DNA from: a virus
IMG/VR virus record: IMGVR_UViG_3300032020_000016
Location: 1-44,636 of that record
Strand: one strand, 5' to 3'
DNA length: 44,636 nt
The notes beneath the pieces are model-generated. The model was not told where the DNA came from. It worked only from the letters and a program-made list of their open reading frames with translations, and did not search any database. Positions 1-44,636 of this stretch are shown here, in pieces (the stretch's first letter is position 1; every line of letters begins with the position of its first letter). The translations under genes and the position numbers were made by a program.

Positions 1-127
1 CGAATGCGCCCTTGCCCAGGTCGGTTTCCTCGGCCAGGCTTTTGGCAATCTCGCTCAGAGGCTTGCCCTGCGCCACACCCTCCGCGAGATAGTGGCGCAC
101 GTTGCGCATCGTGTCATCGCTCAAGTC
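1..127. repeat. Left copy of 127-bp terminal direct repeat (assembly overlap)
   Basis: Bases 1-127 are identical to 44510-44636. Both copies lie inside the same coding frame, which is continuous when the ends are joined. 127 is a common de Bruijn k-mer length, so the repeat is best read as assembly overlap proving circular closure rather than a packaged terminal repeat. Confidence 0.95.
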
Positions 128-571
128 GGTCACGAACGACAGGCTGCGCTCCTCCAACTCCTGCACCATGCGCTCCGGCACCGCGCCGAACGACATGCGT
201 AGGCTGGGCATTTCCGACCGCACTATCTCCTCCACCATTCCGCCGCCGGCGAGGACAGCCAATTCGATATGCTGCCGCACGTTCTTCCCCACGCCGGCCA
301 TCGCGCCGTTGATGCTGGCTTCGATCTGCTGCAACGTATCCGTCGCCGCGAGCAACTGGTCGGCGGTCACGCCGTTGTTTATCGCGTCACGGATCAGCGC
401 CATGCTCTTGCGCGCGGCCGCACGCAGTTCGCGCTCGACGCGATCAGAGGCTCCCAACGCCAACTCCTCCAGCCGCTTCGCCTGCCGGCGCAGTTTGGGC
501 GCGATGCGCCTGTTGTGCAGCGCGATTCGCTCCCAACTGGCGGGCGGCGGGCTCGTGGCAATCTGCGTCAT
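1..571 (-). CDS. Head morphogenesis protein, Mu gpF/SPP1 gp7-like (5' part; continues at 44509)
   Basis: This is the N-terminal part of a protein whose gene crosses the contig join. Starting at ATG 571 and continuing at 44509 down to the TAG at 44220 gives one 286-residue frame. The N-terminal two thirds are charged and helical; the diagnostic C-terminal motif lies in the other fragment (44220-44636). The ATG overlaps the stop of the gpG-like gene as ATGA (571-568), so the two are translationally coupled. In Mu and SPP1, members of this family are minor capsid proteins associated with the portal and head. Here the gene sits between tail genes, which is unusual. Family assignment rests on the C-terminal part; the exact role is inferred. 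Confidence 0.8.
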   Translation of the reverse strand, partial: MTQIATSPPPASWERIALHNRRIAPKLRRQAKRLEELALGASDRVERELRAAARKSMALIRDAINNGVTADQLLAATDTLQQIEASINGAMAGVGKNVRQHIELAVLAGGGMVEEIVRSEMPSLRMSFGAVPERMVQELEERSLSFVTDLSDDTMRNVRHYLAEGVAQGKPLSEIAKSLAEETDLGKGAF

Positions 572-1104
572 GCCTTGATCAGCCTCTCAACATAGCGCCG
601 CTGAACCGCCTTCAACGCCCGAATGTCCTTCTGCGAAATGTAGAGAAACGGCCGCTTTGGCAGGTTGATGCTCGGCGCGCCCCGCTGCAGCGCGACGGGA
701 TATGGGTAGCCCTTCTTGGACTTCACGTTTGTGCCGTAGATCAGTTGCGTCGGCGTCCGCCGGACCACGCTGCCCGTGGTGCCCGTCGTCAGCGATGTGA
801 ACAGCCGCCCCGAGCGAATCAACGTCGCCGGCAACTTTGTGCCCGGGTATTTCTGCTGAACTTGTCCGAGATACTTCTGGCCTCTGCTCCCCTGGCGCGC
901 GTGGTGCCGCTCTATTCGCCGCCCGTACTTCGCCGACAGCCGCGGCCACCAGCCGGGGCCCGCCTGGAATCGCTGGGCCGTCGTGCCCTGGACGTAGGCT
1001 ATCATTTCGGGGTAGCAGGGAGACCAATCCGCAACGCCCTGCGCCAACCGTTTCAGCCGCGCCTCCAACTGCGGCAAGCCCTTCAACTCGAACTGCATTC
1101 TCAC
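568..1104 (-). CDS. Virion morphogenesis / tail completion protein (Mu gpG-like, HK97 gp10-like)
   Basis: The 178-residue protein opens with a gp10-like stretch (LKGLPQLEARLKRL) and ends with the pattern RPFLYIS-x-D, typical of the phage virion morphogenesis family that joins or completes tails. It is basic (KYGRRIERHHARQG near residue 70), as is usual for the family. GTG 1104 overlaps the TGA of the preceding -1 frame; ATG 1098 is an equally possible start and would remove two residues. Its stop overlaps the start of the gpF-like gene. In Mu the order is gpF then gpG; here it is reversed but the two are still adjacent. Confidence 0.75.
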   Translation of the reverse strand: MRMQFELKGLPQLEARLKRLAQGVADWSPCYPEMIAYVQGTTAQRFQAGPGWWPRLSAKYGRRIERHHARQGSRGQKYLGQVQQKYPGTKLPATLIRSGRLFTSLTTGTTGSVVRRTPTQLIYGTNVKSKKGYPYPVALQRGAPSINLPKRPFLYISQKDIRALKAVQRRYVERLIKA

Positions 1105-1394
1105 TTCGGGAACTCGCTGCGGCGCATCTGCATTTCTATGGCCGCCTGCGCCCAGGCCGCGAACTTGTAAGCGTCGGATTGTGCGTCTTTCGGCGGGTTG
1201 CTGCGCACCGGCTCCGGCACACCCGCCTCCGCCATTCGCTCCTCAATCTGCATCACCAGAATCGCCTCTTTCAGGTAGGCCGGCAGCGCGATCAGCGCTG
1301 GGTCGAGCGGGCCTCGGAAGGCTCCGGGATACCGCTTGCAGATCAGATCGCAGAGTCGGAAGTGGCTGTCGCGGGCGAGGCGAAAGGGAGTTCT
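1101..1394 (-). CDS. Tail assembly chaperone, -1 frameshift extension (T-like part)
   Basis: This frame is open from just after a TGA at 1397-1395 to a TGA at 1103-1101. It has no ATG or GTG until the GTG-ATG pair at 1256-1251, so most of it cannot be reached by ordinary initiation. It lies -1 relative to the upstream 251-residue gene, and the slippery heptamer CCCTTTC (1388-1382, minus strand) sits just inside it. Slippage there gives a 332-residue fusion. The encoded segment is protein-like (LKEAILVMQIEERMAEAG, then KFAAWAQAAIEM) and it fills an otherwise empty gap before the next gene. Lambda G-GT and many other siphophages make their tail chaperone this way. Confidence 0.75.
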   Translation of the reverse strand, partial: RTPFRLARDSHFRLCDLICKRYPGAFRGPLDPALIALPAYLKEAILVMQIEERMAEAGVPEPVRSNPPKDAQSDAYKFAAWAQAAIEMQMRRSEFPK

Positions 1395-2098
1395 TCAGGC
1401 CCCGCTAACTCCTCGTGCTTCGTCAATATCTGCTCGCGCACCGACGCAGGCAGCCTGCCGATTTCTGCCGCGTTGGAGAAATAAGCGGCACCGGCTTCGC
1501 CCTCGTCGTTCGCGCGAAACGTGCAGGCCAGAAGCGTCTGCTCCTCCAAGCTGCGGAAGAAGGCAGTCAGCGCCGCGGCTTGAATCCGGTCGTCTGCCAG
1601 CATCGCCGCCCGTTCCTCGGGCGATAGGCGCACGAGCCGGCGATATTCCTTATCCTGCTCTGTCGCAATCCAGGCATCGCGCTTCGCGGCCTGCTCATCG
1701 TTGCGGCGCTCTACGTCCGCACGCTGTTCCGGGTTCTCGGGCAGCGGCATTCCCTCGCGTACAACCGGCGGGAACTTCTGGCTCGCCTCCCAGTCTATGC
1801 GGTTCACGATCTTGCCGTCCCGCACCACTCGCTGCGACGCGCGATCCATCGCCTGCCGCGCCGTGCCCTCCGGATCCTGCCGACATGTGATCTCCAGAAT
1901 GCCTCGCAACCCGCTCATAAACGGGGTGTTCTGCTGCAAATTGCCGACCGTTTCGGTTTGCGCCTGCGCAGCGATCTCGAACAGGCCCATGCGGTCGGGC
2001 ACCGGCTTGATGAAAACCTCTTCCCAGTTCCCGCCCATCTCAATCCGCAGTTTCGCTCCAGCCTTCCCGAGTTCGCTTAGATCAAGCCTTTCGCCCAT
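1343..2098 (-). CDS. Tail assembly chaperone, zero-frame product (G-like part)
   Basis: The 251-residue acidic, helix-rich protein starts at ATG 2098 behind a strong Shine-Dalgarno (AGAGGAGG, 8-9 bases upstream). It lies downstream of the tail tube gene, where tail chaperones normally sit, and carries a -1 slippery heptamer near its 3' end (see the entry at 1382). Chaperones of this class bind the tape measure protein during tail assembly. No enzymatic motif is visible. Unusually, three further genes (gpG-like, gpF-like and a 144-residue ORF) separate it from the tape measure gene. The role is inferred from position and frameshift, not from a recognised domain. Confidence 0.68.
   Translation of the reverse strand: MGERLDLSELGKAGAKLRIEMGGNWEEVFIKPVPDRMGLFEIAAQAQTETVGNLQQNTPFMSGLRGILEITCRQDPEGTARQAMDRASQRVVRDGKIVNRIDWEASQKFPPVVREGMPLPENPEQRADVERRNDEQAAKRDAWIATEQDKEYRRLVRLSPEERAAMLADDRIQAAALTAFFRSLEEQTLLACTFRANDEGEAGAAYFSNAAEIGRLPASVREQILTKHEELAGPEELPFASPATATSDSAI
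1382..1388 (-). promoter_or_regulatory. -1 programmed frameshift slippery site CCCTTTC
   Basis: On the minus strand the zero-frame codons read ..C CCT TTC, a perfect X XXY YYZ heptamer; after a one-base slip the ribosome reads CCC TTT CGC and continues in the frame ending at 1101. It lies 15 codons before the zero-frame TGA (1345-1343). I have not modelled a downstream stimulatory structure. Confidence 0.72.
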
Positions 2099-2131
2099 TA
2101 CCCCACCTCCTCTGTTTCAGTCTGAGCATAT

Positions 2132-2542
2132 CTACGCGACTCTGCAAGGCCGCACCCAGACGCTGTGAATCCCGTTCGTCACCGTCACCGACAGACGCGC
2201 ATCCGCACCCGGGTTGTAGTAGATCCCCACGCGCGAAGCCTCGGCCGCTGCGCTCTGCACATTCACGCCGCCGCCCGGATACGGAAAGCCTGCGCCTCCC
2301 GAACTCGTGCAGAGTTCGAGCGTAATCAACGCGCCTGTGCCGCTCGCCGCGTCAACTTTGTGATAGACTTGCAGCGCCGGATAGCCGAGCGTGTTCAGGT
2401 TGTAACTCGCCGTCGCTGTGATGCCGCTGGCCACCCGCGTCAATGGCCCATGCAGCCAGGTCGTCCCGACATCGAGGGCACACAGACTCTGCACTTCCGT
2501 CACGATTGTGGCTATGGGATAACCGCTGGGAATTGTAGGCAT
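2132..2542 (-). CDS. Putative virion protein following the tail tube
   Basis: This 136-residue protein is beta-rich, with Gly/Ser/Thr and little charge (for example FPYPGGGVNVQSAAAEASRV). No family is recognised. It follows the tail tube gene with a short gap and precedes the chaperone gene. Composition and place suggest a structural protein such as a decoration or tail-associated Ig-like domain, but this is inference. Confidence 0.65.
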   Translation of the reverse strand: MPTIPSGYPIATIVTEVQSLCALDVGTTWLHGPLTRVASGITATASYNLNTLGYPALQVYHKVDAASGTGALITLELCTSSGGAGFPYPGGGVNVQSAAAEASRVGIYYNPGADARLSVTVTNGIHSVWVRPCRVA

Positions 2543-2551
2543 GTTTTTCTC

Positions 2552-3514
2552 CTAGTATCCGCTCGTGGCATTCTGAACGTCCACCCATGCCAACCCGCTC
2601 GACGTGTCGTAACGTGCGCGCCAGCTCACCCGCTCATACAACAGCCCGGGCGCAACCGGCAAGGCATATTCCGTCAAATCCACGAGCGGAAAGTTCAGTT
2701 TCACGTAATAGGCTTCGTTGCTGAACACTGCCGTGCCCCTGAACGTAAACGCCAGCGCCTTCGTGGCTTGGGCCTTGTAAGCCCCCAGGTGCAGGCTGTC
2801 CGCCACCAGCCTGCGGTAACTACCTTGGATGGCTAGCCTGTCGCTAGTCAACGCGGAGGGCGTTCCCGATGATGCGCTCGAAAGCAGCGGCTGGATGTTG
2901 CGCGAGAATTCCACGTCCATGTCTGTGACCGTTGTGGTGGCCGTGTCCAGTGTGCAATGCCAGCCGCCGTAGCCGAGTGCATCGTCGATGTTATACGAAG
3001 CGCTCGACGCAGTCGTGGCGACGTCGTCCTTGCCGACCAGGTCGGCCCGGGCAGTTAGCACATTCGCCTCGCCCTGCGCCATGCTCAGCGCAAGCCGGTC
3101 CACGCAACACCCGCGATACCGGTAATTGTAGGCGCCGCGATTCACCTCGACCGTAAGGCTGGGTGGCGTCACCGATGCCACCGCATCCTCATCGAACGAG
3201 AACGTGTGCTTGTAAACGGAGCCGGTGATCACCTGCGTCATGCCCTTTGAGCCGAACACGCTCCACAGCAGGTGCGCCAGTATCCCGCCCGCCGACACGT
3301 CAAAGCTTCCGCCGCCGTTGATCGTGGATATGCCGATGCGCCGGCGGCGTTGTGCCAGCATTCCGGCAATCTGGTCCGGGTGTTCCATGCCGATCCGCGG
3401 GTTCATATCGAAATCATTCGCCTCCGCCACGAACAGCACGGGGGCCACGGCCGTCCCCCAGACTGATTCCACCGCAGTCCCAATAGAGGCCAACTGCCCT
3501 ACATAATTAGCCAT
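2552..3514 (-). CDS. Tail tube (major tail) protein
   Basis: The 320-residue protein has the hallmarks of siphophage tail tube proteins: the N-terminal pattern 'IGTAVESVWGTAVAPVLF' (G-x-E-x-x-W-G-T-x-V), followed by alternating beta strands and Ala/Ser/Thr-rich loops. It would polymerise into hexameric rings around the tape measure. It sits directly after the tail terminator-like gene and before the chaperone genes, the canonical position. Start at ATG 3514 with a purine-rich site upstream (CAGGAGATGAGGA). Confidence 0.8.
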   Translation of the reverse strand: MANYVGQLASIGTAVESVWGTAVAPVLFVAEANDFDMNPRIGMEHPDQIAGMLAQRRRRIGISTINGGGSFDVSAGGILAHLLWSVFGSKGMTQVITGSVYKHTFSFDEDAVASVTPPSLTVEVNRGAYNYRYRGCCVDRLALSMAQGEANVLTARADLVGKDDVATTASSASYNIDDALGYGGWHCTLDTATTTVTDMDVEFSRNIQPLLSSASSGTPSALTSDRLAIQGSYRRLVADSLHLGAYKAQATKALAFTFRGTAVFSNEAYYVKLNFPLVDLTEYALPVAPGLLYERVSWRARYDTSSGLAWVDVQNATSGY

Positions 3515-3528
3515 TCCTCATCTCCTGT

Positions 3529-3996
3529 TTACCCCTGAACCTTGTGCCGGACAGTTACCCCTACCGAGACCCGGACATACCAGCCCGTCTCCACGCGGAC
3601 GGCTTCCCGCTGCCCGCTCATGATACCCATGAGGTGCACATTATCTCCCGTCGCAATTTCCGGTTGCACCTCCGCGCGCAGTACGTTCTCGACATTCTCC
3701 ATCAGCGTGTAAGCGTCGTCCAGCGCCGTCGCCGCCGTCCGGTTGAACGTCACGACAATCACCCGCACATTGTAAATGTGCTCGTAGAATGGCCCCGTGT
3801 GCAACGGCAGTTCACTGCCCACGGTCGGGTCGTACTCCACGCTCACGGCCGGCAGTTGCGTAACCGCCAGCCCCTCCAGGTCGCTCTCCGTCGTCACCCA
3901 CTTCCGAATGTCGGCGTACAGGTTCGCGTTGGCCTGCAGCAAGGCCACGATTTTCGCCCGTATCGGCAGGTAGCGAACGCTGGTGTAACTGGGCAT
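3529..3996 (-). CDS. Tail terminator / minor tail protein-like
   Basis: This 155-residue protein begins with a helix (RAKIVALLQANANLYADI) and continues with alternating strands (VSVEYDP..., YNVRVIVVTFN, WYVRVSVGVTV), the mixed alpha/beta layout of tail terminator and tail completion proteins. It starts at ATG 3996, overlapping the previous stop as TAATG. It lies between the connector and the tail tube genes, where siphophages encode the protein that caps the tail and joins it to the head. Similarity is structural and positional only. Confidence 0.6.
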   Translation of the reverse strand: MPSYTSVRYLPIRAKIVALLQANANLYADIRKWVTTESDLEGLAVTQLPAVSVEYDPTVGSELPLHTGPFYEHIYNVRVIVVTFNRTAATALDDAYTLMENVENVLRAEVQPEIATGDNVHLMGIMSGQREAVRVETGWYVRVSVGVTVRHKVQG

Positions 3997-4742
3997 TAGC
4001 CCTCGCCCTCCCGCTCGTATTCGCGCACCGTCCGCCCCACGTCCCGCCGTATCAACAAGCCCGTTTCAATTGCCCGGCCTGCCGCCATCGCCTCGATAGC
4101 CGGTGCAGGTTGCTTCAGGTAGTATTCGTAAGAGACGACCACCGTGGCACTTTGCAGCGCGCCTGCGTCGAGCGCGCGTATGAGCCCGCGAACGTGGTCC
4201 ACTTCAAAGTGGTGCGTTTCGGCGGGGTAGTAGTCTTCCTCGTAATTCCGCCGATCCTCCAGGTAAACCGTCGTCCCGACTAGCACGCGAACGCTGGCAA
4301 GTTTCAGCGCCCCTTTCCCCAGGTGATACCACGTGGACTCATTGTCCGGCATCGTGACGGTTTCGCACCGTGTCACCGTGCCCAGGTCCGCCACCCCGTC
4401 GCGCAGCAGCGCCAACCGCGCATCGAAGTCCTCCAGGAATGCCGTGTCCGGTTCCGCCGCTTCGGCCATAGGGAAAGCGGTTCCGCGCAGCGCATACGCG
4501 ACAGTGCCGATTTTGCTGAGATCGCGGACCCAAGTATTCTCCGCCTGCGATCCGCTGCTGGTGCTCGTCACGCCGAAGGGCACGTCATAGTTGCCAGCAC
4601 GCGCGGCCTCGTCTATCGCGTTGTCCGCCAGGTTCCGGCAGGCCGCCAGGGAAATTGTGTTCGCGCTCGCGTCCGAGATCACCGTCGAATCCAGTTTCGC
4701 GCACAGATAGCGCGCTTCCCAAGCGTAGCTATACTCACCCAT
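3996..4742 (-). CDS. Head-tail connector (adaptor) protein
   Basis: The 248-residue protein begins with a small helical domain resembling phage adaptor proteins (gp6/gp15-like), in which a tyrosine-rich start precedes several short helices (SLAACRNLADNAIDEAARAG). The remainder is beta-rich and ends with a basic-acidic tail. It overlaps the end of the large glycosyltransferase gene by 8 bases and the next gene by one. Position between head and tail genes supports a neck role. The domain match is weak. Confidence 0.55.
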   Translation of the reverse strand: MGEYSYAWEARYLCAKLDSTVISDASANTISLAACRNLADNAIDEAARAGNYDVPFGVTSTSSGSQAENTWVRDLSKIGTVAYALRGTAFPMAEAAEPDTAFLEDFDARLALLRDGVADLGTVTRCETVTMPDNESTWYHLGKGALKLASVRVLVGTTVYLEDRRNYEEDYYPAETHHFEVDHVRGLIRALDAGALQSATVVVSYEYYLKQPAPAIEAMAAGRAIETGLLIRRDVGRTVREYEREGEG

Positions 4743-7689
4743 TGACCGCCTCCGTCACCGTCGCCACCGGCGTCGCCTGCTCATAGGCAAACGTCTGCAC
4801 GTATGTCCCCTGCTGGAACAATGACCGCCCGATCTCTGCGAAAATCTTCTGCGCCTGCTCCGCGCTTCGCATCGTGCGGCGAATCGTCCTCGCCGCCCCG
4901 GGATACAGCCCGCGGTCTATGCGTGCATTCACCTCCACCGTAATGCCCTGCTGCTGAAGCGCGCAAGCCAATTCATACCAGCGTTCGGAATGATCGCGCA
5001 GTGGGCCGCCGTCATTCGCAAAATGCTCCTCGTGAATCTTGCAGGCTTCGGCGCACTCGGCCGCCGCTTCCGCATTCAGTTGTCCATGCACCGCCGCGCG
5101 ATAGCGCGCCGCCTGCGCCAGGTCGCGCTCCCAGAACAGTATCCCGATCTGCCGATCCGGGTATTTCTGCCGATCTTTTCGCAGCACCGGCAGGTTCCGC
5201 AGGAAACGCTGCTGCCGCTTCTGCTCGTTCACGTAGCCGTCGTGGATTATGTTTACGTCGCTGAGCAGGATCACCGGCTGAATGCCCTCATTGATTTTCG
5301 TTTCGGGGTGCTCGTGCACCGCCCCGAAGAACCGAATCCCGCAATGGTTCCGAAACAGCCGCACCGGCAGGTCCGGCTCCATCTGAATGTCTATCGCGTG
5401 ATGCCGCTGGTAGATCATGTAACCCTGCCAGCAGTTCGCCCGCAGATACTTCCCGACGTTCCCGACCTCCCCGTCCGGCACGTATTCGTCCGTGTCTATC
5501 CACAGAATCCAATCGCACACGGCCCGATCCACGGTCTGATTGCGAGCGGCCGCGAAGTCCGGCAAACCGTCCGCCTCCAGCCAGGGCAAGTCGAAATAAC
5601 AGTCGTCCTTTAGTCGGTACTGCTCGGCGATCCTGCGCGTCTCCGGGTTGTCGTCGGTGAACCCGATGACCAACTGGTCCGCCACGGACCGGATGCTTCG
5701 CAGGCAGCGGTGCAAACTGCCGGCGGCTTCATTCCCTCCGCAGATGATGCACACCGAAAGCGTCTGCCGGGGAATCCGCAGCGCCTTGCGGGCGGCGTTG
5801 TATTTCCCGACCGGCTTCCCATTTGGCTGGTAGAACAGAACCCAATTCCCTACCATGTCGCCGCGCGAATTGAATCCCGCCTCCTGGTAGTGGAACTCCA
5901 GGTTATCCTGCGTCCCGAAAACGTCGTATATGTCGCGCTCACCGAAGGACCTGAGATGCACGTTCGGCAATCGCTTTTTCTCGTTGTCGCCCCAAGAGGT
6001 GAACTCCCAGGGTCCGTGCGGCACGGTCGCAAAAACCCAGCCGCCGGGCTTCAACGCCCTGTGCAATTCTTCCAGATAGGCCTCCAGTTCCGGCACATGC
6101 TCGAACAATTCACCCGCCCAGATGGCATCGTAACCGCTGAGTCCGCGAAGGTTCTCAACCACATAGAAGCGCAGGTTCTCAGGATGTTTGGCATGTTTCA
6201 CGGCGCGCTTCTTTGCGGACTTCACCGCTGTCGTCGAAATATCCACGCCGTCAATTTGCCAACCGGGATGCGCGTTGCTGAGCGCTATCGCCTGCCGGCC
6301 GTCCCAGCAGCCCGCGTCCAGAATCAGCGCTTCTTTCGGCAGCCGCTCCGCCATCTTTGCAGCCGCCAAATCGTAGCGCGGGCACTTGTGGCTTTCATTG
6401 TTTGGCAGCACCGCGCGCGCCAGGCGTTCATATGCGTCCGCATAACCGCGCCGCGATTCGACCAGTTTCTTCTGCTCACTTTTGACACGTTGCGCAACCG
6501 GCAGCACACCCTCGATTTCCGTTGAGCCCGGCGGGAGTGCCAATTTATCCTCGGTATAGATCATGTGCCAGGTCTTCGCAGCGCTCTTCTCCGTCAGCCC
6601 GGCCTCGAAGAGTTGCTGCCATTCCTCGGCGATCCCGCGCCAGGTGTAATGATTGTACGCTCGCGCCCGCCCCTGCTCGGAAAGGCCCATCCAGGCGCTG
6701 GTGTCCGAACCAAGGAGTCGCTGCAGGCCCTCAATGTAGGCTGCAATATATTCCGGCGAACCCGGTATGCCCGGAATCAGAATGCCCCCTGGCGCTCCCC
6801 GCAGGTCCGGCTCCATTCCCACCGTTTCCTTCAGCGCGCAGTACGCGCTCGCCACCACCGGCGTACCGCACGCCATCGCCTCTATCGCCGCGATGCAGGA
6901 GATTTCCGGGAACGTCGAGGGATATACGAGCGCTTTGCTCTGTAGCAGTTCGCGGTAGAGTTCAATCTTCGTCAATGCACCCGCAAACCGGATCCCCTCA
7001 AGCGCCTTCACGCGGCGGTCTATCTCCGCCAGCAGCGGTGCCATCTGTTGGTCAGCCGCCGGGTGCTCGTAACTGCATAGGACCAATTCCAGGTCCGGCA
7101 CGGCCTTGCGTATCTGCGGCCACATGTCCAGCAGCACTAGTAGTCCGCGCTCCGGCCGGCTGATATACATCACTTTGTGATCACGCTTGTCGCGTTCTAA
7201 TCTCCCGCCATCACCTACCAGGTCAGGGTCATACCCATTTCGCGTGACCATGAACGCCGAGGGTGGAAGGCCGAGCATATCGGAATACTGCTTGCGGTGG
7301 AACTCGCTCAACACGAACCACCAGTCCGTTTTCCAACTCGAACCGCGCAGGTACTCGGCGCTTTCCCGCGTCGCTATATCGTGGCACCAGAGCGCGTGCC
7401 CGCCCGCTCGCAGCATCGGCACGACCGCCGTGGCGAAGCGCGAAACGACGAGCACATCCGTGTCGCCGACATGTGTGTAAATGGGGTACTGATCAACGCT
7501 GCGATAGACCACGCCATCGTATTCGCCGGGCCGCGGGCATTCGCAGAACACCTGCACGTCATTGCCCAGGCCGGCGAGCTCGCGCGCCATGAAGTAGAGC
7601 GCCGATTCCGCGCCGCCCAGCGCCTTTTCGTGAATGGTCTGCCCATCGAAAGGCAGGCCCCGCGTGAAGAATGTTATGCCGAGTTTCAT
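4735..7689 (-). CDS. Trifunctional GT4 glycosyltransferase - SAM methyltransferase - GT2 glycosyltransferase
   Basis: This 984-residue protein fuses three enzyme domains. Residues 1-380 form a GT-B (GT4-like) glycosyltransferase: N-terminal GGAESALYFMARELAGLG, then the catalytic FPE-x7-E motif near 260-270 followed by CGTPVVAS. Residues 430-620 form a class I SAM-dependent methyltransferase (motif I DAGCWDG at about 458-464, acidic GVDIS at 481-485, then LKPGGWVFATVPHG). Residues 640-840 form a GT-A/GT2-like glycosyltransferase with WIDTDEYV, the DxD metal-sugar nucleotide site at 732-734. The C-terminal 150 residues are helical. It lies in the structural operon between capsid and connector genes, overlapping the latter. 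It probably builds and methylates a glycan on a virion component; the acceptor is unknown. No frameshift is visible. Confidence 0.85.
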   Translation of the reverse strand: MKLGITFFTRGLPFDGQTIHEKALGGAESALYFMARELAGLGNDVQVFCECPRPGEYDGVVYRSVDQYPIYTHVGDTDVLVVSRFATAVVPMLRAGGHALWCHDIATRESAEYLRGSSWKTDWWFVLSEFHRKQYSDMLGLPPSAFMVTRNGYDPDLVGDGGRLERDKRDHKVMYISRPERGLLVLLDMWPQIRKAVPDLELVLCSYEHPAADQQMAPLLAEIDRRVKALEGIRFAGALTKIELYRELLQSKALVYPSTFPEISCIAAIEAMACGTPVVASAYCALKETVGMEPDLRGAPGGILIPGIPGSPEYIAAYIEGLQRLLGSDTSAWMGLSEQGRARAYNHYTWRGIAEEWQQLFEAGLTEKSAAKTWHMIYTEDKLALPPGSTEIEGVLPVAQRVKSEQKKLVESRRGYADAYERLARAVLPNNESHKCPRYDLAAAKMAERLPKEALILDAGCWDGRQAIALSNAHPGWQIDGVDISTTAVKSAKKRAVKHAKHPENLRFYVVENLRGLSGYDAIWAGELFEHVPELEAYLEELHRALKPGGWVFATVPHGPWEFTSWGDNEKKRLPNVHLRSFGERDIYDVFGTQDNLEFHYQEAGFNSRGDMVGNWVLFYQPNGKPVGKYNAARKALRIPRQTLSVCIICGGNEAAGSLHRCLRSIRSVADQLVIGFTDDNPETRRIAEQYRLKDDCYFDLPWLEADGLPDFAAARNQTVDRAVCDWILWIDTDEYVPDGEVGNVGKYLRANCWQGYMIYQRHHAIDIQMEPDLPVRLFRNHCGIRFFGAVHEHPETKINEGIQPVILLSDVNIIHDGYVNEQKRQQRFLRNLPVLRKDRQKYPDRQIGILFWERDLAQAARYRAAVHGQLNAEAAAECAEACKIHEEHFANDGGPLRDHSERWYELACALQQQGITVEVNARIDRGLYPGAARTIRRTMRSAEQAQKIFAEIGRSLFQQGTYVQTFAYEQATPVATVTEAVNG

Positions 7690-7702
7690 GCTATCCCCTT
7701 GC

Positions 7703-8035
7703 CTAGAGTCCGCTTTCGCACCGGGTTTGCTGATTCCTTGGAATTGGAATATGTGTAACGGGCCAGAACATCAGTGGCCCGACTGCCCCGCATTCCGGGC
7801 ATTCACCCGTGGGCGTCCATGTGCCGCATTCCGTAATCCGCCATTTGGGATGCGCACACCGGGGCACACAGGTCAATGTAACCGGATAGCCGCGATCTTC
7901 TTGTAGAAGGTTTGCATCATAGGGATTTATAGGCTCCTGGAGCCGCAGACGAATTGTCATCTCCTGTCCTGAAATCCCAACGGTTGCCACCTCTGTCCGT
8001 ATCTTGCATTTCACAACCCTGCCATTTATTCTCAT
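7703..8035 (-). CDS. Small protein between capsid and glycosyltransferase genes
   Basis: The 110-residue protein has an N-terminal beta region and a cysteine cluster (CVPRCAHPKW, then ECGTW, CPECG) that could bind zinc. No family is recognised. ATG 8035 lies just after a strong hairpin (8046-8076), whose distal arm abuts the Shine-Dalgarno (GGAGG). Its place after the capsid gene might suit a head decoration or a processing factor, but that is a guess. Confidence 0.6.
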   Translation of the reverse strand: MRINGRVVKCKIRTEVATVGISGQEMTIRLRLQEPINPYDANLLQEDRGYPVTLTCVPRCAHPKWRITECGTWTPTGECPECGAVGPLMFWPVTHIPIPRNQQTRCESGL

Positions 8036-8045
8036 CGTTCATCCT

Positions 8046-8076
8046 CCGGGAGATTGCCGGGCAGGCGATCTCCCGG
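8046..8076. repeat. GC-rich hairpin directly upstream of an RBS
   Basis: CCGGGAGAT (8046-8054) pairs perfectly with ATCTCCCGG (8068-8076), and three more internal pairs are possible. No U-tract follows on either strand, so it is not an ordinary terminator. It lies upstream of the gene starting at 8035 and could pause RNA polymerase, be processed, or limit translation after the very highly expressed capsid gene. Confidence 0.6.
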
Positions 8077-8167
8077 CGTCCACGGCCCGGGACTCTTCGC
8101 CGTCCCGAGAGGGGTATTCCGTGTCTCTTGCTCTCGCCTGCCCGTATTTGCCATCGGGCCCACCGGG

Positions 8168-8204
8168 GGCGGGGCGCTGCAAGGAGGCAAACAGCCCCCC
8201 CGCC
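8168..8204. repeat. Second hairpin in the capsid 3' leader
   Basis: GGCGGGG plus GCTG on one side (8168-8179) matches CAGC plus CCCCGCC on the other (8192-8204), with one mismatch between the two blocks. It begins about 30 bases after the capsid stop codon. The 200-base gap 8036-8236 holds this hairpin, the one at 8046 and a short ATGA-coupled reading frame (8032-8154, 40 codons) without a clear RBS. Confidence 0.5.
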
Positions 8205-8236
8205 TATTGTCCAATCCCTGTTGTCCTGTTCGTGGG

Positions 8237-9379
8237 TTACGCGCCCATGAACTTGGCGTGCGCCAGCGGGTTGCGGAACTCGACCGTGTATTCTCCCACG
8301 ATCATGCCCTTCTCGCTGTCGCCTGCCTTCGCCAGGTCATCGTATTGGAACGACCTGCCGATGACGGGAACGACCTTTACTCGGGTTGTATCCAACCCGA
8401 GCAGGCTGATCCCTTCATTCGTCAGGTATCGGTTCATCAGCACCTGCTGAACGCCGAAGTCGCCCTCGTACACGCTCACCAGGGACTTGAACCAGTTCTC
8501 CCGCGCAGTCGGCGAATCAGTCTGGATGATCTGCAAGCGGTTGGCATTCCAGGTGGACATCAGCCGCTTCACGAGCGGCCGCACGACTAGCAGGTTGATG
8601 TTGCTGCTGCCTTGGTCGTAGGCCAACTGGAGCGTAGAATTCATCGCCGATTCGGTGAACGTCGCGTGCGAGAACACGTTCGTGCTGATGCTGGCCGCGA
8701 TGCCGGCCATGAAACGCCGTGCCGTGGCGGTGCCGATGGTGTTCGTCAGCGACCGGCCCATGAGGATGGACTTTTCCAGTTCGCGCATTTCCTCTCCCAG
8801 GCGGTTCGCCTTCTGATAGGCAAATTCGTCGCCGCCTACCGCGAAGCCGCCAACGGCCTGCTCCGTCCCGCTGATCTTTATGCCGATCTCGAAAATCTGG
8901 GCATAGTTGGAGCAGCGGGCCCGGTCCTGGCTCCAGTCCTCATCGACATCAGCGCCGCTCAGCGCCGCGTTCCCGATCACCTCGATGACGGCGCCTGCCG
9001 CGAACGATGTTGCGGTAGTGCCGCCCTGCGCTCTGGTGACGTACAGCGTCGTGGCATCTACCGAAGTCACCAGACAGACTTCGTTATAGACGCCACTGCC
9101 GAGACGCACGAGATCGCCGACCCGGAACATAGTTGTCGTTTTCGCTGGCTCGATGCCTGTGCCTGTGGCCGTAGAGGCCACGTTCGATGACATCGTTGAC
9201 GTGTGCGGCCGCAGCGTGTCCTCGATCCACTCGTGCTTCACGCTGGTCGCTGGACGCTCACTAGTGCCCAGAATGTCCAGCAGTGGCGTGTCCTTGACTG
9301 CCAGCATAGCCACTATGTCTGACAGGTCTTCCGCATGGCTGTCCCAATCGCTGTAAACAGCCCTTCCGTTGAAAGCCAT
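8237..9379 (-). CDS. Major capsid protein (SU10/DUF5309-like)
   Basis: The 380-residue protein resembles the SU10-type major head proteins (HK97 fold): N-terminal DLSDIVAMLAVKDTPLLDIL, then HEWIEDTL, a central insertion of beta strands, and a C-terminal domain with NLLVVRPLVKRLM and YLTNEGISLLG. It follows the scaffold gene, as expected. It self-assembles into the icosahedral shell. No prohead protease is apparent nearby, and the N-terminus keeps no obvious cleavable delta domain, fitting a separate scaffold. Confidence 0.85.
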   Translation of the reverse strand: MAFNGRAVYSDWDSHAEDLSDIVAMLAVKDTPLLDILGTSERPATSVKHEWIEDTLRPHTSTMSSNVASTATGTGIEPAKTTTMFRVGDLVRLGSGVYNEVCLVTSVDATTLYVTRAQGGTTATSFAAGAVIEVIGNAALSGADVDEDWSQDRARCSNYAQIFEIGIKISGTEQAVGGFAVGGDEFAYQKANRLGEEMRELEKSILMGRSLTNTIGTATARRFMAGIAASISTNVFSHATFTESAMNSTLQLAYDQGSSNINLLVVRPLVKRLMSTWNANRLQIIQTDSPTARENWFKSLVSVYEGDFGVQQVLMNRYLTNEGISLLGLDTTRVKVVPVIGRSFQYDDLAKAGDSEKGMIVGEYTVEFRNPLAHAKFMGA

Positions 9380-9409
9380 TTCCTTTTCTCCGAATGTACC
9401 CCGAGCCGG

Positions 9410-10036
9410 CTACTTGCCCTCTCGCCGTTTGCGGATCAGGGCTTCGCGCAGTTTTATGTACTCCCGTTGCGCCTCCGGGTCCGTCTTCCCTCGCTCGTGC
9501 AACTCGGCCAATCGCTTTTTCTCGGCATCCTCAGTATGTCCGGGGTCGGTGATGGTGCCTTTTGCGGTGTTGGCAAGTTTGTCAGCGAGCGGTTTCATTT
9601 CCTTTTCGACGAAAGCGTCGAAGGAATCGAACCCTTCAGGCAGGATTGCTGGCACCAGTTTCTGCAATTCCGCCGGCAGTTGATGCTTCGCAATCGCCTC
9701 AGCGCGAGCCTGTTTCGTCTCCGCATCTTTCGCCTTGGCCTCAGCCGCCTTCACCGCGGCCTCTGCCTCTTCCGCGCGCTTCCGCGCGGCTTCGGCCTCC
9801 TGCTGTGCCCGCTGCTCTGCAGTCTGTTGCTCAGTCCGCAACTTCTTCAGAGCGGCTGCAGCATCGTCAAGCGACTCGTCGCCGAGGAGTTCGCGCAGTC
9901 GCTTGTCGTTCTCCATCTTGGCGTTTGTCAAGGCAGTTGCCAGTGCCTCCTCGTGATTCCGCTGTTCGCGTGCCAGGCGCTCGCTTACGATCCTGTCCAC
10001 GTCCGCCTGTGTGAGCGTGGTCTTGTCGTCAGCCAT
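9410..10036 (-). CDS. Capsid scaffolding protein
   Basis: This 208-residue, highly charged protein has the typical scaffold opening LTQADVDRIVSERLAREQR, a long coiled coil (residues 45-115, rich in Ala, Glu, Lys and Gln) and a basic C-terminal tail (YIKLREALIRKRREGK), the part that usually contacts the capsid protein. It sits between portal and capsid genes. ATG 10036 has a strong Shine-Dalgarno (GGGAGG). Confidence 0.85.
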   Translation of the reverse strand: MADDKTTLTQADVDRIVSERLAREQRNHEEALATALTNAKMENDKRLRELLGDESLDDAAAALKKLRTEQQTAEQRAQQEAEAARKRAEEAEAAVKAAEAKAKDAETKQARAEAIAKHQLPAELQKLVPAILPEGFDSFDAFVEKEMKPLADKLANTAKGTITDPGHTEDAEKKRLAELHERGKTDPEAQREYIKLREALIRKRREGK

Positions 10037-10184
10037 CCGTTTTTACCTCCCGTCGGAGTATTAGTCGCCGTCTCAGCGGCGCGCCTTCCTGCGGTGCTTT
10101 GCCCATCCGATTGCCCGCCCTTGTTTCGCAGCCCTCGCGCGAGCGCCCCTGCCTCGATAGATTTTCTGCCGTCCCGATCGCCAT
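10029..10184 (-). CDS. Possible 51-residue basic peptide in the portal-scaffold gap
   Basis: The 160-base gap between portal and scaffold contains one minus-strand frame from ATG 10184, overlapping the scaffold start by 8 bases. It is Arg/Gly-rich (GRSREGCETRAGNRMGKAPQ) with a weak upstream GGG purine run. It may only be spacer; no other signal is visible in the gap. Confidence 0.25.
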   Translation of the reverse strand: MAIGTAENLSRQGRSREGCETRAGNRMGKAPQEGAPLRRRLILRREVKTDG

Positions 10185-10196
10185 CCGCCCTTCGCT

Positions 10197-11585
10197 CTAT
10201 GGACTGGCATTATCCTGGCCCCCGAATCCCTGCCGGGGCCCGCCCTGCGCTTCCATCATCTGCCGCGTATTCTCAACACTCGCAACACGTTCTTCCTCAA
10301 TGCGCTTGACTTCCTCCACCCAGTCTATCCCGCGTTCCTCCGCGATGCTTTGCCTGCTCTTGATTCCCATTTGTTGCTCGGCTCGCTGCGTCGCCAGCGC
10401 CTCCGCCTCGTCCACCGGCAGAATCGGGTCGGCTACAAAATCGCATTGGTCTGCCTGCTCCTGCCCGAGCAACTTCATGGCCAGGCCGAGTGCCGTTTTC
10501 AGCCCGGCAAAATAATTGCTCCTCATGCGGTTGATTTTCCGCTCCAACGGCATCAGCCGCAGGCGCAATCCATAGCCACTCAAGTCCGCACCCGCCCTCA
10601 GCATCTGCAAAAATAGTTCGGGATACGTGCGCATGAAGCCCGCGTCTATCCGATCAAGCGTTTCGTTCAACCCGCCGATCACGTTGCCGGAAAACTCAAC
10701 CATCTCGATTACACCCTCCGGCGTCGGCACATACCAAACCGTGCTTGCCGCCCGTCCTGTCTCGGTCACCATCCCTTTTTCGAGCGTGCCTTTCTGCACC
10801 CCACGCGCCACATATACCGGATCGCCGTAGGTGCGCGCGGTCTCTAGTAAGAAGGAACCCAATTCGTTGAGGGCATCAAGGCATTCGTGCGCGTTGTGAA
10901 AAGAGGAGAAGCCGAAATCCTCGCCGAGGTCGAGGTTCCGAATGTGAACTATCGGGATCTCACCATACTCATGCGCCCACGTCGCCGATGGTTCCGGCCA
11001 GTCCTCCGGAACCTGCACGGCAACGGCGTTCTTCGTCCACAGTTCCCCGTAAATCTGATTCCCCTCCCCCACACTGTATTCGATCAGGCAGCATTCCATC
11101 TCTTCCCGATTGCTCTCGTTGTAGCGGGGGAAGACTATTTCGGGCTTTAGCACATTGAGCAACACCGGCTTCTTCGGGTCCGGCCTCGGGTTGTAGGCCC
11201 ACTGCCGGTTGTCCACGACTTTGACATAACCATCGCCTGTGAGTGCGCCATAGAGAACCAGCAGCGACTTATGAATGCCGAACTCGCTGTCGGCCCATAT
11301 CTGCTGAATCGTTGCGCTCGCCTCTTCCTGATCGGGATACAATGGCTCCAGATTCTCCCCCATCACCAGGTCCATGTCGGTGTCAACGATCTGCGCGACG
11401 TATCCGAAAAGCGGCCGGATCCGCTGGAATAGCCCAGCCTTCGCCTGCCCCTCTTGATATTGCAAGCCCCGGTAATAGCGCCTGTTCTGGCTGTATCGAC
11501 TGGTGCGGTCATGATCCGAAGTCCGGTCCCGGTACAATTCCCAGAATTTCTCCATCGGATCGTCAATGCGCTGAAAGACCGGCAT
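10197..11585 (-). CDS. Portal protein (SPP1 gp6-like)
   Basis: The 462-residue protein matches the SPP1 gp6/DUF1073-like portal layout: N-terminal RYSQNRRYYRG, IVDTDMDLVMGENL (cf. 'iv...v.y..g.p'), HEYGEIPIVHIRN, and a long C-terminal helical part (ERKINRMRSNYFAGLKTALG) forming the stem and crown. Portals form the dodecameric ring through which DNA is pumped. It follows large terminase by two bases between stop and start regions, as usual. Confidence 0.85.
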   Translation of the reverse strand: MPVFQRIDDPMEKFWELYRDRTSDHDRTSRYSQNRRYYRGLQYQEGQAKAGLFQRIRPLFGYVAQIVDTDMDLVMGENLEPLYPDQEEASATIQQIWADSEFGIHKSLLVLYGALTGDGYVKVVDNRQWAYNPRPDPKKPVLLNVLKPEIVFPRYNESNREEMECCLIEYSVGEGNQIYGELWTKNAVAVQVPEDWPEPSATWAHEYGEIPIVHIRNLDLGEDFGFSSFHNAHECLDALNELGSFLLETARTYGDPVYVARGVQKGTLEKGMVTETGRAASTVWYVPTPEGVIEMVEFSGNVIGGLNETLDRIDAGFMRTYPELFLQMLRAGADLSGYGLRLRLMPLERKINRMRSNYFAGLKTALGLAMKLLGQEQADQCDFVADPILPVDEAEALATQRAEQQMGIKSRQSIAEERGIDWVEEVKRIEEERVASVENTRQMMEAQGGPRQGFGGQDNASP

Positions 11586-11587
11586 GG

Positions 11588-13063
11588 TTACCTCAGACTC
11601 AAAACCCCTGCCTCGACAGGCGGGTGCGCGCCGAAACGCACGAGCGCCTGGCTCATCGCGTCCACCTGGTCATCATGTACCCCGGTTGGGAAATCCGCGC
11701 ACTCGGCCACGAACGCATCCGTCCAGAATGCGCGTCGCGGAATGAATACGTTGCCCGATTCTATCTGCGCACATGCGGCCACCGCCCGGGCGACCTTGCC
11801 CCCCTCCGGGCGAACCGCGATGATGCCGGGAATCTCTCGTTGCAACGACTGAATAACGGCTGGCCCATTCGCCGCATCCTCAACCAACTTTGCCGCCGCC
11901 TTCTTGTGCTTGAACGTCAACTGCCTGAACGCCAACAACGTGCCCGGGAAGTCTGTCTGCGCACGGTACTGGTCGAGCAAGTATTTGTCCGCCCCTAGTC
12001 TGCCCCACACCTGGCCGACCACGTAAGACGAATCCGCCGTCTCCTTGAATGCCATGTCCCAGGATTGCAGGCATTCGTCGAATCGCTGAGGCGGCTCGTC
12101 GTAATACTTCCACCACTCCGTTTTGATGATGGTGCCCTGCGGCGAAACAGGCGAGGCCATGTATTCCGCTTCCCAAGGCATACTCCCAACACCCCGCCGC
12201 AGGTCCGCGAGCGCCTCAACGCTATAACGGCGCGGGCACAATGCCTCGCCGGGTTTGCGGCCCAGGGGGTCCGGCAAGCCCGCCGCCAGGCCGACCGTCG
12301 CGTTCCGCTTGTTGCGCTCGAACTGATCTTCACCCACCGCCGGCAATCGCAACACGGTCCATTCCCGTTGCCCATCGGCAAGCAACTGCCCGCACAGGTC
12401 GCCTTGGTGCCATCGCGTCATGATGATTACGATGGCCCCGCCCTCCCAGATGCGTGGCCGGAACGTGCCGGTGTACCATGCCCAGACTGTATGCCGCGCG
12501 GCATCGCTTTGCGCTTGCAGCCATCCCTCATGTGGGTCGTCAATAATGCCGAGTAGCGCACCTTCGCCCGTGATCCCGCCCTCCACGCCCGCTGCAATCA
12601 TGCGGCCTCTGTGCGGCGGTTGCAGGCGCCAATACTCGCGTGCCCGGCTCGTGTGTTGAGTCTCCCAGCCGAACAGATGGCGAAAGACCGGGCTTTCAAC
12701 GACTTGCCGCGCCTCCTGGCTTTTCCGTGTCGCAAGCGCAGCCGCGTAACTGGTCAGGATGATCGGGTCGTCCGGCCTGCGGCCCAACCAGTACGCCGGG
12801 AACCGCACACTGACCAATTCGCTCTTCCCGTGCTGAGGCGGCGCGAAGATCATCAGCCGCTTGATTTCGCCTGCCATGACTCGGTCGAGATGGTCGCATA
12901 TCAGGTCGTGCGCTGGCTCTCGGATATAGTTCGGAAAGGTGCAAAGCGTGAACCCGGCCAGGCTAGTTCGGGCTGACCTCTCCAGGAGCAGCCTGGTCAT
13001 CCACGCTGGCCGCTCTTGCGATTGCTTCAACGGCCGCTCTTGCGATTGCCTCAACGTATGCAT
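11588..13063 (-). CDS. terL: Terminase large subunit
   Basis: ATPase-nuclease that translocates DNA into the prohead. Visible motifs are the adenine-binding start ARTSLAGFTLCTFPNYIREP, Walker A FAPPQHGKSE, Walker B-like ALLGIIDDP, the coupling motif IIMTRWHQGD, and a C-terminal RNase H-fold nuclease with SWDMAF and VHDDQVDAMSQAL. ATG 13063 has an AAAAGG site six bases upstream and gives 491 residues; ATG 13000 (470 residues) starts closer to the conserved domain but lacks a good RBS. Either start overlaps the small subunit gene (by 101 or 38 bases). Confidence 0.9.
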   Translation of the reverse strand: MHTLRQSQERPLKQSQERPAWMTRLLLERSARTSLAGFTLCTFPNYIREPAHDLICDHLDRVMAGEIKRLMIFAPPQHGKSELVSVRFPAYWLGRRPDDPIILTSYAAALATRKSQEARQVVESPVFRHLFGWETQHTSRAREYWRLQPPHRGRMIAAGVEGGITGEGALLGIIDDPHEGWLQAQSDAARHTVWAWYTGTFRPRIWEGGAIVIIMTRWHQGDLCGQLLADGQREWTVLRLPAVGEDQFERNKRNATVGLAAGLPDPLGRKPGEALCPRRYSVEALADLRRGVGSMPWEAEYMASPVSPQGTIIKTEWWKYYDEPPQRFDECLQSWDMAFKETADSSYVVGQVWGRLGADKYLLDQYRAQTDFPGTLLAFRQLTFKHKKAAAKLVEDAANGPAVIQSLQREIPGIIAVRPEGGKVARAVAACAQIESGNVFIPRRAFWTDAFVAECADFPTGVHDDQVDAMSQALVRFGAHPPVEAGVLSLR

Positions 13064-13523
13064 CAGCAGCCTTTTCCTGTTCCGCCGTCGGCTTCCACGC
13101 GAACTCAACGGGTCCACCATCGGCTCCGGTAATCTCGGTCGCCGTCTTCTGCGGCGCATCCAGCCCCAGCAGTTCGGCCTCCCGCTTGAGTGCCCGAAGT
13201 ATAGTGTCGAGTTTGTCGGCAGGCGTCTTCCAGGCCTCGCGCTTGACCTCGGCGATTTCGGCCAAGTGCCGCGCTTGGTGCCTTTCCACCGTCTCCCTAT
13301 GTTCGCGCGCCCATGCCCTGCGGTTCGCCTGACAATCGCGCGTGATGGTTGCCAGGTCCCAGGGCTGTTGCGTTTCGGGGTTCACGAAGTTCGCTTCCGC
13401 CATCGCCTTCGTGATCTCGCGGGTGCTCATGCCCCTCAGCCTCAACCGCGCCACCTGCAGGCGGCGGTGCGCGATTGTGTCGGCCAGCGCGCTGTTCGGA
13501 TCTATCTTTCCTAGTCCAGCCAT
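12963..13523 (-). CDS. terS: Terminase small subunit
   Basis: The 186-residue protein has an N-terminal helix-turn-helix (RRLQVARLRLRGMSTREITK), a central coiled coil and a Pro/Ala C-terminus. It would recognise phage DNA for packaging. The 3' end contains a short duplication encoding AIARAA twice (about 12998-13045), in the area overlapped by the large subunit gene. It follows the methyltransferase gene by 8 bases, behind an RBS (GGAGGGTAGGAG). Confidence 0.75.
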   Translation of the reverse strand: MAGLGKIDPNSALADTIAHRRLQVARLRLRGMSTREITKAMAEANFVNPETQQPWDLATITRDCQANRRAWAREHRETVERHQARHLAEIAEVKREAWKTPADKLDTILRALKREAELLGLDAPQKTATEITGADGGPVEFAWKPTAEQEKAADAYVEAIARAAVEAIARAASVDDQAAPGEVSPN

Positions 13524-13531
13524 GCGCGCTC

Positions 13532-14779
13532 CTACCCTCCGCCTGCTTCCTCAGCCAACACCGCCTGCCCGCCCGTTTCGGCCTCCCAGCGGGCTATCGC
13601 CACGTCGCAGTAGCGGGGCTCCAGATCCATGCCGTAGCAAATGCGCCCTGTCCGTTCGGCCGCGACAATCGCGGTCCCGGAACCAAGGAAAGCGTCCAGG
13701 ACCAACTGCCCTGGTTCGGTGGCGTTGGAGATCGCCCGTTCGATCAGCACCACCGGTTTCATGGTAGGGTGGAGGTCGTTGGCGATTGGCTTATCATGCT
13801 CCCATACCGTCCGCTCATTCGATGGGCCGTGCCAGCGCGGAGCCTGGCCGCGCTTGAACGCGTACATGAGAGGCTCGTACCAGTGCTTGTACTGGGCGAA
13901 CAGCGCGCCGGCCCCGTTGTTCTTCACCCATACCAGCAGGTTGCGCTCCTGCCAGCCCGTCTCCGCCAGGCAGCCGAGAACGTGGCGCAGGTTCGTGCTG
14001 GCAAACCACAGGTAGAGCGGGGCTTTCTCGTCGCTGAAAGCGTGGGCGAGGGTCAGGCTCTTGACCAGGAGGTCGCAGTACTGCTCTGGCGTGAGGTCAT
14101 CCCAGTAAGCATCGGACGGAGCATCTACGCCCCGCCTGGCCCTGGGGATCCGCTCCTCCTGGGCCGCCCGGCCTCCAACGTAGTTGATCCCGTAGGGCGG
14201 GTCGGTGACCACCGCCTGGGCCAGCTTCCCCGCCATCAGCCCCTCCCAGGAGGCCGGATCGGTGGCATCTCCACAGAGCAAGCGGTGCCGTCCTAACTGC
14301 CACAGCCCCCCGCGCTGCGTACGCGTCACGATGCCCGCGGCGTTCGGATCGGCCATCGCGGCCGCCACGTCGAAGCCGTCGCCCTTGGGCCGAATCTCTG
14401 CTGCTAGAATGGACAGGTCCTCGTCTCTGTAGCCCGTGGCTAGCAACTGCCCGGTCGCATCCTGCTCCTTCAGCAGCGCAACAAGCGCCACCGTGTCATC
14501 CTCCGCCAGGGCGTTGCTCCGATTGTCGATAACCAGGAAGGCTTCAGGGTAAGGGCCGTCATAGACATGGCAGGGAATCTCTGTCATGCCCTCCATCTTG
14601 GCCGCCTCAACAAGAGCATGGCCCGCCAGGACGGTGCCATCGGCCTGAATCACTACGGGCTTCTGTATGCCGTGGATGCGCAGCGAATCCCGAAGCACCG
14701 CCAGCTGCGACTCAGGATGCCTGCGGTAATTCTGGGGATGCGGCCGCAGGCTGGAGACTTGCCTCAACTCAATTTTCAT
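13532..14779 (-). CDS. ParB N-domain / DNA methyltransferase fusion
   Basis: Residues 1-95 are a ParB/Srx-type N-terminal domain (SLRPHPQNYRR, ...LAGHALVEAAKMEG). The rest is a DNA amino-methyltransferase of beta order: catalytic DPPY at 193-196, SAM-binding FLGSGT at 364-369, and a target-recognition part between them. It would methylate adenine N6 or cytosine N4 at an unknown site, probably guarding phage DNA from restriction. ATG 14779 begins at the ParB domain; an in-frame ATG at 14824 would lie on the terminator side. It heads the leftward packaging operon. Such fusions are common in phages. Confidence 0.85.
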   Translation of the reverse strand: MKIELRQVSSLRPHPQNYRRHPESQLAVLRDSLRIHGIQKPVVIQADGTVLAGHALVEAAKMEGMTEIPCHVYDGPYPEAFLVIDNRSNALAEDDTVALVALLKEQDATGQLLATGYRDEDLSILAAEIRPKGDGFDVAAAMADPNAAGIVTRTQRGGLWQLGRHRLLCGDATDPASWEGLMAGKLAQAVVTDPPYGINYVGGRAAQEERIPRARRGVDAPSDAYWDDLTPEQYCDLLVKSLTLAHAFSDEKAPLYLWFASTNLRHVLGCLAETGWQERNLLVWVKNNGAGALFAQYKHWYEPLMYAFKRGQAPRWHGPSNERTVWEHDKPIANDLHPTMKPVVLIERAISNATEPGQLVLDAFLGSGTAIVAAERTGRICYGMDLEPRYCDVAIARWEAETGGQAVLAEEAGGG

Positions 14780-14826
14780 GGTCGGTGCCGGGCTATAATT
14801 GCTGCATTGCATACTGCTGCACAATG

Positions 14827-14853
14827 TAAAAAGCCGCCGATCTCTCGGCGGCT
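14827..14853 (-). terminator. Intrinsic terminator upstream of the late operon
   Basis: On the minus strand AGCCGCCGA, loop GAGA and TCGGCGGCT form a perfect 9-bp stem (14853-14832), followed by TTTTTA (14832-14827). It terminates leftward transcription leaving the early region, and also any transcript from the promoter about 30 bp upstream. Confidence 0.85.
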
Positions 14854-14882
14854 CTCAGCCGCAGTTCTACATCCTCGACTTA

Positions 14883-14932
14883 GGCTTACCAGAAAATGCG
14901 CCCCCTGTCAAGCTCCCAGGCCAGGATTTTTC
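14883..14932 (-). promoter_or_regulatory. Leftward promoter in front of the late operon
   Basis: -35 TTGACA (14911-14906), 17-base spacer, extended -10 TGGTAAGCC (hexamer 14888-14883). The -10 hexamer is poor but the TGn extension is present, as in the two promoters at 31.4 and 32.6 kb. An A-rich tract (GAAAAAT, 14932-14926) lies upstream. Predicted start near 14876; the terminator at 14853 would end the RNA after about 50 bases unless read through. Confidence 0.55.
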
Positions 14933-15258
14933 TGCCTTTCTCGCCCATGCCGCACCCTCTTGACAAACTCCGCACGCAGGCTCTTTCGCTCCACGCCAAC
15001 GTCGAGCAGGCGTAGCAGCGTCCGCAGGTCATCCCGCAAGGCCCGATCCGCGTCAATAATCTGCATCAGGCCGGGCGGTATTTGCCTGCGAGACGGCGGG
15101 GCGGAACCCGAACTCGTCCCGCTGAGAGAATCGCCCACACCCGTCGAAATGTACCGCAAGGCCGTGGTCCTGCGAATCAGCGTCTTCAGCCAATCCCGCA
15201 GGTGCTGCACATCGTCTTCATAAGTCCCTTCAGCCAACGCCCTCTCCGTTGATCTCAT
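14908..15258 (-). CDS. Small helical protein, last gene of the early region
   Basis: The 116-residue protein has no recognised family. It has charged helices at both ends (EDDVQHLRDWLKTLIRRTTA; DADRALRDDLRTLLRLLDVG) and a Ser/Pro linker. ATG 15258 follows GGGGGGA. Its end contains the promoter found at 14911. Position just before the late operon makes a late-gene regulator conceivable, with no direct evidence. Confidence 0.55.
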   Translation of the reverse strand: MRSTERALAEGTYEDDVQHLRDWLKTLIRRTTALRYISTGVGDSLSGTSSGSAPPSRRQIPPGLMQIIDADRALRDDLRTLLRLLDVGVERKSLRAEFVKRVRHGRERQKNPGLGA

Positions 15259-15287
15259 GCTTTATTCCCCCCAGTGGCACTGTAGCA

Positions 15288-15482
15288 TCAGTATTCCCAT
15301 ATCTCCTCTGGGCAAAGGCATCGGCTTTGAGCATGGGAATAACGCTCCCACAGCAAAGCCCTGCAAGTAAATACATCCACACATTCAATGGTGGGCTTCC
15401 CCCCGCGTGGGCAGAGACTACGCAATACACCCGCTTCCTCAGCGTTGCGTCCGCAATACTTACATCTCAGGTCAAAGAGCAT
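15288..15482 (-). CDS. Small cysteine-rich (zinc-finger-like) protein
   Basis: The 64-residue protein has CKYCGRNAEE at the N-terminus and later LCPRGG, FTCRALL and RCLCPEE, enough cysteines for one or two zinc sites. ATG 15482 follows GAGGA at good spacing. The N-terminal CxxC is like Com-type phage zinc fingers, but no clear family is recognised. Confidence 0.6.
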   Translation of the reverse strand: MLFDLRCKYCGRNAEEAGVLRSLCPRGGKPTIECVDVFTCRALLWERYSHAQSRCLCPEEIWEY

Positions 15483-15504
15483 TATCGTTCCTCGTTCATC
15501 CGTC

Positions 15505-15669
15505 CTATCGTCCAGGCCAATACTGCGGATACACGAGCGGCGCCTGCGGCCGCTGCAACAGACCAGGGCCTCCACTCCTTTGCGGCCGTACAAACTGCGC
15601 GCCCAGCGCCATAATCGTCAAGGCCAGAACCAGGGTTACAACCAGAACAGTGAGAACCTTTCCGACCAT
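15505..15669 (-). CDS. Small single-pass membrane protein
   Basis: The 54-residue protein is one transmembrane helix (VGKVLTVLVVTLVLALTIMA) with a Pro/Gly/Gln-rich tail. ATG 15669 is preceded by AAGGAGAT at ideal spacing. Function unknown; early-region membrane peptides may act in exclusion or host takeover. Confidence 0.6.
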   Translation of the reverse strand: MVGKVLTVLVVTLVLALTIMALGAQFVRPQRSGGPGLLQRPQAPLVYPQYWPGR

Positions 15670-15706
15670 GCGAATATCTCCTTTTCGTTTTTTGGGGACT
15701 GCATCG

Positions 15707-16054
15707 TTAGCGTCCCGCATTTCCTGCGCCCTCCTCGAAGAAGTGCTGCGGTATCAAGCCGCACCGGCAGTTCTCGCTCACGAGGCCACTATGCCTCTCC
15801 CGCCAGCGTATCAATGCCTCGCGCCCCTCCTCAGTCAGCAGCAGCCCCCGTGCTTGTCCGCGAGTGCCCAGACGCCGTAGCGCCGTTGGCCGCAACAAGC
15901 CCTTGCGGCGCAGTGCATCCACGTGCCGGTACGTCGAACAGCTTGAGCGCAGCCCAAGCTTCTCGCCCAACTCACGGATCGTCGGCCCCCTGGGTTCCGT
16001 CATCCGCTCGATCCGGTCGAGCGCCTCCATCTGCCTCTCGGTTGGTCGGTGCAT
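15707..16054 (-). CDS. LexA-type winged-helix DNA-binding protein
   Basis: Residues 1-70 match the LexA N-terminal DNA-binding domain: TERQMEALDRIERMT, PTIRELGEKLGLRS (recognition helix region), THRHVDAL-like STYRHVDALRRKGLL, then a wing. The C-terminal 45 residues have no protease domain but contain two Cys and a His. It is a candidate transcription regulator of phage genes. ATG 16054 follows GAGAGGAG. Confidence 0.75.
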   Translation of the reverse strand: MHRPTERQMEALDRIERMTEPRGPTIRELGEKLGLRSSCSTYRHVDALRRKGLLRPTALRRLGTRGQARGLLLTEEGREALIRWRERHSGLVSENCRCGLIPQHFFEEGAGNAGR

Positions 16055-16078
16055 TTCGCTCCTCTCTATCGTCTAGAT

Positions 16079-16534
16079 TCATTGGACGCCTTCCCATTCC
16101 CCCAGCGCCGTCACCGTCAATTCCAGCCCGCAGCGCTCGCCAATATGCGCGTACCGCTTCCTCAGCTCCGTGATGTTGCAGACTTGCGCATCATCGCGCC
16201 ACAGAATCCCGTTGCCTGCATTCTGCACCACGTTGAGCAAATTCTCGGCATCCGGCTTGCAGGTATGGCGCGGCTCCGCATGATGGCCTTTCCAGCAGAA
16301 CCGCTTCGGGCGCGGCAACACGAACACGAGGGCCAACCCGATTCCCCCACGCTCGCAAAGTTCCCAATCCTGCCTCTCGACGGCCGCGCTGAAACAATCC
16401 ACCAGCAGGGTTGTCCAGGCTTTCTGCGGTGGCCTCTGCTTTGCAATCGCCCGGGCGTGGCCCCGAACCATCATCGGGACCAGGTGCGCCTTCCCCTGCG
16501 GCTCACCGGGGATGAACAGATTAAGATTTCTCAT
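16079..16534 (-). CDS. RusA-like Holliday junction resolvase
   Basis: The 151-residue protein opens with LNLFIPGEPQGKAH and carries the RusA signature: KPDAENLLNVVQNAGNGILW followed by RDDAQVCNITELRKRY. The Asp residues (PDAEN, RDD) are the metal-binding catalytic set. It would cut Holliday junctions or branched DNA during recombination or before packaging. ATG 16534 overlaps the preceding stop by one base (TGATG). Confidence 0.88.
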   Translation of the reverse strand: MRNLNLFIPGEPQGKAHLVPMMVRGHARAIAKQRPPQKAWTTLLVDCFSAAVERQDWELCERGGIGLALVFVLPRPKRFCWKGHHAEPRHTCKPDAENLLNVVQNAGNGILWRDDAQVCNITELRKRYAHIGERCGLELTVTALGEWEGVQ

Positions 16535-16800
16535 CAGTTCATCCTCGGATCGGCAGGCAGGCCGCGCTCGATCCGCGCGGCAGCCATGTCGTTGAGGCAC
16601 CTGCCGTATTGCCCCAGCAGCGCCCCGTGAAGTTTTTCGCCGCCGACCCGCAGCCATTCCCAGTGGATCCAGACGGCCATGTATTTCCCTCTCGGCAATA
16701 GCACCGAAATCGCTATGCAGTCCGCTGGCTCTATTATCAGAGTCAGCGGCTCGTTGCACACAAAGCATCTCGGCACCACAGCCCCTCGCGGATGGTTCAT
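16534..16800 (-). CDS. Hypothetical protein with N-terminal CxxC
   Basis: The 88-residue protein has PRCFVCNEPL near its start, a beta-rich middle (LIIEPADCIAISVLLPRGKY) and a helical end (LLGQYGRCLNDMAAARIERG). The start overlaps the preceding stop as ATGA. No family recognised; a zinc-binding accessory protein next to the resolvase. Confidence 0.55.
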   Translation of the reverse strand: MNHPRGAVVPRCFVCNEPLTLIIEPADCIAISVLLPRGKYMAVWIHWEWLRVGGEKLHGALLGQYGRCLNDMAAARIERGLPADPRMN

Positions 16801-17291
16801 CGCTCCAGCCTCCCCTGCGGCTGGGCTGCCCACAGAGCCACCCGGCCCCGCCAGAACTTTTCGACTTGGTGCTCAATACGCTGCTCATTACATAAGTCGT
16901 TAGGCCTCGGAGGAACCAACACCGAGCAGGCATCAGGAGTTACGCCGAGTAAGCCTATGATGTTGTCCCAGGCTTTAGCAACCCGTACTGCGCGTTTCAT
17001 GGGGACGGCCACATAGGACTCCTCGACGGCATGGAGATTGATGCGCGCTTGGCGTATCACTTCGGCAAGCCGGGTGAGTTTGAGTTCCACCGCGATTATT
17101 CGCGTGTGCAAAGGGTGGAAATCCTTCCGGCGTTTGAGGCGGCGGGCTGCCATTTCAGGGTCGAACGATACACCCACGAGGTCGCAGAAGCCATACCCCA
17201 ATAAGATTTCCGCCTTCACGAGCAAGCCTTCCTGATGCATCCACTCGGTTACTACGGCCTTCATATCCCGCTCACGAATGAACTCGCTCAT
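16797..17291 (-). CDS. PD-(D/E)xK-like nuclease
   Basis: The 164-residue protein has YGFCDLVGVSFD (the Asp of the motif), then IIAVELKLTRLAEVIRQA (E-x-K) and SYVAVPMKRAVRVA, the order seen in PD-(D/E)xK nucleases and restriction endonuclease-like phage proteins. It may be a DNA repair or host-DNA-degrading nuclease. It overlaps both neighbours (ATGA at 17291-17288 and 16800-16797). Its C-terminal PQGRLER is encoded by a duplicated RBS-bearing segment. Confidence 0.65.
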   Translation of the reverse strand: MSEFIRERDMKAVVTEWMHQEGLLVKAEILLGYGFCDLVGVSFDPEMAARRLKRRKDFHPLHTRIIAVELKLTRLAEVIRQARINLHAVEESYVAVPMKRAVRVAKAWDNIIGLLGVTPDACSVLVPPRPNDLCNEQRIEHQVEKFWRGRVALWAAQPQGRLER

Positions 17292-17479
17292 GGCCTCTCC
17301 TGCGGCTTCGGCCTGAACGCTACAGTTGGCCTGCTCACCGGCTCGCCGAGCACCCAAGCCAATGCCTGCCGCACACCATCGAGCGCAGTCATGTCGAATG
17401 GGGCATCTTCGTAAGCGGTGTCGCGCTCGATCTTCTCGGCATCACGCAACTCACGTCGAATCGTGCTTCTGGCTTTCAC
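17288..17479 (-). CDS. Small hypothetical protein
   Basis: The 63-residue protein is charged at the N-terminus (IRRELRDAEKIERD) with one amphipathic helix (LDGVRQALAWVLGEP). It starts at GTG 17479, overlapping the previous stop as GTGA, behind GGAGG. It ends in KPQERP, encoded by the repeated PQERP/RBS cassette. Function unknown. Confidence 0.55.
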   Translation of the reverse strand: MKARSTIRRELRDAEKIERDTAYEDAPFDMTALDGVRQALAWVLGEPVSRPTVAFRPKPQERP

Positions 17480-17766
17480 GGTTTCACCTCCGGCCTCTCC
17501 TGCGGGTGTCCCGCCTCGTCTAGTTCCCGCTTCAGGCTGGCCTGGAATGCCGCCTCTAGGCGCAACCAGAACTGGACGCTGGTGCCGAAGGCACGAGCCA
17601 GGCCAGCGGCTCCATAATGGGTGAGCGGCTTGCCTACCCGTATGCGCGCGAGAGTACCTTGCCTACAGCGCATTCTGAGGGCCAGGTCTGCCCACGACCA
17701 ACGACGCGCCCTCAGCTCTTCTCGAAGGAAACTTGCCACCGGCCAGATCTCGGCTGCTTTCCTCAT
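17476..17766 (-). CDS. HigA-like XRE-family HTH protein
   Basis: The 96-residue protein has the HigA/antitoxin pattern: VASFLREELRARRWSWADLA, a helix-turn-helix, then LARAFGTSVQFWLRLEAAFQ. In toxin-antitoxin loci it follows a HigB toxin; here no HigB-like RNase is upstream, so it may be an orphan antitoxin or a phage regulator. ATG 17766 follows GAGAGG. Its end (HPQERPEVKP) carries a repeated RBS cassette. Confidence 0.72.
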   Translation of the reverse strand: MRKAAEIWPVASFLREELRARRWSWADLALRMRCRQGTLARIRVGKPLTHYGAAGLARAFGTSVQFWLRLEAAFQASLKRELDEAGHPQERPEVKP

Positions 17767-17809
17767 TGTTTCCACCTCTCCTGCGGCTGTCCAAATAGAC
17801 TGGGCTGCA

Positions 17810-18163
17810 TCATTCCGCCTGCATCGCCTCCCGTGCGTGGGCGAGCATCCGACGGGCCATTTTCTCGACATCCGGCCCGACCAATTCTATTGCCAGGGCC
17901 ACAACCGCTTCAGCCAGCCAGGGAATCTCCGCCATGATTCTATACGTGAATCCCGCTTGGTCATCATCGCCCTGCAATGCAACTCGTGGTGCCGCAGGCG
18001 GCCAGGCATACCCCTCCGCCACGCTCGCTCGCAGTGTTCCCCGCCCCGACTCGAAAGCAATCCAGGAAACCGTAACTTGTAGGTCACCTACCCCGAGGTC
18101 ATCATATCGAGCCAGGCGCTCACCCGTCCGGCGGAAATATGCCTGGATGAGCCTATGGCCCAT
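17810..18163 (-). CDS. Hypothetical early protein
   Basis: The 117-residue protein has a beta-rich N-terminal half (LQVTVSWIAFESGRGTLRA) and two C-terminal helices (WLAEAVVALAIELVG; KMARRMLAHAREAMQ). No family recognised. ATG 18163 overlaps the stop of a 19-codon ORF as TAATG, behind GGAGGAG. Confidence 0.55.
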   Translation of the reverse strand: MGHRLIQAYFRRTGERLARYDDLGVGDLQVTVSWIAFESGRGTLRASVAEGYAWPPAAPRVALQGDDDQAGFTYRIMAEIPWLAEAVVALAIELVGPDVEKMARRMLAHAREAMQAE

Positions 18164-18222
18164 TAGTTGTCTCCACTCTCCTCCACCCCCTGCCCCGCGT
18201 GGCCGGTCAGAATCGCACTCAT
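18163..18222 (-). CDS. 19-residue micro-ORF (copy 2)
   Basis: Reads M-S-A-I-L-T-G-H-A and so on to TAA. It overlaps the HNH stop (ATGA) and the next start (TAATG). Same length as, and similar to, the micro-ORF at 19359-19418; shared pattern A-I-[LV]-T-G-x-A-x-x-G-[VM]-E. It probably carries the RBS of the next gene; whether the peptide matters is unknown. Confidence 0.35.
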   Translation of the reverse strand: MSAILTGHAGQGVEESGDN

Positions 18223-18239
18223 GGGAACAGCGCCTCCGA
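18219..18239 (-). repeat. 21-bp RBS/junction repeat, copy A
   Basis: Identical to 18731-18751. On the minus strand it contains TCGGAGG, ten bases and an ATGA stop-start junction, so both copies encode SEALFP-like tails (SEALFP and SEALFP) followed by a coupled ATG. Confidence 0.8.
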
Positions 18240-18734
18240 CTCCATCGGCTCCTTGCGGTGTGCCTGCCGGTGGCATCGCCTGCACAACGCCTCCAGGTTG
18301 TCGAGCCTGTGCATCCGCTCGCCCTGGCGCCCGTCGCGGTGGTGGATCTCCAGCATCCGCGGGTTCGGGAATCCAATCTCCTCCTGTACCTCGCCACAGC
18401 GCTCGCAGGCGTAGTGGCCGTTGCGAGCGATCACTTGCCGCTTCAGCCAGTGCATCCCAAGCCCAAAGCGGCCCGAATAAGCGAGTTGACAGGCACTGTA
18501 TCCGTAGCCGTCTGCCTTGTCCTCCGCCGACGGGGTGCAGCAGCCGAACCGCTTCGTCTTCAGCGGCTTCTGGCAGACTCGGCAGAACCCGCGCCGCCCG
18601 ATTTCTGGCCATACCTGGAATATCAATTCCCCATAAGCCTTTCGGTACTGCTGGTAATTCGGCCAGCGTTCGGGGCGCATTCTCGATTCCGCTCCGAGCA
18701 ACAGATCAACCATCGTCTGGTCCGTCGCGTTCAT
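18219..18734 (-). CDS. HNH endonuclease
   Basis: The 171-residue protein has a CxxC zinc pair at 51-54 and an HNH domain at 110-159: CERCG, then LEIHHRDG (His 131-132), LDNLEALCRRCHRQAH (Asn 146, Cys 151 and 154). HNH proteins in phages act as homing, packaging-associated or anti-host nucleases. Placed amid early genes rather than beside terminase, it is less likely a packaging partner. The stop and the RBS sequence for the next ORF are part of a 21-bp duplication. Confidence 0.85.
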   Translation of the reverse strand: MNATDQTMVDLLLGAESRMRPERWPNYQQYRKAYGELIFQVWPEIGRRGFCRVCQKPLKTKRFGCCTPSAEDKADGYGYSACQLAYSGRFGLGMHWLKRQVIARNGHYACERCGEVQEEIGFPNPRMLEIHHRDGRQGERMHRLDNLEALCRRCHRQAHRKEPMESEALFP

Positions 18735-18751
18735 GGGAACAGCGCCTCCGA
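18731..18751 (-). repeat. 21-bp RBS/junction repeat, copy B
   Basis: The second identical copy, at the start of the HNH gene. It suggests that gene junctions here have been duplicated as cassettes. Confidence 0.8.
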
Positions 18752-18784
18752 TGCGCGCACTTGCTCAGGGAGAATCCTGATCAT
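18731..18784 (-). CDS. 17-residue micro-ORF before the HNH gene
   Basis: M-I-R-I-L-P-E-Q-V-R-A-S-E-A-L-F-P then TGA, coupled to both neighbours (TGATG upstream, ATGA downstream) with GGGGAGGAGAG as a nearby RBS. It may be only a translational bridge carrying the HNH RBS. Confidence 0.3.
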   Translation of the reverse strand: MIRILPEQVRASEALFP

Positions 18785-19359
18785 CACTCCGGTCTCTCCT
18801 CCCCAAGGGCCGGAAGTGCCCTGATTTCGACATATACCTGCGCGCCAAACAGACCCACTTTCGCTGGACCCGTGCCTCTCTGTTCCAGCGCCTGCACGAG
18901 TGAGGCTCCAACGCTCTGCCCCTGCAGTTCCGGCGGCACGGCGAAACCGCCGAAGGCTTCTTCCCGCTTGAGTGCGCCCATAGCGACTGATGTGAGTGTC
19001 ATCTTTACCCAATCGCGGAGTAAACGCCACGCTTGCCGTTCCTCCCGCTCGTTCTTGTAGGAAACCATGAGCCGCGCGAGCCAGCCCGTCTGCTCTCCTG
19101 CGAGGCGCACGACAAACTCGACTCCCTTGGTTGCGGTATCCGGGTCTTGGGCAAATCCAGCCTGGCCGACAATAGGTGAGAAGTCCTCGAATATCCGCAT
19201 GACTTCTGCCATCGTCTTCCGCGTATCGACCGCGGTGTTCGCTGCAAAAAGCCGTCGCCGATTCCAGACAATAGAGCCGCACCGCCGGCACTTCGTCCAC
19301 TTGCGCTGGTATAACGCCGGGAGCAAAGCACCGCACTCGCAGTACCTCAATGTTCCCAT
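18784..19359 (-). CDS. Zinc-ribbon hypothetical protein
   Basis: The 191-residue protein begins with an N-terminal zinc ribbon (YCECGALLP and KCRRCGSI) followed by helical segments and an acidic-basic mix. The middle (KNEREERQAWRLLRDWVKMT) is a long amphipathic helix. No family recognised; probably nucleic-acid associated. The start overlaps a 19-codon ORF as TAATG. Confidence 0.6.
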   Translation of the reverse strand: MGTLRYCECGALLPALYQRKWTKCRRCGSIVWNRRRLFAANTAVDTRKTMAEVMRIFEDFSPIVGQAGFAQDPDTATKGVEFVVRLAGEQTGWLARLMVSYKNEREERQAWRLLRDWVKMTLTSVAMGALKREEAFGGFAVPPELQGQSVGASLVQALEQRGTGPAKVGLFGAQVYVEIRALPALGEERPE

Positions 19360-19418
19360 TAGAGTGCCTCCATGCGCTCCATCCCCTCCAGCGCGTCGCC
19401 GGTCACAATCGCGGTCAC
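19359..19418 (-). CDS. 19-residue micro-ORF (copy 1)
   Basis: Starts at GTG 19418, overlapping the helicase-loader stop as GTGA, and ends with TAATG at the next start. Reads (V)TAIVTGDALEGMERMEAL. See copy 2 at 18163-18222. Confidence 0.35.
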   Translation of the reverse strand: MTAIVTGDALEGMERMEAL

Positions 19419-20227
19419 GGCAACCCCTCCAGCGGCTGCCGCCGCGACGGGCCGCGGATCTCCACGATGAAGCAGGTCTGGCTCCAGCGGTCCACCATGC
19501 GCGCGATGTCCCGGGCCTGCTCCAAACCCCGCGCCAGCAGGTTCGTGGTCACACAGCTCGCGAGCATGTGCCCGTGTCTGCGCTCCATGAAGGCCTCGAA
19601 CTGGCTCACGGGGAAGGCGTGCATGTAGGCCGCCGCGAAGTCATCCACCAGCAGCAGGCTGCAGGTCTCCCATTGCCACAGCCGCGTCGCCTGGTCCGGC
19701 TTGCGATCGCACAGTGCAGTCATCACCTCGGTGGCGTGCGCCCACTGGACCGACACGTGCCCGATCTCCAGCGCGCGCTCTGCGAGCAGCCCCATGATGG
19801 CGGACTTGCCAGTGCCCAGGTCGCCGGTGATGACCAGCCCCCGGCCGTGCGCCACGTGTTCCTCCAGGCGCTCGAGATAGCCGCGCACGTCCCCACGCAC
19901 CTGGGCGGCGACTTCGTCCAGGCTCATGCCCCAGTAGCGCCGCGGCACCCCAGCCCCGACCAGCCACTCGCGGCGCTTTCGATCCCTGTCGGCCTCGTCG
20001 GCCCTGGCGAGGTGGCAGACTTCGAGGTCCTGCCGGCGTGGGCAGGGCACGCTGAGGGTCGTGCCCTCGCGCTCGACCAGGATGCCGCCGCGCGGGCCCT
20101 TGCACTGCGCGCAGTCAGGGCGCCACGCCGCGTCGGATGACCACTCGTCCAGAATCAGCCGGATCGCCTGGCTCTTGCGGGCTGACTCTGCCCGCTGTTG
20201 CTCCACCTTGTCGCCGATCTGCTCCAT
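19415..20227 (-). CDS. DnaC/IstB-like AAA+ helicase loader
   Basis: The 270-residue ATPase has an N-terminal Cys-rich part (Cys39, 42, 62, 71), Walker A GDLGTGKS at 135-142, Walker B LLLVDDF at 191-197, and ASCVTTNLL (sensor I-like). DnaC-type proteins load the replicative helicase; no phage helicase gene is seen, so it probably works with the host one. ATG 20227 is backed by GAGGAGAGG, so it overlaps the 3' end of the initiator gene by 113 bases. Confidence 0.8.
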   Translation of the reverse strand: MEQIGDKVEQQRAESARKSQAIRLILDEWSSDAAWRPDCAQCKGPRGGILVEREGTTLSVPCPRRQDLEVCHLARADEADRDRKRREWLVGAGVPRRYWGMSLDEVAAQVRGDVRGYLERLEEHVAHGRGLVITGDLGTGKSAIMGLLAERALEIGHVSVQWAHATEVMTALCDRKPDQATRLWQWETCSLLLVDDFAAAYMHAFPVSQFEAFMERRHGHMLASCVTTNLLARGLEQARDIARMVDRWSQTCFIVEIRGPSRRQPLEGLP

Positions 20228-21125
20228 GAACCTCTCCTCGATCCAGAGCCTGCGCTATGCCCTGGAAATCGCTCAGAATGACGGTCAGCTTGTGGCCCGC
20301 GTCCACCAGGAACGGCTTCTCGGAACGCACTCCGTGCTTGATCACCGCCAGCATCCGCTCGAAGGGCTTACCCGCCTTCAGCAGCCGGCTCAGGTTCGCA
20401 AAGTCCGCCTTGCCTATGACCGGGCATTCTCCGTGCGCCTGACGGTAAGCGTCGTGATAGGCCTGCGCCAGCCGCTGCGGGCCTGGCTTCGCCTCGTCCG
20501 CGATCGGCGTGGGGTTCGCGCACCAGGAGCACACGGCGCTCAGTTTCTGTAAGTCGGGCGGCTTTTTGCGCGGGTGCCTTCCCTCATCCTCATCCTCATC
20601 CTCAACCTCTACAACGCCGGAGGGAAGGGGAGGGAGGGAGGTACCTACTTGGCGCACGGCGCGCGCGCGAGTAGGCCCCTCAGATTCTGTAATCTGCGCC
20701 CCGCTGACGGTGGTGAATTTCTGCGAATTGTCTGTAATCAACCCCCTCGTCACGGCGCTCAGTTTCTGTAAAATGTCTGTAGGCGGACAGGGACAGTCAG
20801 CATTGCCCGGTAGGCGGATTCTTTGGTAATCCTGGTGCTTGATGACAGCCAAATAACGCCTACGGTCGAACTCCCAGGTAACAATTTGGGGAGATTCTCC
20901 AGCCGCGAATGCTTCCATGATGTTAGCCACCTGAGAGACGGAGATTTTTTTGGCATTGATCTCTCGCTCCATGAAGACAGATCCGACACGAAGAGGCGAC
21001 CATTCGCAAAGTCCGAAGTCATCCACGCTGGCGAGTACGCCCATCCAGGTGAGTGTCTCCTGCCAACCGGCCTGCGTATATCGCTGCGATAGTTTCCGCC
21101 AATCCACTACCCGTCGTCTCGCCAT
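20115..21125 (-). CDS. Replication initiator-like protein (lambda O / DnaD-like)
   Basis: The 336-residue protein has an N-terminal winged-helix-like region (QETLTWMGVLASVDDFGLCE, then VANIMEAFAAGE, YLAVIKHQDYQRI), a low-complexity acidic linker (EVEDEDEDEG) and a C-terminal part (HDAYRQAHGECPVIGKADFA) typical of phage replication organisers preceding a DnaC-like loader. Iteron-like repeats lie in its middle, where lambda O carries the origin. Start ATG 21125 follows GGGAGGAG; a GTG at 21131 is an alternative. The last 38 codons overlap the loader gene. Confidence 0.7.
   Translation of the reverse strand: MARRRVVDWRKLSQRYTQAGWQETLTWMGVLASVDDFGLCEWSPLRVGSVFMEREINAKKISVSQVANIMEAFAAGESPQIVTWEFDRRRYLAVIKHQDYQRIRLPGNADCPCPPTDILQKLSAVTRGLITDNSQKFTTVSGAQITESEGPTRARAVRQVGTSLPPLPSGVVEVEDEDEDEGRHPRKKPPDLQKLSAVCSWCANPTPIADEAKPGPQRLAQAYHDAYRQAHGECPVIGKADFANLSRLLKAGKPFERMLAVIKHGVRSEKPFLVDAGHKLTVILSDFQGIAQALDRGEVHGADRRQGGATAGRVSPQEPGDPADSGRVVIRRGVAP
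20539..20782 (-). repeat. Iteron-like repeats inside the initiator gene
   Basis: On the minus strand the core TTACAGAaaCTGAG occurs at 20771-20758, 20692-20679 (TTACAGAATCTGAG) and 20552-20539, with partial copies TTACAGACAA at 20737-20728 and CTACAGACA at 20782-20774. The two outer full copies extend into GCGCCGTG. Spacing is irregular (79 and 140 bp), so this is a candidate origin, not a proven one. Confidence 0.5.
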
Positions 21126-21149
21126 GATCACACTCCTCCCAACCGATTG

Positions 21150-21434
21150 TCAGCGCAAGGCGGTCCAAAACAATCCCTTCGCCGCCAGCGCCAGCACCGC
21201 CGACACGAAAAGAAGCGCGGCGCAGGCGCAGTACATGCGCTGCGCGCTGAGGCGCAGCCGCCGGACCTCGCAGCGAAAAGCGGCCCGCCGCACCGCGTAG
21301 GCCGTTGGCCGTTGCTCCAATTCCTCCGCCCGCAGCTCGCGCAGCGTACCCCAGCCGAACAGCATCAGACCGCCCAACAGCATTCCAATCGCCAGCGCCC
21401 ACATCGGCGCTCCCAGCACCCCTTGCCACGTCAC
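21150..21434 (-). CDS. Two-helix membrane protein
   Basis: The 94-residue protein has hydrophobic segments at both ends (ALAIGMLLGGLMLFGWG; CAALLFVSAVLALAAKGL) with a basic, Arg-rich middle. Start GTG 21434 follows GGAGG. It sits directly before the replication initiator gene. Function unknown. Confidence 0.5.
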   Translation of the reverse strand: MTWQGVLGAPMWALAIGMLLGGLMLFGWGTLRELRAEELEQRPTAYAVRRAAFRCEVRRLRLSAQRMYCACAALLFVSAVLALAAKGLFWTALR

Positions 21435-21435
21435 G

Positions 21436-21711
21436 TCATCCTCCCTCGGTCCCAAACAGCGAAAGTTGGCTGCGCGCTGCATCGAGCGCAGCCTCGAAGT
21501 TGCCGAATATCCGGCCTAGGGCGGGTGCGTAATCCGCCCGTACGCGCCACCGCTTGGTCTCCGCATCGAAACTCCGCGCCTCGGCCGGGATCCAGACCTT
21601 GATCGTGCGTAATGCCTCCTGCCACTCGTAGGCATCGCCGGTCCAGGTGAACTCGAACCACTGCTCCTCGCCCACGTTGACGATCTCCAGCTCCTCGATC
21701 CTCGCGCTCAT
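21436..21711 (-). CDS. Hypothetical early protein
   Basis: The 91-residue protein has an Asp/Glu-rich start (ARIEELEIVNVGEEQWFEF) and a pattern FDAETKRWRVRADYAPALG. This 'F-D-x-E-T-x-x-W-R-V' pattern is seen in several DNA-processing proteins, but I cannot assign a family. It ends with a coupled GGAGG site; start overlaps the RNase H stop (ATGA). Confidence 0.55.
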   Translation of the reverse strand: MSARIEELEIVNVGEEQWFEFTWTGDAYEWQEALRTIKVWIPAEARSFDAETKRWRVRADYAPALGRIFGNFEAALDAARSQLSLFGTEGG

Positions 21712-22085
21712 CTCGGCCTCCGCACTGCCACGGCGTCCAGCCGCGCGGCTTCCTCGGGATTGGCGCGGCGCCAGACTTCGTACGCCTTGCGCGACAGCGC
21801 ATCCGCTTGGCTGTCGCCGCGGACGACGAGGTTGTATTCACCGATCCGCAGGCCGGCTCGAGACGCTGCCACCTTGCACTCGGCCAGCCCGTTGATAACG
21901 GCCTGCCATTCCGCCACATTGTTCGTGGCACCATCGCCGATGCAGCCAATCCCGTAGCCGGAGAGCAAAGTGCGACCCTCGAGGCCCTCGGCATCGAGGA
22001 GCCGATAGAGCCAGCCGTACGCGGCCACGCCGCCGGGGTTGATCGGGTCGCACAGCCCGTCGAAATAGAGCGCGATCTCGATCAT
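21708..22085 (-). CDS. RNase H-like protein (short)
   Basis: The 125-residue protein has the RNase H fold start (ALYFDGLCDPINPGGVAAYG, with Asp9), E59 in NNVAEWQAV and D91 in RGDSQ, three catalytic carboxylates. After the GDSQ region only about 30 residues remain, and the usual fourth Asp near the C-terminus is not evident. It could be a minimal RNase H processing replication primers, or a non-catalytic derivative. ATG 22085 overlaps the upstream stop as ATGA. Confidence 0.7.
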   Translation of the reverse strand: MIEIALYFDGLCDPINPGGVAAYGWLYRLLDAEGLEGRTLLSGYGIGCIGDGATNNVAEWQAVINGLAECKVAASRAGLRIGEYNLVVRGDSQADALSRKAYEVWRRANPEEAARLDAVAVRRPR

Positions 22086-22252
22086 GGCTGACTCGCAGGG
22101 CCTCTCTCGCGGAACTTCTCCAGGCACTCCGGGTTCGTGCAGCAGCCCCATCGTATCCGCTGCCCGCGCGGGCCGTCATCCACGATGATGCGCCGCTTGA
22201 CTCCGCGCAGATCGCGGCTGCAGAAGAAGCATGGCGGAATGCGGCGATCCAT
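22082..22252 (-). CDS. Small zinc-finger protein
   Basis: The 56-residue protein reads M-D-R-R-I-P-P-C-F-F-C-S-R then later WGCCTNPECLEKF, giving a CxxC...CCxxxxC zinc site. It overlaps both neighbours: TGATG with the preceding gene and ATGA with RNase H. The coupling and cysteine spacing support it as a gene. Function unknown. Confidence 0.65.
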   Translation of the reverse strand: MDRRIPPCFFCSRDLRGVKRRIIVDDGPRGQRIRWGCCTNPECLEKFRERGPASQP

Positions 22253-22506
22253 CAGTCAGGATCGCCTTCGTGTGCGTCGGTCGTTGACAGGTCGGGCAGG
22301 CCTTGCTGGAACGGCAGGTCGCCCTGCTCCTGGACCAGGCTCACGACCACGCGCTTGCCCAGCAGGTTCAGCAAGGCCTGGGCGTCGGAGATACACTCCG
22401 GGCCCCGGTTGACGAGCACTACCGTGATGGTGGGCACTGCATCCTTGCCCACGTCCACGACCTTCGCGTTCACATCGTGCACCTTTGCTGAAAACATAAC
22501 CTCCAC
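22252..22506 (-). CDS. Hypothetical early protein
   Basis: The 84-residue protein has a beta-strand-rich N-terminal half (VHDVNAKVVDVGKDAVPTIT) and an acidic tail. Start GTG 22506 follows AAGGAG at 6 bases; an ATG at 22497 is possible. No family recognised. Confidence 0.55.
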   Translation of the reverse strand: MEVMFSAKVHDVNAKVVDVGKDAVPTITVVLVNRGPECISDAQALLNLLGKRVVVSLVQEQGDLPFQQGLPDLSTTDAHEGDPD

Positions 22507-22536
22507 GGCTGTCTCCTTCCTCGATATTTCTCGCGG

Positions 22537-22938
22537 CTACGTCGCCGCGGATTGCCCGCTCGGCTTCGCCTTTTTCCGATCGCGCTTCTTTGTCTGCGCC
22601 GCGCGCGCAGCGGCCGCCGGCAGGCAGGCCGAACACAGCGGGCCTTCAACGCCCTCCGGCAATTCCTCAGCGCCGACCCATCTGCACGGCAGGCTGGTGC
22701 CATCCAGGCAAGGCATCGCCTCCGTGCATGTGCATATCACGCAGGCACGCTCGGGCTTGGGCTTGGGCATCTTCTTCGCGGGCTTCTTGCGCGCGGGCGC
22801 CGATGCGCCGATGCCTTTGCGCTTTGGCTTGGGTTTGGCCTTCGCTTTCGGCTTCGGTTTCGCCGTCAGCTCGGCCGTCACCGCCTTGCTGAAGTACCTG
22901 TTATCGGTCAACGCTACGTTCCTGAACTCGTCTGTCAT
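22537..22938 (-). CDS. Lys/Pro-rich protein with zinc-binding cysteines
   Basis: The 133-residue protein has a Lys/Pro/Ala-rich tract (residues 25-62, repeated KPKPKAK) and then CVICTCTEAMPCL, PCRWVG and LCSACL, a Cys pattern found in small phage proteins of unknown role. The basic tract and zinc site suggest binding to nucleic acid. Start overlaps the preceding ORF as ATGA. Confidence 0.6.
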   Translation of the reverse strand: MTDEFRNVALTDNRYFSKAVTAELTAKPKPKAKAKPKPKRKGIGASAPARKKPAKKMPKPKPERACVICTCTEAMPCLDGTSLPCRWVGAEELPEGVEGPLCSACLPAAAARAAQTKKRDRKKAKPSGQSAAT

Positions 22939-23198
22939 GATTTCACCTCTCTCCTCTCATCTCTCAGAATTGGGGGCCTGCCGCAGGGTCGCTTGCGGGC
23001 GCTCCTGGGGGGAGGGGCAGGCCCCCGACCGCACGGCCCCTCGAAGAGGGGCCCTGAGGGACCTCTCTTCTCGGGGTCCCGAATGGGCGGAGCGGCCGAG
23101 AAAGCATACGGGCGGCGTCGGCACCTGTTTCGCTCAGGGCCGAACGGGGAGACTCCCGCCTGCGCCATGACAGCGCCGCCCTCACCCATCGGTGTCAT
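22935..23198 (-). CDS. Possible 87-residue Pro/Arg/Gly-rich protein
   Basis: The frame is coupled to both neighbours by ATGA (23198-23195 and 22938-22935), which argues for translation. The sequence is low-complexity (GPSGPLFEGPCGRGPAPPP) and begins with MGEGGAV, a motif shared in the same frame with the ORFs at 23567 and 29332. Two strong hairpins lie inside. It could be a structured spacer rather than a protein gene. Confidence 0.35.
   Translation of the reverse strand: MTPMGEGGAVMAQAGVSPFGPERNRCRRRPYAFSAAPPIRDPEKRGPSGPLFEGPCGRGPAPPPRSARKRPCGRPPILRDERREVKS
22972..23053. repeat. Two GC-rich inverted repeats
   Basis: GGGGGCCTGCC (22972-22982) pairs with GGCAGGCCCCC (23016-23026), 11 bp perfect. 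Next to it GGCCCCTC (23035-23042), loop GAA and GAGGGGCC (23046-23053) form an 8-bp hairpin. No U-tract follows. Confidence 0.7.
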
Positions 23199-23404
23199 AC
23201 CTCTACCGGTGGCTTGCGGTCTGCAACCTCGATCTGGGAGAAACCCACCCTCAGTTCCCGATCGCCGTGCAGAATGGCCACGTGCGTTCCCAGGTGCTTC
23301 GCCCAGGAAACCCGCAGGCCACGTTGCGCCTCCTCGAATGCGTTCTTCGCATTCAGAAAGCGCTCAACACATTCCCTCAGCTCATCCGTCTGTTGTTGGT
23401 TCAT
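23195..23404 (-). CDS. Small helical protein
   Basis: The 69-residue protein has one long helix (TDELRECVERFLNAKNAFEE) followed by a short strand-rich end (HVAILHGDRELRVGFSQIEV). ATG 23404 follows GAGGTGA. No family recognised. Confidence 0.6.
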   Translation of the reverse strand: MNQQQTDELRECVERFLNAKNAFEEAQRGLRVSWAKHLGTHVAILHGDRELRVGFSQIEVADRKPPVEV

Positions 23405-23415
23405 TCGGTTCACCT

Positions 23416-23580
23416 CTACAGCACGGGCGGGCCGGCCGGCCGGCGCTGAGGCCTCGCGGTCCTCGTGGTGCGCCGACCGGGCCGGGGCAGGCAGGGGGGA
23501 ACCTGCCGAGCAAAGCACACCCTGGGTCCGGAGATGTGCCTCCATGACTCCACCGCCCCTAGCGCGTCAGGTATTGGCAT
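23416..23580 (-). CDS. Possible 54-residue Pro/Arg-rich peptide
   Basis: ATG 23580 follows AAGGAG at 5 bases and overlaps the preceding stop. The first 25 residues look ordinary (PIPDALGAVESWRHISGPR); the rest is low-complexity and covers repeated GGCCGG palindromes. A real gene or a structured leader for 23404. Confidence 0.35.
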   Translation of the reverse strand: MPIPDALGAVESWRHISGPRVCFARQVPPCLPRPGRRTTRTARPQRRPAGPPVL

Positions 23581-23770
23581 ATGTCTCCTTGTGTAGGCGA
23601 GGGCGGGCCGGATTCCCCACCCGGCCCCTGAAGTCATCGGGATACGTTAGGCAGTTAGCATCCCGTGCCTTATATGCGCTCAGATGCTCAGGGCTTGCGT
23701 TACCGCAGAGGCCCCTCTGACAGCCCTTACCCGGTGCTGCCACGCCGCCGCCCTCGCCCGTCATTCTCAT
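23567..23770 (-). CDS. Possible 67-residue protein after SbcC
   Basis: Starts at ATG 23770, overlapping the SbcC stop (ATGA), with an early TGEGGGV motif shared with two other ORFs. The middle and end look protein-like (SAYKARDANCLTYPDDFRGR). Unknown family. Confidence 0.4.
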   Translation of the reverse strand: MRMTGEGGGVAAPGKGCQRGLCGNASPEHLSAYKARDANCLTYPDDFRGRVGNPARPRLHKETYANT

Positions 23771-26115
23771 GCCGCTGTGACCTCCGCATGGCTGCCGTCG
23801 GTCCCCTTTGTCACGGCGATGCGCCAGGGGAACAGGTCCTCCAGTTCCTTGACATGGGTAATTACCAGAACGCACCCGAAGCGATCCTCGATCTTCTCGA
23901 CGCACTGGACGAAAAGCATCCGGCCTTCGGCGTCCAACGGTGCGCAGATTTCGTCTAAAACAAGCATCTCGCAACGCGCACCCGCTCGACTCGCCAGCAA
24001 CTCCGATATTGCTACCCGGATCGCCATATCAACCCGCATGGCCTCCCCACCGCTGTAGCCCTCATAGGGCCGATAGCCTCGGTCGTCGCCGACCATGAGG
24101 TCCAGCGTCTCCACCATCGCGCCTTTCGTCTTCGTCTCGCGTTGCGAGCGCAACTGCAGGGTCATGGCGCCGTCGCTCAGCGTGGCAAGCACGTCGTTGG
24201 CCGCGGCCTCCAGGTCTGGCACAGCCTTCTCAATGAGCAGCGCAGGAATCCCGGTCTTTCCGAACGCCTCCGCCAGCACTTTGAGCAACCCTCGGCGCTT
24301 CTCGCTCGCGGCGATCTCCGTTGCCACATTCGCCGCCTCCGCCCGGGCCTTGAGGCAAGCGCGTAACCGTTCCTCCAAGGCGCCGCGCTCCTGCGCCAGT
24401 CTCTCCTGATCCGCCTGGCATTTCTGAATAGCCTGCTTTACCTCTGTCAGTTCGCGCTGAACCATCCCTACCAAGGAATCCCAATCGCGCGCAAGCCCCA
24501 GTTCCTCTTCGAGTGCGTTCCTGCGGTCCGCCAATTCGTGTGCCTGCCTCTGCAACGGCTCTACGTTGGCCTGCACCTCAGCGATCTGCGCCTCCATGCG
24601 CTCGATAGTAGCCATAGTTTTCTGCAAGCCGGGGAGCGCTGCGGCTTCGCGCTTCAATGCCTCATGCCGGGTCGCGTCATACGCCAGCACTCCTATCCAC
24701 TGCTTCAGTTCGCCGATGACCATCTTGTGTTCGGCACCCGGCTCCTGGCCGTGCAACTGCTTCAGTCGAGTCTCGTCAAATGTCCAGGGGTCTGTTTTCC
24801 GCAAGTCGGCCAGGGCGGTTTCAAGCCCTGGCAGTTTTCCCTGCGCTTCCCGCGCCTGCGCGATCAGCGGGCAGGTTGTGCAGAGCTGTTCCGCCGCCTC
24901 GAAGGTCGCCCCAATCAGGGCATCCTGCTCGCTGTCCGGCAGATAAGTATTGAGAAGGGGGAAGTCGCACGTTGCCCGATTGATGGCGCGGCACGGCACC
25001 TGGTCGAGCACTTCGGCCTGCGCGCGCAAAGTGTAAATCTGCTCCTCGAATCTCCCAACGTCGCGTATGTGAGCCCGTTGCGCCTCCGCAATCTGCTTGG
25101 TCAATGTTTCGATTTCGCGCTTGTGCTCCCGAAACGCCGCCTCATATCTCTCCTCCGCGAGTGCCGCCTCGTGTTTCAGCCGATCGTGCTCCTGCTGCGC
25201 CTCCTCCATCGCGGCGGCGTTCGCCTGTGCAGTTTCGGCTTTGGCGACAGCCTCGGCTAGGGCCGGCTTGTCTTGCAGGGTCCGGCGGAGCGTCTCCAGC
25301 CGCGTGGAGGCTTCCGAATACTTTGCCTGCACCTCCCCCAAGTCCGCGGACATCTCAACTAACCGCTGTCGCCTGCCCTTGTCGGCCTCGCGATCCCGGA
25401 TCAGCGTCTGGTTCCGTTGGTCAGCCTCAGCGAGTTTGCCGTTGAGTTCTGCGTAGTGCTCGGCGAAAGCGCGAAGTTCGTTGTCCACCTGGTCGAGTTG
25501 CTCACCCACAGGGCCTTGCTCGCCGGCCTTCTCCACCAGTTCCTCGCGGCGCCGTTGCGCGACTTCGATGCTGGCCTGCACGTCGCGTGTCATAGCCCGC
25601 GCGATCTCCGCGAGCCGGTCGTATCTGCCCAGGCGCAGAATCTCCCCAAGCACGGCCTTGCGCTCGGCCGGCTTTGCCTTGGTGAATGTGCCCGCTTGTC
25701 CCTGTCCGCAGAACGCCGTCTGTCGCAACAGATCGGCATTCATGTGTAGGGTCTGCTCAATCTGCGCCTGGGTTTCCGCGACAGTTTTCCCGTCCAGAAT
25801 CTGCCCGTTGCACTGGAAACTAAGCAGGGTGCTGCCTCCCCCCTTCCGGCTGCGGTGCCTGGAAACCAGATAAGCCTCTGCGCCCAGGGCGAAGGCGAAT
25901 TCAACCCGGCCCGATTGCTCGCCATCGGAGATGATGCTGTCCGCGTCGCCGCGCGTTTGTCCGTAGAGAGCAAATAGCAGGGCGTCGTAGGCCAGAGTTG
26001 ATTTACCAGCACCATTCGGGCCGGACAGTACGGCCAGATTCATGCCCCTGAAATCTATCCGATGGCCACCCCGGAATGAGTGGATGTTCTCAACCACAAG
26101 GGAGATCGGTATCAT
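23767..26115 (-). CDS. SbcC/Rad50-like SMC-family ATPase
   Basis: The 782-residue protein has Walker A GPNGAGKST at 32-40, FCGQGQAGTF (Q-loop like), two coiled-coil arms (about 180-350 and 430-570) around a central CTTC zinc hook (412-415), then YSGGEAMRVDMA (signature) and LVLDEICAPLD (Walker B) near the C-terminus. With the adjacent SbcD-like nuclease it forms an MR-type complex (phage T4 gp46/gp47), which processes DNA ends for recombination-dependent replication. The start overlaps the SbcD stop by 4 bases. Confidence 0.9.
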   Translation of the reverse strand: MIPISLVVENIHSFRGGHRIDFRGMNLAVLSGPNGAGKSTLAYDALLFALYGQTRGDADSIISDGEQSGRVEFAFALGAEAYLVSRHRSRKGGGSTLLSFQCNGQILDGKTVAETQAQIEQTLHMNADLLRQTAFCGQGQAGTFTKAKPAERKAVLGEILRLGRYDRLAEIARAMTRDVQASIEVAQRRREELVEKAGEQGPVGEQLDQVDNELRAFAEHYAELNGKLAEADQRNQTLIRDREADKGRRQRLVEMSADLGEVQAKYSEASTRLETLRRTLQDKPALAEAVAKAETAQANAAAMEEAQQEHDRLKHEAALAEERYEAAFREHKREIETLTKQIAEAQRAHIRDVGRFEEQIYTLRAQAEVLDQVPCRAINRATCDFPLLNTYLPDSEQDALIGATFEAAEQLCTTCPLIAQAREAQGKLPGLETALADLRKTDPWTFDETRLKQLHGQEPGAEHKMVIGELKQWIGVLAYDATRHEALKREAAALPGLQKTMATIERMEAQIAEVQANVEPLQRQAHELADRRNALEEELGLARDWDSLVGMVQRELTEVKQAIQKCQADQERLAQERGALEERLRACLKARAEAANVATEIAASEKRRGLLKVLAEAFGKTGIPALLIEKAVPDLEAAANDVLATLSDGAMTLQLRSQRETKTKGAMVETLDLMVGDDRGYRPYEGYSGGEAMRVDMAIRVAISELLASRAGARCEMLVLDEICAPLDAEGRMLFVQCVEKIEDRFGCVLVITHVKELEDLFPWRIAVTKGTDGSHAEVTAA

Positions 26116-27356
26116 GCCGCACCGCCTTCCAGCGCCTGCTCCACGGCCTGCGCCTCCGCGATCAGGCCGTCGGTCATCGGCGCAAGGTCCGGGCGCTGCG
26201 CGATGTAGGCTCTCAGCGCATCGGCCACCGTTGTCTCCGCGCTCACGTCAACGACGCGGCGGCGCAGAACCTCCGCGCGCTCGATCTCCACCCGCACCTC
26301 GTAAGCGCCGGCGGCTTCAAACGCCCTGCGAATCTCTGCGACCTGGTGCTGCTGCGCCTCGGCAACTTTCACGCGCACGATAGTGCCCGTAGCATCCTCA
26401 ATGGCCGTTCCCTCTTCGTCCTGCCACTCGACTGTTATCAGCCGCCGGTAAGGCGTGGGGATTTCCTCAACGCCCAGTGCCGTACCCCCACCCTCCACCG
26501 CCTCAAGGTTCAGGAGGAGATACCTTTTGCACTCTTCCTCTTCGCCAAAGTCAACGGCCTCGGGGCTGCCGCAGTACGCCATGTTCGCACCGATCTCTTG
26601 CGGCTTGTGAATATGCCCAAGTGCGTAATAATCGAACCCTAGGCTCAGGAGTTCCTGCGCGTTCAGCGTCCAGTCGCCGCCCATGCCCATGAGTCGCCTC
26701 TGCTGGCCGGCCTCCCCCATGTCAACTGAGAAGTGCCCGAGCAGAATTGAAGGAAGTCCAGGCACTCGCTGATCCGCCAGCCCGCGAATCACGTCCATCA
26801 TCTTCTCGCGCACCAGCAGGTTCAGGCCCTCTGGGGTCTGTTTTCGTGCCTCCGGGTCGGCCAGCAGCAGTTGCTTGTTCGGCCAGGGCACGCAAGCGAT
26901 CTGGCAGCGAACTGCCACCTCAATTGGTGGTTCGCGATTGGCAGGCTCAAAATCAAACACCTCAGTCTTTGGCCCTGGGCAATCACAGAGATAAAGAATC
27001 TGCGGCCTGTCCACGACCGTCACGCCCGCCAGGTCATGCAGCAGTTCAACCGCGTGGTGCTCTGCCGGAGCCTTCGGCGCATCGTGGTTTCCGACCAGCA
27101 CGATCACGGGCACGTTTGCTTCGCAGGCCGGCGCGAATGCCTGGTGCGCGAGCCATACCTCTGTCGGCGTCGGCCTGCAGCCGTCGAATACATCTCCCGC
27201 ATGGAGAATCAAATCTGCGCCGCGCGCGATTCCATCCTCGATGGCGAACCGCGCGCAGCGGTATCTGCCCATGAGCGCGGCGTTCAGCCCGGACTCAGCG
27301 TCAATGCGCCCGCCCTGACTCCCAAAATGCCAATCGCCTGTGACCATTATGCGCAC
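26112..27356 (-). CDS. SbcD/Mre11-like exonuclease
   Basis: The 414-residue calcineurin-type phosphoesterase has all metal motifs: TGDWHFG, HAGDVFDG, VLVGNHDAPKA, ILLGHFSVD and LGHIHKPQ. The C-terminal capping domain is helical. GTG 27356 gives a typical MRIMVTGDWH start; ATG 27347, overlapping the previous stop as TAATG, is the alternative. Partner of the SbcC-like gene downstream. Confidence 0.9.
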   Translation of the reverse strand: MRIMVTGDWHFGSQGGRIDAESGLNAALMGRYRCARFAIEDGIARGADLILHAGDVFDGCRPTPTEVWLAHQAFAPACEANVPVIVLVGNHDAPKAPAEHHAVELLHDLAGVTVVDRPQILYLCDCPGPKTEVFDFEPANREPPIEVAVRCQIACVPWPNKQLLLADPEARKQTPEGLNLLVREKMMDVIRGLADQRVPGLPSILLGHFSVDMGEAGQQRRLMGMGGDWTLNAQELLSLGFDYYALGHIHKPQEIGANMAYCGSPEAVDFGEEEECKRYLLLNLEAVEGGGTALGVEEIPTPYRRLITVEWQDEEGTAIEDATGTIVRVKVAEAQQHQVAEIRRAFEAAGAYEVRVEIERAEVLRRRVVDVSAETTVADALRAYIAQRPDLAPMTDGLIAEAQAVEQALEGGAA

Positions 27357-27592
27357 GTCGCGACCTCCTTCGCCTCCTCGTCTATGCCGCGCTCGATAGC
27401 CAACTCTAGAATGTCAATCCACGACAGCGTGAACCACCGACCCGTCTTCAGACTGCGGATTATCGGATACCCGCCCGCGACCGCAGTGGTCATCTCGTAT
27501 TCGAGGCCCTCCGCGTCCTTCGCCGTCCCGACCGCCATGCGCAACATCAGGGTCTCGCTCGGATGCAATTTGCCGACCGGTCTCTTTCTCAC
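27347..27592 (-). CDS. Small hypothetical protein upstream of SbcD
   Basis: The 81-residue protein is mixed alpha/beta (LHPSETLMLRMAVGTAKDA; RWFTLSWIDILELAIERG). It starts at GTG 27592, overlapping the previous stop as GTGA. Unknown function; possibly a partner of the SbcCD pair. Confidence 0.55.
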   Translation of the reverse strand: MRKRPVGKLHPSETLMLRMAVGTAKDAEGLEYEMTTAVAGGYPIIRSLKTGRWFTLSWIDILELAIERGIDEEAKEVATCA

Positions 27593-27810
27593 GTTTGCAC
27601 TTTCTCCATCTCGCGCAGTGCCTCCAGCGTCGCGCATTTCCACCCAACCGGCATATGCAGGCGTACGACGTGGGGGGCCAGCCTCATGTGGTGCCGCTTC
27701 CTCCGCGGGTCCAGCGGGCACCGGCGCTCCTCGAAGTCCACGGTCAGCCGTTTCAGTTCGGCGTAATGCGGGCAGTTCTCGCAATTCTCATTGAATGCGA
27801 ACCAGGTCAT
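27589..27810 (-). CDS. Small CxxC protein
   Basis: The 73-residue protein has ENCENCPHYAELK near the start and later CPLDPRRK and KCATLEAL; it could bind one zinc. ATG 27810 overlaps the preceding stop (ATGA). Unknown function. Confidence 0.55.
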   Translation of the reverse strand: MTWFAFNENCENCPHYAELKRLTVDFEERRCPLDPRRKRHHMRLAPHVVRLHMPVGWKCATLEALREMEKVQT

Positions 27811-29003
27811 CGCGCGCCTCCAGGCGGAAGCCCGATCTTCTCAGGGAACCTCGGCTGGCAGGCCCGCGCATAGACCTTGCCCTTGAACCGCTTCCGCCCG
27901 TAATCGCTTTCGCAGAAGTTGACCTCGGCGATGCTGACGGATTTCCCACACCCACAGTCGCACTTCCGGTCACTCTCGCTGGGCCCAGGTTTTGCCGGCG
28001 GTGCTTCCTGCATAGGCAATTCCTCGGGGGGACCAGCATCCTGAGATTCACTAGCATCTGGTGCCGCGCCGTCTTCTAGCTCTGGCTGCTCAGTCACAGC
28101 CACAGGCCCAGGCTCGGCCTCAGCAGCGGCGGCGGATGCTTCCTCAGCCTGTTCCGCAACTGCGCCTTCCTCATGCACGACCTCGGCCTCTTCGGCCACC
28201 TCTGCGGCCTCGGTCAGGGGTGGTTGCTTGTCGTTTACAACCTCCGCGCTCACGCGCTTCGGCCCACCTGGGCCGAACAGTGCTTCAGCGGCCGCCCGGG
28301 CGTGCTCCGGCGTGACCTTGCGCACCAGGATGGCGCGCTGAAGCGTAATCGTGATCTCTGTAAAGTCTCCCGCGACGTTGATGACCCCCCCGCAGCGGCG
28401 AACGAAATGACGCAGCACCTGGTTCTCGGCCTTGGTCTGCACGAGGGCAAGCCGATGATCCTGCACCTCCATGCGCGCGAGAAGGACTTCGGCCTGCACC
28501 TCGGGTGCCAGCGTTTGCACCAAAGACAGCGCAGTCTGCTCCTCTACCACTTGCGCCAGGGCTTTCGTCTGAGCATCGGTCGGTTTCTCGTTGGGCGTCT
28601 TCGTCGTCGGCTTCGGCAACTTCTTGAGTGCCGCCCGGAACAACTCGGCGGCCATGTCATATTCTCGAACGCGGCGGTACACCGTGAGCATTCCTGCCGC
28701 GTCCAGCCGGAAACCTGTGGCGTCGGCCAGAACATAACGCCGGTCCTGCTGAACGATGCGGGGCACGACACGCACCCCTAAAGCCTCGCCCTGCAGCAGT
28801 AGTCCGGTGGTGTTGGTGTGCAGGCCCTTCAGGACCTTGTGCCACCTATTGTTCTCGTCCTTCTCCCACTTCTCGTCCACCCAGAAGTGATCGTCTTTGC
28901 GCAGCGTCACCGCGGTCTCAATCGGTTGCATCTCCTCCGGGGTCGCCACCTGATAGACGCCCGGCTCCAAGTTGCTGAAATCCAACATGCCGTTAGGCAT
29001 CAT
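27807..29003 (-). CDS. Large early protein with acidic linker and zinc ribbon
   Basis: The 398-residue protein begins with a conserved-looking domain (NLEPGVYQVATPEEMQPIET, DDHFWVDEKWEKDENNRWH), a helical centre, a long Glu/Ala/Pro linker (about 260-345) and a C-terminal Cys cluster (KCDCGCGKS, FCESDYGRKR, RACQPR). Architecture suggests a nucleic-acid-binding protein, perhaps in recombination given its place before SbcCD. I do not recognise the family. ATG 29003 follows GAGAGGAG; ATG 29000 is equally placed. Confidence 0.6.
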   Translation of the reverse strand: MMPNGMLDFSNLEPGVYQVATPEEMQPIETAVTLRKDDHFWVDEKWEKDENNRWHKVLKGLHTNTTGLLLQGEALGVRVVPRIVQQDRRYVLADATGFRLDAAGMLTVYRRVREYDMAAELFRAALKKLPKPTTKTPNEKPTDAQTKALAQVVEEQTALSLVQTLAPEVQAEVLLARMEVQDHRLALVQTKAENQVLRHFVRRCGGVINVAGDFTEITITLQRAILVRKVTPEHARAAAEALFGPGGPKRVSAEVVNDKQPPLTEAAEVAEEAEVVHEEGAVAEQAEEASAAAAEAEPGPVAVTEQPELEDGAAPDASESQDAGPPEELPMQEAPPAKPGPSESDRKCDCGCGKSVSIAEVNFCESDYGRKRFKGKVYARACQPRFPEKIGLPPGGAR

Positions 29004-29035
29004 CTGCTCCTCTCTCCTCTGCAATCGAAAAGGGG

Positions 29036-29124
29036 TTGACGCGCGCCCGCGATTCTGCTAGACTTCACCCTGGACATCACGGACGCGATCCCGTTCCGGT
29101 TCTGCTGGAACGGGATTCGCTTTT
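29036..29124 (+). ncRNA. Putative antisense small RNA (promoter plus terminator)
   Basis: Plus strand: -35 TTGACG (29036-29041), 17-base spacer, extended -10 TGC-TAGACT (hexamer 29059-29064), predicted start near 29071. A hairpin follows (ATCCCGTTCC 29088-29097 with GGAACGGGAT 29107-29116, extended by GCG/CGC), then TTTT (29121-29124). The RNA of about 50 bases would be antisense to the end of the 29058 gene. Nothing on the plus strand here is coding, so an oop-like regulator is possible. Confidence 0.5.
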
Positions 29125-29342
29125 GTCGGCACTCCATACTTGCGAAGCCGCGCAAGCATTCTCGCAATCGTGTCCTGCTGCTCCATGATGGTCTGCTGGT
29201 CACAACGCAGGAGGGCTTCGAGCAATTTGCAGTACCGGTCCTTCCCTCGGCATTTCAAGCCTAGCGCGATGATGGCACTGGCTGCGAATCCGATTAGGAC
29301 GCACAATGCAATGATCACGCTGCGCGCCATCTCAGCCTGCAT
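29058..29342 (-). CDS. Small membrane-anchored coiled-coil protein
   Basis: The 94-residue protein has one N-terminal transmembrane helix (VIIALCVLIGFAASAIIALG) and a charged coiled coil (RCDQQTIMEQQDTIARMLAR). ATG 29342 follows GAGGAG; a GTG at 29348 is a poorer start. Function unknown. Its 3' end lies opposite the putative small RNA. Confidence 0.6.
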   Translation of the reverse strand: MQAEMARSVIIALCVLIGFAASAIIALGLKCRGKDRYCKLLEALLRCDQQTIMEQQDTIARMLARLRKYGVPTKANPVPAEPERDRVRDVQGEV

Positions 29343-29772
29343 GTCCACTCCTCACCTTCCTTTCTGCCGGCCGGGGCGGGCACCGTCGTCCAGAGTACTC
29401 ATCCGCGGGAGCACCCGCCCCGACCTTGGCCTGCCTCCACAGCCCCACGGCCCGAAAAGTAGCCTGCCCCGCCCGAGGGGGACGCCCGCACAGGCTGCTC
29501 AGCTGTGACGGGCCAGGCGGGGCAGGGGATATGTAGAGGGCGGCCCCGGCATGGCATTCGCCAGACCATGCCAGGCTTGCGGCTGTCGCCACGGCAGCGC
29601 CGCCCTCGCCGATTCTGGCTCCCGGGCGAGGGGCCGACTTCCCGTCCTGGCGGGCGCCAGAAACCCGGTCAAACCCCTCGCCCTGAGTACTATCCGTTGG
29701 GTTCGGCCATGAAAGCCTCACCCGGGCCATCTGTGGCTGCCTAGCGCCCATCGTGAACGGGTCGCCAGCCAT
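29332..29772 (-). CDS. Possible 146-residue Gly/Pro/Arg-rich protein
   Basis: ATG 29772 has a good RBS (GGGGAGG, 8 bases upstream). The sequence is low-complexity, with RIGEGGAAVATAAS shared in frame with the ORFs at 22935 and 23567. It covers several GC-rich inverted repeats, including a GGGGCGGG/CCCGCCCC pair just before the RBS of the next gene (29380-29420). May be a spacer that happens to stay open. Confidence 0.3.
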   Translation of the reverse strand: MAGDPFTMGARQPQMARVRLSWPNPTDSTQGEGFDRVSGARQDGKSAPRPGARIGEGGAAVATAASLAWSGECHAGAALYISPAPPGPSQLSSLCGRPPRAGQATFRAVGLWRQAKVGAGAPADEYSGRRCPPRPAERKVRSGHAG

Positions 29773-29825
29773 GTCCTGACCTCCCCTGCCGCTTTCTCCA
29801 GGCGGATACGGTCATACACCCCCCC

Positions 29826-29952
29826 TGTGGAAAACGACTTCGCAAACTGTGCAGAAGCGCGCGCCTCTGTGCGCCCCCTGCGCACAACTTCTGAGCAGTT
29901 CATTTATTATCGGACGTTCGGGTATCCACAGGACTTGCGGGCTTGTGGATAA
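29826..29952. other. DnaA-box-like cluster with AT-rich patch (candidate origin)
   Basis: TGTGGATAA (29944-29952) is a perfect DnaA box, GTATCCACA (29922-29930) differs by one base in opposite orientation, and TGTGGAAAA (29826-29834) differs by one. The first two form an 8-bp inverted repeat TATCCACA / TGTGGATA. CATTTATTATC (29901-29911) is an AT-rich patch in a GC-rich genome. The region 29773-29954 contains no convincing gene. Confidence 0.55.
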
Positions 29953-29954
29953 CC

Positions 29955-30212
29955 TCATTCCTCCGTCGCCGCCCAGGGCGGCAGGCAGTCGAAGAGTTCG
30001 CGCCAGGTCAGTTCCTCGAACTCGCCCATGAGCGCAAGAACGACGCCCAGCCGCTGCGCCGTGTGTTCGTTGATACTCCGGCCGGCAAGTGCGTGCTCGA
30101 CTATGGAACGGCTGAGGCCGGACGCCTCCACCAGGTCCTCGACTGTGAGCCCCTTGGAGCGCATCCGCGCTGCTGCCTCGTAGCGGTCCGCGTGATACCA
30201 GCGCAGTCGCAT
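29955..30212 (-). CDS. XRE-family HTH protein
   Basis: The 85-residue protein has a helix-turn-helix (GLTVEDLVEASGLSRSIVEH) followed by INEHTAQRLGVVLALMGEFE, the Cro/CI layout. ATG 30212 follows GGGGGA. Probably a phage regulator; the operator is not identified, but the DnaA-box-like palindrome directly after its stop is a candidate site. Confidence 0.7.
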   Translation of the reverse strand: MRLRWYHADRYEAAARMRSKGLTVEDLVEASGLSRSIVEHALAGRSINEHTAQRLGVVLALMGEFEELTWRELFDCLPPWAATEE

Positions 30213-30249
30213 CAAATCCCCCAGTCTGCCGCGATCTGAGCATTATGGT

Positions 30250-30310
30250 CCTCCGCCCGCCCCTGCCCCCCATAGCCTCGGCGACGGGGGGCAGATGCTG
30301 GAGGGGGCTA
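30250..30310. repeat. Stop-hairpin-RBS element, copy A
   Basis: Minus strand begins with the TAG of the preceding gene, TAGCCCCCTCCAGCATCTGC, then a CTGCCCCCC / GGGGGGCAG hairpin and GGGGCGGGCGGAGG. Related copies lie at 31998-32043 and 32203-32254. Confidence 0.7.
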
Positions 30311-31072
30311 CGTTGCTTTTCGCGCAACCTGTACCATGCGGCTGAGTTTGCGGTTCTGTGCGTCCCTGGCTGCGTCCCTGGCTGCGGCCCAGGCTGCGTC
30401 CCTGGCTGCGGCCCTGGCTGCGGCCCTGGCTGCGGCCCAGGCTGCGTCCCAGGCTGCGTCCCTGGCTGCGTCCCAGGCTGCGTCCCAGGCTGCGTCCCTG
30501 GCTGCGGCCCAGGCTGCGTCCCTGGCTGCGGCCCCGGCTGCGTCCCTGGCTGCGGCCCAGGCTGCGTCCCTGGCTGCGGCCCCGGCTGCGTCCCAGGCTG
30601 CGTCCCTGGCTGCGTCCCTGGCTGCGTCCCTGGCTGCGTCCCTGGCTGCGGCCAACTCCTGGTCAGTCGCTTCCCCTCGCACCCATTTGCGCTTCGTCTC
30701 TATGGCCTGCCAACTGCGAGGGTCAGGCTCCCGCCCTGCGTTGAGCTCGGCTTTCAGCGCCTGTTCCGCGCACCAGCAAGCGAACTCGTGCAGGATTCCC
30801 TGCCCCACCTCAGCAGGCAGGTGCCAGAGCAGACGGCGTGAGCGTGAGCACACCTTGTCCGTGTCTATCAGCATATCTTTTGACACCTCGACACGGCAGA
30901 TAGTAGAGCCTCTCGCGTAAGTTACTGCATCAATCAGCCGTTCGCTCGCATGGTAGCCGTGACTGCACATGACCAGTTCGCCCTCTACGGTGCGCTTCTC
31001 GCCGTCTGTCCAGGCGGGTTCGTCCCCATACCCGCCTGTCATGTCATCCCGCAGGAAATGCCAGGCTCTCAT
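30308..31072 (-). CDS. Ala-Ala-x-x repeat protein
   Basis: The 254-residue protein has an N-terminal domain seen in many phage proteins (AWHFLRDDM, GEKRTVEGELVMCSHGYHAS, DAVTYARGSTICRVEV, GILHEFACWCAEQAL) and a C-terminal tract of 24 tetrapeptides A-A-[RWG]-[DA]. I recognise the architecture but not a function. ATG 31072 lies just after AAAGAGG. Stop codon lies in repeat element copy A. Confidence 0.75.
   Translation of the reverse strand: MRAWHFLRDDMTGGYGDEPAWTDGEKRTVEGELVMCSHGYHASERLIDAVTYARGSTICRVEVSKDMLIDTDKVCSRSRRLLWHLPAEVGQGILHEFACWCAEQALKAELNAGREPDPRSWQAIETKRKWVRGEATDQELAAARDAARDAARDAARDAAWDAAGAAARDAAWAAARDAAGAAARDAAWAAARDAAWDAAWDAARDAAWDAAWAAARAAARAAARDAAWAAARDAARDAQNRKLSRMVQVARKAT
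30362..30649 (-). repeat. 24 tandem 12-bp repeats coding Ala-Ala-[Arg/Trp/Gly]-[Asp/Ala]
   Basis: Twenty-four exact 12-bp units, GCAGCC[A/T/G]GGG[A/C]C. The two Ala codons are always GCA GCC; only the first base of codon 3 and the middle base of codon 4 vary. Predicted all-helical. Confidence 0.9.
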
Positions 31073-31097
31073 CCTCTTTTCCTTTCCGGGTAGGGGT

Positions 31098-31364
31098 TCA
31101 GACCCCGCCCCCCTTCCGGGCGGCAATCTCGGCCACCACCGCCCGGCGCAGTTTCCGGGCCTCCCAGAGGGGTATTCGATACCTGCCAGTCAACACCATA
31201 CTGAGCCGACTGATGCTCCACCCTGTCGCATCCTGAAGAACCCGGAGCCGTACTGGGCCCCGTTTCACCTTCCGCTGCAGGTCGGCTATGTACCCCGGCG
31301 AGGCATACTCCTCTGCCGAAAAACCTAGGCCCCGCCTGGGTTTGTTGGCTCTCTGCGCGGTCAT
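31098..31364 (-). CDS. Cro-like HTH protein
   Basis: The 88-residue protein has a likely helix-turn-helix (LQDATGWSISRLSMVLTGRY) and a basic N-terminus. ATG 31364 follows GGAGGTG. It lies next to, and divergent from, the repressor gene at 31492, with its own promoter in between: a CI/Cro-type arrangement. Confidence 0.65.
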   Translation of the reverse strand: MTAQRANKPRRGLGFSAEEYASPGYIADLQRKVKRGPVRLRVLQDATGWSISRLSMVLTGRYRIPLWEARKLRRAVVAEIAARKGGGV

Positions 31365-31395
31365 TCATGCACCTCCACTACTTCTACTACCCCTC

Positions 31396-31445
31396 TTCTT
31401 ACCATAAACGGGCAGGCTTGTCAAGGGGTTTGGGAAATATTTTTG
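31396..31445 (-). promoter_or_regulatory. Leftward promoter for the Cro-like gene
   Basis: -35 TTGACA (31424-31419), 17-base spacer, extended -10 TGG-TAAGAA (31401-31396); CAAAAATATTT (31445-31435) lies 10 bases upstream of the -35 like an UP element. The same upstream block is found at the 32.6-kb promoter. The block could also be a repressor site. Confidence 0.65.
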
Positions 31446-31491
31446 AAGGAAGGGCTGGCTGTGGCACGGAACCTGCTACCAGGATAGCCAG

Positions 31492-31887
31492 ATGCCGAGG
31501 CGGGAAGCCCGTTACAGCCAGGCTTTCGCGGCACTCGTGAAGGGCAAACGCGGCAACCGTTCGCGGCTCGCGTTCGCCTGCTTGGTGGGGATCAGTGCCA
31601 GTTACCTGGAGAAAATCGAGGCGGGAAGTGTTCCCTCAGCCGAACGTATCCGCACGATTGCAACCCGGCTAGGCGAAGACCCCGCAGACTGGCTGGCGGC
31701 TGCTGGGTACCAGGCAGAGGGCGTTTCGGAGCCGGGCCAACCGTATCAACCGGCGGTCATGCCCGGCGAGCAGGATATGGAGGCCCGGCTCCAGAGGATC
31801 GAGCAGGAAATTGCCGAGATCAGGGGAATGCTGGCCGCGGAGCCTCGCCCCGCCGACAACATACCGCCGAGATCACGCGCGGCCTGA
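31492..31887 (+). CDS. CI-like HTH repressor candidate
   Basis: The 131-residue protein has an XRE domain (SRLAFACLVGISASYLEKIE then SAERIRTIATRLGEDPADWL), a Pro-rich linker and a C-terminal coiled coil (EARLQRIEQEIAEIRGML). One of only three rightward genes, transcribed away from the Cro-like gene. No integrase is present, so its role may be immunity, copy control or early shut-off. No LexA-type protease domain. Confidence 0.72.
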   Translation: MPRREARYSQAFAALVKGKRGNRSRLAFACLVGISASYLEKIEAGSVPSAERIRTIATRLGEDPADWLAAAGYQAEGVSEPGQPYQPAVMPGEQDMEARLQRIEQEIAEIRGMLAAEPRPADNIPPRSRAA

Positions 31888-31888
31888 T

Positions 31889-32191
31889 CTAACCCCGAAA
31901 GGAGAGGTCTGCCATGTCTAAGTATCTGGTTCCAATCCTCGTCGCAGTCTGTCTGGTAGTTGCAGGGGGATTGCTCCTGGCCGGTGTGGACGAACCACCC
32001 GCCCCCGCCCCGGTCGCTGAGGGGCAGATGCTGGAGGGGCTCATTTCGGCCTCAGCAACAAGCCGTAAGTGCTTTCTCCAGTGCCGCGTCGCTGCAGCAT
32101 CGCACCATCGGCAAGTGCCTCGCCGCTGTTCCTTCGCGGAACGGTTTACCCGCCTGCAGTGTACGCAGGTTTCTGATGATAGGCTTCCCAT
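31889..32191 (-). CDS. Possible zinc-finger protein (antisense to 31914)
   Basis: The first 45 residues look like a phage zinc finger (ETCVHCRRVNRSAKEQRRGT, then CRWCDAAATRHWRKHL). After LVAEAE the frame runs on through repeat copy B (a TGA lies in another frame). ATG 32191 has GGAGG about 10 bases upstream, inside repeat copy C. It overlaps the plus-strand ORF at 31914 almost completely; only one may be expressed. Confidence 0.4.
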   Translation of the reverse strand: MGSLSSETCVHCRRVNRSAKEQRRGTCRWCDAAATRHWRKHLRLVAEAEMSPSSICPSATGAGAGGSSTPARSNPPATTRQTATRIGTRYLDMADLSFRG

Positions 32192-32255
32192 GTGTTTCTT
32201 GCCTCCGCCCGCCCCTGCCCTCCCTCGCGGGGGGGCTGATGCTGGAGGGGGCTAG
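31914..32255 (+). CDS. Possible signal-peptide protein behind the repressor
   Basis: ATG 31914 has a strong RBS (AAGGAGAGG) and the frame starts with a clear signal or transmembrane segment (KYLVPILVAVCLVVAGGLLL) followed by VDEPPAPAPVAEG. The remainder is not convincing and runs through two repeat elements; the original gene may have been shorter. Probably co-transcribed with the repressor. Confidence 0.45.
   Translation: MSKYLVPILVAVCLVVAGGLLLAGVDEPPAPAPVAEGQMLEGLISASATSRKCFLQCRVAAASHHRQVPRRCSFAERFTRLQCTQVSDDRLPMCFLPPPAPALPRGGADAGGG
31998..32043. repeat. Stop-hairpin-RBS element, copy B (degenerate)
   Basis: Minus strand reads TGAGCCCCTCCAGCATCTGC, then CTGCCCC, a 9-base loop and GGGGCGG. 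The GGAGG of copies A and C is replaced by GGGTGG. Confidence 0.6.
32203..32254. repeat. Stop-hairpin-RBS element, copy C
   Basis: Minus strand begins with the TAG stop of the 32252 gene, TAGCCCCCTCCAGCATCAGC, then a GCCCCCCC / GGGAGGGC hairpin and GGGGCGGGCGGAG. See copy A. Confidence 0.65.
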
Positions 32256-32470
32256 GCTCTGGTCGGACGCCAGCGCAGTGGAAAACAAACGCGACAGGGG
32301 CGTTTCCCTGTCTCAGCTATCACATCGTCGAGCGTCTCTCCGATTTGCGAATGGGTCGTAGCCCTTTGCAGTAGTCGGCCACAGCCGGTGTACCCATTCC
32401 CACGATGCGCGTGCAGAATCTCGTCCGTCTCAACAAATCCGCACGATTCCATCCAGCCTACTCGTGCCAT
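32252..32470 (-). CDS. First gene of the early operon, small Cys/His protein
   Basis: The 72-residue protein (VGWMESCGFVETDEILHAHR; ...KRPCRVCFPLRW) has an RPCRVC motif common in phage proteins that may bind zinc. ATG 32470 follows AAGGAGAAGAGG. The long leader from the 32.6-kb promoter contains a 12-bp inverted repeat ending 2-3 bases before the RBS. Confidence 0.6.
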   Translation of the reverse strand: MARVGWMESCGFVETDEILHAHRGNGYTGCGRLLQRATTHSQIGETLDDVIAETGKRPCRVCFPLRWRPTRA

Positions 32471-32483
32471 CCTCTTCTCCTTG

Positions 32484-32547
32484 CCGGCCAGGGCGGGCGA
32501 GGTCGCAACCTGCAATGGGAATGCGGTCGGCGCCGCGCCCTGGCCGG
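32484..32547. repeat. 12-bp inverted repeat in the early leader
   Basis: CCGGCCAGGGCG (32484-32495) and CGCCCTGGCCGG (32536-32547) are perfect reverse complements, 40 bases apart. The near arm abuts the RBS of the 32470 gene. It could regulate translation of the first early gene. Confidence 0.75.
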
Positions 32548-32593
32548 TTGTTTGTTTGGTGGAGTGTGCCAGCCGCTGTCCCATTGCACGGAT

Positions 32594-32643
32594 ATTATAC
32601 CACGTTTTGGCCCCATGTCAAGGGGCTGGAGCAAATATTTTTG
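32594..32643 (-). promoter_or_regulatory. Strong leftward early promoter
   Basis: -35 TTGACA (32621-32616), 16-base spacer, -10 TATAAT (32599-32594) with an extended TGG. CAAAAATATTT (32643-32633) lies 11 bases upstream of -35. Both hexamers are perfect sigma70 consensus. It probably drives the early operon. Confidence 0.85.
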
Positions 32644-33075
32644 CACGGGTTATTGATAGGCTCCCCAGTCTATGGTAGTCTTCACCCTGCTGGACGGGGA
32701 AGGCAGGCAGGATTGGGAGCCCAGAATGGGCATATGGCGGGGAAAGTGGGCGCCAGGAGAGGCTAGGATGCACCGTTCACAAGGCCGAAAATGGCCCCAG
32801 GGCCGCGGAAACCGCCCTGTGGGCCGAAATCGGCCATTTGGCCCCCGACAAGTCGCGCCAGGACGGTCCAGGATCGCCTTTCGGGACCCGGGCCGACCAA
32901 TGTATCGGCCCGCTGGCCCCGCGCTGCAGCGGTGCCACAGGGCGCGCAGGGCTGGACATTCTGGTGGTGGCACCCTCCCGCCACACATGCCTTGCCCACG
33001 GGCACGATTCGTGCTACCGTGACGGGCGCGGCAGGCTGGGTGCCGAAGGAGTGGGCGAAGAGGAGCAAACGCTGA
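32644..33075. other. Divergent intergenic region with GGCC palindromes
   Basis: No convincing gene: the open frames on each strand are Pro/Arg/Gly-rich and lack RBS. GGCCGAAAATGGCC (32783-32796) and GGCCGAAATCGGCC (32822-32835, followed by ATTTGGCC) are two related palindromic blocks. A plus-strand promoter-like TTGCCC, 17 bases, TGC-TACCGT lies at 32992-33020 and may serve the gene at 33076. Confidence 0.5.
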
Positions 33076-33273
33076 ATGGAACTCTTTATTCTGTGGATTG
33101 CGTGCGGGATCGGGGCGGCGTGGCTAGCCCACAGCAAGGGCTATGACGGCTGTTCGTGGGCCGTGCTGGGGCTGATCGGCGGGTTTATCACGCTGTTGGT
33201 AGCCGTGGGGATGCCGTCGCGGAAAAGGGGGCCATCGGACCCGCCGTCATCGACCGAGGGGCCAGGCGTCTGA
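33076..33273 (+). CDS. Small membrane protein
   Basis: The 65-residue protein has two hydrophobic segments (LFILWIACGIGAAWLA; WAVLGLIGGFITLLVAVGM) around SKGYDGCS, then a Pro/Ser tail. It belongs to a widespread group of small phage/bacterial membrane proteins and is convergent with the lysis genes. RBS GAGGAG lies about 10 bases upstream. A role in superinfection exclusion is possible but not shown. Confidence 0.65.
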   Translation: MELFILWIACGIGAAWLAHSKGYDGCSWAVLGLIGGFITLLVAVGMPSRKRGPSDPPSSTEGPGV

Positions 33274-33296
33274 ACCACCCGCAGGCCTAGCCCGCG

Positions 33297-33581
33297 TCAC
33301 ACCGGCTGATTCCGCGCTGCGCGCTGTGTCGCGTCTATGCCGACCGCGGTGGCACCGCCGAGCAGACCGGTGATGGCCGCGGCCACGATGGTCTGCGCAG
33401 TCACCGAATCCGCGAACACCAGGCTAACCAAGCCCAGCGCGGTGCCGATGCTCATCGCCAGCAGCACGGTGCCCCGGCCGCTCAGTCCGCCGGCGCCTCG
33501 CTTGACCGCCTCGACGATGACCCAAACGAGCAGCGCAATGCCCGCCCCGGTTTGCAGCATTCCAGGCTCGAAGCTATCCAT
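33297..33581 (-). CDS. Putative holin
   Basis: The 94-residue protein has three hydrophobic segments (GIALLVWVIVEAVK; VLLAMSIGTALGLVSLVFA; IVAAAITGLLGGATAVGI) and a short charged tail, fitting a class I holin. It is the last leftward gene of the late operon. ATG 33581 follows AAGGAG. Confidence 0.7.
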   Translation of the reverse strand: MDSFEPGMLQTGAGIALLVWVIVEAVKRGAGGLSGRGTVLLAMSIGTALGLVSLVFADSVTAQTIVAAAITGLLGGATAVGIDATQRAARNQPV

Positions 33582-33684
33582 CAGAGATTCTCCTTTTCCC
33601 CTATTCGCCAGCCGGGAAAAGCGCAAGGCCTCCTGATGTCAGACAGGAGGGCTTGTCGTGGGATGCTGGCGGACTCGCGGCTGC

Positions 33685-33981
33685 CTAGTGCGGCAGTAGC
33701 CCGAGCAGTATCTCCTCGGGCACCAGTTTGTCCAACTTCTCCGCGAACCGCACGGCGACTTTTGCCGCGTAGGCGCGCAGCGCCGGCTCCACAACCGGCT
33801 TGAGATTCTCCGGTATGAGAGCCAGCACTTCGTGGCCGAGATCCTGGACATCCCCCCACTGGAGGATAACCCGGGCGGCGCTCTCGTAGTCGTTCGCTGC
33901 CAACTCCTCCAGCAGCGGAATTGCCGCTGCCAGCCCCGCAGCAATCTTTCCCCAACTCAGCAACACCTTGAAAATGTTCAT
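33685..33981 (-). CDS. Lysis-cassette small helical protein
   Basis: The 98-residue protein begins with an amphipathic or weakly hydrophobic segment (FKVLLSWGKIAAGLAAAIPL) and is otherwise helical and acidic. It lies between the M15 peptidase and the holin-like genes. No family recognised; it could be a structural or membrane-associated factor. Confidence 0.6.
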   Translation of the reverse strand: MNIFKVLLSWGKIAAGLAAAIPLLEELAANDYESAARVILQWGDVQDLGHEVLALIPENLKPVVEPALRAYAAKVAVRFAEKLDKLVPEEILLGLLPH

Positions 33982-34000
33982 CTCTCTCTCCTTTCTGAGA

Positions 34001-34441
34001 TTATGCGCCCTTCAGTGTCTTCCAATCCTTCGCTTGCACATGGGCCCAATCCTTACGTTTCCAGGTGCCTCCCCACGTCAACTCATGGGCCTTCGCAGAA
34101 CGCCCCAGCAGCGTGAAGAACAGAACCACTTCAGGATTCGTCATATCCCAGGACGGCTTCCCTTTGATGAGAGGTACTATGTCGGCAGCCACCCCTAACT
34201 CGTGCGGGCTCCGCCCCGACTTCGCGTTCGTGACGGTTCTCTCGCCTGGAACCCCTCGTCTCCCGATTGCGTATAGGTCACCCTGCGCTTTGTTCGATCT
34301 CACCGTGCTGGTAACGAGCGGCTTCTTGTCATGGCCGTCGAGGTCATCCACTACAGCCGTCGCCTTCTGTCGGAACCTGCCCTTCGTGGAGAGGAGGGGC
34401 AGGCGCAGCGCGTTCAGTTCTTTACGGCGGTTCTCGGTCAT
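34001..34441 (-). CDS. Peptidase M15 endolysin
   Basis: The 146-residue protein has the M15/VanY signature: SPHELGVAADI (zinc His and Asp), W at the substrate site, LTWGGTWKRKDWAHVQ (GGxW, D-x-x-H zinc ligand). It would cleave peptide cross-links of the host cell wall (L-alanoyl-D-glutamate or D-Ala type). It overlaps the preceding membrane protein gene (ATGA). Confidence 0.85.
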   Translation of the reverse strand: MTENRRKELNALRLPLLSTKGRFRQKATAVVDDLDGHDKKPLVTSTVRSNKAQGDLYAIGRRGVPGERTVTNAKSGRSPHELGVAADIVPLIKGKPSWDMTNPEVVLFFTLLGRSAKAHELTWGGTWKRKDWAHVQAKDWKTLKGA

Positions 34442-34674
34442 TGTCTATCCAGGTGGTCGCGGTCAATATGGTTCACCTTGTCCACCAACACGTCGAGGAC
34501 CTCGGTATGTTTGATTGTCGCTTCCGTGTTGTGTGCCAGATGCCCCGATATAACCTGCCAGAACGTCGCTCTATCCGTCGCAGCCGACTGCATGACGCGC
34601 ACGATCACGACCAGGAAGGCAATCCCTAGAATCGCGGTCGCGCCTAAGTTGCCCCATTCCTTCAAGTCACCCAC
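34438..34674 (-). CDS. Holin-like single-pass protein
   Basis: The 78-residue protein has one N-terminal transmembrane segment (AILGIAFLVVIVRVM) and a His/Asp-rich helical tail, similar to small phage holin-like or spanin-like proteins. It is directly coupled to the endolysin gene. Confidence 0.55.
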   Translation of the reverse strand: MGDLKEWGNLGATAILGIAFLVVIVRVMQSAATDRATFWQVISGHLAHNTEATIKHTEVLDVLVDKVNHIDRDHLDRQ

Positions 34675-34696
34675 TATCGCACCTCAATCGTGAGAT

Positions 34697-35071
34697 TCAT
34701 ATATGCACCTGCCTGTGCCTCTCGTTGTTGCGTTCGTTGCTCTCCACCACGTACCCATACGGGTCCGCTCTCGCCTCCACGCGCCAGAATCCGCGCGGCG
34801 GCGCGAACCACCAGTGGAATGGGAAGTGTGCGCCCGGGCCCAGGTTCTGCTGGCTCGTATAGACGTAGGAGTATCCCTCCAGCCGTACCCCTACCCCGGC
34901 CCACGAAGCAACCGCACCGCCCACGTTGACCAGTTCCCCGGTGACTTGGATATATGTCCTGCCTGCGACTTCTACTGGTCGCGCCTCGAAGTCCCGAATC
35001 ACGAGGTCGGGTAGTTGCGGTGATGTTACCGTGAACAGCATCGTCAGTATCAAGGCCAGACCGAGTTTCAT
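34697..35071 (-). CDS. Secreted CARDB-domain protein
   Basis: The 124-residue protein has a signal peptide (KLGLALILTMLFTVTS) and a CARDB (cell adhesion related domain) pattern: PDLVIRDF, GELVNVGGAVA, QNLGPGAH, and VVESNERNNERH. CARDB is an Ig-like beta sandwich. Here it is in the lysis cassette, suggesting binding at the cell envelope or a surface adhesin on the virion. Unusual for a phage. Confidence 0.75.
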   Translation of the reverse strand: MKLGLALILTMLFTVTSPQLPDLVIRDFEARPVEVAGRTYIQVTGELVNVGGAVASWAGVGVRLEGYSYVYTSQQNLGPGAHFPFHWWFAPPRGFWRVEARADPYGYVVESNERNNERHRQVHI

Positions 35072-35084
35072 ATCTCCACCTCTC

Positions 35085-35183
35085 TCACGGCATCGGCCCC
35101 GGCCCCGGCACCGCCTCCGTCGCCAGCATGAGCATCCCCCGCGCCACCGCCTCCTTCAGAATCGCGTCCTTATCGCGGCTCAT
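35085..35183 (-). CDS. Short coupled ORF
   Basis: The 32-residue peptide (SRDKDAILKEAVARGMLMLA, then TEAVPGPGPMP) starts at ATG 35183, overlapping the previous stop (ATGA), and its end carries the RBS (GAGAGGTGGAG) of the CARDB gene. Coupling supports translation; function unknown. Confidence 0.5.
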   Translation of the reverse strand: MSRDKDAILKEAVARGMLMLATEAVPGPGPMP

Positions 35184-35479
35184 ATCAACGCTCCGTATCT
35201 CCAACCCCCATTGCTGACCGCGTAAATCCTGGTTTTGGCCTGCGTCGAATTGAAGAGCACCACCATACGCCCATTCGTCAAGTCGCCTGTCGGCACAGCC
35301 CACGCGCCTGTCTGCGTCTGGTATTCGGTGTGTCCAAATAGCGCCGCGATGCGGTCTCTCGCATGGCGCAGAATCTGGAATATCAGTTTGAACCGTGCGT
35401 CGGCCAACGTCGGGTTCCAGGCAGACCACCGGCGGTCTGTGTCCTCAACTGCGTCCAATGTCTCTTCTAGTTCTGGCAT
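35180..35479 (-). CDS. Hypothetical late protein
   Basis: The 99-residue protein has an N-terminal helix (ELEETLDAVEDTDRRW) and a beta-rich end (RMVVLFNSTQAKTRIYAVSN). It follows the glycine-rich fibre gene and precedes the short ORF; possibly a tail accessory protein or fibre chaperone. Confidence 0.6.
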   Translation of the reverse strand: MPELEETLDAVEDTDRRWSAWNPTLADARFKLIFQILRHARDRIAALFGHTEYQTQTGAWAVPTGDLTNGRMVVLFNSTQAKTRIYAVSNGGWRYGALI

Positions 35480-35480
35480 C

Positions 35481-36755
35481 TTACACACTCACCACTATGA
35501 CGATTCCATCCGCCCCGTTCCCGCCAGCGCCGCTGGTGTATCCGTTGGTGCCACCTGCCCCGCCCCCGCCGCCTGCGCCATATGTCCCGCCATTCCCACC
35601 AGCGCCACCAGCCCTGTTGTGGCCGCCGCCGCCCCCACCTCCGCCAGAGCCTCCGAAGGCAAGATTGGCGGTTACGTTGTTCCCGTTTCCGCCTGCGGCA
35701 CCGACCCCACCCGCAGCACCGCCAGTCACAGAGGTGTTGAAACAAGCAGCACCGGCCCCGCCAGCCATGCCAGCATACTCTGTGTTACCAGTAGCTACAC
35801 TACCACCCCCACCACCTCCAGCACCGGCATAGGCTGCTTGACCTCCAGCAGCGCCACTACCAAACCCCCCGCCTCCAATGCCGCTCGACGCGCCGGATGA
35901 TAACCCGGGACCTCCCGCAGCGCTTGTGCCACCTGCCGTACTAGTTCCTGCGGGTCCCAGCGCCCCGCCTTTTGCAGCCAGCCATGCACCGAAAGTGCTA
36001 TCCTCGCCCGCTATGCCAGCGTTACCGTTTGTGCTGTCGGAGACCTGGCCGGCCCCGCCCGCGCCGCCCGCTCCCACCGTAACCGCTTCAGTTGCAGCAA
36101 GCAGGCTGACCTGCAATTGCTGATAAGCCCAGCCGCCTCCACCACCGCCTGCACCACCTCCCCGCGTAGTACCAGCAGCCCCTCGACGGCCAGACCCCCC
36201 GCCGCCGCCACCCCCGACAGCGTACACGTGAACCGTCGTCACCCCGCTCGGCTTCGTCCAAGTGCCATCAGAGGTGAAGACCTGAATGTCAACGGCAGCA
36301 CCGCCGCCGCCGCCCGGTATAGCCACATTCACCCGGTTGTTGCCAGCATCATCAGTCGCCGTCACCCCGGCCCCGGTGAAGTTGACTGTCGGGCGCGTCC
36401 CCGCCGCCCCACCCTCGTCCTGTACCGCAACTTTCTGAGCGTCTGCCAGTTGACCGCTCAAACCACCTACGGCTATCTCATCTGCGCCTGTGTCCTGGTG
36501 GGAAATCTTGTGAGCCAGAGGCGTCTGCCCATCAGCCAATAGCCCTGACAACCCTACCACGTTTATCTCATCGGAACCGGCATCCTGATGGGAAGTCTTG
36601 TGGGCAGGCGTCGTGAACGCGAGTGATGTCCACAATCCCGTCGCCGCATTGTATCGGATGAAATATCCGTCGCCAGGGCTTCCCGCCGCCACGTCCTGCA
36701 AATCGTCGAGCGAGAACCCTTGCCCCGCAACCCATTGTATAGAAGGTGTTCCCAT
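35481..36755 (-). CDS. Glycine-rich tail fibre / adhesin
   Basis: The 424-residue protein begins with a tail-attachment-like repeat module (residues 50-151, with two H-x-x-S-H-Q-D-x-G-x-D-E-I repeats) and continues with a Gly/Ala-rich region of more than 200 residues (GGGGGGGHNRAGGAGGN and similar). Long glycine tracts in phage fibres form polyglycine-II bundles, as in phage S16 adhesin. Probably part of the receptor-binding apparatus. Confidence 0.8.
   Translation of the reverse strand: MGTPSIQWVAGQGFSLDDLQDVAAGSPGDGYFIRYNAATGLWTSLAFTTPAHKTSHQDAGSDEINVVGLSGLLADGQTPLAHKISHQDTGADEIAVGGLSGQLADAQKVAVQDEGGAAGTRPTVNFTGAGVTATDDAGNNRVNVAIPGGGGGAAVDIQVFTSDGTWTKPSGVTTVHVYAVGGGGGGGSGRRGAAGTTRGGGAGGGGGGWAYQQLQVSLLAATEAVTVGAGGAGGAGQVSDSTNGNAGIAGEDSTFGAWLAAKGGALGPAGTSTAGGTSAAGGPGLSSGASSGIGGGGFGSGAAGGQAAYAGAGGGGGGSVATGNTEYAGMAGGAGAACFNTSVTGGAAGGVGAAGGNGNNVTANLAFGGSGGGGGGGGHNRAGGAGGNGGTYGAGGGGGAGGTNGYTSGAGGNGADGIVIVVSV
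36303..36608 (-). repeat. Duplicated fibre module, copy 1
   Basis: Codes residues 50-151 of the glycine-rich fibre. It matches 37214-37516 in the upstream gene: both contain two HxxxHxxGxDEI units, GLSGLLADGQTPLAHK, QLADAQKVAVQDEG, AAGTRPTVNFTG and NNRVNVAIPGGGG. Confidence 0.85.
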
Positions 36756-38731
36756 TACGCTACCACCGGCCCGACCTGGAAGAACTCGCAGGTGATTTCG
36801 TCCAGAGCGTCCGGCGTCAGGCCCTTTACGGCTATTGTGATCGCACCAGTTACATTCTGGGTATCCTGAACACTCATCACGTAAGGCCCCCCATCGGGGC
36901 CTTGCGCGTAACCTTGCGACACGACCTCATTGTCAGTAGCCCCCTTGCACATCACCTCGACGGTGCCCCACAAGTCCGTCGTAACGCCTGGTCCTACGGC
37001 GACAACAAGCCACTCAGCCACCTTCTGAGTTCCCCAATAAACCCGCAGGTATGACGATGGTGGTTCCTCTGCACCCGAATTGTATCTGCCCTTCACATTT
37101 ATGGTCAGCCTCTTGCCCGCCGCCAGGGTGTTCGCAGGCAGGCTATAACTGGCCAGCGTCACCTCTGCTGTGTTCGCGCCCGTCCCGTGGTCGCCGGAAT
37201 CGGTGTAGAGGGCTCCGCCACCGCCTGGTATAGCAACATTCACCCGATTGTTGACAACATCATCTGTCGCTGCGACGCCAGTGCCCGTGAAGTTCACCGT
37301 GGGCCGCGTACCCGCTGCGACACCCTCGTCTTGCACCGCCACCTTCTGCGCGTCAGCCAACTGGCCGCTGAGGGCGGCCACGCTTATCTCGTCAGCCCCG
37401 CCGTCCTGATGGTTCGTCTTGTGGGCGAGAGGCGTCTGCCCGTCTGCGAGCAAGCCGCTCAGGCCAAGGACACTTATCTCGTCTGCCCCACCGTTCTCGT
37501 GCCGCGACGTATGGGCTGGAATGACTGCAAAACCAAATGTAGTCGCCGAGAGCCCCTGCAAAATATGCCCGATGGTCAGCCCGCTGACGCTGTGCTTCGC
37601 CCCGTCCAGCATGTGCGTCGGCATCGCAACCCCGACCAGCGCGGCGCTGCCAGAGGCCAGAATCCTACCGTCGTCAACAGGGGCCGTTATCAGTTCCCAC
37701 AGCGCAGCGCCCCGCACGATCATCTGGAACTGCGCCGGTGTGCCGCTCACATCCCCATGCGGCGGATTCGCCCAGAGATTGTGATCAGGCCCCGCGCCCA
37801 CGTCCGCCACGCCCACGTTGCCGATGACGCGGGAGCCCGTGCCCGCCGCCGTGACCGTTACGTTCGAGCAGTAGTTGCCGATGAAGCGACAACCGACGCC
37901 GGACAGAGTCACGCTCCGGCTGACGATATTCGTTATCCGGCAGTAGAGAATGGCAGCGTAGTCAGCGGGGGTATTGCAGACATTCCCGGTTCCAGCATAT
38001 TCGAGTTCGCATCCGATGAGTGAAAAGTAAGGGCCACCCGAAACGCCCCCGTCCCCTCCAATGTGCCGCGCATTGTTGTAAAAATGCGTAGCCCAAAACT
38101 CGAACGGGCCGGCCGCCGAAATCTTCACTGCGCCGTTTACCGCGTCGGTCCCCCCGATAATGTTGCCGCGAATCCACGTGGCTGCGCTTGTGTTTGCGAT
38201 GTAGTAGGAACCTACATTGAACGAACAGTTATCCACATCCTCGCAATCCACGATTGCATCGCTGGGCAGCGTCAGAACGGCCGAAAGCGTTTCGGAATGC
38301 CCCTTCTTCACCCGGAACGAACTCTTCCCCGCCGCCACCGCCGCCGCCAGGCTGGTGTAATCGCCGTTGCCATTGGAGTCAACTATGGCTTCGTATATCT
38401 TCTCGGTGATGGAGGGGGAAGCGCGGAGCCGCAGAGTCGGCGCCCACGAACTGGGGTCAACGCCCGCCGGCCAGAGTGGCATGATCGCGTAAGGGGCGCG
38501 GGGCGAATGCTGCGAATACATGAGCAGCGCGGCATCTCCCGAATTTATCACCCAAGGCCCGATCACCGGGATGCCGTGGATCGTGTAATCGTTGCCATCC
38601 GCGTCGCGGCTGACCACGCAGTCTATCAGCAAGCCATTCGATGCGACCGTGTAGCCGATGGTCGCGCTGTGCTTCACCGCTTGCAGCGTCGGCTCAGTGC
38701 GCCCGACAATCTCGCTGATATGTGATCTCAT
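36755..38731 (-). CDS. Beta-helix tail fibre protein
   Basis: The 658-residue protein has a Ser/Asn/Gly-rich central region of parallel beta-helix type (short repeated turns such as IRGNIIGGTDAVNGAVKIS, CRFIGNYCSNVTV), then the module shared with the next gene, and a C-terminal beta sandwich. Likely receptor-binding or enzymatic tail spike. Start ATG 38731 overlaps the tail tip stop (TAATG). Confidence 0.75.
   Translation of the reverse strand: MRSHISEIVGRTEPTLQAVKHSATIGYTVASNGLLIDCVVSRDADGNDYTIHGIPVIGPWVINSGDAALLMYSQHSPRAPYAIMPLWPAGVDPSSWAPTLRLRASPSITEKIYEAIVDSNGNGDYTSLAAAVAAGKSSFRVKKGHSETLSAVLTLPSDAIVDCEDVDNCSFNVGSYYIANTSAATWIRGNIIGGTDAVNGAVKISAAGPFEFWATHFYNNARHIGGDGGVSGGPYFSLIGCELEYAGTGNVCNTPADYAAILYCRITNIVSRSVTLSGVGCRFIGNYCSNVTVTAAGTGSRVIGNVGVADVGAGPDHNLWANPPHGDVSGTPAQFQMIVRGAALWELITAPVDDGRILASGSAALVGVAMPTHMLDGAKHSVSGLTIGHILQGLSATTFGFAVIPAHTSRHENGGADEISVLGLSGLLADGQTPLAHKTNHQDGGADEISVAALSGQLADAQKVAVQDEGVAAGTRPTVNFTGTGVAATDDVVNNRVNVAIPGGGGALYTDSGDHGTGANTAEVTLASYSLPANTLAAGKRLTINVKGRYNSGAEEPPSSYLRVYWGTQKVAEWLVVAVGPGVTTDLWGTVEVMCKGATDNEVVSQGYAQGPDGGPYVMSVQDTQNVTGAITIAVKGLTPDALDEITCEFFQVGPVVA
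37214..37516 (-). repeat. Duplicated fibre module, copy 2
   Basis: Codes residues 406-506 of the beta-helix fibre; see copy 1. Confidence 0.85.
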
Positions 38732-40992
38732 TAGGCCAAGCTCGCCACCGCCCAATTGCTGAACATGCTCTGCCAGCCCTCGGTCTTGCTGTAGAGGCTG
38801 ACCCGGTAATACAGCAGGCCGCCCGATTGAACGGCCGCGTCATAATCATAGTAAAGTTGGCCGGCGCCCGGACCATAGCCGCTTCCGCCTGCCCCGCCGA
38901 CCGGTTTCGTGCCAAGGTCCACCGGTGCCAACGTGTTGACGATGGAGCGCTGGAGCAAATACTGGTAATGGTTGCTCAAGGTCTGCGGCGGATTGTACCA
39001 GAGCAATTTCACCACTCGCGTCGAGGTGCCGGCTACGCTGGTGATGACCGTCGCGCTCAGGCTGCGCGGCTGCCACTGCTCGTCCGCATAGACGGGCGGC
39101 TGCGCCGGCCCGCTCTGCGGGGTCACGCCGACCGGCCCTGCCAGTGCGCCCTCAATGGGCCCCTCGCAATAGGCCGCCACGCGGAACCAGTACATCGTGC
39201 CGTTGCTAAGGGGGCTGGCCGTCGCCGCCAGGGTCGCCACATCCGCGAACCTGGAACCGACAGCAGTCGTGGTGTTGGCGATGTACGCATAGTAACCGAT
39301 GACGTTCGGTTCCTGCGAAGCCTTCCAGTACACAACCGCGCTGCCGCTGCTCGCCACGGCGTAGAGGCTCGAAACAGCCATCGGCGGCAGGAAGCGAAAA
39401 CTCTCCAGACCGACCGTCTGTTTCCAGTCCAGACCCTCTTCGTCGCTCTGGGTTATCTCGTCGGTGATCGTTCGGATGCGATAGAGGTGTTCTTTGACGC
39501 TTGCAGTGGCCCACGTTTCGATTGCCGTGACCACCTGCCCGGGCTTCAGGTATGGATCGCCGTCCATGACGGCTTCGCCATGGCGCGCGATCTGGCTGTA
39601 ATCACGCAGCACCGCCGTCGCCAGCATCCATGCCTGCTCGCGCCCCCGGATGGTCGGCTCCTCGACGATCATGTGGCGCAGGCCGTAGCGCGCGATGCTG
39701 TCGCTGTCCGAGCGCGTCACGTCAGTCGGGTTCGTAGCCAGCGGCGTTCGGAAGCGCACCGTCACGCGGTTGCGCATATCCTTGCTCGTGACCGTCTTCG
39801 TCCAGTCGCGTACCGTCTTGCCGCTCACCAGCACTTCCTCGCCCGTCGTCCGTTGATACTCCGGCTCGTAGAAATGATACTTGTTGTCCTCCGGCCAATA
39901 CTCGAAGGTCCAGCCGATCATGTTGGCCAGGCGCTGGCAAGCCTGCCACAGGTTTTCGTTTTCGTTCGACCATTCTGGCACGCCGAATGATGTCGCGTCC
40001 AGCTGGTAATTCGCGCTCGTGATTTGCAGGCCGTAGTACGCATTGCTGAGAATGTCCTGCACGATGCGATCAGGAACCTGGGTGCTGTTCGAGGTCGTCT
40101 TGTAAGTGCGGAACTTCTCGCAGAACAGGTCGGTCATCCGCTTGCTCCGGTCCCGTATCTGGCTCAGCGTGATTGTCCCATCGGCGTGCTGCTGTATGTC
40201 GTCCCCCAACCTCCCGCTGAACAATTTGCGGCGAAAAACCGAAGTCACGTCGCCGCCGATAACCTCCACCTCATCGAGCGCATGATAGCCGGAGCCTGTG
40301 TAGAATTGCAGCCGCACCCACTGCGCAATCTCATCCAACTCCTGACTGACGTAATGACTCTGCCCAGCCTCGCTCGCCTTGTGGAAGTTGATCGGAATGC
40401 CGAGCACCTGTAGCCACGGGCCTCCGCTCGATACGGTGCTGATCATCAGTTGGATGCTGCTCGGAAGGACCCGTCCGCTGTTCACCGCACTGCCCAGCGA
40501 TATGCCGACTCCCTTCACTGCGTAACTCGCGCCCAGGTGTACGTTGACCGCGAAATCCGTGTTGCCCCAGGTCACCCATTTGGCGTCCCCATAACTGGTC
40601 GGTTCTGCGAATGTCTGATCTACGAGAAGCGTACCGCTTCCTGCGGTCGGCGTCGGGTAAACCGTGACTGTCACGCCGCTGGCGACGTTCGGGAAATAAT
40701 CGTAACCCAGGGAAATGTCCAGGATGCGGTTCTCGTCGAGTAGCGGGTCCCATGCGCTGGCCGCGTCATAGTTCCAACTGGAAGTATCATTATCCCGGGC
40801 TATCAGCCCGTCGTGATTGTCGAGGAGCAATTCGGCCGTCGCCACGCCGCCCAATTCCCGGTTGATCCGAATCGGGTATAGCACGCGCGGCATCCTGACA
40901 TAGCCGCCGCGATACAACTGCACAAGGGTCGCGGGATTCAGGTCGGGCCGGTATAAGTTGGCCTTGATCGTCAGGGTTGTCGGATCTGCCAT
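38731..40992 (-). CDS. Tail tip / baseplate hub protein with fibronectin-like domains
   Basis: The 753-residue protein has an N-terminal tail-hub-like part (ANLYRPDLNPATLVQLYRGG; RINRELGGVATAELLL), a central hub domain (SFGVPEWSNENENLWQACQR, GWTFEYWPEDNKYHFYEPEY), and two fibronectin type III-like repeats near the C-terminus (VAVSSLYAVASSG..., LLWYNPPQTLSNHYQYLLQ). It would close the tail tube and present the fibres. Confidence 0.75.
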   Translation of the reverse strand: MADPTTLTIKANLYRPDLNPATLVQLYRGGYVRMPRVLYPIRINRELGGVATAELLLDNHDGLIARDNDTSSWNYDAASAWDPLLDENRILDISLGYDYFPNVASGVTVTVYPTPTAGSGTLLVDQTFAEPTSYGDAKWVTWGNTDFAVNVHLGASYAVKGVGISLGSAVNSGRVLPSSIQLMISTVSSGGPWLQVLGIPINFHKASEAGQSHYVSQELDEIAQWVRLQFYTGSGYHALDEVEVIGGDVTSVFRRKLFSGRLGDDIQQHADGTITLSQIRDRSKRMTDLFCEKFRTYKTTSNSTQVPDRIVQDILSNAYYGLQITSANYQLDATSFGVPEWSNENENLWQACQRLANMIGWTFEYWPEDNKYHFYEPEYQRTTGEEVLVSGKTVRDWTKTVTSKDMRNRVTVRFRTPLATNPTDVTRSDSDSIARYGLRHMIVEEPTIRGREQAWMLATAVLRDYSQIARHGEAVMDGDPYLKPGQVVTAIETWATASVKEHLYRIRTITDEITQSDEEGLDWKQTVGLESFRFLPPMAVSSLYAVASSGSAVVYWKASQEPNVIGYYAYIANTTTAVGSRFADVATLAATASPLSNGTMYWFRVAAYCEGPIEGALAGPVGVTPQSGPAQPPVYADEQWQPRSLSATVITSVAGTSTRVVKLLWYNPPQTLSNHYQYLLQRSIVNTLAPVDLGTKPVGGAGGSGYGPGAGQLYYDYDAAVQSGGLLYYRVSLYSKTEGWQSMFSNWAVASLA

Positions 40993-43805
40993 TATCCCAC
41001 CGTCGCGCGCGCAGTCAGCGCCTGGAATTCGGCCTGCCGGTTTACCGTGCGCCAGACCTGCCTGCCCACCTCGCTAATCGCCTTGCGGTTAGGCAATGTC
41101 CCCAGTGCGGTCTGTAGAATTATGGTCTGGCGTCCGATCAGAACGCCGGCGCTCGATTGCGCCGCGCGGCTCAGGTTGTAAAGATACGCTTGGATCTCGA
41201 ACCCCTCGGGCGTGTTTAGGAACTGGCGCATCCAACGTTTCTGCGCTTCGTTCTGCGCCCGGCGCCGACTGCGGCTGCCGAGAAAGCCCAGCAGAAAACC
41301 CGCGCCGATAGCGTATGGGTTGGCCGTCAAGGCTGCGACGGATGCGCCCATTCCCAACCCCCCGCTAATATCTTCCATCATGCCGCCGCCGATTCCGAGT
41401 TGGCCGAGCACCTGAGCCCCCGCCTGCCACTTCGACATTTGCAACAGCATCTGCGCGCGCCTGGTGTCCGCGCCCTGCGGAGCCTTGGCCGCAATTGCCG
41501 TTCGTTCTTTCGTGGGCAGGGCCATGAGCGCGCCGAATCCGGCGGCGGTCGCCGCCCCTCCTGCTCCTGCCGCTGTGCCAATTCCACCTCCGAACGCCAG
41601 CGCGCCTGCCTGCGCCCCCTCAATGATCGCCGCCTTGAACAATGGCGCGGCCTGCTCGCTCGCCAGTGTGATCCCCCTGGCCTCCGGCGTCATCAGCGCG
41701 ATCTCGTTGATGACCGGCCCGAGTTTCTGGCGCAGCCAGTCCGCCAACATCATGTCGAGCAGCCCTTGGCCCAACGCCTCGAATGCGGAAAGGCCCTCCT
41801 TGCGCAGGTTCAGGAACGTGTTGACGAACATGTCTTCGATGCGGGTGCGCGCATTGTCCCAGACGCGCTGAACCTCTTGCGCCGCCGCCTCCTGCTGCTC
41901 GACCGCGAACTTGCTTCGCGTCACATCCTCGTACTCTTTGATGTAAGCAGGCGTCCTGCCGGCCTCGCGCAGTTCTTGCAACCGCCGGGCGAGCGATTGT
42001 TCAAATTCCAAGGCTCTTCGCCCGCCGGCTGGCGTCTGGAGCCATTGGCGCATTTCGCCGATCTCGCGTATGGTGGCGGCCTCGCCGGTTATCCAGGCCT
42101 CCCAGGTTGCCCGCGCCTCTCCGGCGGCCTGCTCGCGCAGGCTCAGAATCTGCTGTTCGAGCGACGCCCTCTTTTCGACCAGCGACAATTCATCTTGCGC
42201 CGCAGCCAGCGATTTCTCGGCCAGTTCGTTTGCCCACTTGTTGCGCTCCTTGTCGAGTTCCGCGCCGCGCGCCTTGGCTGCCTCTCGTTTCTCCGTCATC
42301 AGGGTGCTGATTTCTTCTGCCGCAATGAGTGCGTCAAGCCTCTGTTTTTCGGTAATGCCTGTTCGCTCGGCCTTTCTCAGGTTGGCTTGCAGAATTGGGC
42401 GTAGGCTTTCAATATATGCTTTCGGGTCTGCAACGTAGCCTTCGCGTTCGGCCAGCACCTTCATCTGGTCGAAGAGGACTCTCTGATAATTGGCCCTGCC
42501 GGTCAGCAGCGCCATGTATCGCGCATCGCCGGCGGCAGCCTTCTCGATTTCCTCGTTGCGGATTTTTTCGCGGTAGTCGGCTATCTGCCTGGCGGTCTTG
42601 CTGGCATAGTCCGCATAAATGCGCTCCCGCTCCTCCTTGAAGCGCAGGCTCGTGGCCAGGTCCAATCCTTCCTTCTGCAACTGTGCTTTCAGCGTTACGA
42701 TGCGCTTGTCCCGTTCGGCCTGCACGGCAAGCGTAATTCCCCGCTCGCCTTCCGCCATCATGCGCTTGCTCTCGGCCAACGACTGCTCGAAAATCGCCCG
42801 CTGCCCCGGAGTGAGCGCAGGCGGCAATCCCGCGATTGTGCCCGGCATTGGTTGAGGAGGTGCCGGCCAGAGGAAGCGATGTCTGCCTTCTTCAGTCGGC
42901 CCGACAATAGGCCCTATCGGCCCTTCGCGCAGGAGGTCCATGAATCGGCTAAGATAAGGCAACAATGGACCGAGAGCTTGAGTTTTCAGGGCAAGGAAGG
43001 CATCGTGCAATTGCTGGACTGCGATATGATAGCGCTTCACATTCTCGGTCTGTTCGTCCGTGAAGACTCCCGCCAGTACCCCGCCCGGTTTCCCCAACTC
43101 CTCCAGCTGCTCCCTCGACATCTCCAATATCTGCTGCAGGTTTATCGCGCCCCGCCCGAATATCGCCTGCGAATACTGCGCGCGCTTCATCTCGTTGTCC
43201 ATCGCAGCAAGGGCCTGCACAATCGCCCAGAAGCGCGCGGGCGCGCTATCCAGTTTTCCGATGTCAAGTCCCATGTCGCGCAAGGCCGTTTTCACCACGC
43301 TGCTGTTGGCTGCGATGTTGCGCTGCATGAAGAACACAGCGCGCGCCACCTGCGTCGCCTCGATGCCCAGATCGTCCAGCGCATCCACCAGCCCGGCTGC
43401 CTCCGGCGCCGTCGAACCCATGATCGCCTTCACGCGCCAGACCATCATGCCGAAACTCTCGACCTCTCCAATCGCCCGCTTCAGCCCGTAAACTGCGCCG
43501 CCCGCTGCCAGCGATGCCAACATTCCCTGCCAACTGAATCCCAGCGCCGCCAGCCCCCGCGTCAGCCCGCTCGTCTTGGCGGTCAACTCCTGCGCGGCAG
43601 TCCCGGTGCGCTTGAGGCTGGCGCTGGTTTTCTCCGCGCCGCGCGCCACCGTCATCTCGAACTCACGCCCGAGTTTCGCAGCATCCCGCTGCACCTGGTT
43701 GATCTGCTTATCGGTCAGCCCCAACTGTGCCAACAGCGCGCGGATCTGCGGGTCCGCCAGGTTCTGCATGGTCAACTTCAATGTCAGTTCGGTGGTTTCA
43801 GGCAT
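40992..43805 (-). CDS. Tape measure protein
   Basis: The 937-residue protein has an N-terminal coiled coil, a TMP-type domain (GEVESFGMMVWRVKAIMGST, FGRGAINLQQILEMSREQLE), further coiled coils and a C-terminal membrane-like region (SGGLGMGASVAALTANPYAIGAGFLLGF). Length sets the tail length; at the lambda ratio of about 0.15 nm per residue it implies roughly 140 nm. Start ATG 43805 overlaps the preceding gene by 8 bases; stop overlaps the tail tip start (TAATG). Confidence 0.9.
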   Translation of the reverse strand: MPETTELTLKLTMQNLADPQIRALLAQLGLTDKQINQVQRDAAKLGREFEMTVARGAEKTSASLKRTGTAAQELTAKTSGLTRGLAALGFSWQGMLASLAAGGAVYGLKRAIGEVESFGMMVWRVKAIMGSTAPEAAGLVDALDDLGIEATQVARAVFFMQRNIAANSSVVKTALRDMGLDIGKLDSAPARFWAIVQALAAMDNEMKRAQYSQAIFGRGAINLQQILEMSREQLEELGKPGGVLAGVFTDEQTENVKRYHIAVQQLHDAFLALKTQALGPLLPYLSRFMDLLREGPIGPIVGPTEEGRHRFLWPAPPQPMPGTIAGLPPALTPGQRAIFEQSLAESKRMMAEGERGITLAVQAERDKRIVTLKAQLQKEGLDLATSLRFKEERERIYADYASKTARQIADYREKIRNEEIEKAAAGDARYMALLTGRANYQRVLFDQMKVLAEREGYVADPKAYIESLRPILQANLRKAERTGITEKQRLDALIAAEEISTLMTEKREAAKARGAELDKERNKWANELAEKSLAAAQDELSLVEKRASLEQQILSLREQAAGEARATWEAWITGEAATIREIGEMRQWLQTPAGGRRALEFEQSLARRLQELREAGRTPAYIKEYEDVTRSKFAVEQQEAAAQEVQRVWDNARTRIEDMFVNTFLNLRKEGLSAFEALGQGLLDMMLADWLRQKLGPVINEIALMTPEARGITLASEQAAPLFKAAIIEGAQAGALAFGGGIGTAAGAGGAATAAGFGALMALPTKERTAIAAKAPQGADTRRAQMLLQMSKWQAGAQVLGQLGIGGGMMEDISGGLGMGASVAALTANPYAIGAGFLLGFLGSRSRRRAQNEAQKRWMRQFLNTPEGFEIQAYLYNLSRAAQSSAGVLIGRQTIILQTALGTLPNRKAISEVGRQVWRTVNRQAEFQALTARATVG

Positions 43806-44232
43806 CGAGCATCCCGTCGGATTGCAGGCGGTTCAGCAGAGCCTGCAATTCCTCGCCCGTGTGCCGTTCGACAAACTCCGCCGCCAGCCGCGCGTCGCCG
43901 ATTGCCTTCCGCTCCTCAGCCGACACGCTGATGCGCGCAGGCATATCGGGCACCCGCCCCTCCATGTGATTCTCGCGCAGCCAGTCCGCCAGTTTCGTTC
44001 CCTTGACGCGCCTGTGCAAGGCCGCGTATTCATGGCTCGTAACCGGCCGGTCCGCCGGCAGGCGGTCCGCCTCTGCCGGCGCCAGGCCTTTGCGAATGTC
44101 GGCCAGGAAATACTGCTTCATGGTGCGCACAGCCTCGCGTTCCGCTTCCCGCCGCGCCTTCATCTGCTCGCGGTACTCCTCCATCCGGTCCCGCAGCCGC
44201 TTTTCGATTGCGTCCAGTTCTACAAGCCCCAT
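43798..44232 (-). CDS. Hypothetical protein before the tape measure
   Basis: The 144-residue protein is helical and highly charged (DRMEEYREQMKARREAEREA) with a C-terminal helix (FVERHTGEELQALLNRLQS). It begins at ATG 44232, overlapping the gpF-like stop by 13 bases, and runs into the tape measure gene. It may assist tape measure or head assembly; unrecognised. Confidence 0.6.
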   Translation of the reverse strand: MGLVELDAIEKRLRDRMEEYREQMKARREAEREAVRTMKQYFLADIRKGLAPAEADRLPADRPVTSHEYAALHRRVKGTKLADWLRENHMEGRVPDMPARISVSAEERKAIGDARLAAEFVERHTGEELQALLNRLQSDGMLDA

Positions 44233-44636
44233 GCCGCGCTCCAGGGAATCCGCGCGCAGTTGCAGTTCGGGTGCGTGCTCAACACAGGCCGGGGTCCGAC
44301 GCCTCGGGGATACACGCCGTCCCCGTTCGCGCCGCCCGTCGCGGCTCCCGCGCAACTGCCGTCGCAGACTCCAGTGTGGTAGTAGAAAAACTTCTCCTGA
44401 ATATCGGGTATCTGCTGCGCCAGGTCCTCGGCGAATGCCGCGCTGCCCCGGTCTGCCGCCAGTTTCATTTCCGTTCGCGCCAGCGTTCGCGCGCGCGCTA
44501 TTGGGCTGGCGAATGCGCCCTTGCCCAGGTCGGTTTCCTCGGCCAGGCTTTTGGCAATCTCGCTCAGAGGCTTGCCCTGCGCCACACCCTCCGCGAGATA
44601 GTGGCGCACGTTGCGCATCGTGTCATCGCTCAAGTC
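44220..44636 (-). CDS. Head morphogenesis protein, Mu gpF/SPP1 gp7-like (3' part)
   Basis: The C-terminal part of the gene starting at 571 carries the family signature: RARTLARTEMKLAA, then FFYYHTGVCDGSC, and near the end THPNCNC (family HPNCRC). The extra Cys pair in CDGSCAG is a local feature. The last 127 bases of this fragment are the assembly repeat. Confidence 0.85.
   Translation of the reverse strand, partial: DLSDDTMRNVRHYLAEGVAQGKPLSEIAKSLAEETDLGKGAFASPIARARTLARTEMKLAADRGSAAFAEDLAQQIPDIQEKFFYYHTGVCDGSCAGAATGGANGDGVYPRGVGPRPVLSTHPNCNCARIPWSAAWGL
44510..44636. repeat. Right copy of 127-bp terminal direct repeat
   Basis: Identical to bases 1-127; see the left copy. Confidence 0.95.

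Follow-up and report, generated by a model that had tools for sequence, protein, structure and literature searches.

What does a phage do with a gene, set among its structural genes, that encodes two glycosyltransferases (GTs) and a methyltransferase in one polypeptide, and what would such a protein modify? The gene lies in a 44,636-base virus record of IMG/VR, the whole of which was analysed and is referred to here as the window. An exact 127-base direct repeat is found at the two ends of the window, which makes it probable that the assembly is complete and circularly closed, at about 44.5 kb. The positions of the gene, its parts and its neighbours are collected in Table 1.

Domain organisation and gene neighbourhood

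The initial annotation had described one frame of 984 residues carrying a GT-B glycosyltransferase, a class I SAM methyltransferase and a GT-A glycosyltransferase. Its coordinates and length are right, and the strand is the minus strand, on which the frame begins with ATG and ends in a stop codon at 4735-4737; the plus strand across the same stretch holds 8 stops. The three domains are matched above the curated Pfam cut-offs (Methyltransf_12, 2.6e-16; Glyco_trans_1_4, 1.2e-14; Glycos_transf_1, 2.2e-13; Glycos_transf_2, 1.1e-7), and PHROGs, NCBIfam and Pfam agree on the order GT4, methyltransferase, GT2 along the three thirds of the protein. Structure prediction, which had been proposed as a check, gives the same picture: GT-B, class I methyltransferase and GT-A folds are predicted in an AlphaFold2 model built on a 48-sequence alignment, and Foldseek gives GT-B enzymes and SunS/ThuS as matches. 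The catalytic motifs that had been quoted (FPE-x7-E, DAGCWDG and WIDTDEYV) are all present in the frame.

The N-terminal domain has the GT-B fold and group 1 signature of a GT4, together with the EX7E motif, spelled E262-x7-E270 within FPEISCIAAIEA, and is predicted to be an enzyme of this family. Foldseek matches it to a methylmannose polysaccharide mannosyltransferase (3.8e-17) and also to MshA, PimA and HepE. The middle domain, which matches PF13489 as well, has the features of a class I SAM methyltransferase, being predicted to be Rossmann-type with an acidic/glycine motif I; D458, within LDAGCWDG, is found in 48 of 48 sequences. No transmembrane stretch was found in the fusion protein (maximum Kyte-Doolittle 1.58), which fits a soluble enzyme.

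As had been noted, the gene lies between the capsid and connector genes and overlaps the latter; its stop and the next start overlap by 8 nt. The connector is called by synteny and by homology to the gene at the same position in relatives, not by a database name. The G+C content of the fusion (0.61, with 0.755 at third positions) matches that of the structural genes, so that by composition it is not a recent arrival. A scan for promoters and terminators near the fusion gave nothing above shuffled sequences and no promoter-like site. The window proteins that were scanned include no enzyme of sugar-nucleotide synthesis, and the donors must therefore be supplied by the host.

Table 1. The fusion gene, its parts and neighbouring genes in the window.
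Feature	Position	Strand	Evidence
GT4-methyltransferase-GT2 fusion gene, 984 aa	4735..7689	-	Pfam, PHROGs, NCBIfam; AlphaFold2 pLDDT 86.6, pTM 0.87
GT4 domain, GT-B fold, residues 1-368	6586..7689	-	PF13692/PF00534/PF13439; Foldseek 7qsg 3.8e-17, MshA, PimA
EX7E motif of retaining GT4, E262 + E270	6880..6906	-	E270 in 48/48; E262 is E in 46, D in 2
Class I SAM methyltransferase domain (predicted), residues 437-622	5824..6381	-	PF08242 2.6e-16; D458, E527, E530, H531 invariant
Methyltransferase-GT2 linker with conserved RK...PRQT (R634, K635, P640)	5770..5823	-	near-invariant in family alignment A3; not kept in relatives lacking the methyltransferase
GT2 domain, GT-A fold, residues 641-868	5086..5769	-	PF00535 1.1e-7; GmaR/SunS/ThuS profile matches; Foldseek top six SunS/ThuS
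GT2 DxD motif WIDTDE (D732, D734)	5485..5502	-	invariant, 48/48
Codon 677, Phe here; nucleotide-binding position of GT2	5659..5661	-	alignment; Asp in 47/48 homologues
C-terminal helical tail, residues 869-984; last ~23 residues predicted disordered	4738..5085	-	AlphaFold2
Terminase	11588-13159	-	Pfam/PHROGs
Portal	10197-11585	-	Pfam/PHROGs
Scaffold-like	9410-10036	-	
Major capsid protein, SU10/HK97-type	8237..9379	-	PF17236 2.4e-63, phrog_1328 2e-59
Small Cys-rich (Zn-ribbon-like) ORF, just upstream of fusion	7703..8035	-	weak PF20173 0.0023, NF011481 0.009
Head-tail connector by synteny; overlaps fusion by 8 nt	3996..4742	-	no Pfam match
Tail terminator-like	3529-3996	-	
Tail tube protein	2552..3514	-	PF18906 1e-20, phrog_290 1e-21

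The fusion family and its operon slot

The fusion is no one-off but one member of a widespread family. A scan of viral sequences with the single fusion sequence gave no match, its patterns being too specific, and the family was found with a profile scan of IMG/VR using an alignment of the GT2 third alone (the window and two distant relatives), which gave 331 confirmed stretches, the best 80 of which were kept. GT4 and GT2 lie in one open frame in 73 of these 80, most of the other 7 being cut by contig ends or split into two frames. With near-copies removed there are 55 distinct fusions, 27-36% identical to the window protein, and phmmer finds the methyltransferase as well in 53 of them. Because only the GT2 part served as query, the recurrence of the GT4 and the methyltransferase is independent evidence, and with dozens of independent contigs showing the fusion in the same colinear order, it is not a product of chance.

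Residues invariant in all 48 aligned members are found in each domain: G25, G26, D104, R178, R181 and E270 in the GT4; D458, E527, E530 and H531 in the methyltransferase; and D732, D734, H763, H792, E793 and H816 in the GT2. Each of the three predicted domains is shown by codon comparison to be under purifying selection, dN/dS being about 0.01-0.3 in each, with dS near saturation for many pairs.

In cellular genomes a first scan gave no match and a profile scan did. Among its best 12 matches, L086-L089, L091 and L096 adjoin phage capsid genes and L090, L093 and L094 adjoin phage tail genes, consistent with these being prophages or phage contigs in MAGs, that of L093 belonging to Armatimonadota; a terminase search of the MAGs holding the closest relatives found none and was uninformative. 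No protein matching over 80% of the length of the fusion was found in 50,697 annotated phage records with three family members as queries. Proteins of uncultured phages in BFVD align with the model over long stretches with low TM-scores (for A0A6J5T3W3, of 1,119 aa, 2.6e-29 over 1,023 columns), and the length of these alignments indicates that multi-domain relatives are already deposited. A literature search of limited reach found no paper describing a GT4-methyltransferase-GT2 fusion. The fusion thus appears to be a real, conserved enzyme family of uncultured phages that is apparently undescribed.

Whether the fusion always lies next to the capsid gene in related phages had been raised in the initial annotation. 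The same fusion does recur widely, and the capsid family phrog_1005 is found upstream on the same strand in 34 of the 41 distinct loci with >1.8 kb upstream, the capsid gene often being itself preceded by a maturation protease and a cement protein. Among the 38 loci with >3 kb downstream, connector, tail-completion or tail-terminator genes follow in 33 and a tail tube gene in 23; where the connector comes directly after the fusion the gap is mostly -4 to +12 nt. The window and L078 have an SU10-type capsid gene in place of phrog_1005 with the gene order unchanged, so that two capsid families have the slot in common. Known phages with these capsid families may do without the fusion: Roseobacter phage CRP-6 has no annotated glycosyltransferase at this place, and no match to the fusion follows the capsid gene of the prophages L004 and L005. 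An insertion in the capsid protein was considered as a glycosylation site and dropped, since the capsid proteins of L004 and L005, with no GT match in the slot, are of about the same length.

The methyltransferase as a variable part

The predicted methyltransferase domain (METHYLTRANSFERASE) is optional, and comparison of family members shows it to be dispensable. In L089-L091 and L093 the GT4 is joined straight to the GT2 in frames of ~700-800 aa (L093 being partly masked), and in L006, L035 and L097 the domain is apparently shrunken to a degenerate remnant. L089 and L091, and in part L090 and L093, are the window's nearest relatives in the capsid, portal, connector and tail genes. With the domain absent from the closest relatives and decayed-looking in others, a methylated cap, which the initial annotation had made a feature of the product, is not a constant part of it.

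In a tree of GT4 plus GT2 the window groups with the set lacking the methyltransferase (92/93), the two lying within a 100/100 clade, and stands away from the other proteins that carry the domain. The rows without it need two changes on the core tree, though a single clade of them is not rejected (p-AU 0.384), and the tree of the methyltransferase gave no position for that of the window. The linker RK...PRQT is common to the window and the family and is not kept in L089-L091, which favours loss of the domain over a second gain, a gain by recombination being possible.

Proposed acceptor and mechanism, and known parallels

The predicted GT2 has a GT-A fold and a DxD motif and is closer to GmaR and SunS than to polysaccharide GT2 enzymes. 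A single-sequence search of the PDB with this third matched only GmaR, ThuS (7msk) and SunS, and the family profile gave GmaR at 3e-34, SunS at 4e-27 and ThuS at 1e-24, the next family being chondroitin synthase at 5e-10, with polysaccharide GTs at 5e-10 or worse. The top six Foldseek chains are SunS/ThuS. The score against the SunS equivalog TIGR04195 (43.3 bits) is below its cut-off of 350, so the relationship is one of distant kin only. Since the closest relatives of solved structure glycosylate proteins or peptides, a protein acceptor is favoured for the predicted enzyme, within a branch that holds many uncharacterised proteins.

Taken with the lack of a membrane stretch and the operon slot, this kinship points to glycosylation of a virion protein in the cytoplasm, and it seems reasonably probable that the fusion is a soluble, late, multi-step enzyme acting on the phage's own virion protein in the host cytoplasm. 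The GmaR/SunS-like GT2 would most likely place the first sugar on the side chain of an amino acid, the retaining GT4 would most likely add a second, alpha-linked sugar, and the methyltransferase between them would most likely O-methylate the product. This order, ending in a methyl cap, is suggested by the relationships just described. Fusion of the three would keep intermediates local, and the slot between capsid and connector, with its stop/start overlap, would tie dose and timing to those of the virion proteins; late expression would be expected, position alone being no proof of timing. The phage may gain by masking or altering the surface chemistry of its particle. Of the virion glycosylation with a methylated cap that had been proposed at the outset, the glycosylation still fits the domains, the slot and the protein-type GT2; a constant cap does not fit.

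Modification of host surface glycans or lipids, leading to serotype change or superinfection exclusion and leaving the particle unmodified, is unlikely. The GT4 relatives PimA and EpsE do act on lipids and polysaccharides, and the GT2 is more distantly similar in structure to TarP and TarS, two wall teichoic acid enzymes, but the protein has no membrane segment, its slot in the structural operon is fixed and coupled to connector genes, and the closest GT2 relatives take peptide or protein acceptors. Rather unlikely, too, is another protein as acceptor, either an adjacent head fibre or adhesin or, on the host surface, a protein such as flagellin, on which GmaR acts. A small gene (cluster 11) overlaps the 3' end of the fusion by 14-29 nt in seven loci and LamG-like or fibre-like genes adjoin it in others, whereas the window has no cluster 11 homologue, and the gene coupled to its fusion encodes the connector-position protein.

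The window's GT2 differs from its homologues at one position that the initial annotation had overlooked. The near-invariant first aspartate of the domain (47/48) is Phe677 in the window, the sole case among 48, so that the first nucleotide-binding Asp is missing; the donor-binding loop reads FTDDNP in place of the DxGxTD of many homologues. A missing fold or catalytic residue had been named as what would count against the three-enzyme reading, and apart from this aspartate the folds and key residues are present. Phe677 may have altered the donor or the activity of the predicted GT2, an altered donor being at least as likely as a loss of activity because the frame is unbroken and retains the metal-binding DxD along with the other invariant residues. 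That the window protein is partly decayed, with its GT2 impaired and only the GT4 and/or the methyltransferase working, is quite improbable: Phe677 in the donor-binding loop, absence of the K(N/D)E motif that homologues usually have and a long end branch (1.07) would fit, but DxD, H763, H792, E793 and H816 remain, model confidence is high and the KNE motif is missing from some other members too. Glycosylation of DNA was considered and seems unlikely, as little fits it, given a slot in the structural operon and a GT2 closest to protein-modifying enzymes.

For glycosylation of a virion protein by the fusion, the closest functional parallel would be A064R of PBCV-1, a single virus-encoded protein of 638 aa, predicted to be soluble, in which two GT domains precede a SAM methyltransferase acting by O-methylation on the terminal sugar of a capsid glycan (PMC9614988). 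Its first domain is a GT-A resembling GT34, its second represents a new GT family, and, as the enzyme of an algal virus, A064R lengthens an N-glycan that is already in place (PMC9614988). Both systems thus place two GTs and one methyltransferase in one viral protein, but the phage order is GT4-methyltransferase-GT2 rather than GT-GT-methyltransferase, the phage GTs belong to GT4 and GT2, and the acceptor chemistry differs. Neither A064R nor any chlorovirus chain was found among the listed PDB sequence matches of the fusion, and with no homology detected and a different domain order and GT families the two would work alike without being of the same family.

The closest phage precedent is, by analogy, the glycosylation of mycobacteriophage capsid and tail-tube proteins. 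In three papers (PMC12619734, PMC11256854, PMC11600133), mycobacteriophage GTs are described as modifying these proteins (Freeman et al. 2023, as cited there), cluster O mycobacteriophages as carrying three GT genes and an O-methyltransferase gene, and the glycosylation genes of Maravista as lying near the genome 3' end. Phage-encoded GTs and a methyltransferase for virion proteins are common to both, as a prediction only for the fusion phage, but the mycobacteriophage genes are separate and do not match the one fused gene of the window, and no Mycobacterium phage was among the tblastn matches to the fusion at 1e-5.

GmaR, SunS and ThuS have a homologous GT2 domain and, after it, a helical region, but are bacterial, have no fused GT4 or methyltransferase and take flagellin or bacteriocin peptides as acceptors. 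In GmaR the glycosyltransferase is accompanied by an anti-repressor domain and TPR repeats (PMC3150276). In a Manatee Spring phage (MW202524) a capsid gene of the same family is followed by a GT2-TPR-GT4 fusion, another GT and separate methyltransferases, and MW202497 has a split form of this fusion. Here, too, GT4 and GT2 homologues share one phage protein adjoining the capsid gene, but in the opposite order, with TPR between them, no fused methyltransferase and 26-31% identity.

The activity is probably of a known kind, virion glycosylation, and the fusion a new version of it in architecture, its function being predicted. To our knowledge, glycosylation of phage virions is known in few cultured systems. 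We tentatively propose that a widespread, apparently undescribed class of uncultured tailed phages builds a short, optionally methyl-capped glycan on its own virion protein with a single polypeptide, in which the GT2 would prime, the GT4 extend and the methyltransferase cap, as a separately evolved counterpart of A064R. As a single gene the fusion can easily be co-expressed with candidate virion proteins, natural members with and without the methyltransferase offer a ready test of the role of each domain, and the family may supply compact enzymes for protein glycosylation. That dozens of diverse uncultured phages have a conserved three-domain enzyme beside the capsid gene suggests that sugar coats or marks on the particle may be common, and such particles may have been missed because these phages are not in culture.

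Termini of the window record

An exact direct repeat of 127 bases is present at the two ends of the window (1-127 and 44510-44636), which probably makes this a complete genome, closed into a circle of approximately 44,509 bases. Further genes of the window are included in the table.

Features in the window and in the compared loci
Feature	Locus and position	Match	Setting
ParB-like domain fused to N4/N6 DNA methyltransferase	window 13532-14824	phrog_498 (6e-101)	immediately upstream of terminase genes
SbcC/SbcD-like nuclease pair	window 23767-27356	phrog_77, phrog_100	
Peptidase M15/VanY-like protein, candidate endolysin	window 34001-34441		
Radical SAM protein	L012:2453-3178	PF04055 (3e-11)	near fusion
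LamG/concanavalin-like protein	L060:2972-3685	PF13385	slot upstream of fusion
LamG/concanavalin-like protein	L083:408-2450	PF13385	slot upstream of fusion
GT2-TPR-GT4 protein, apparently in two pieces	L003 (MW202497) 3472-8678		
Hypothetical protein, 767 aa	L166 (Arthrobacter phage Kovu) 7318-9621		shortly downstream of capsid gene

Loci from known phages

The GT2-TPR-GT4 protein of L003, the split form of the Manatee Spring phage fusion (MW202524), appears to be divided within its GT4 domain; between the two halves of that domain lies a gene for a GroEL-like chaperonin (PF00118, 1.6e-48). Kovu is a cultured phage whose capsid family is shared with fusion-bearing phages; the only Pfam match of its 767-residue protein, a weak one, is to E1_FCCH.

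Genes adjoining the fusion in family loci

Members of the Radical SAM cluster (cluster 17) are found near the fusion in further loci, for example L025, L026, L039 and L046. L012 also carries a separate methyltransferase, and in L084 both a separate GT2 and a separate methyltransferase adjoin the fusion.

On the upstream side, HNH endonuclease genes of cluster 12 adjoin the fusion in nine loci (L042, L043, L047, L049, L056, L061, L066, L067 and L024). The one member tested matched phrog_59 and NUMOD4, and these genes are perhaps homing endonucleases aimed at the fusion slot. The LamG/concanavalin-like proteins of L060 and L083 are possible capsid-associated lectins.

At the 3′ end of the fusion, the next gene (+1) in seven loci (L039, L080, L079, L014, L050, L052 and L073) belongs to cluster 11, overlaps the fusion by 14-29 nt and encodes a protein of approximately 173 residues with no assigned function. 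This product is a candidate acceptor for the sugar that the fusion would transfer.
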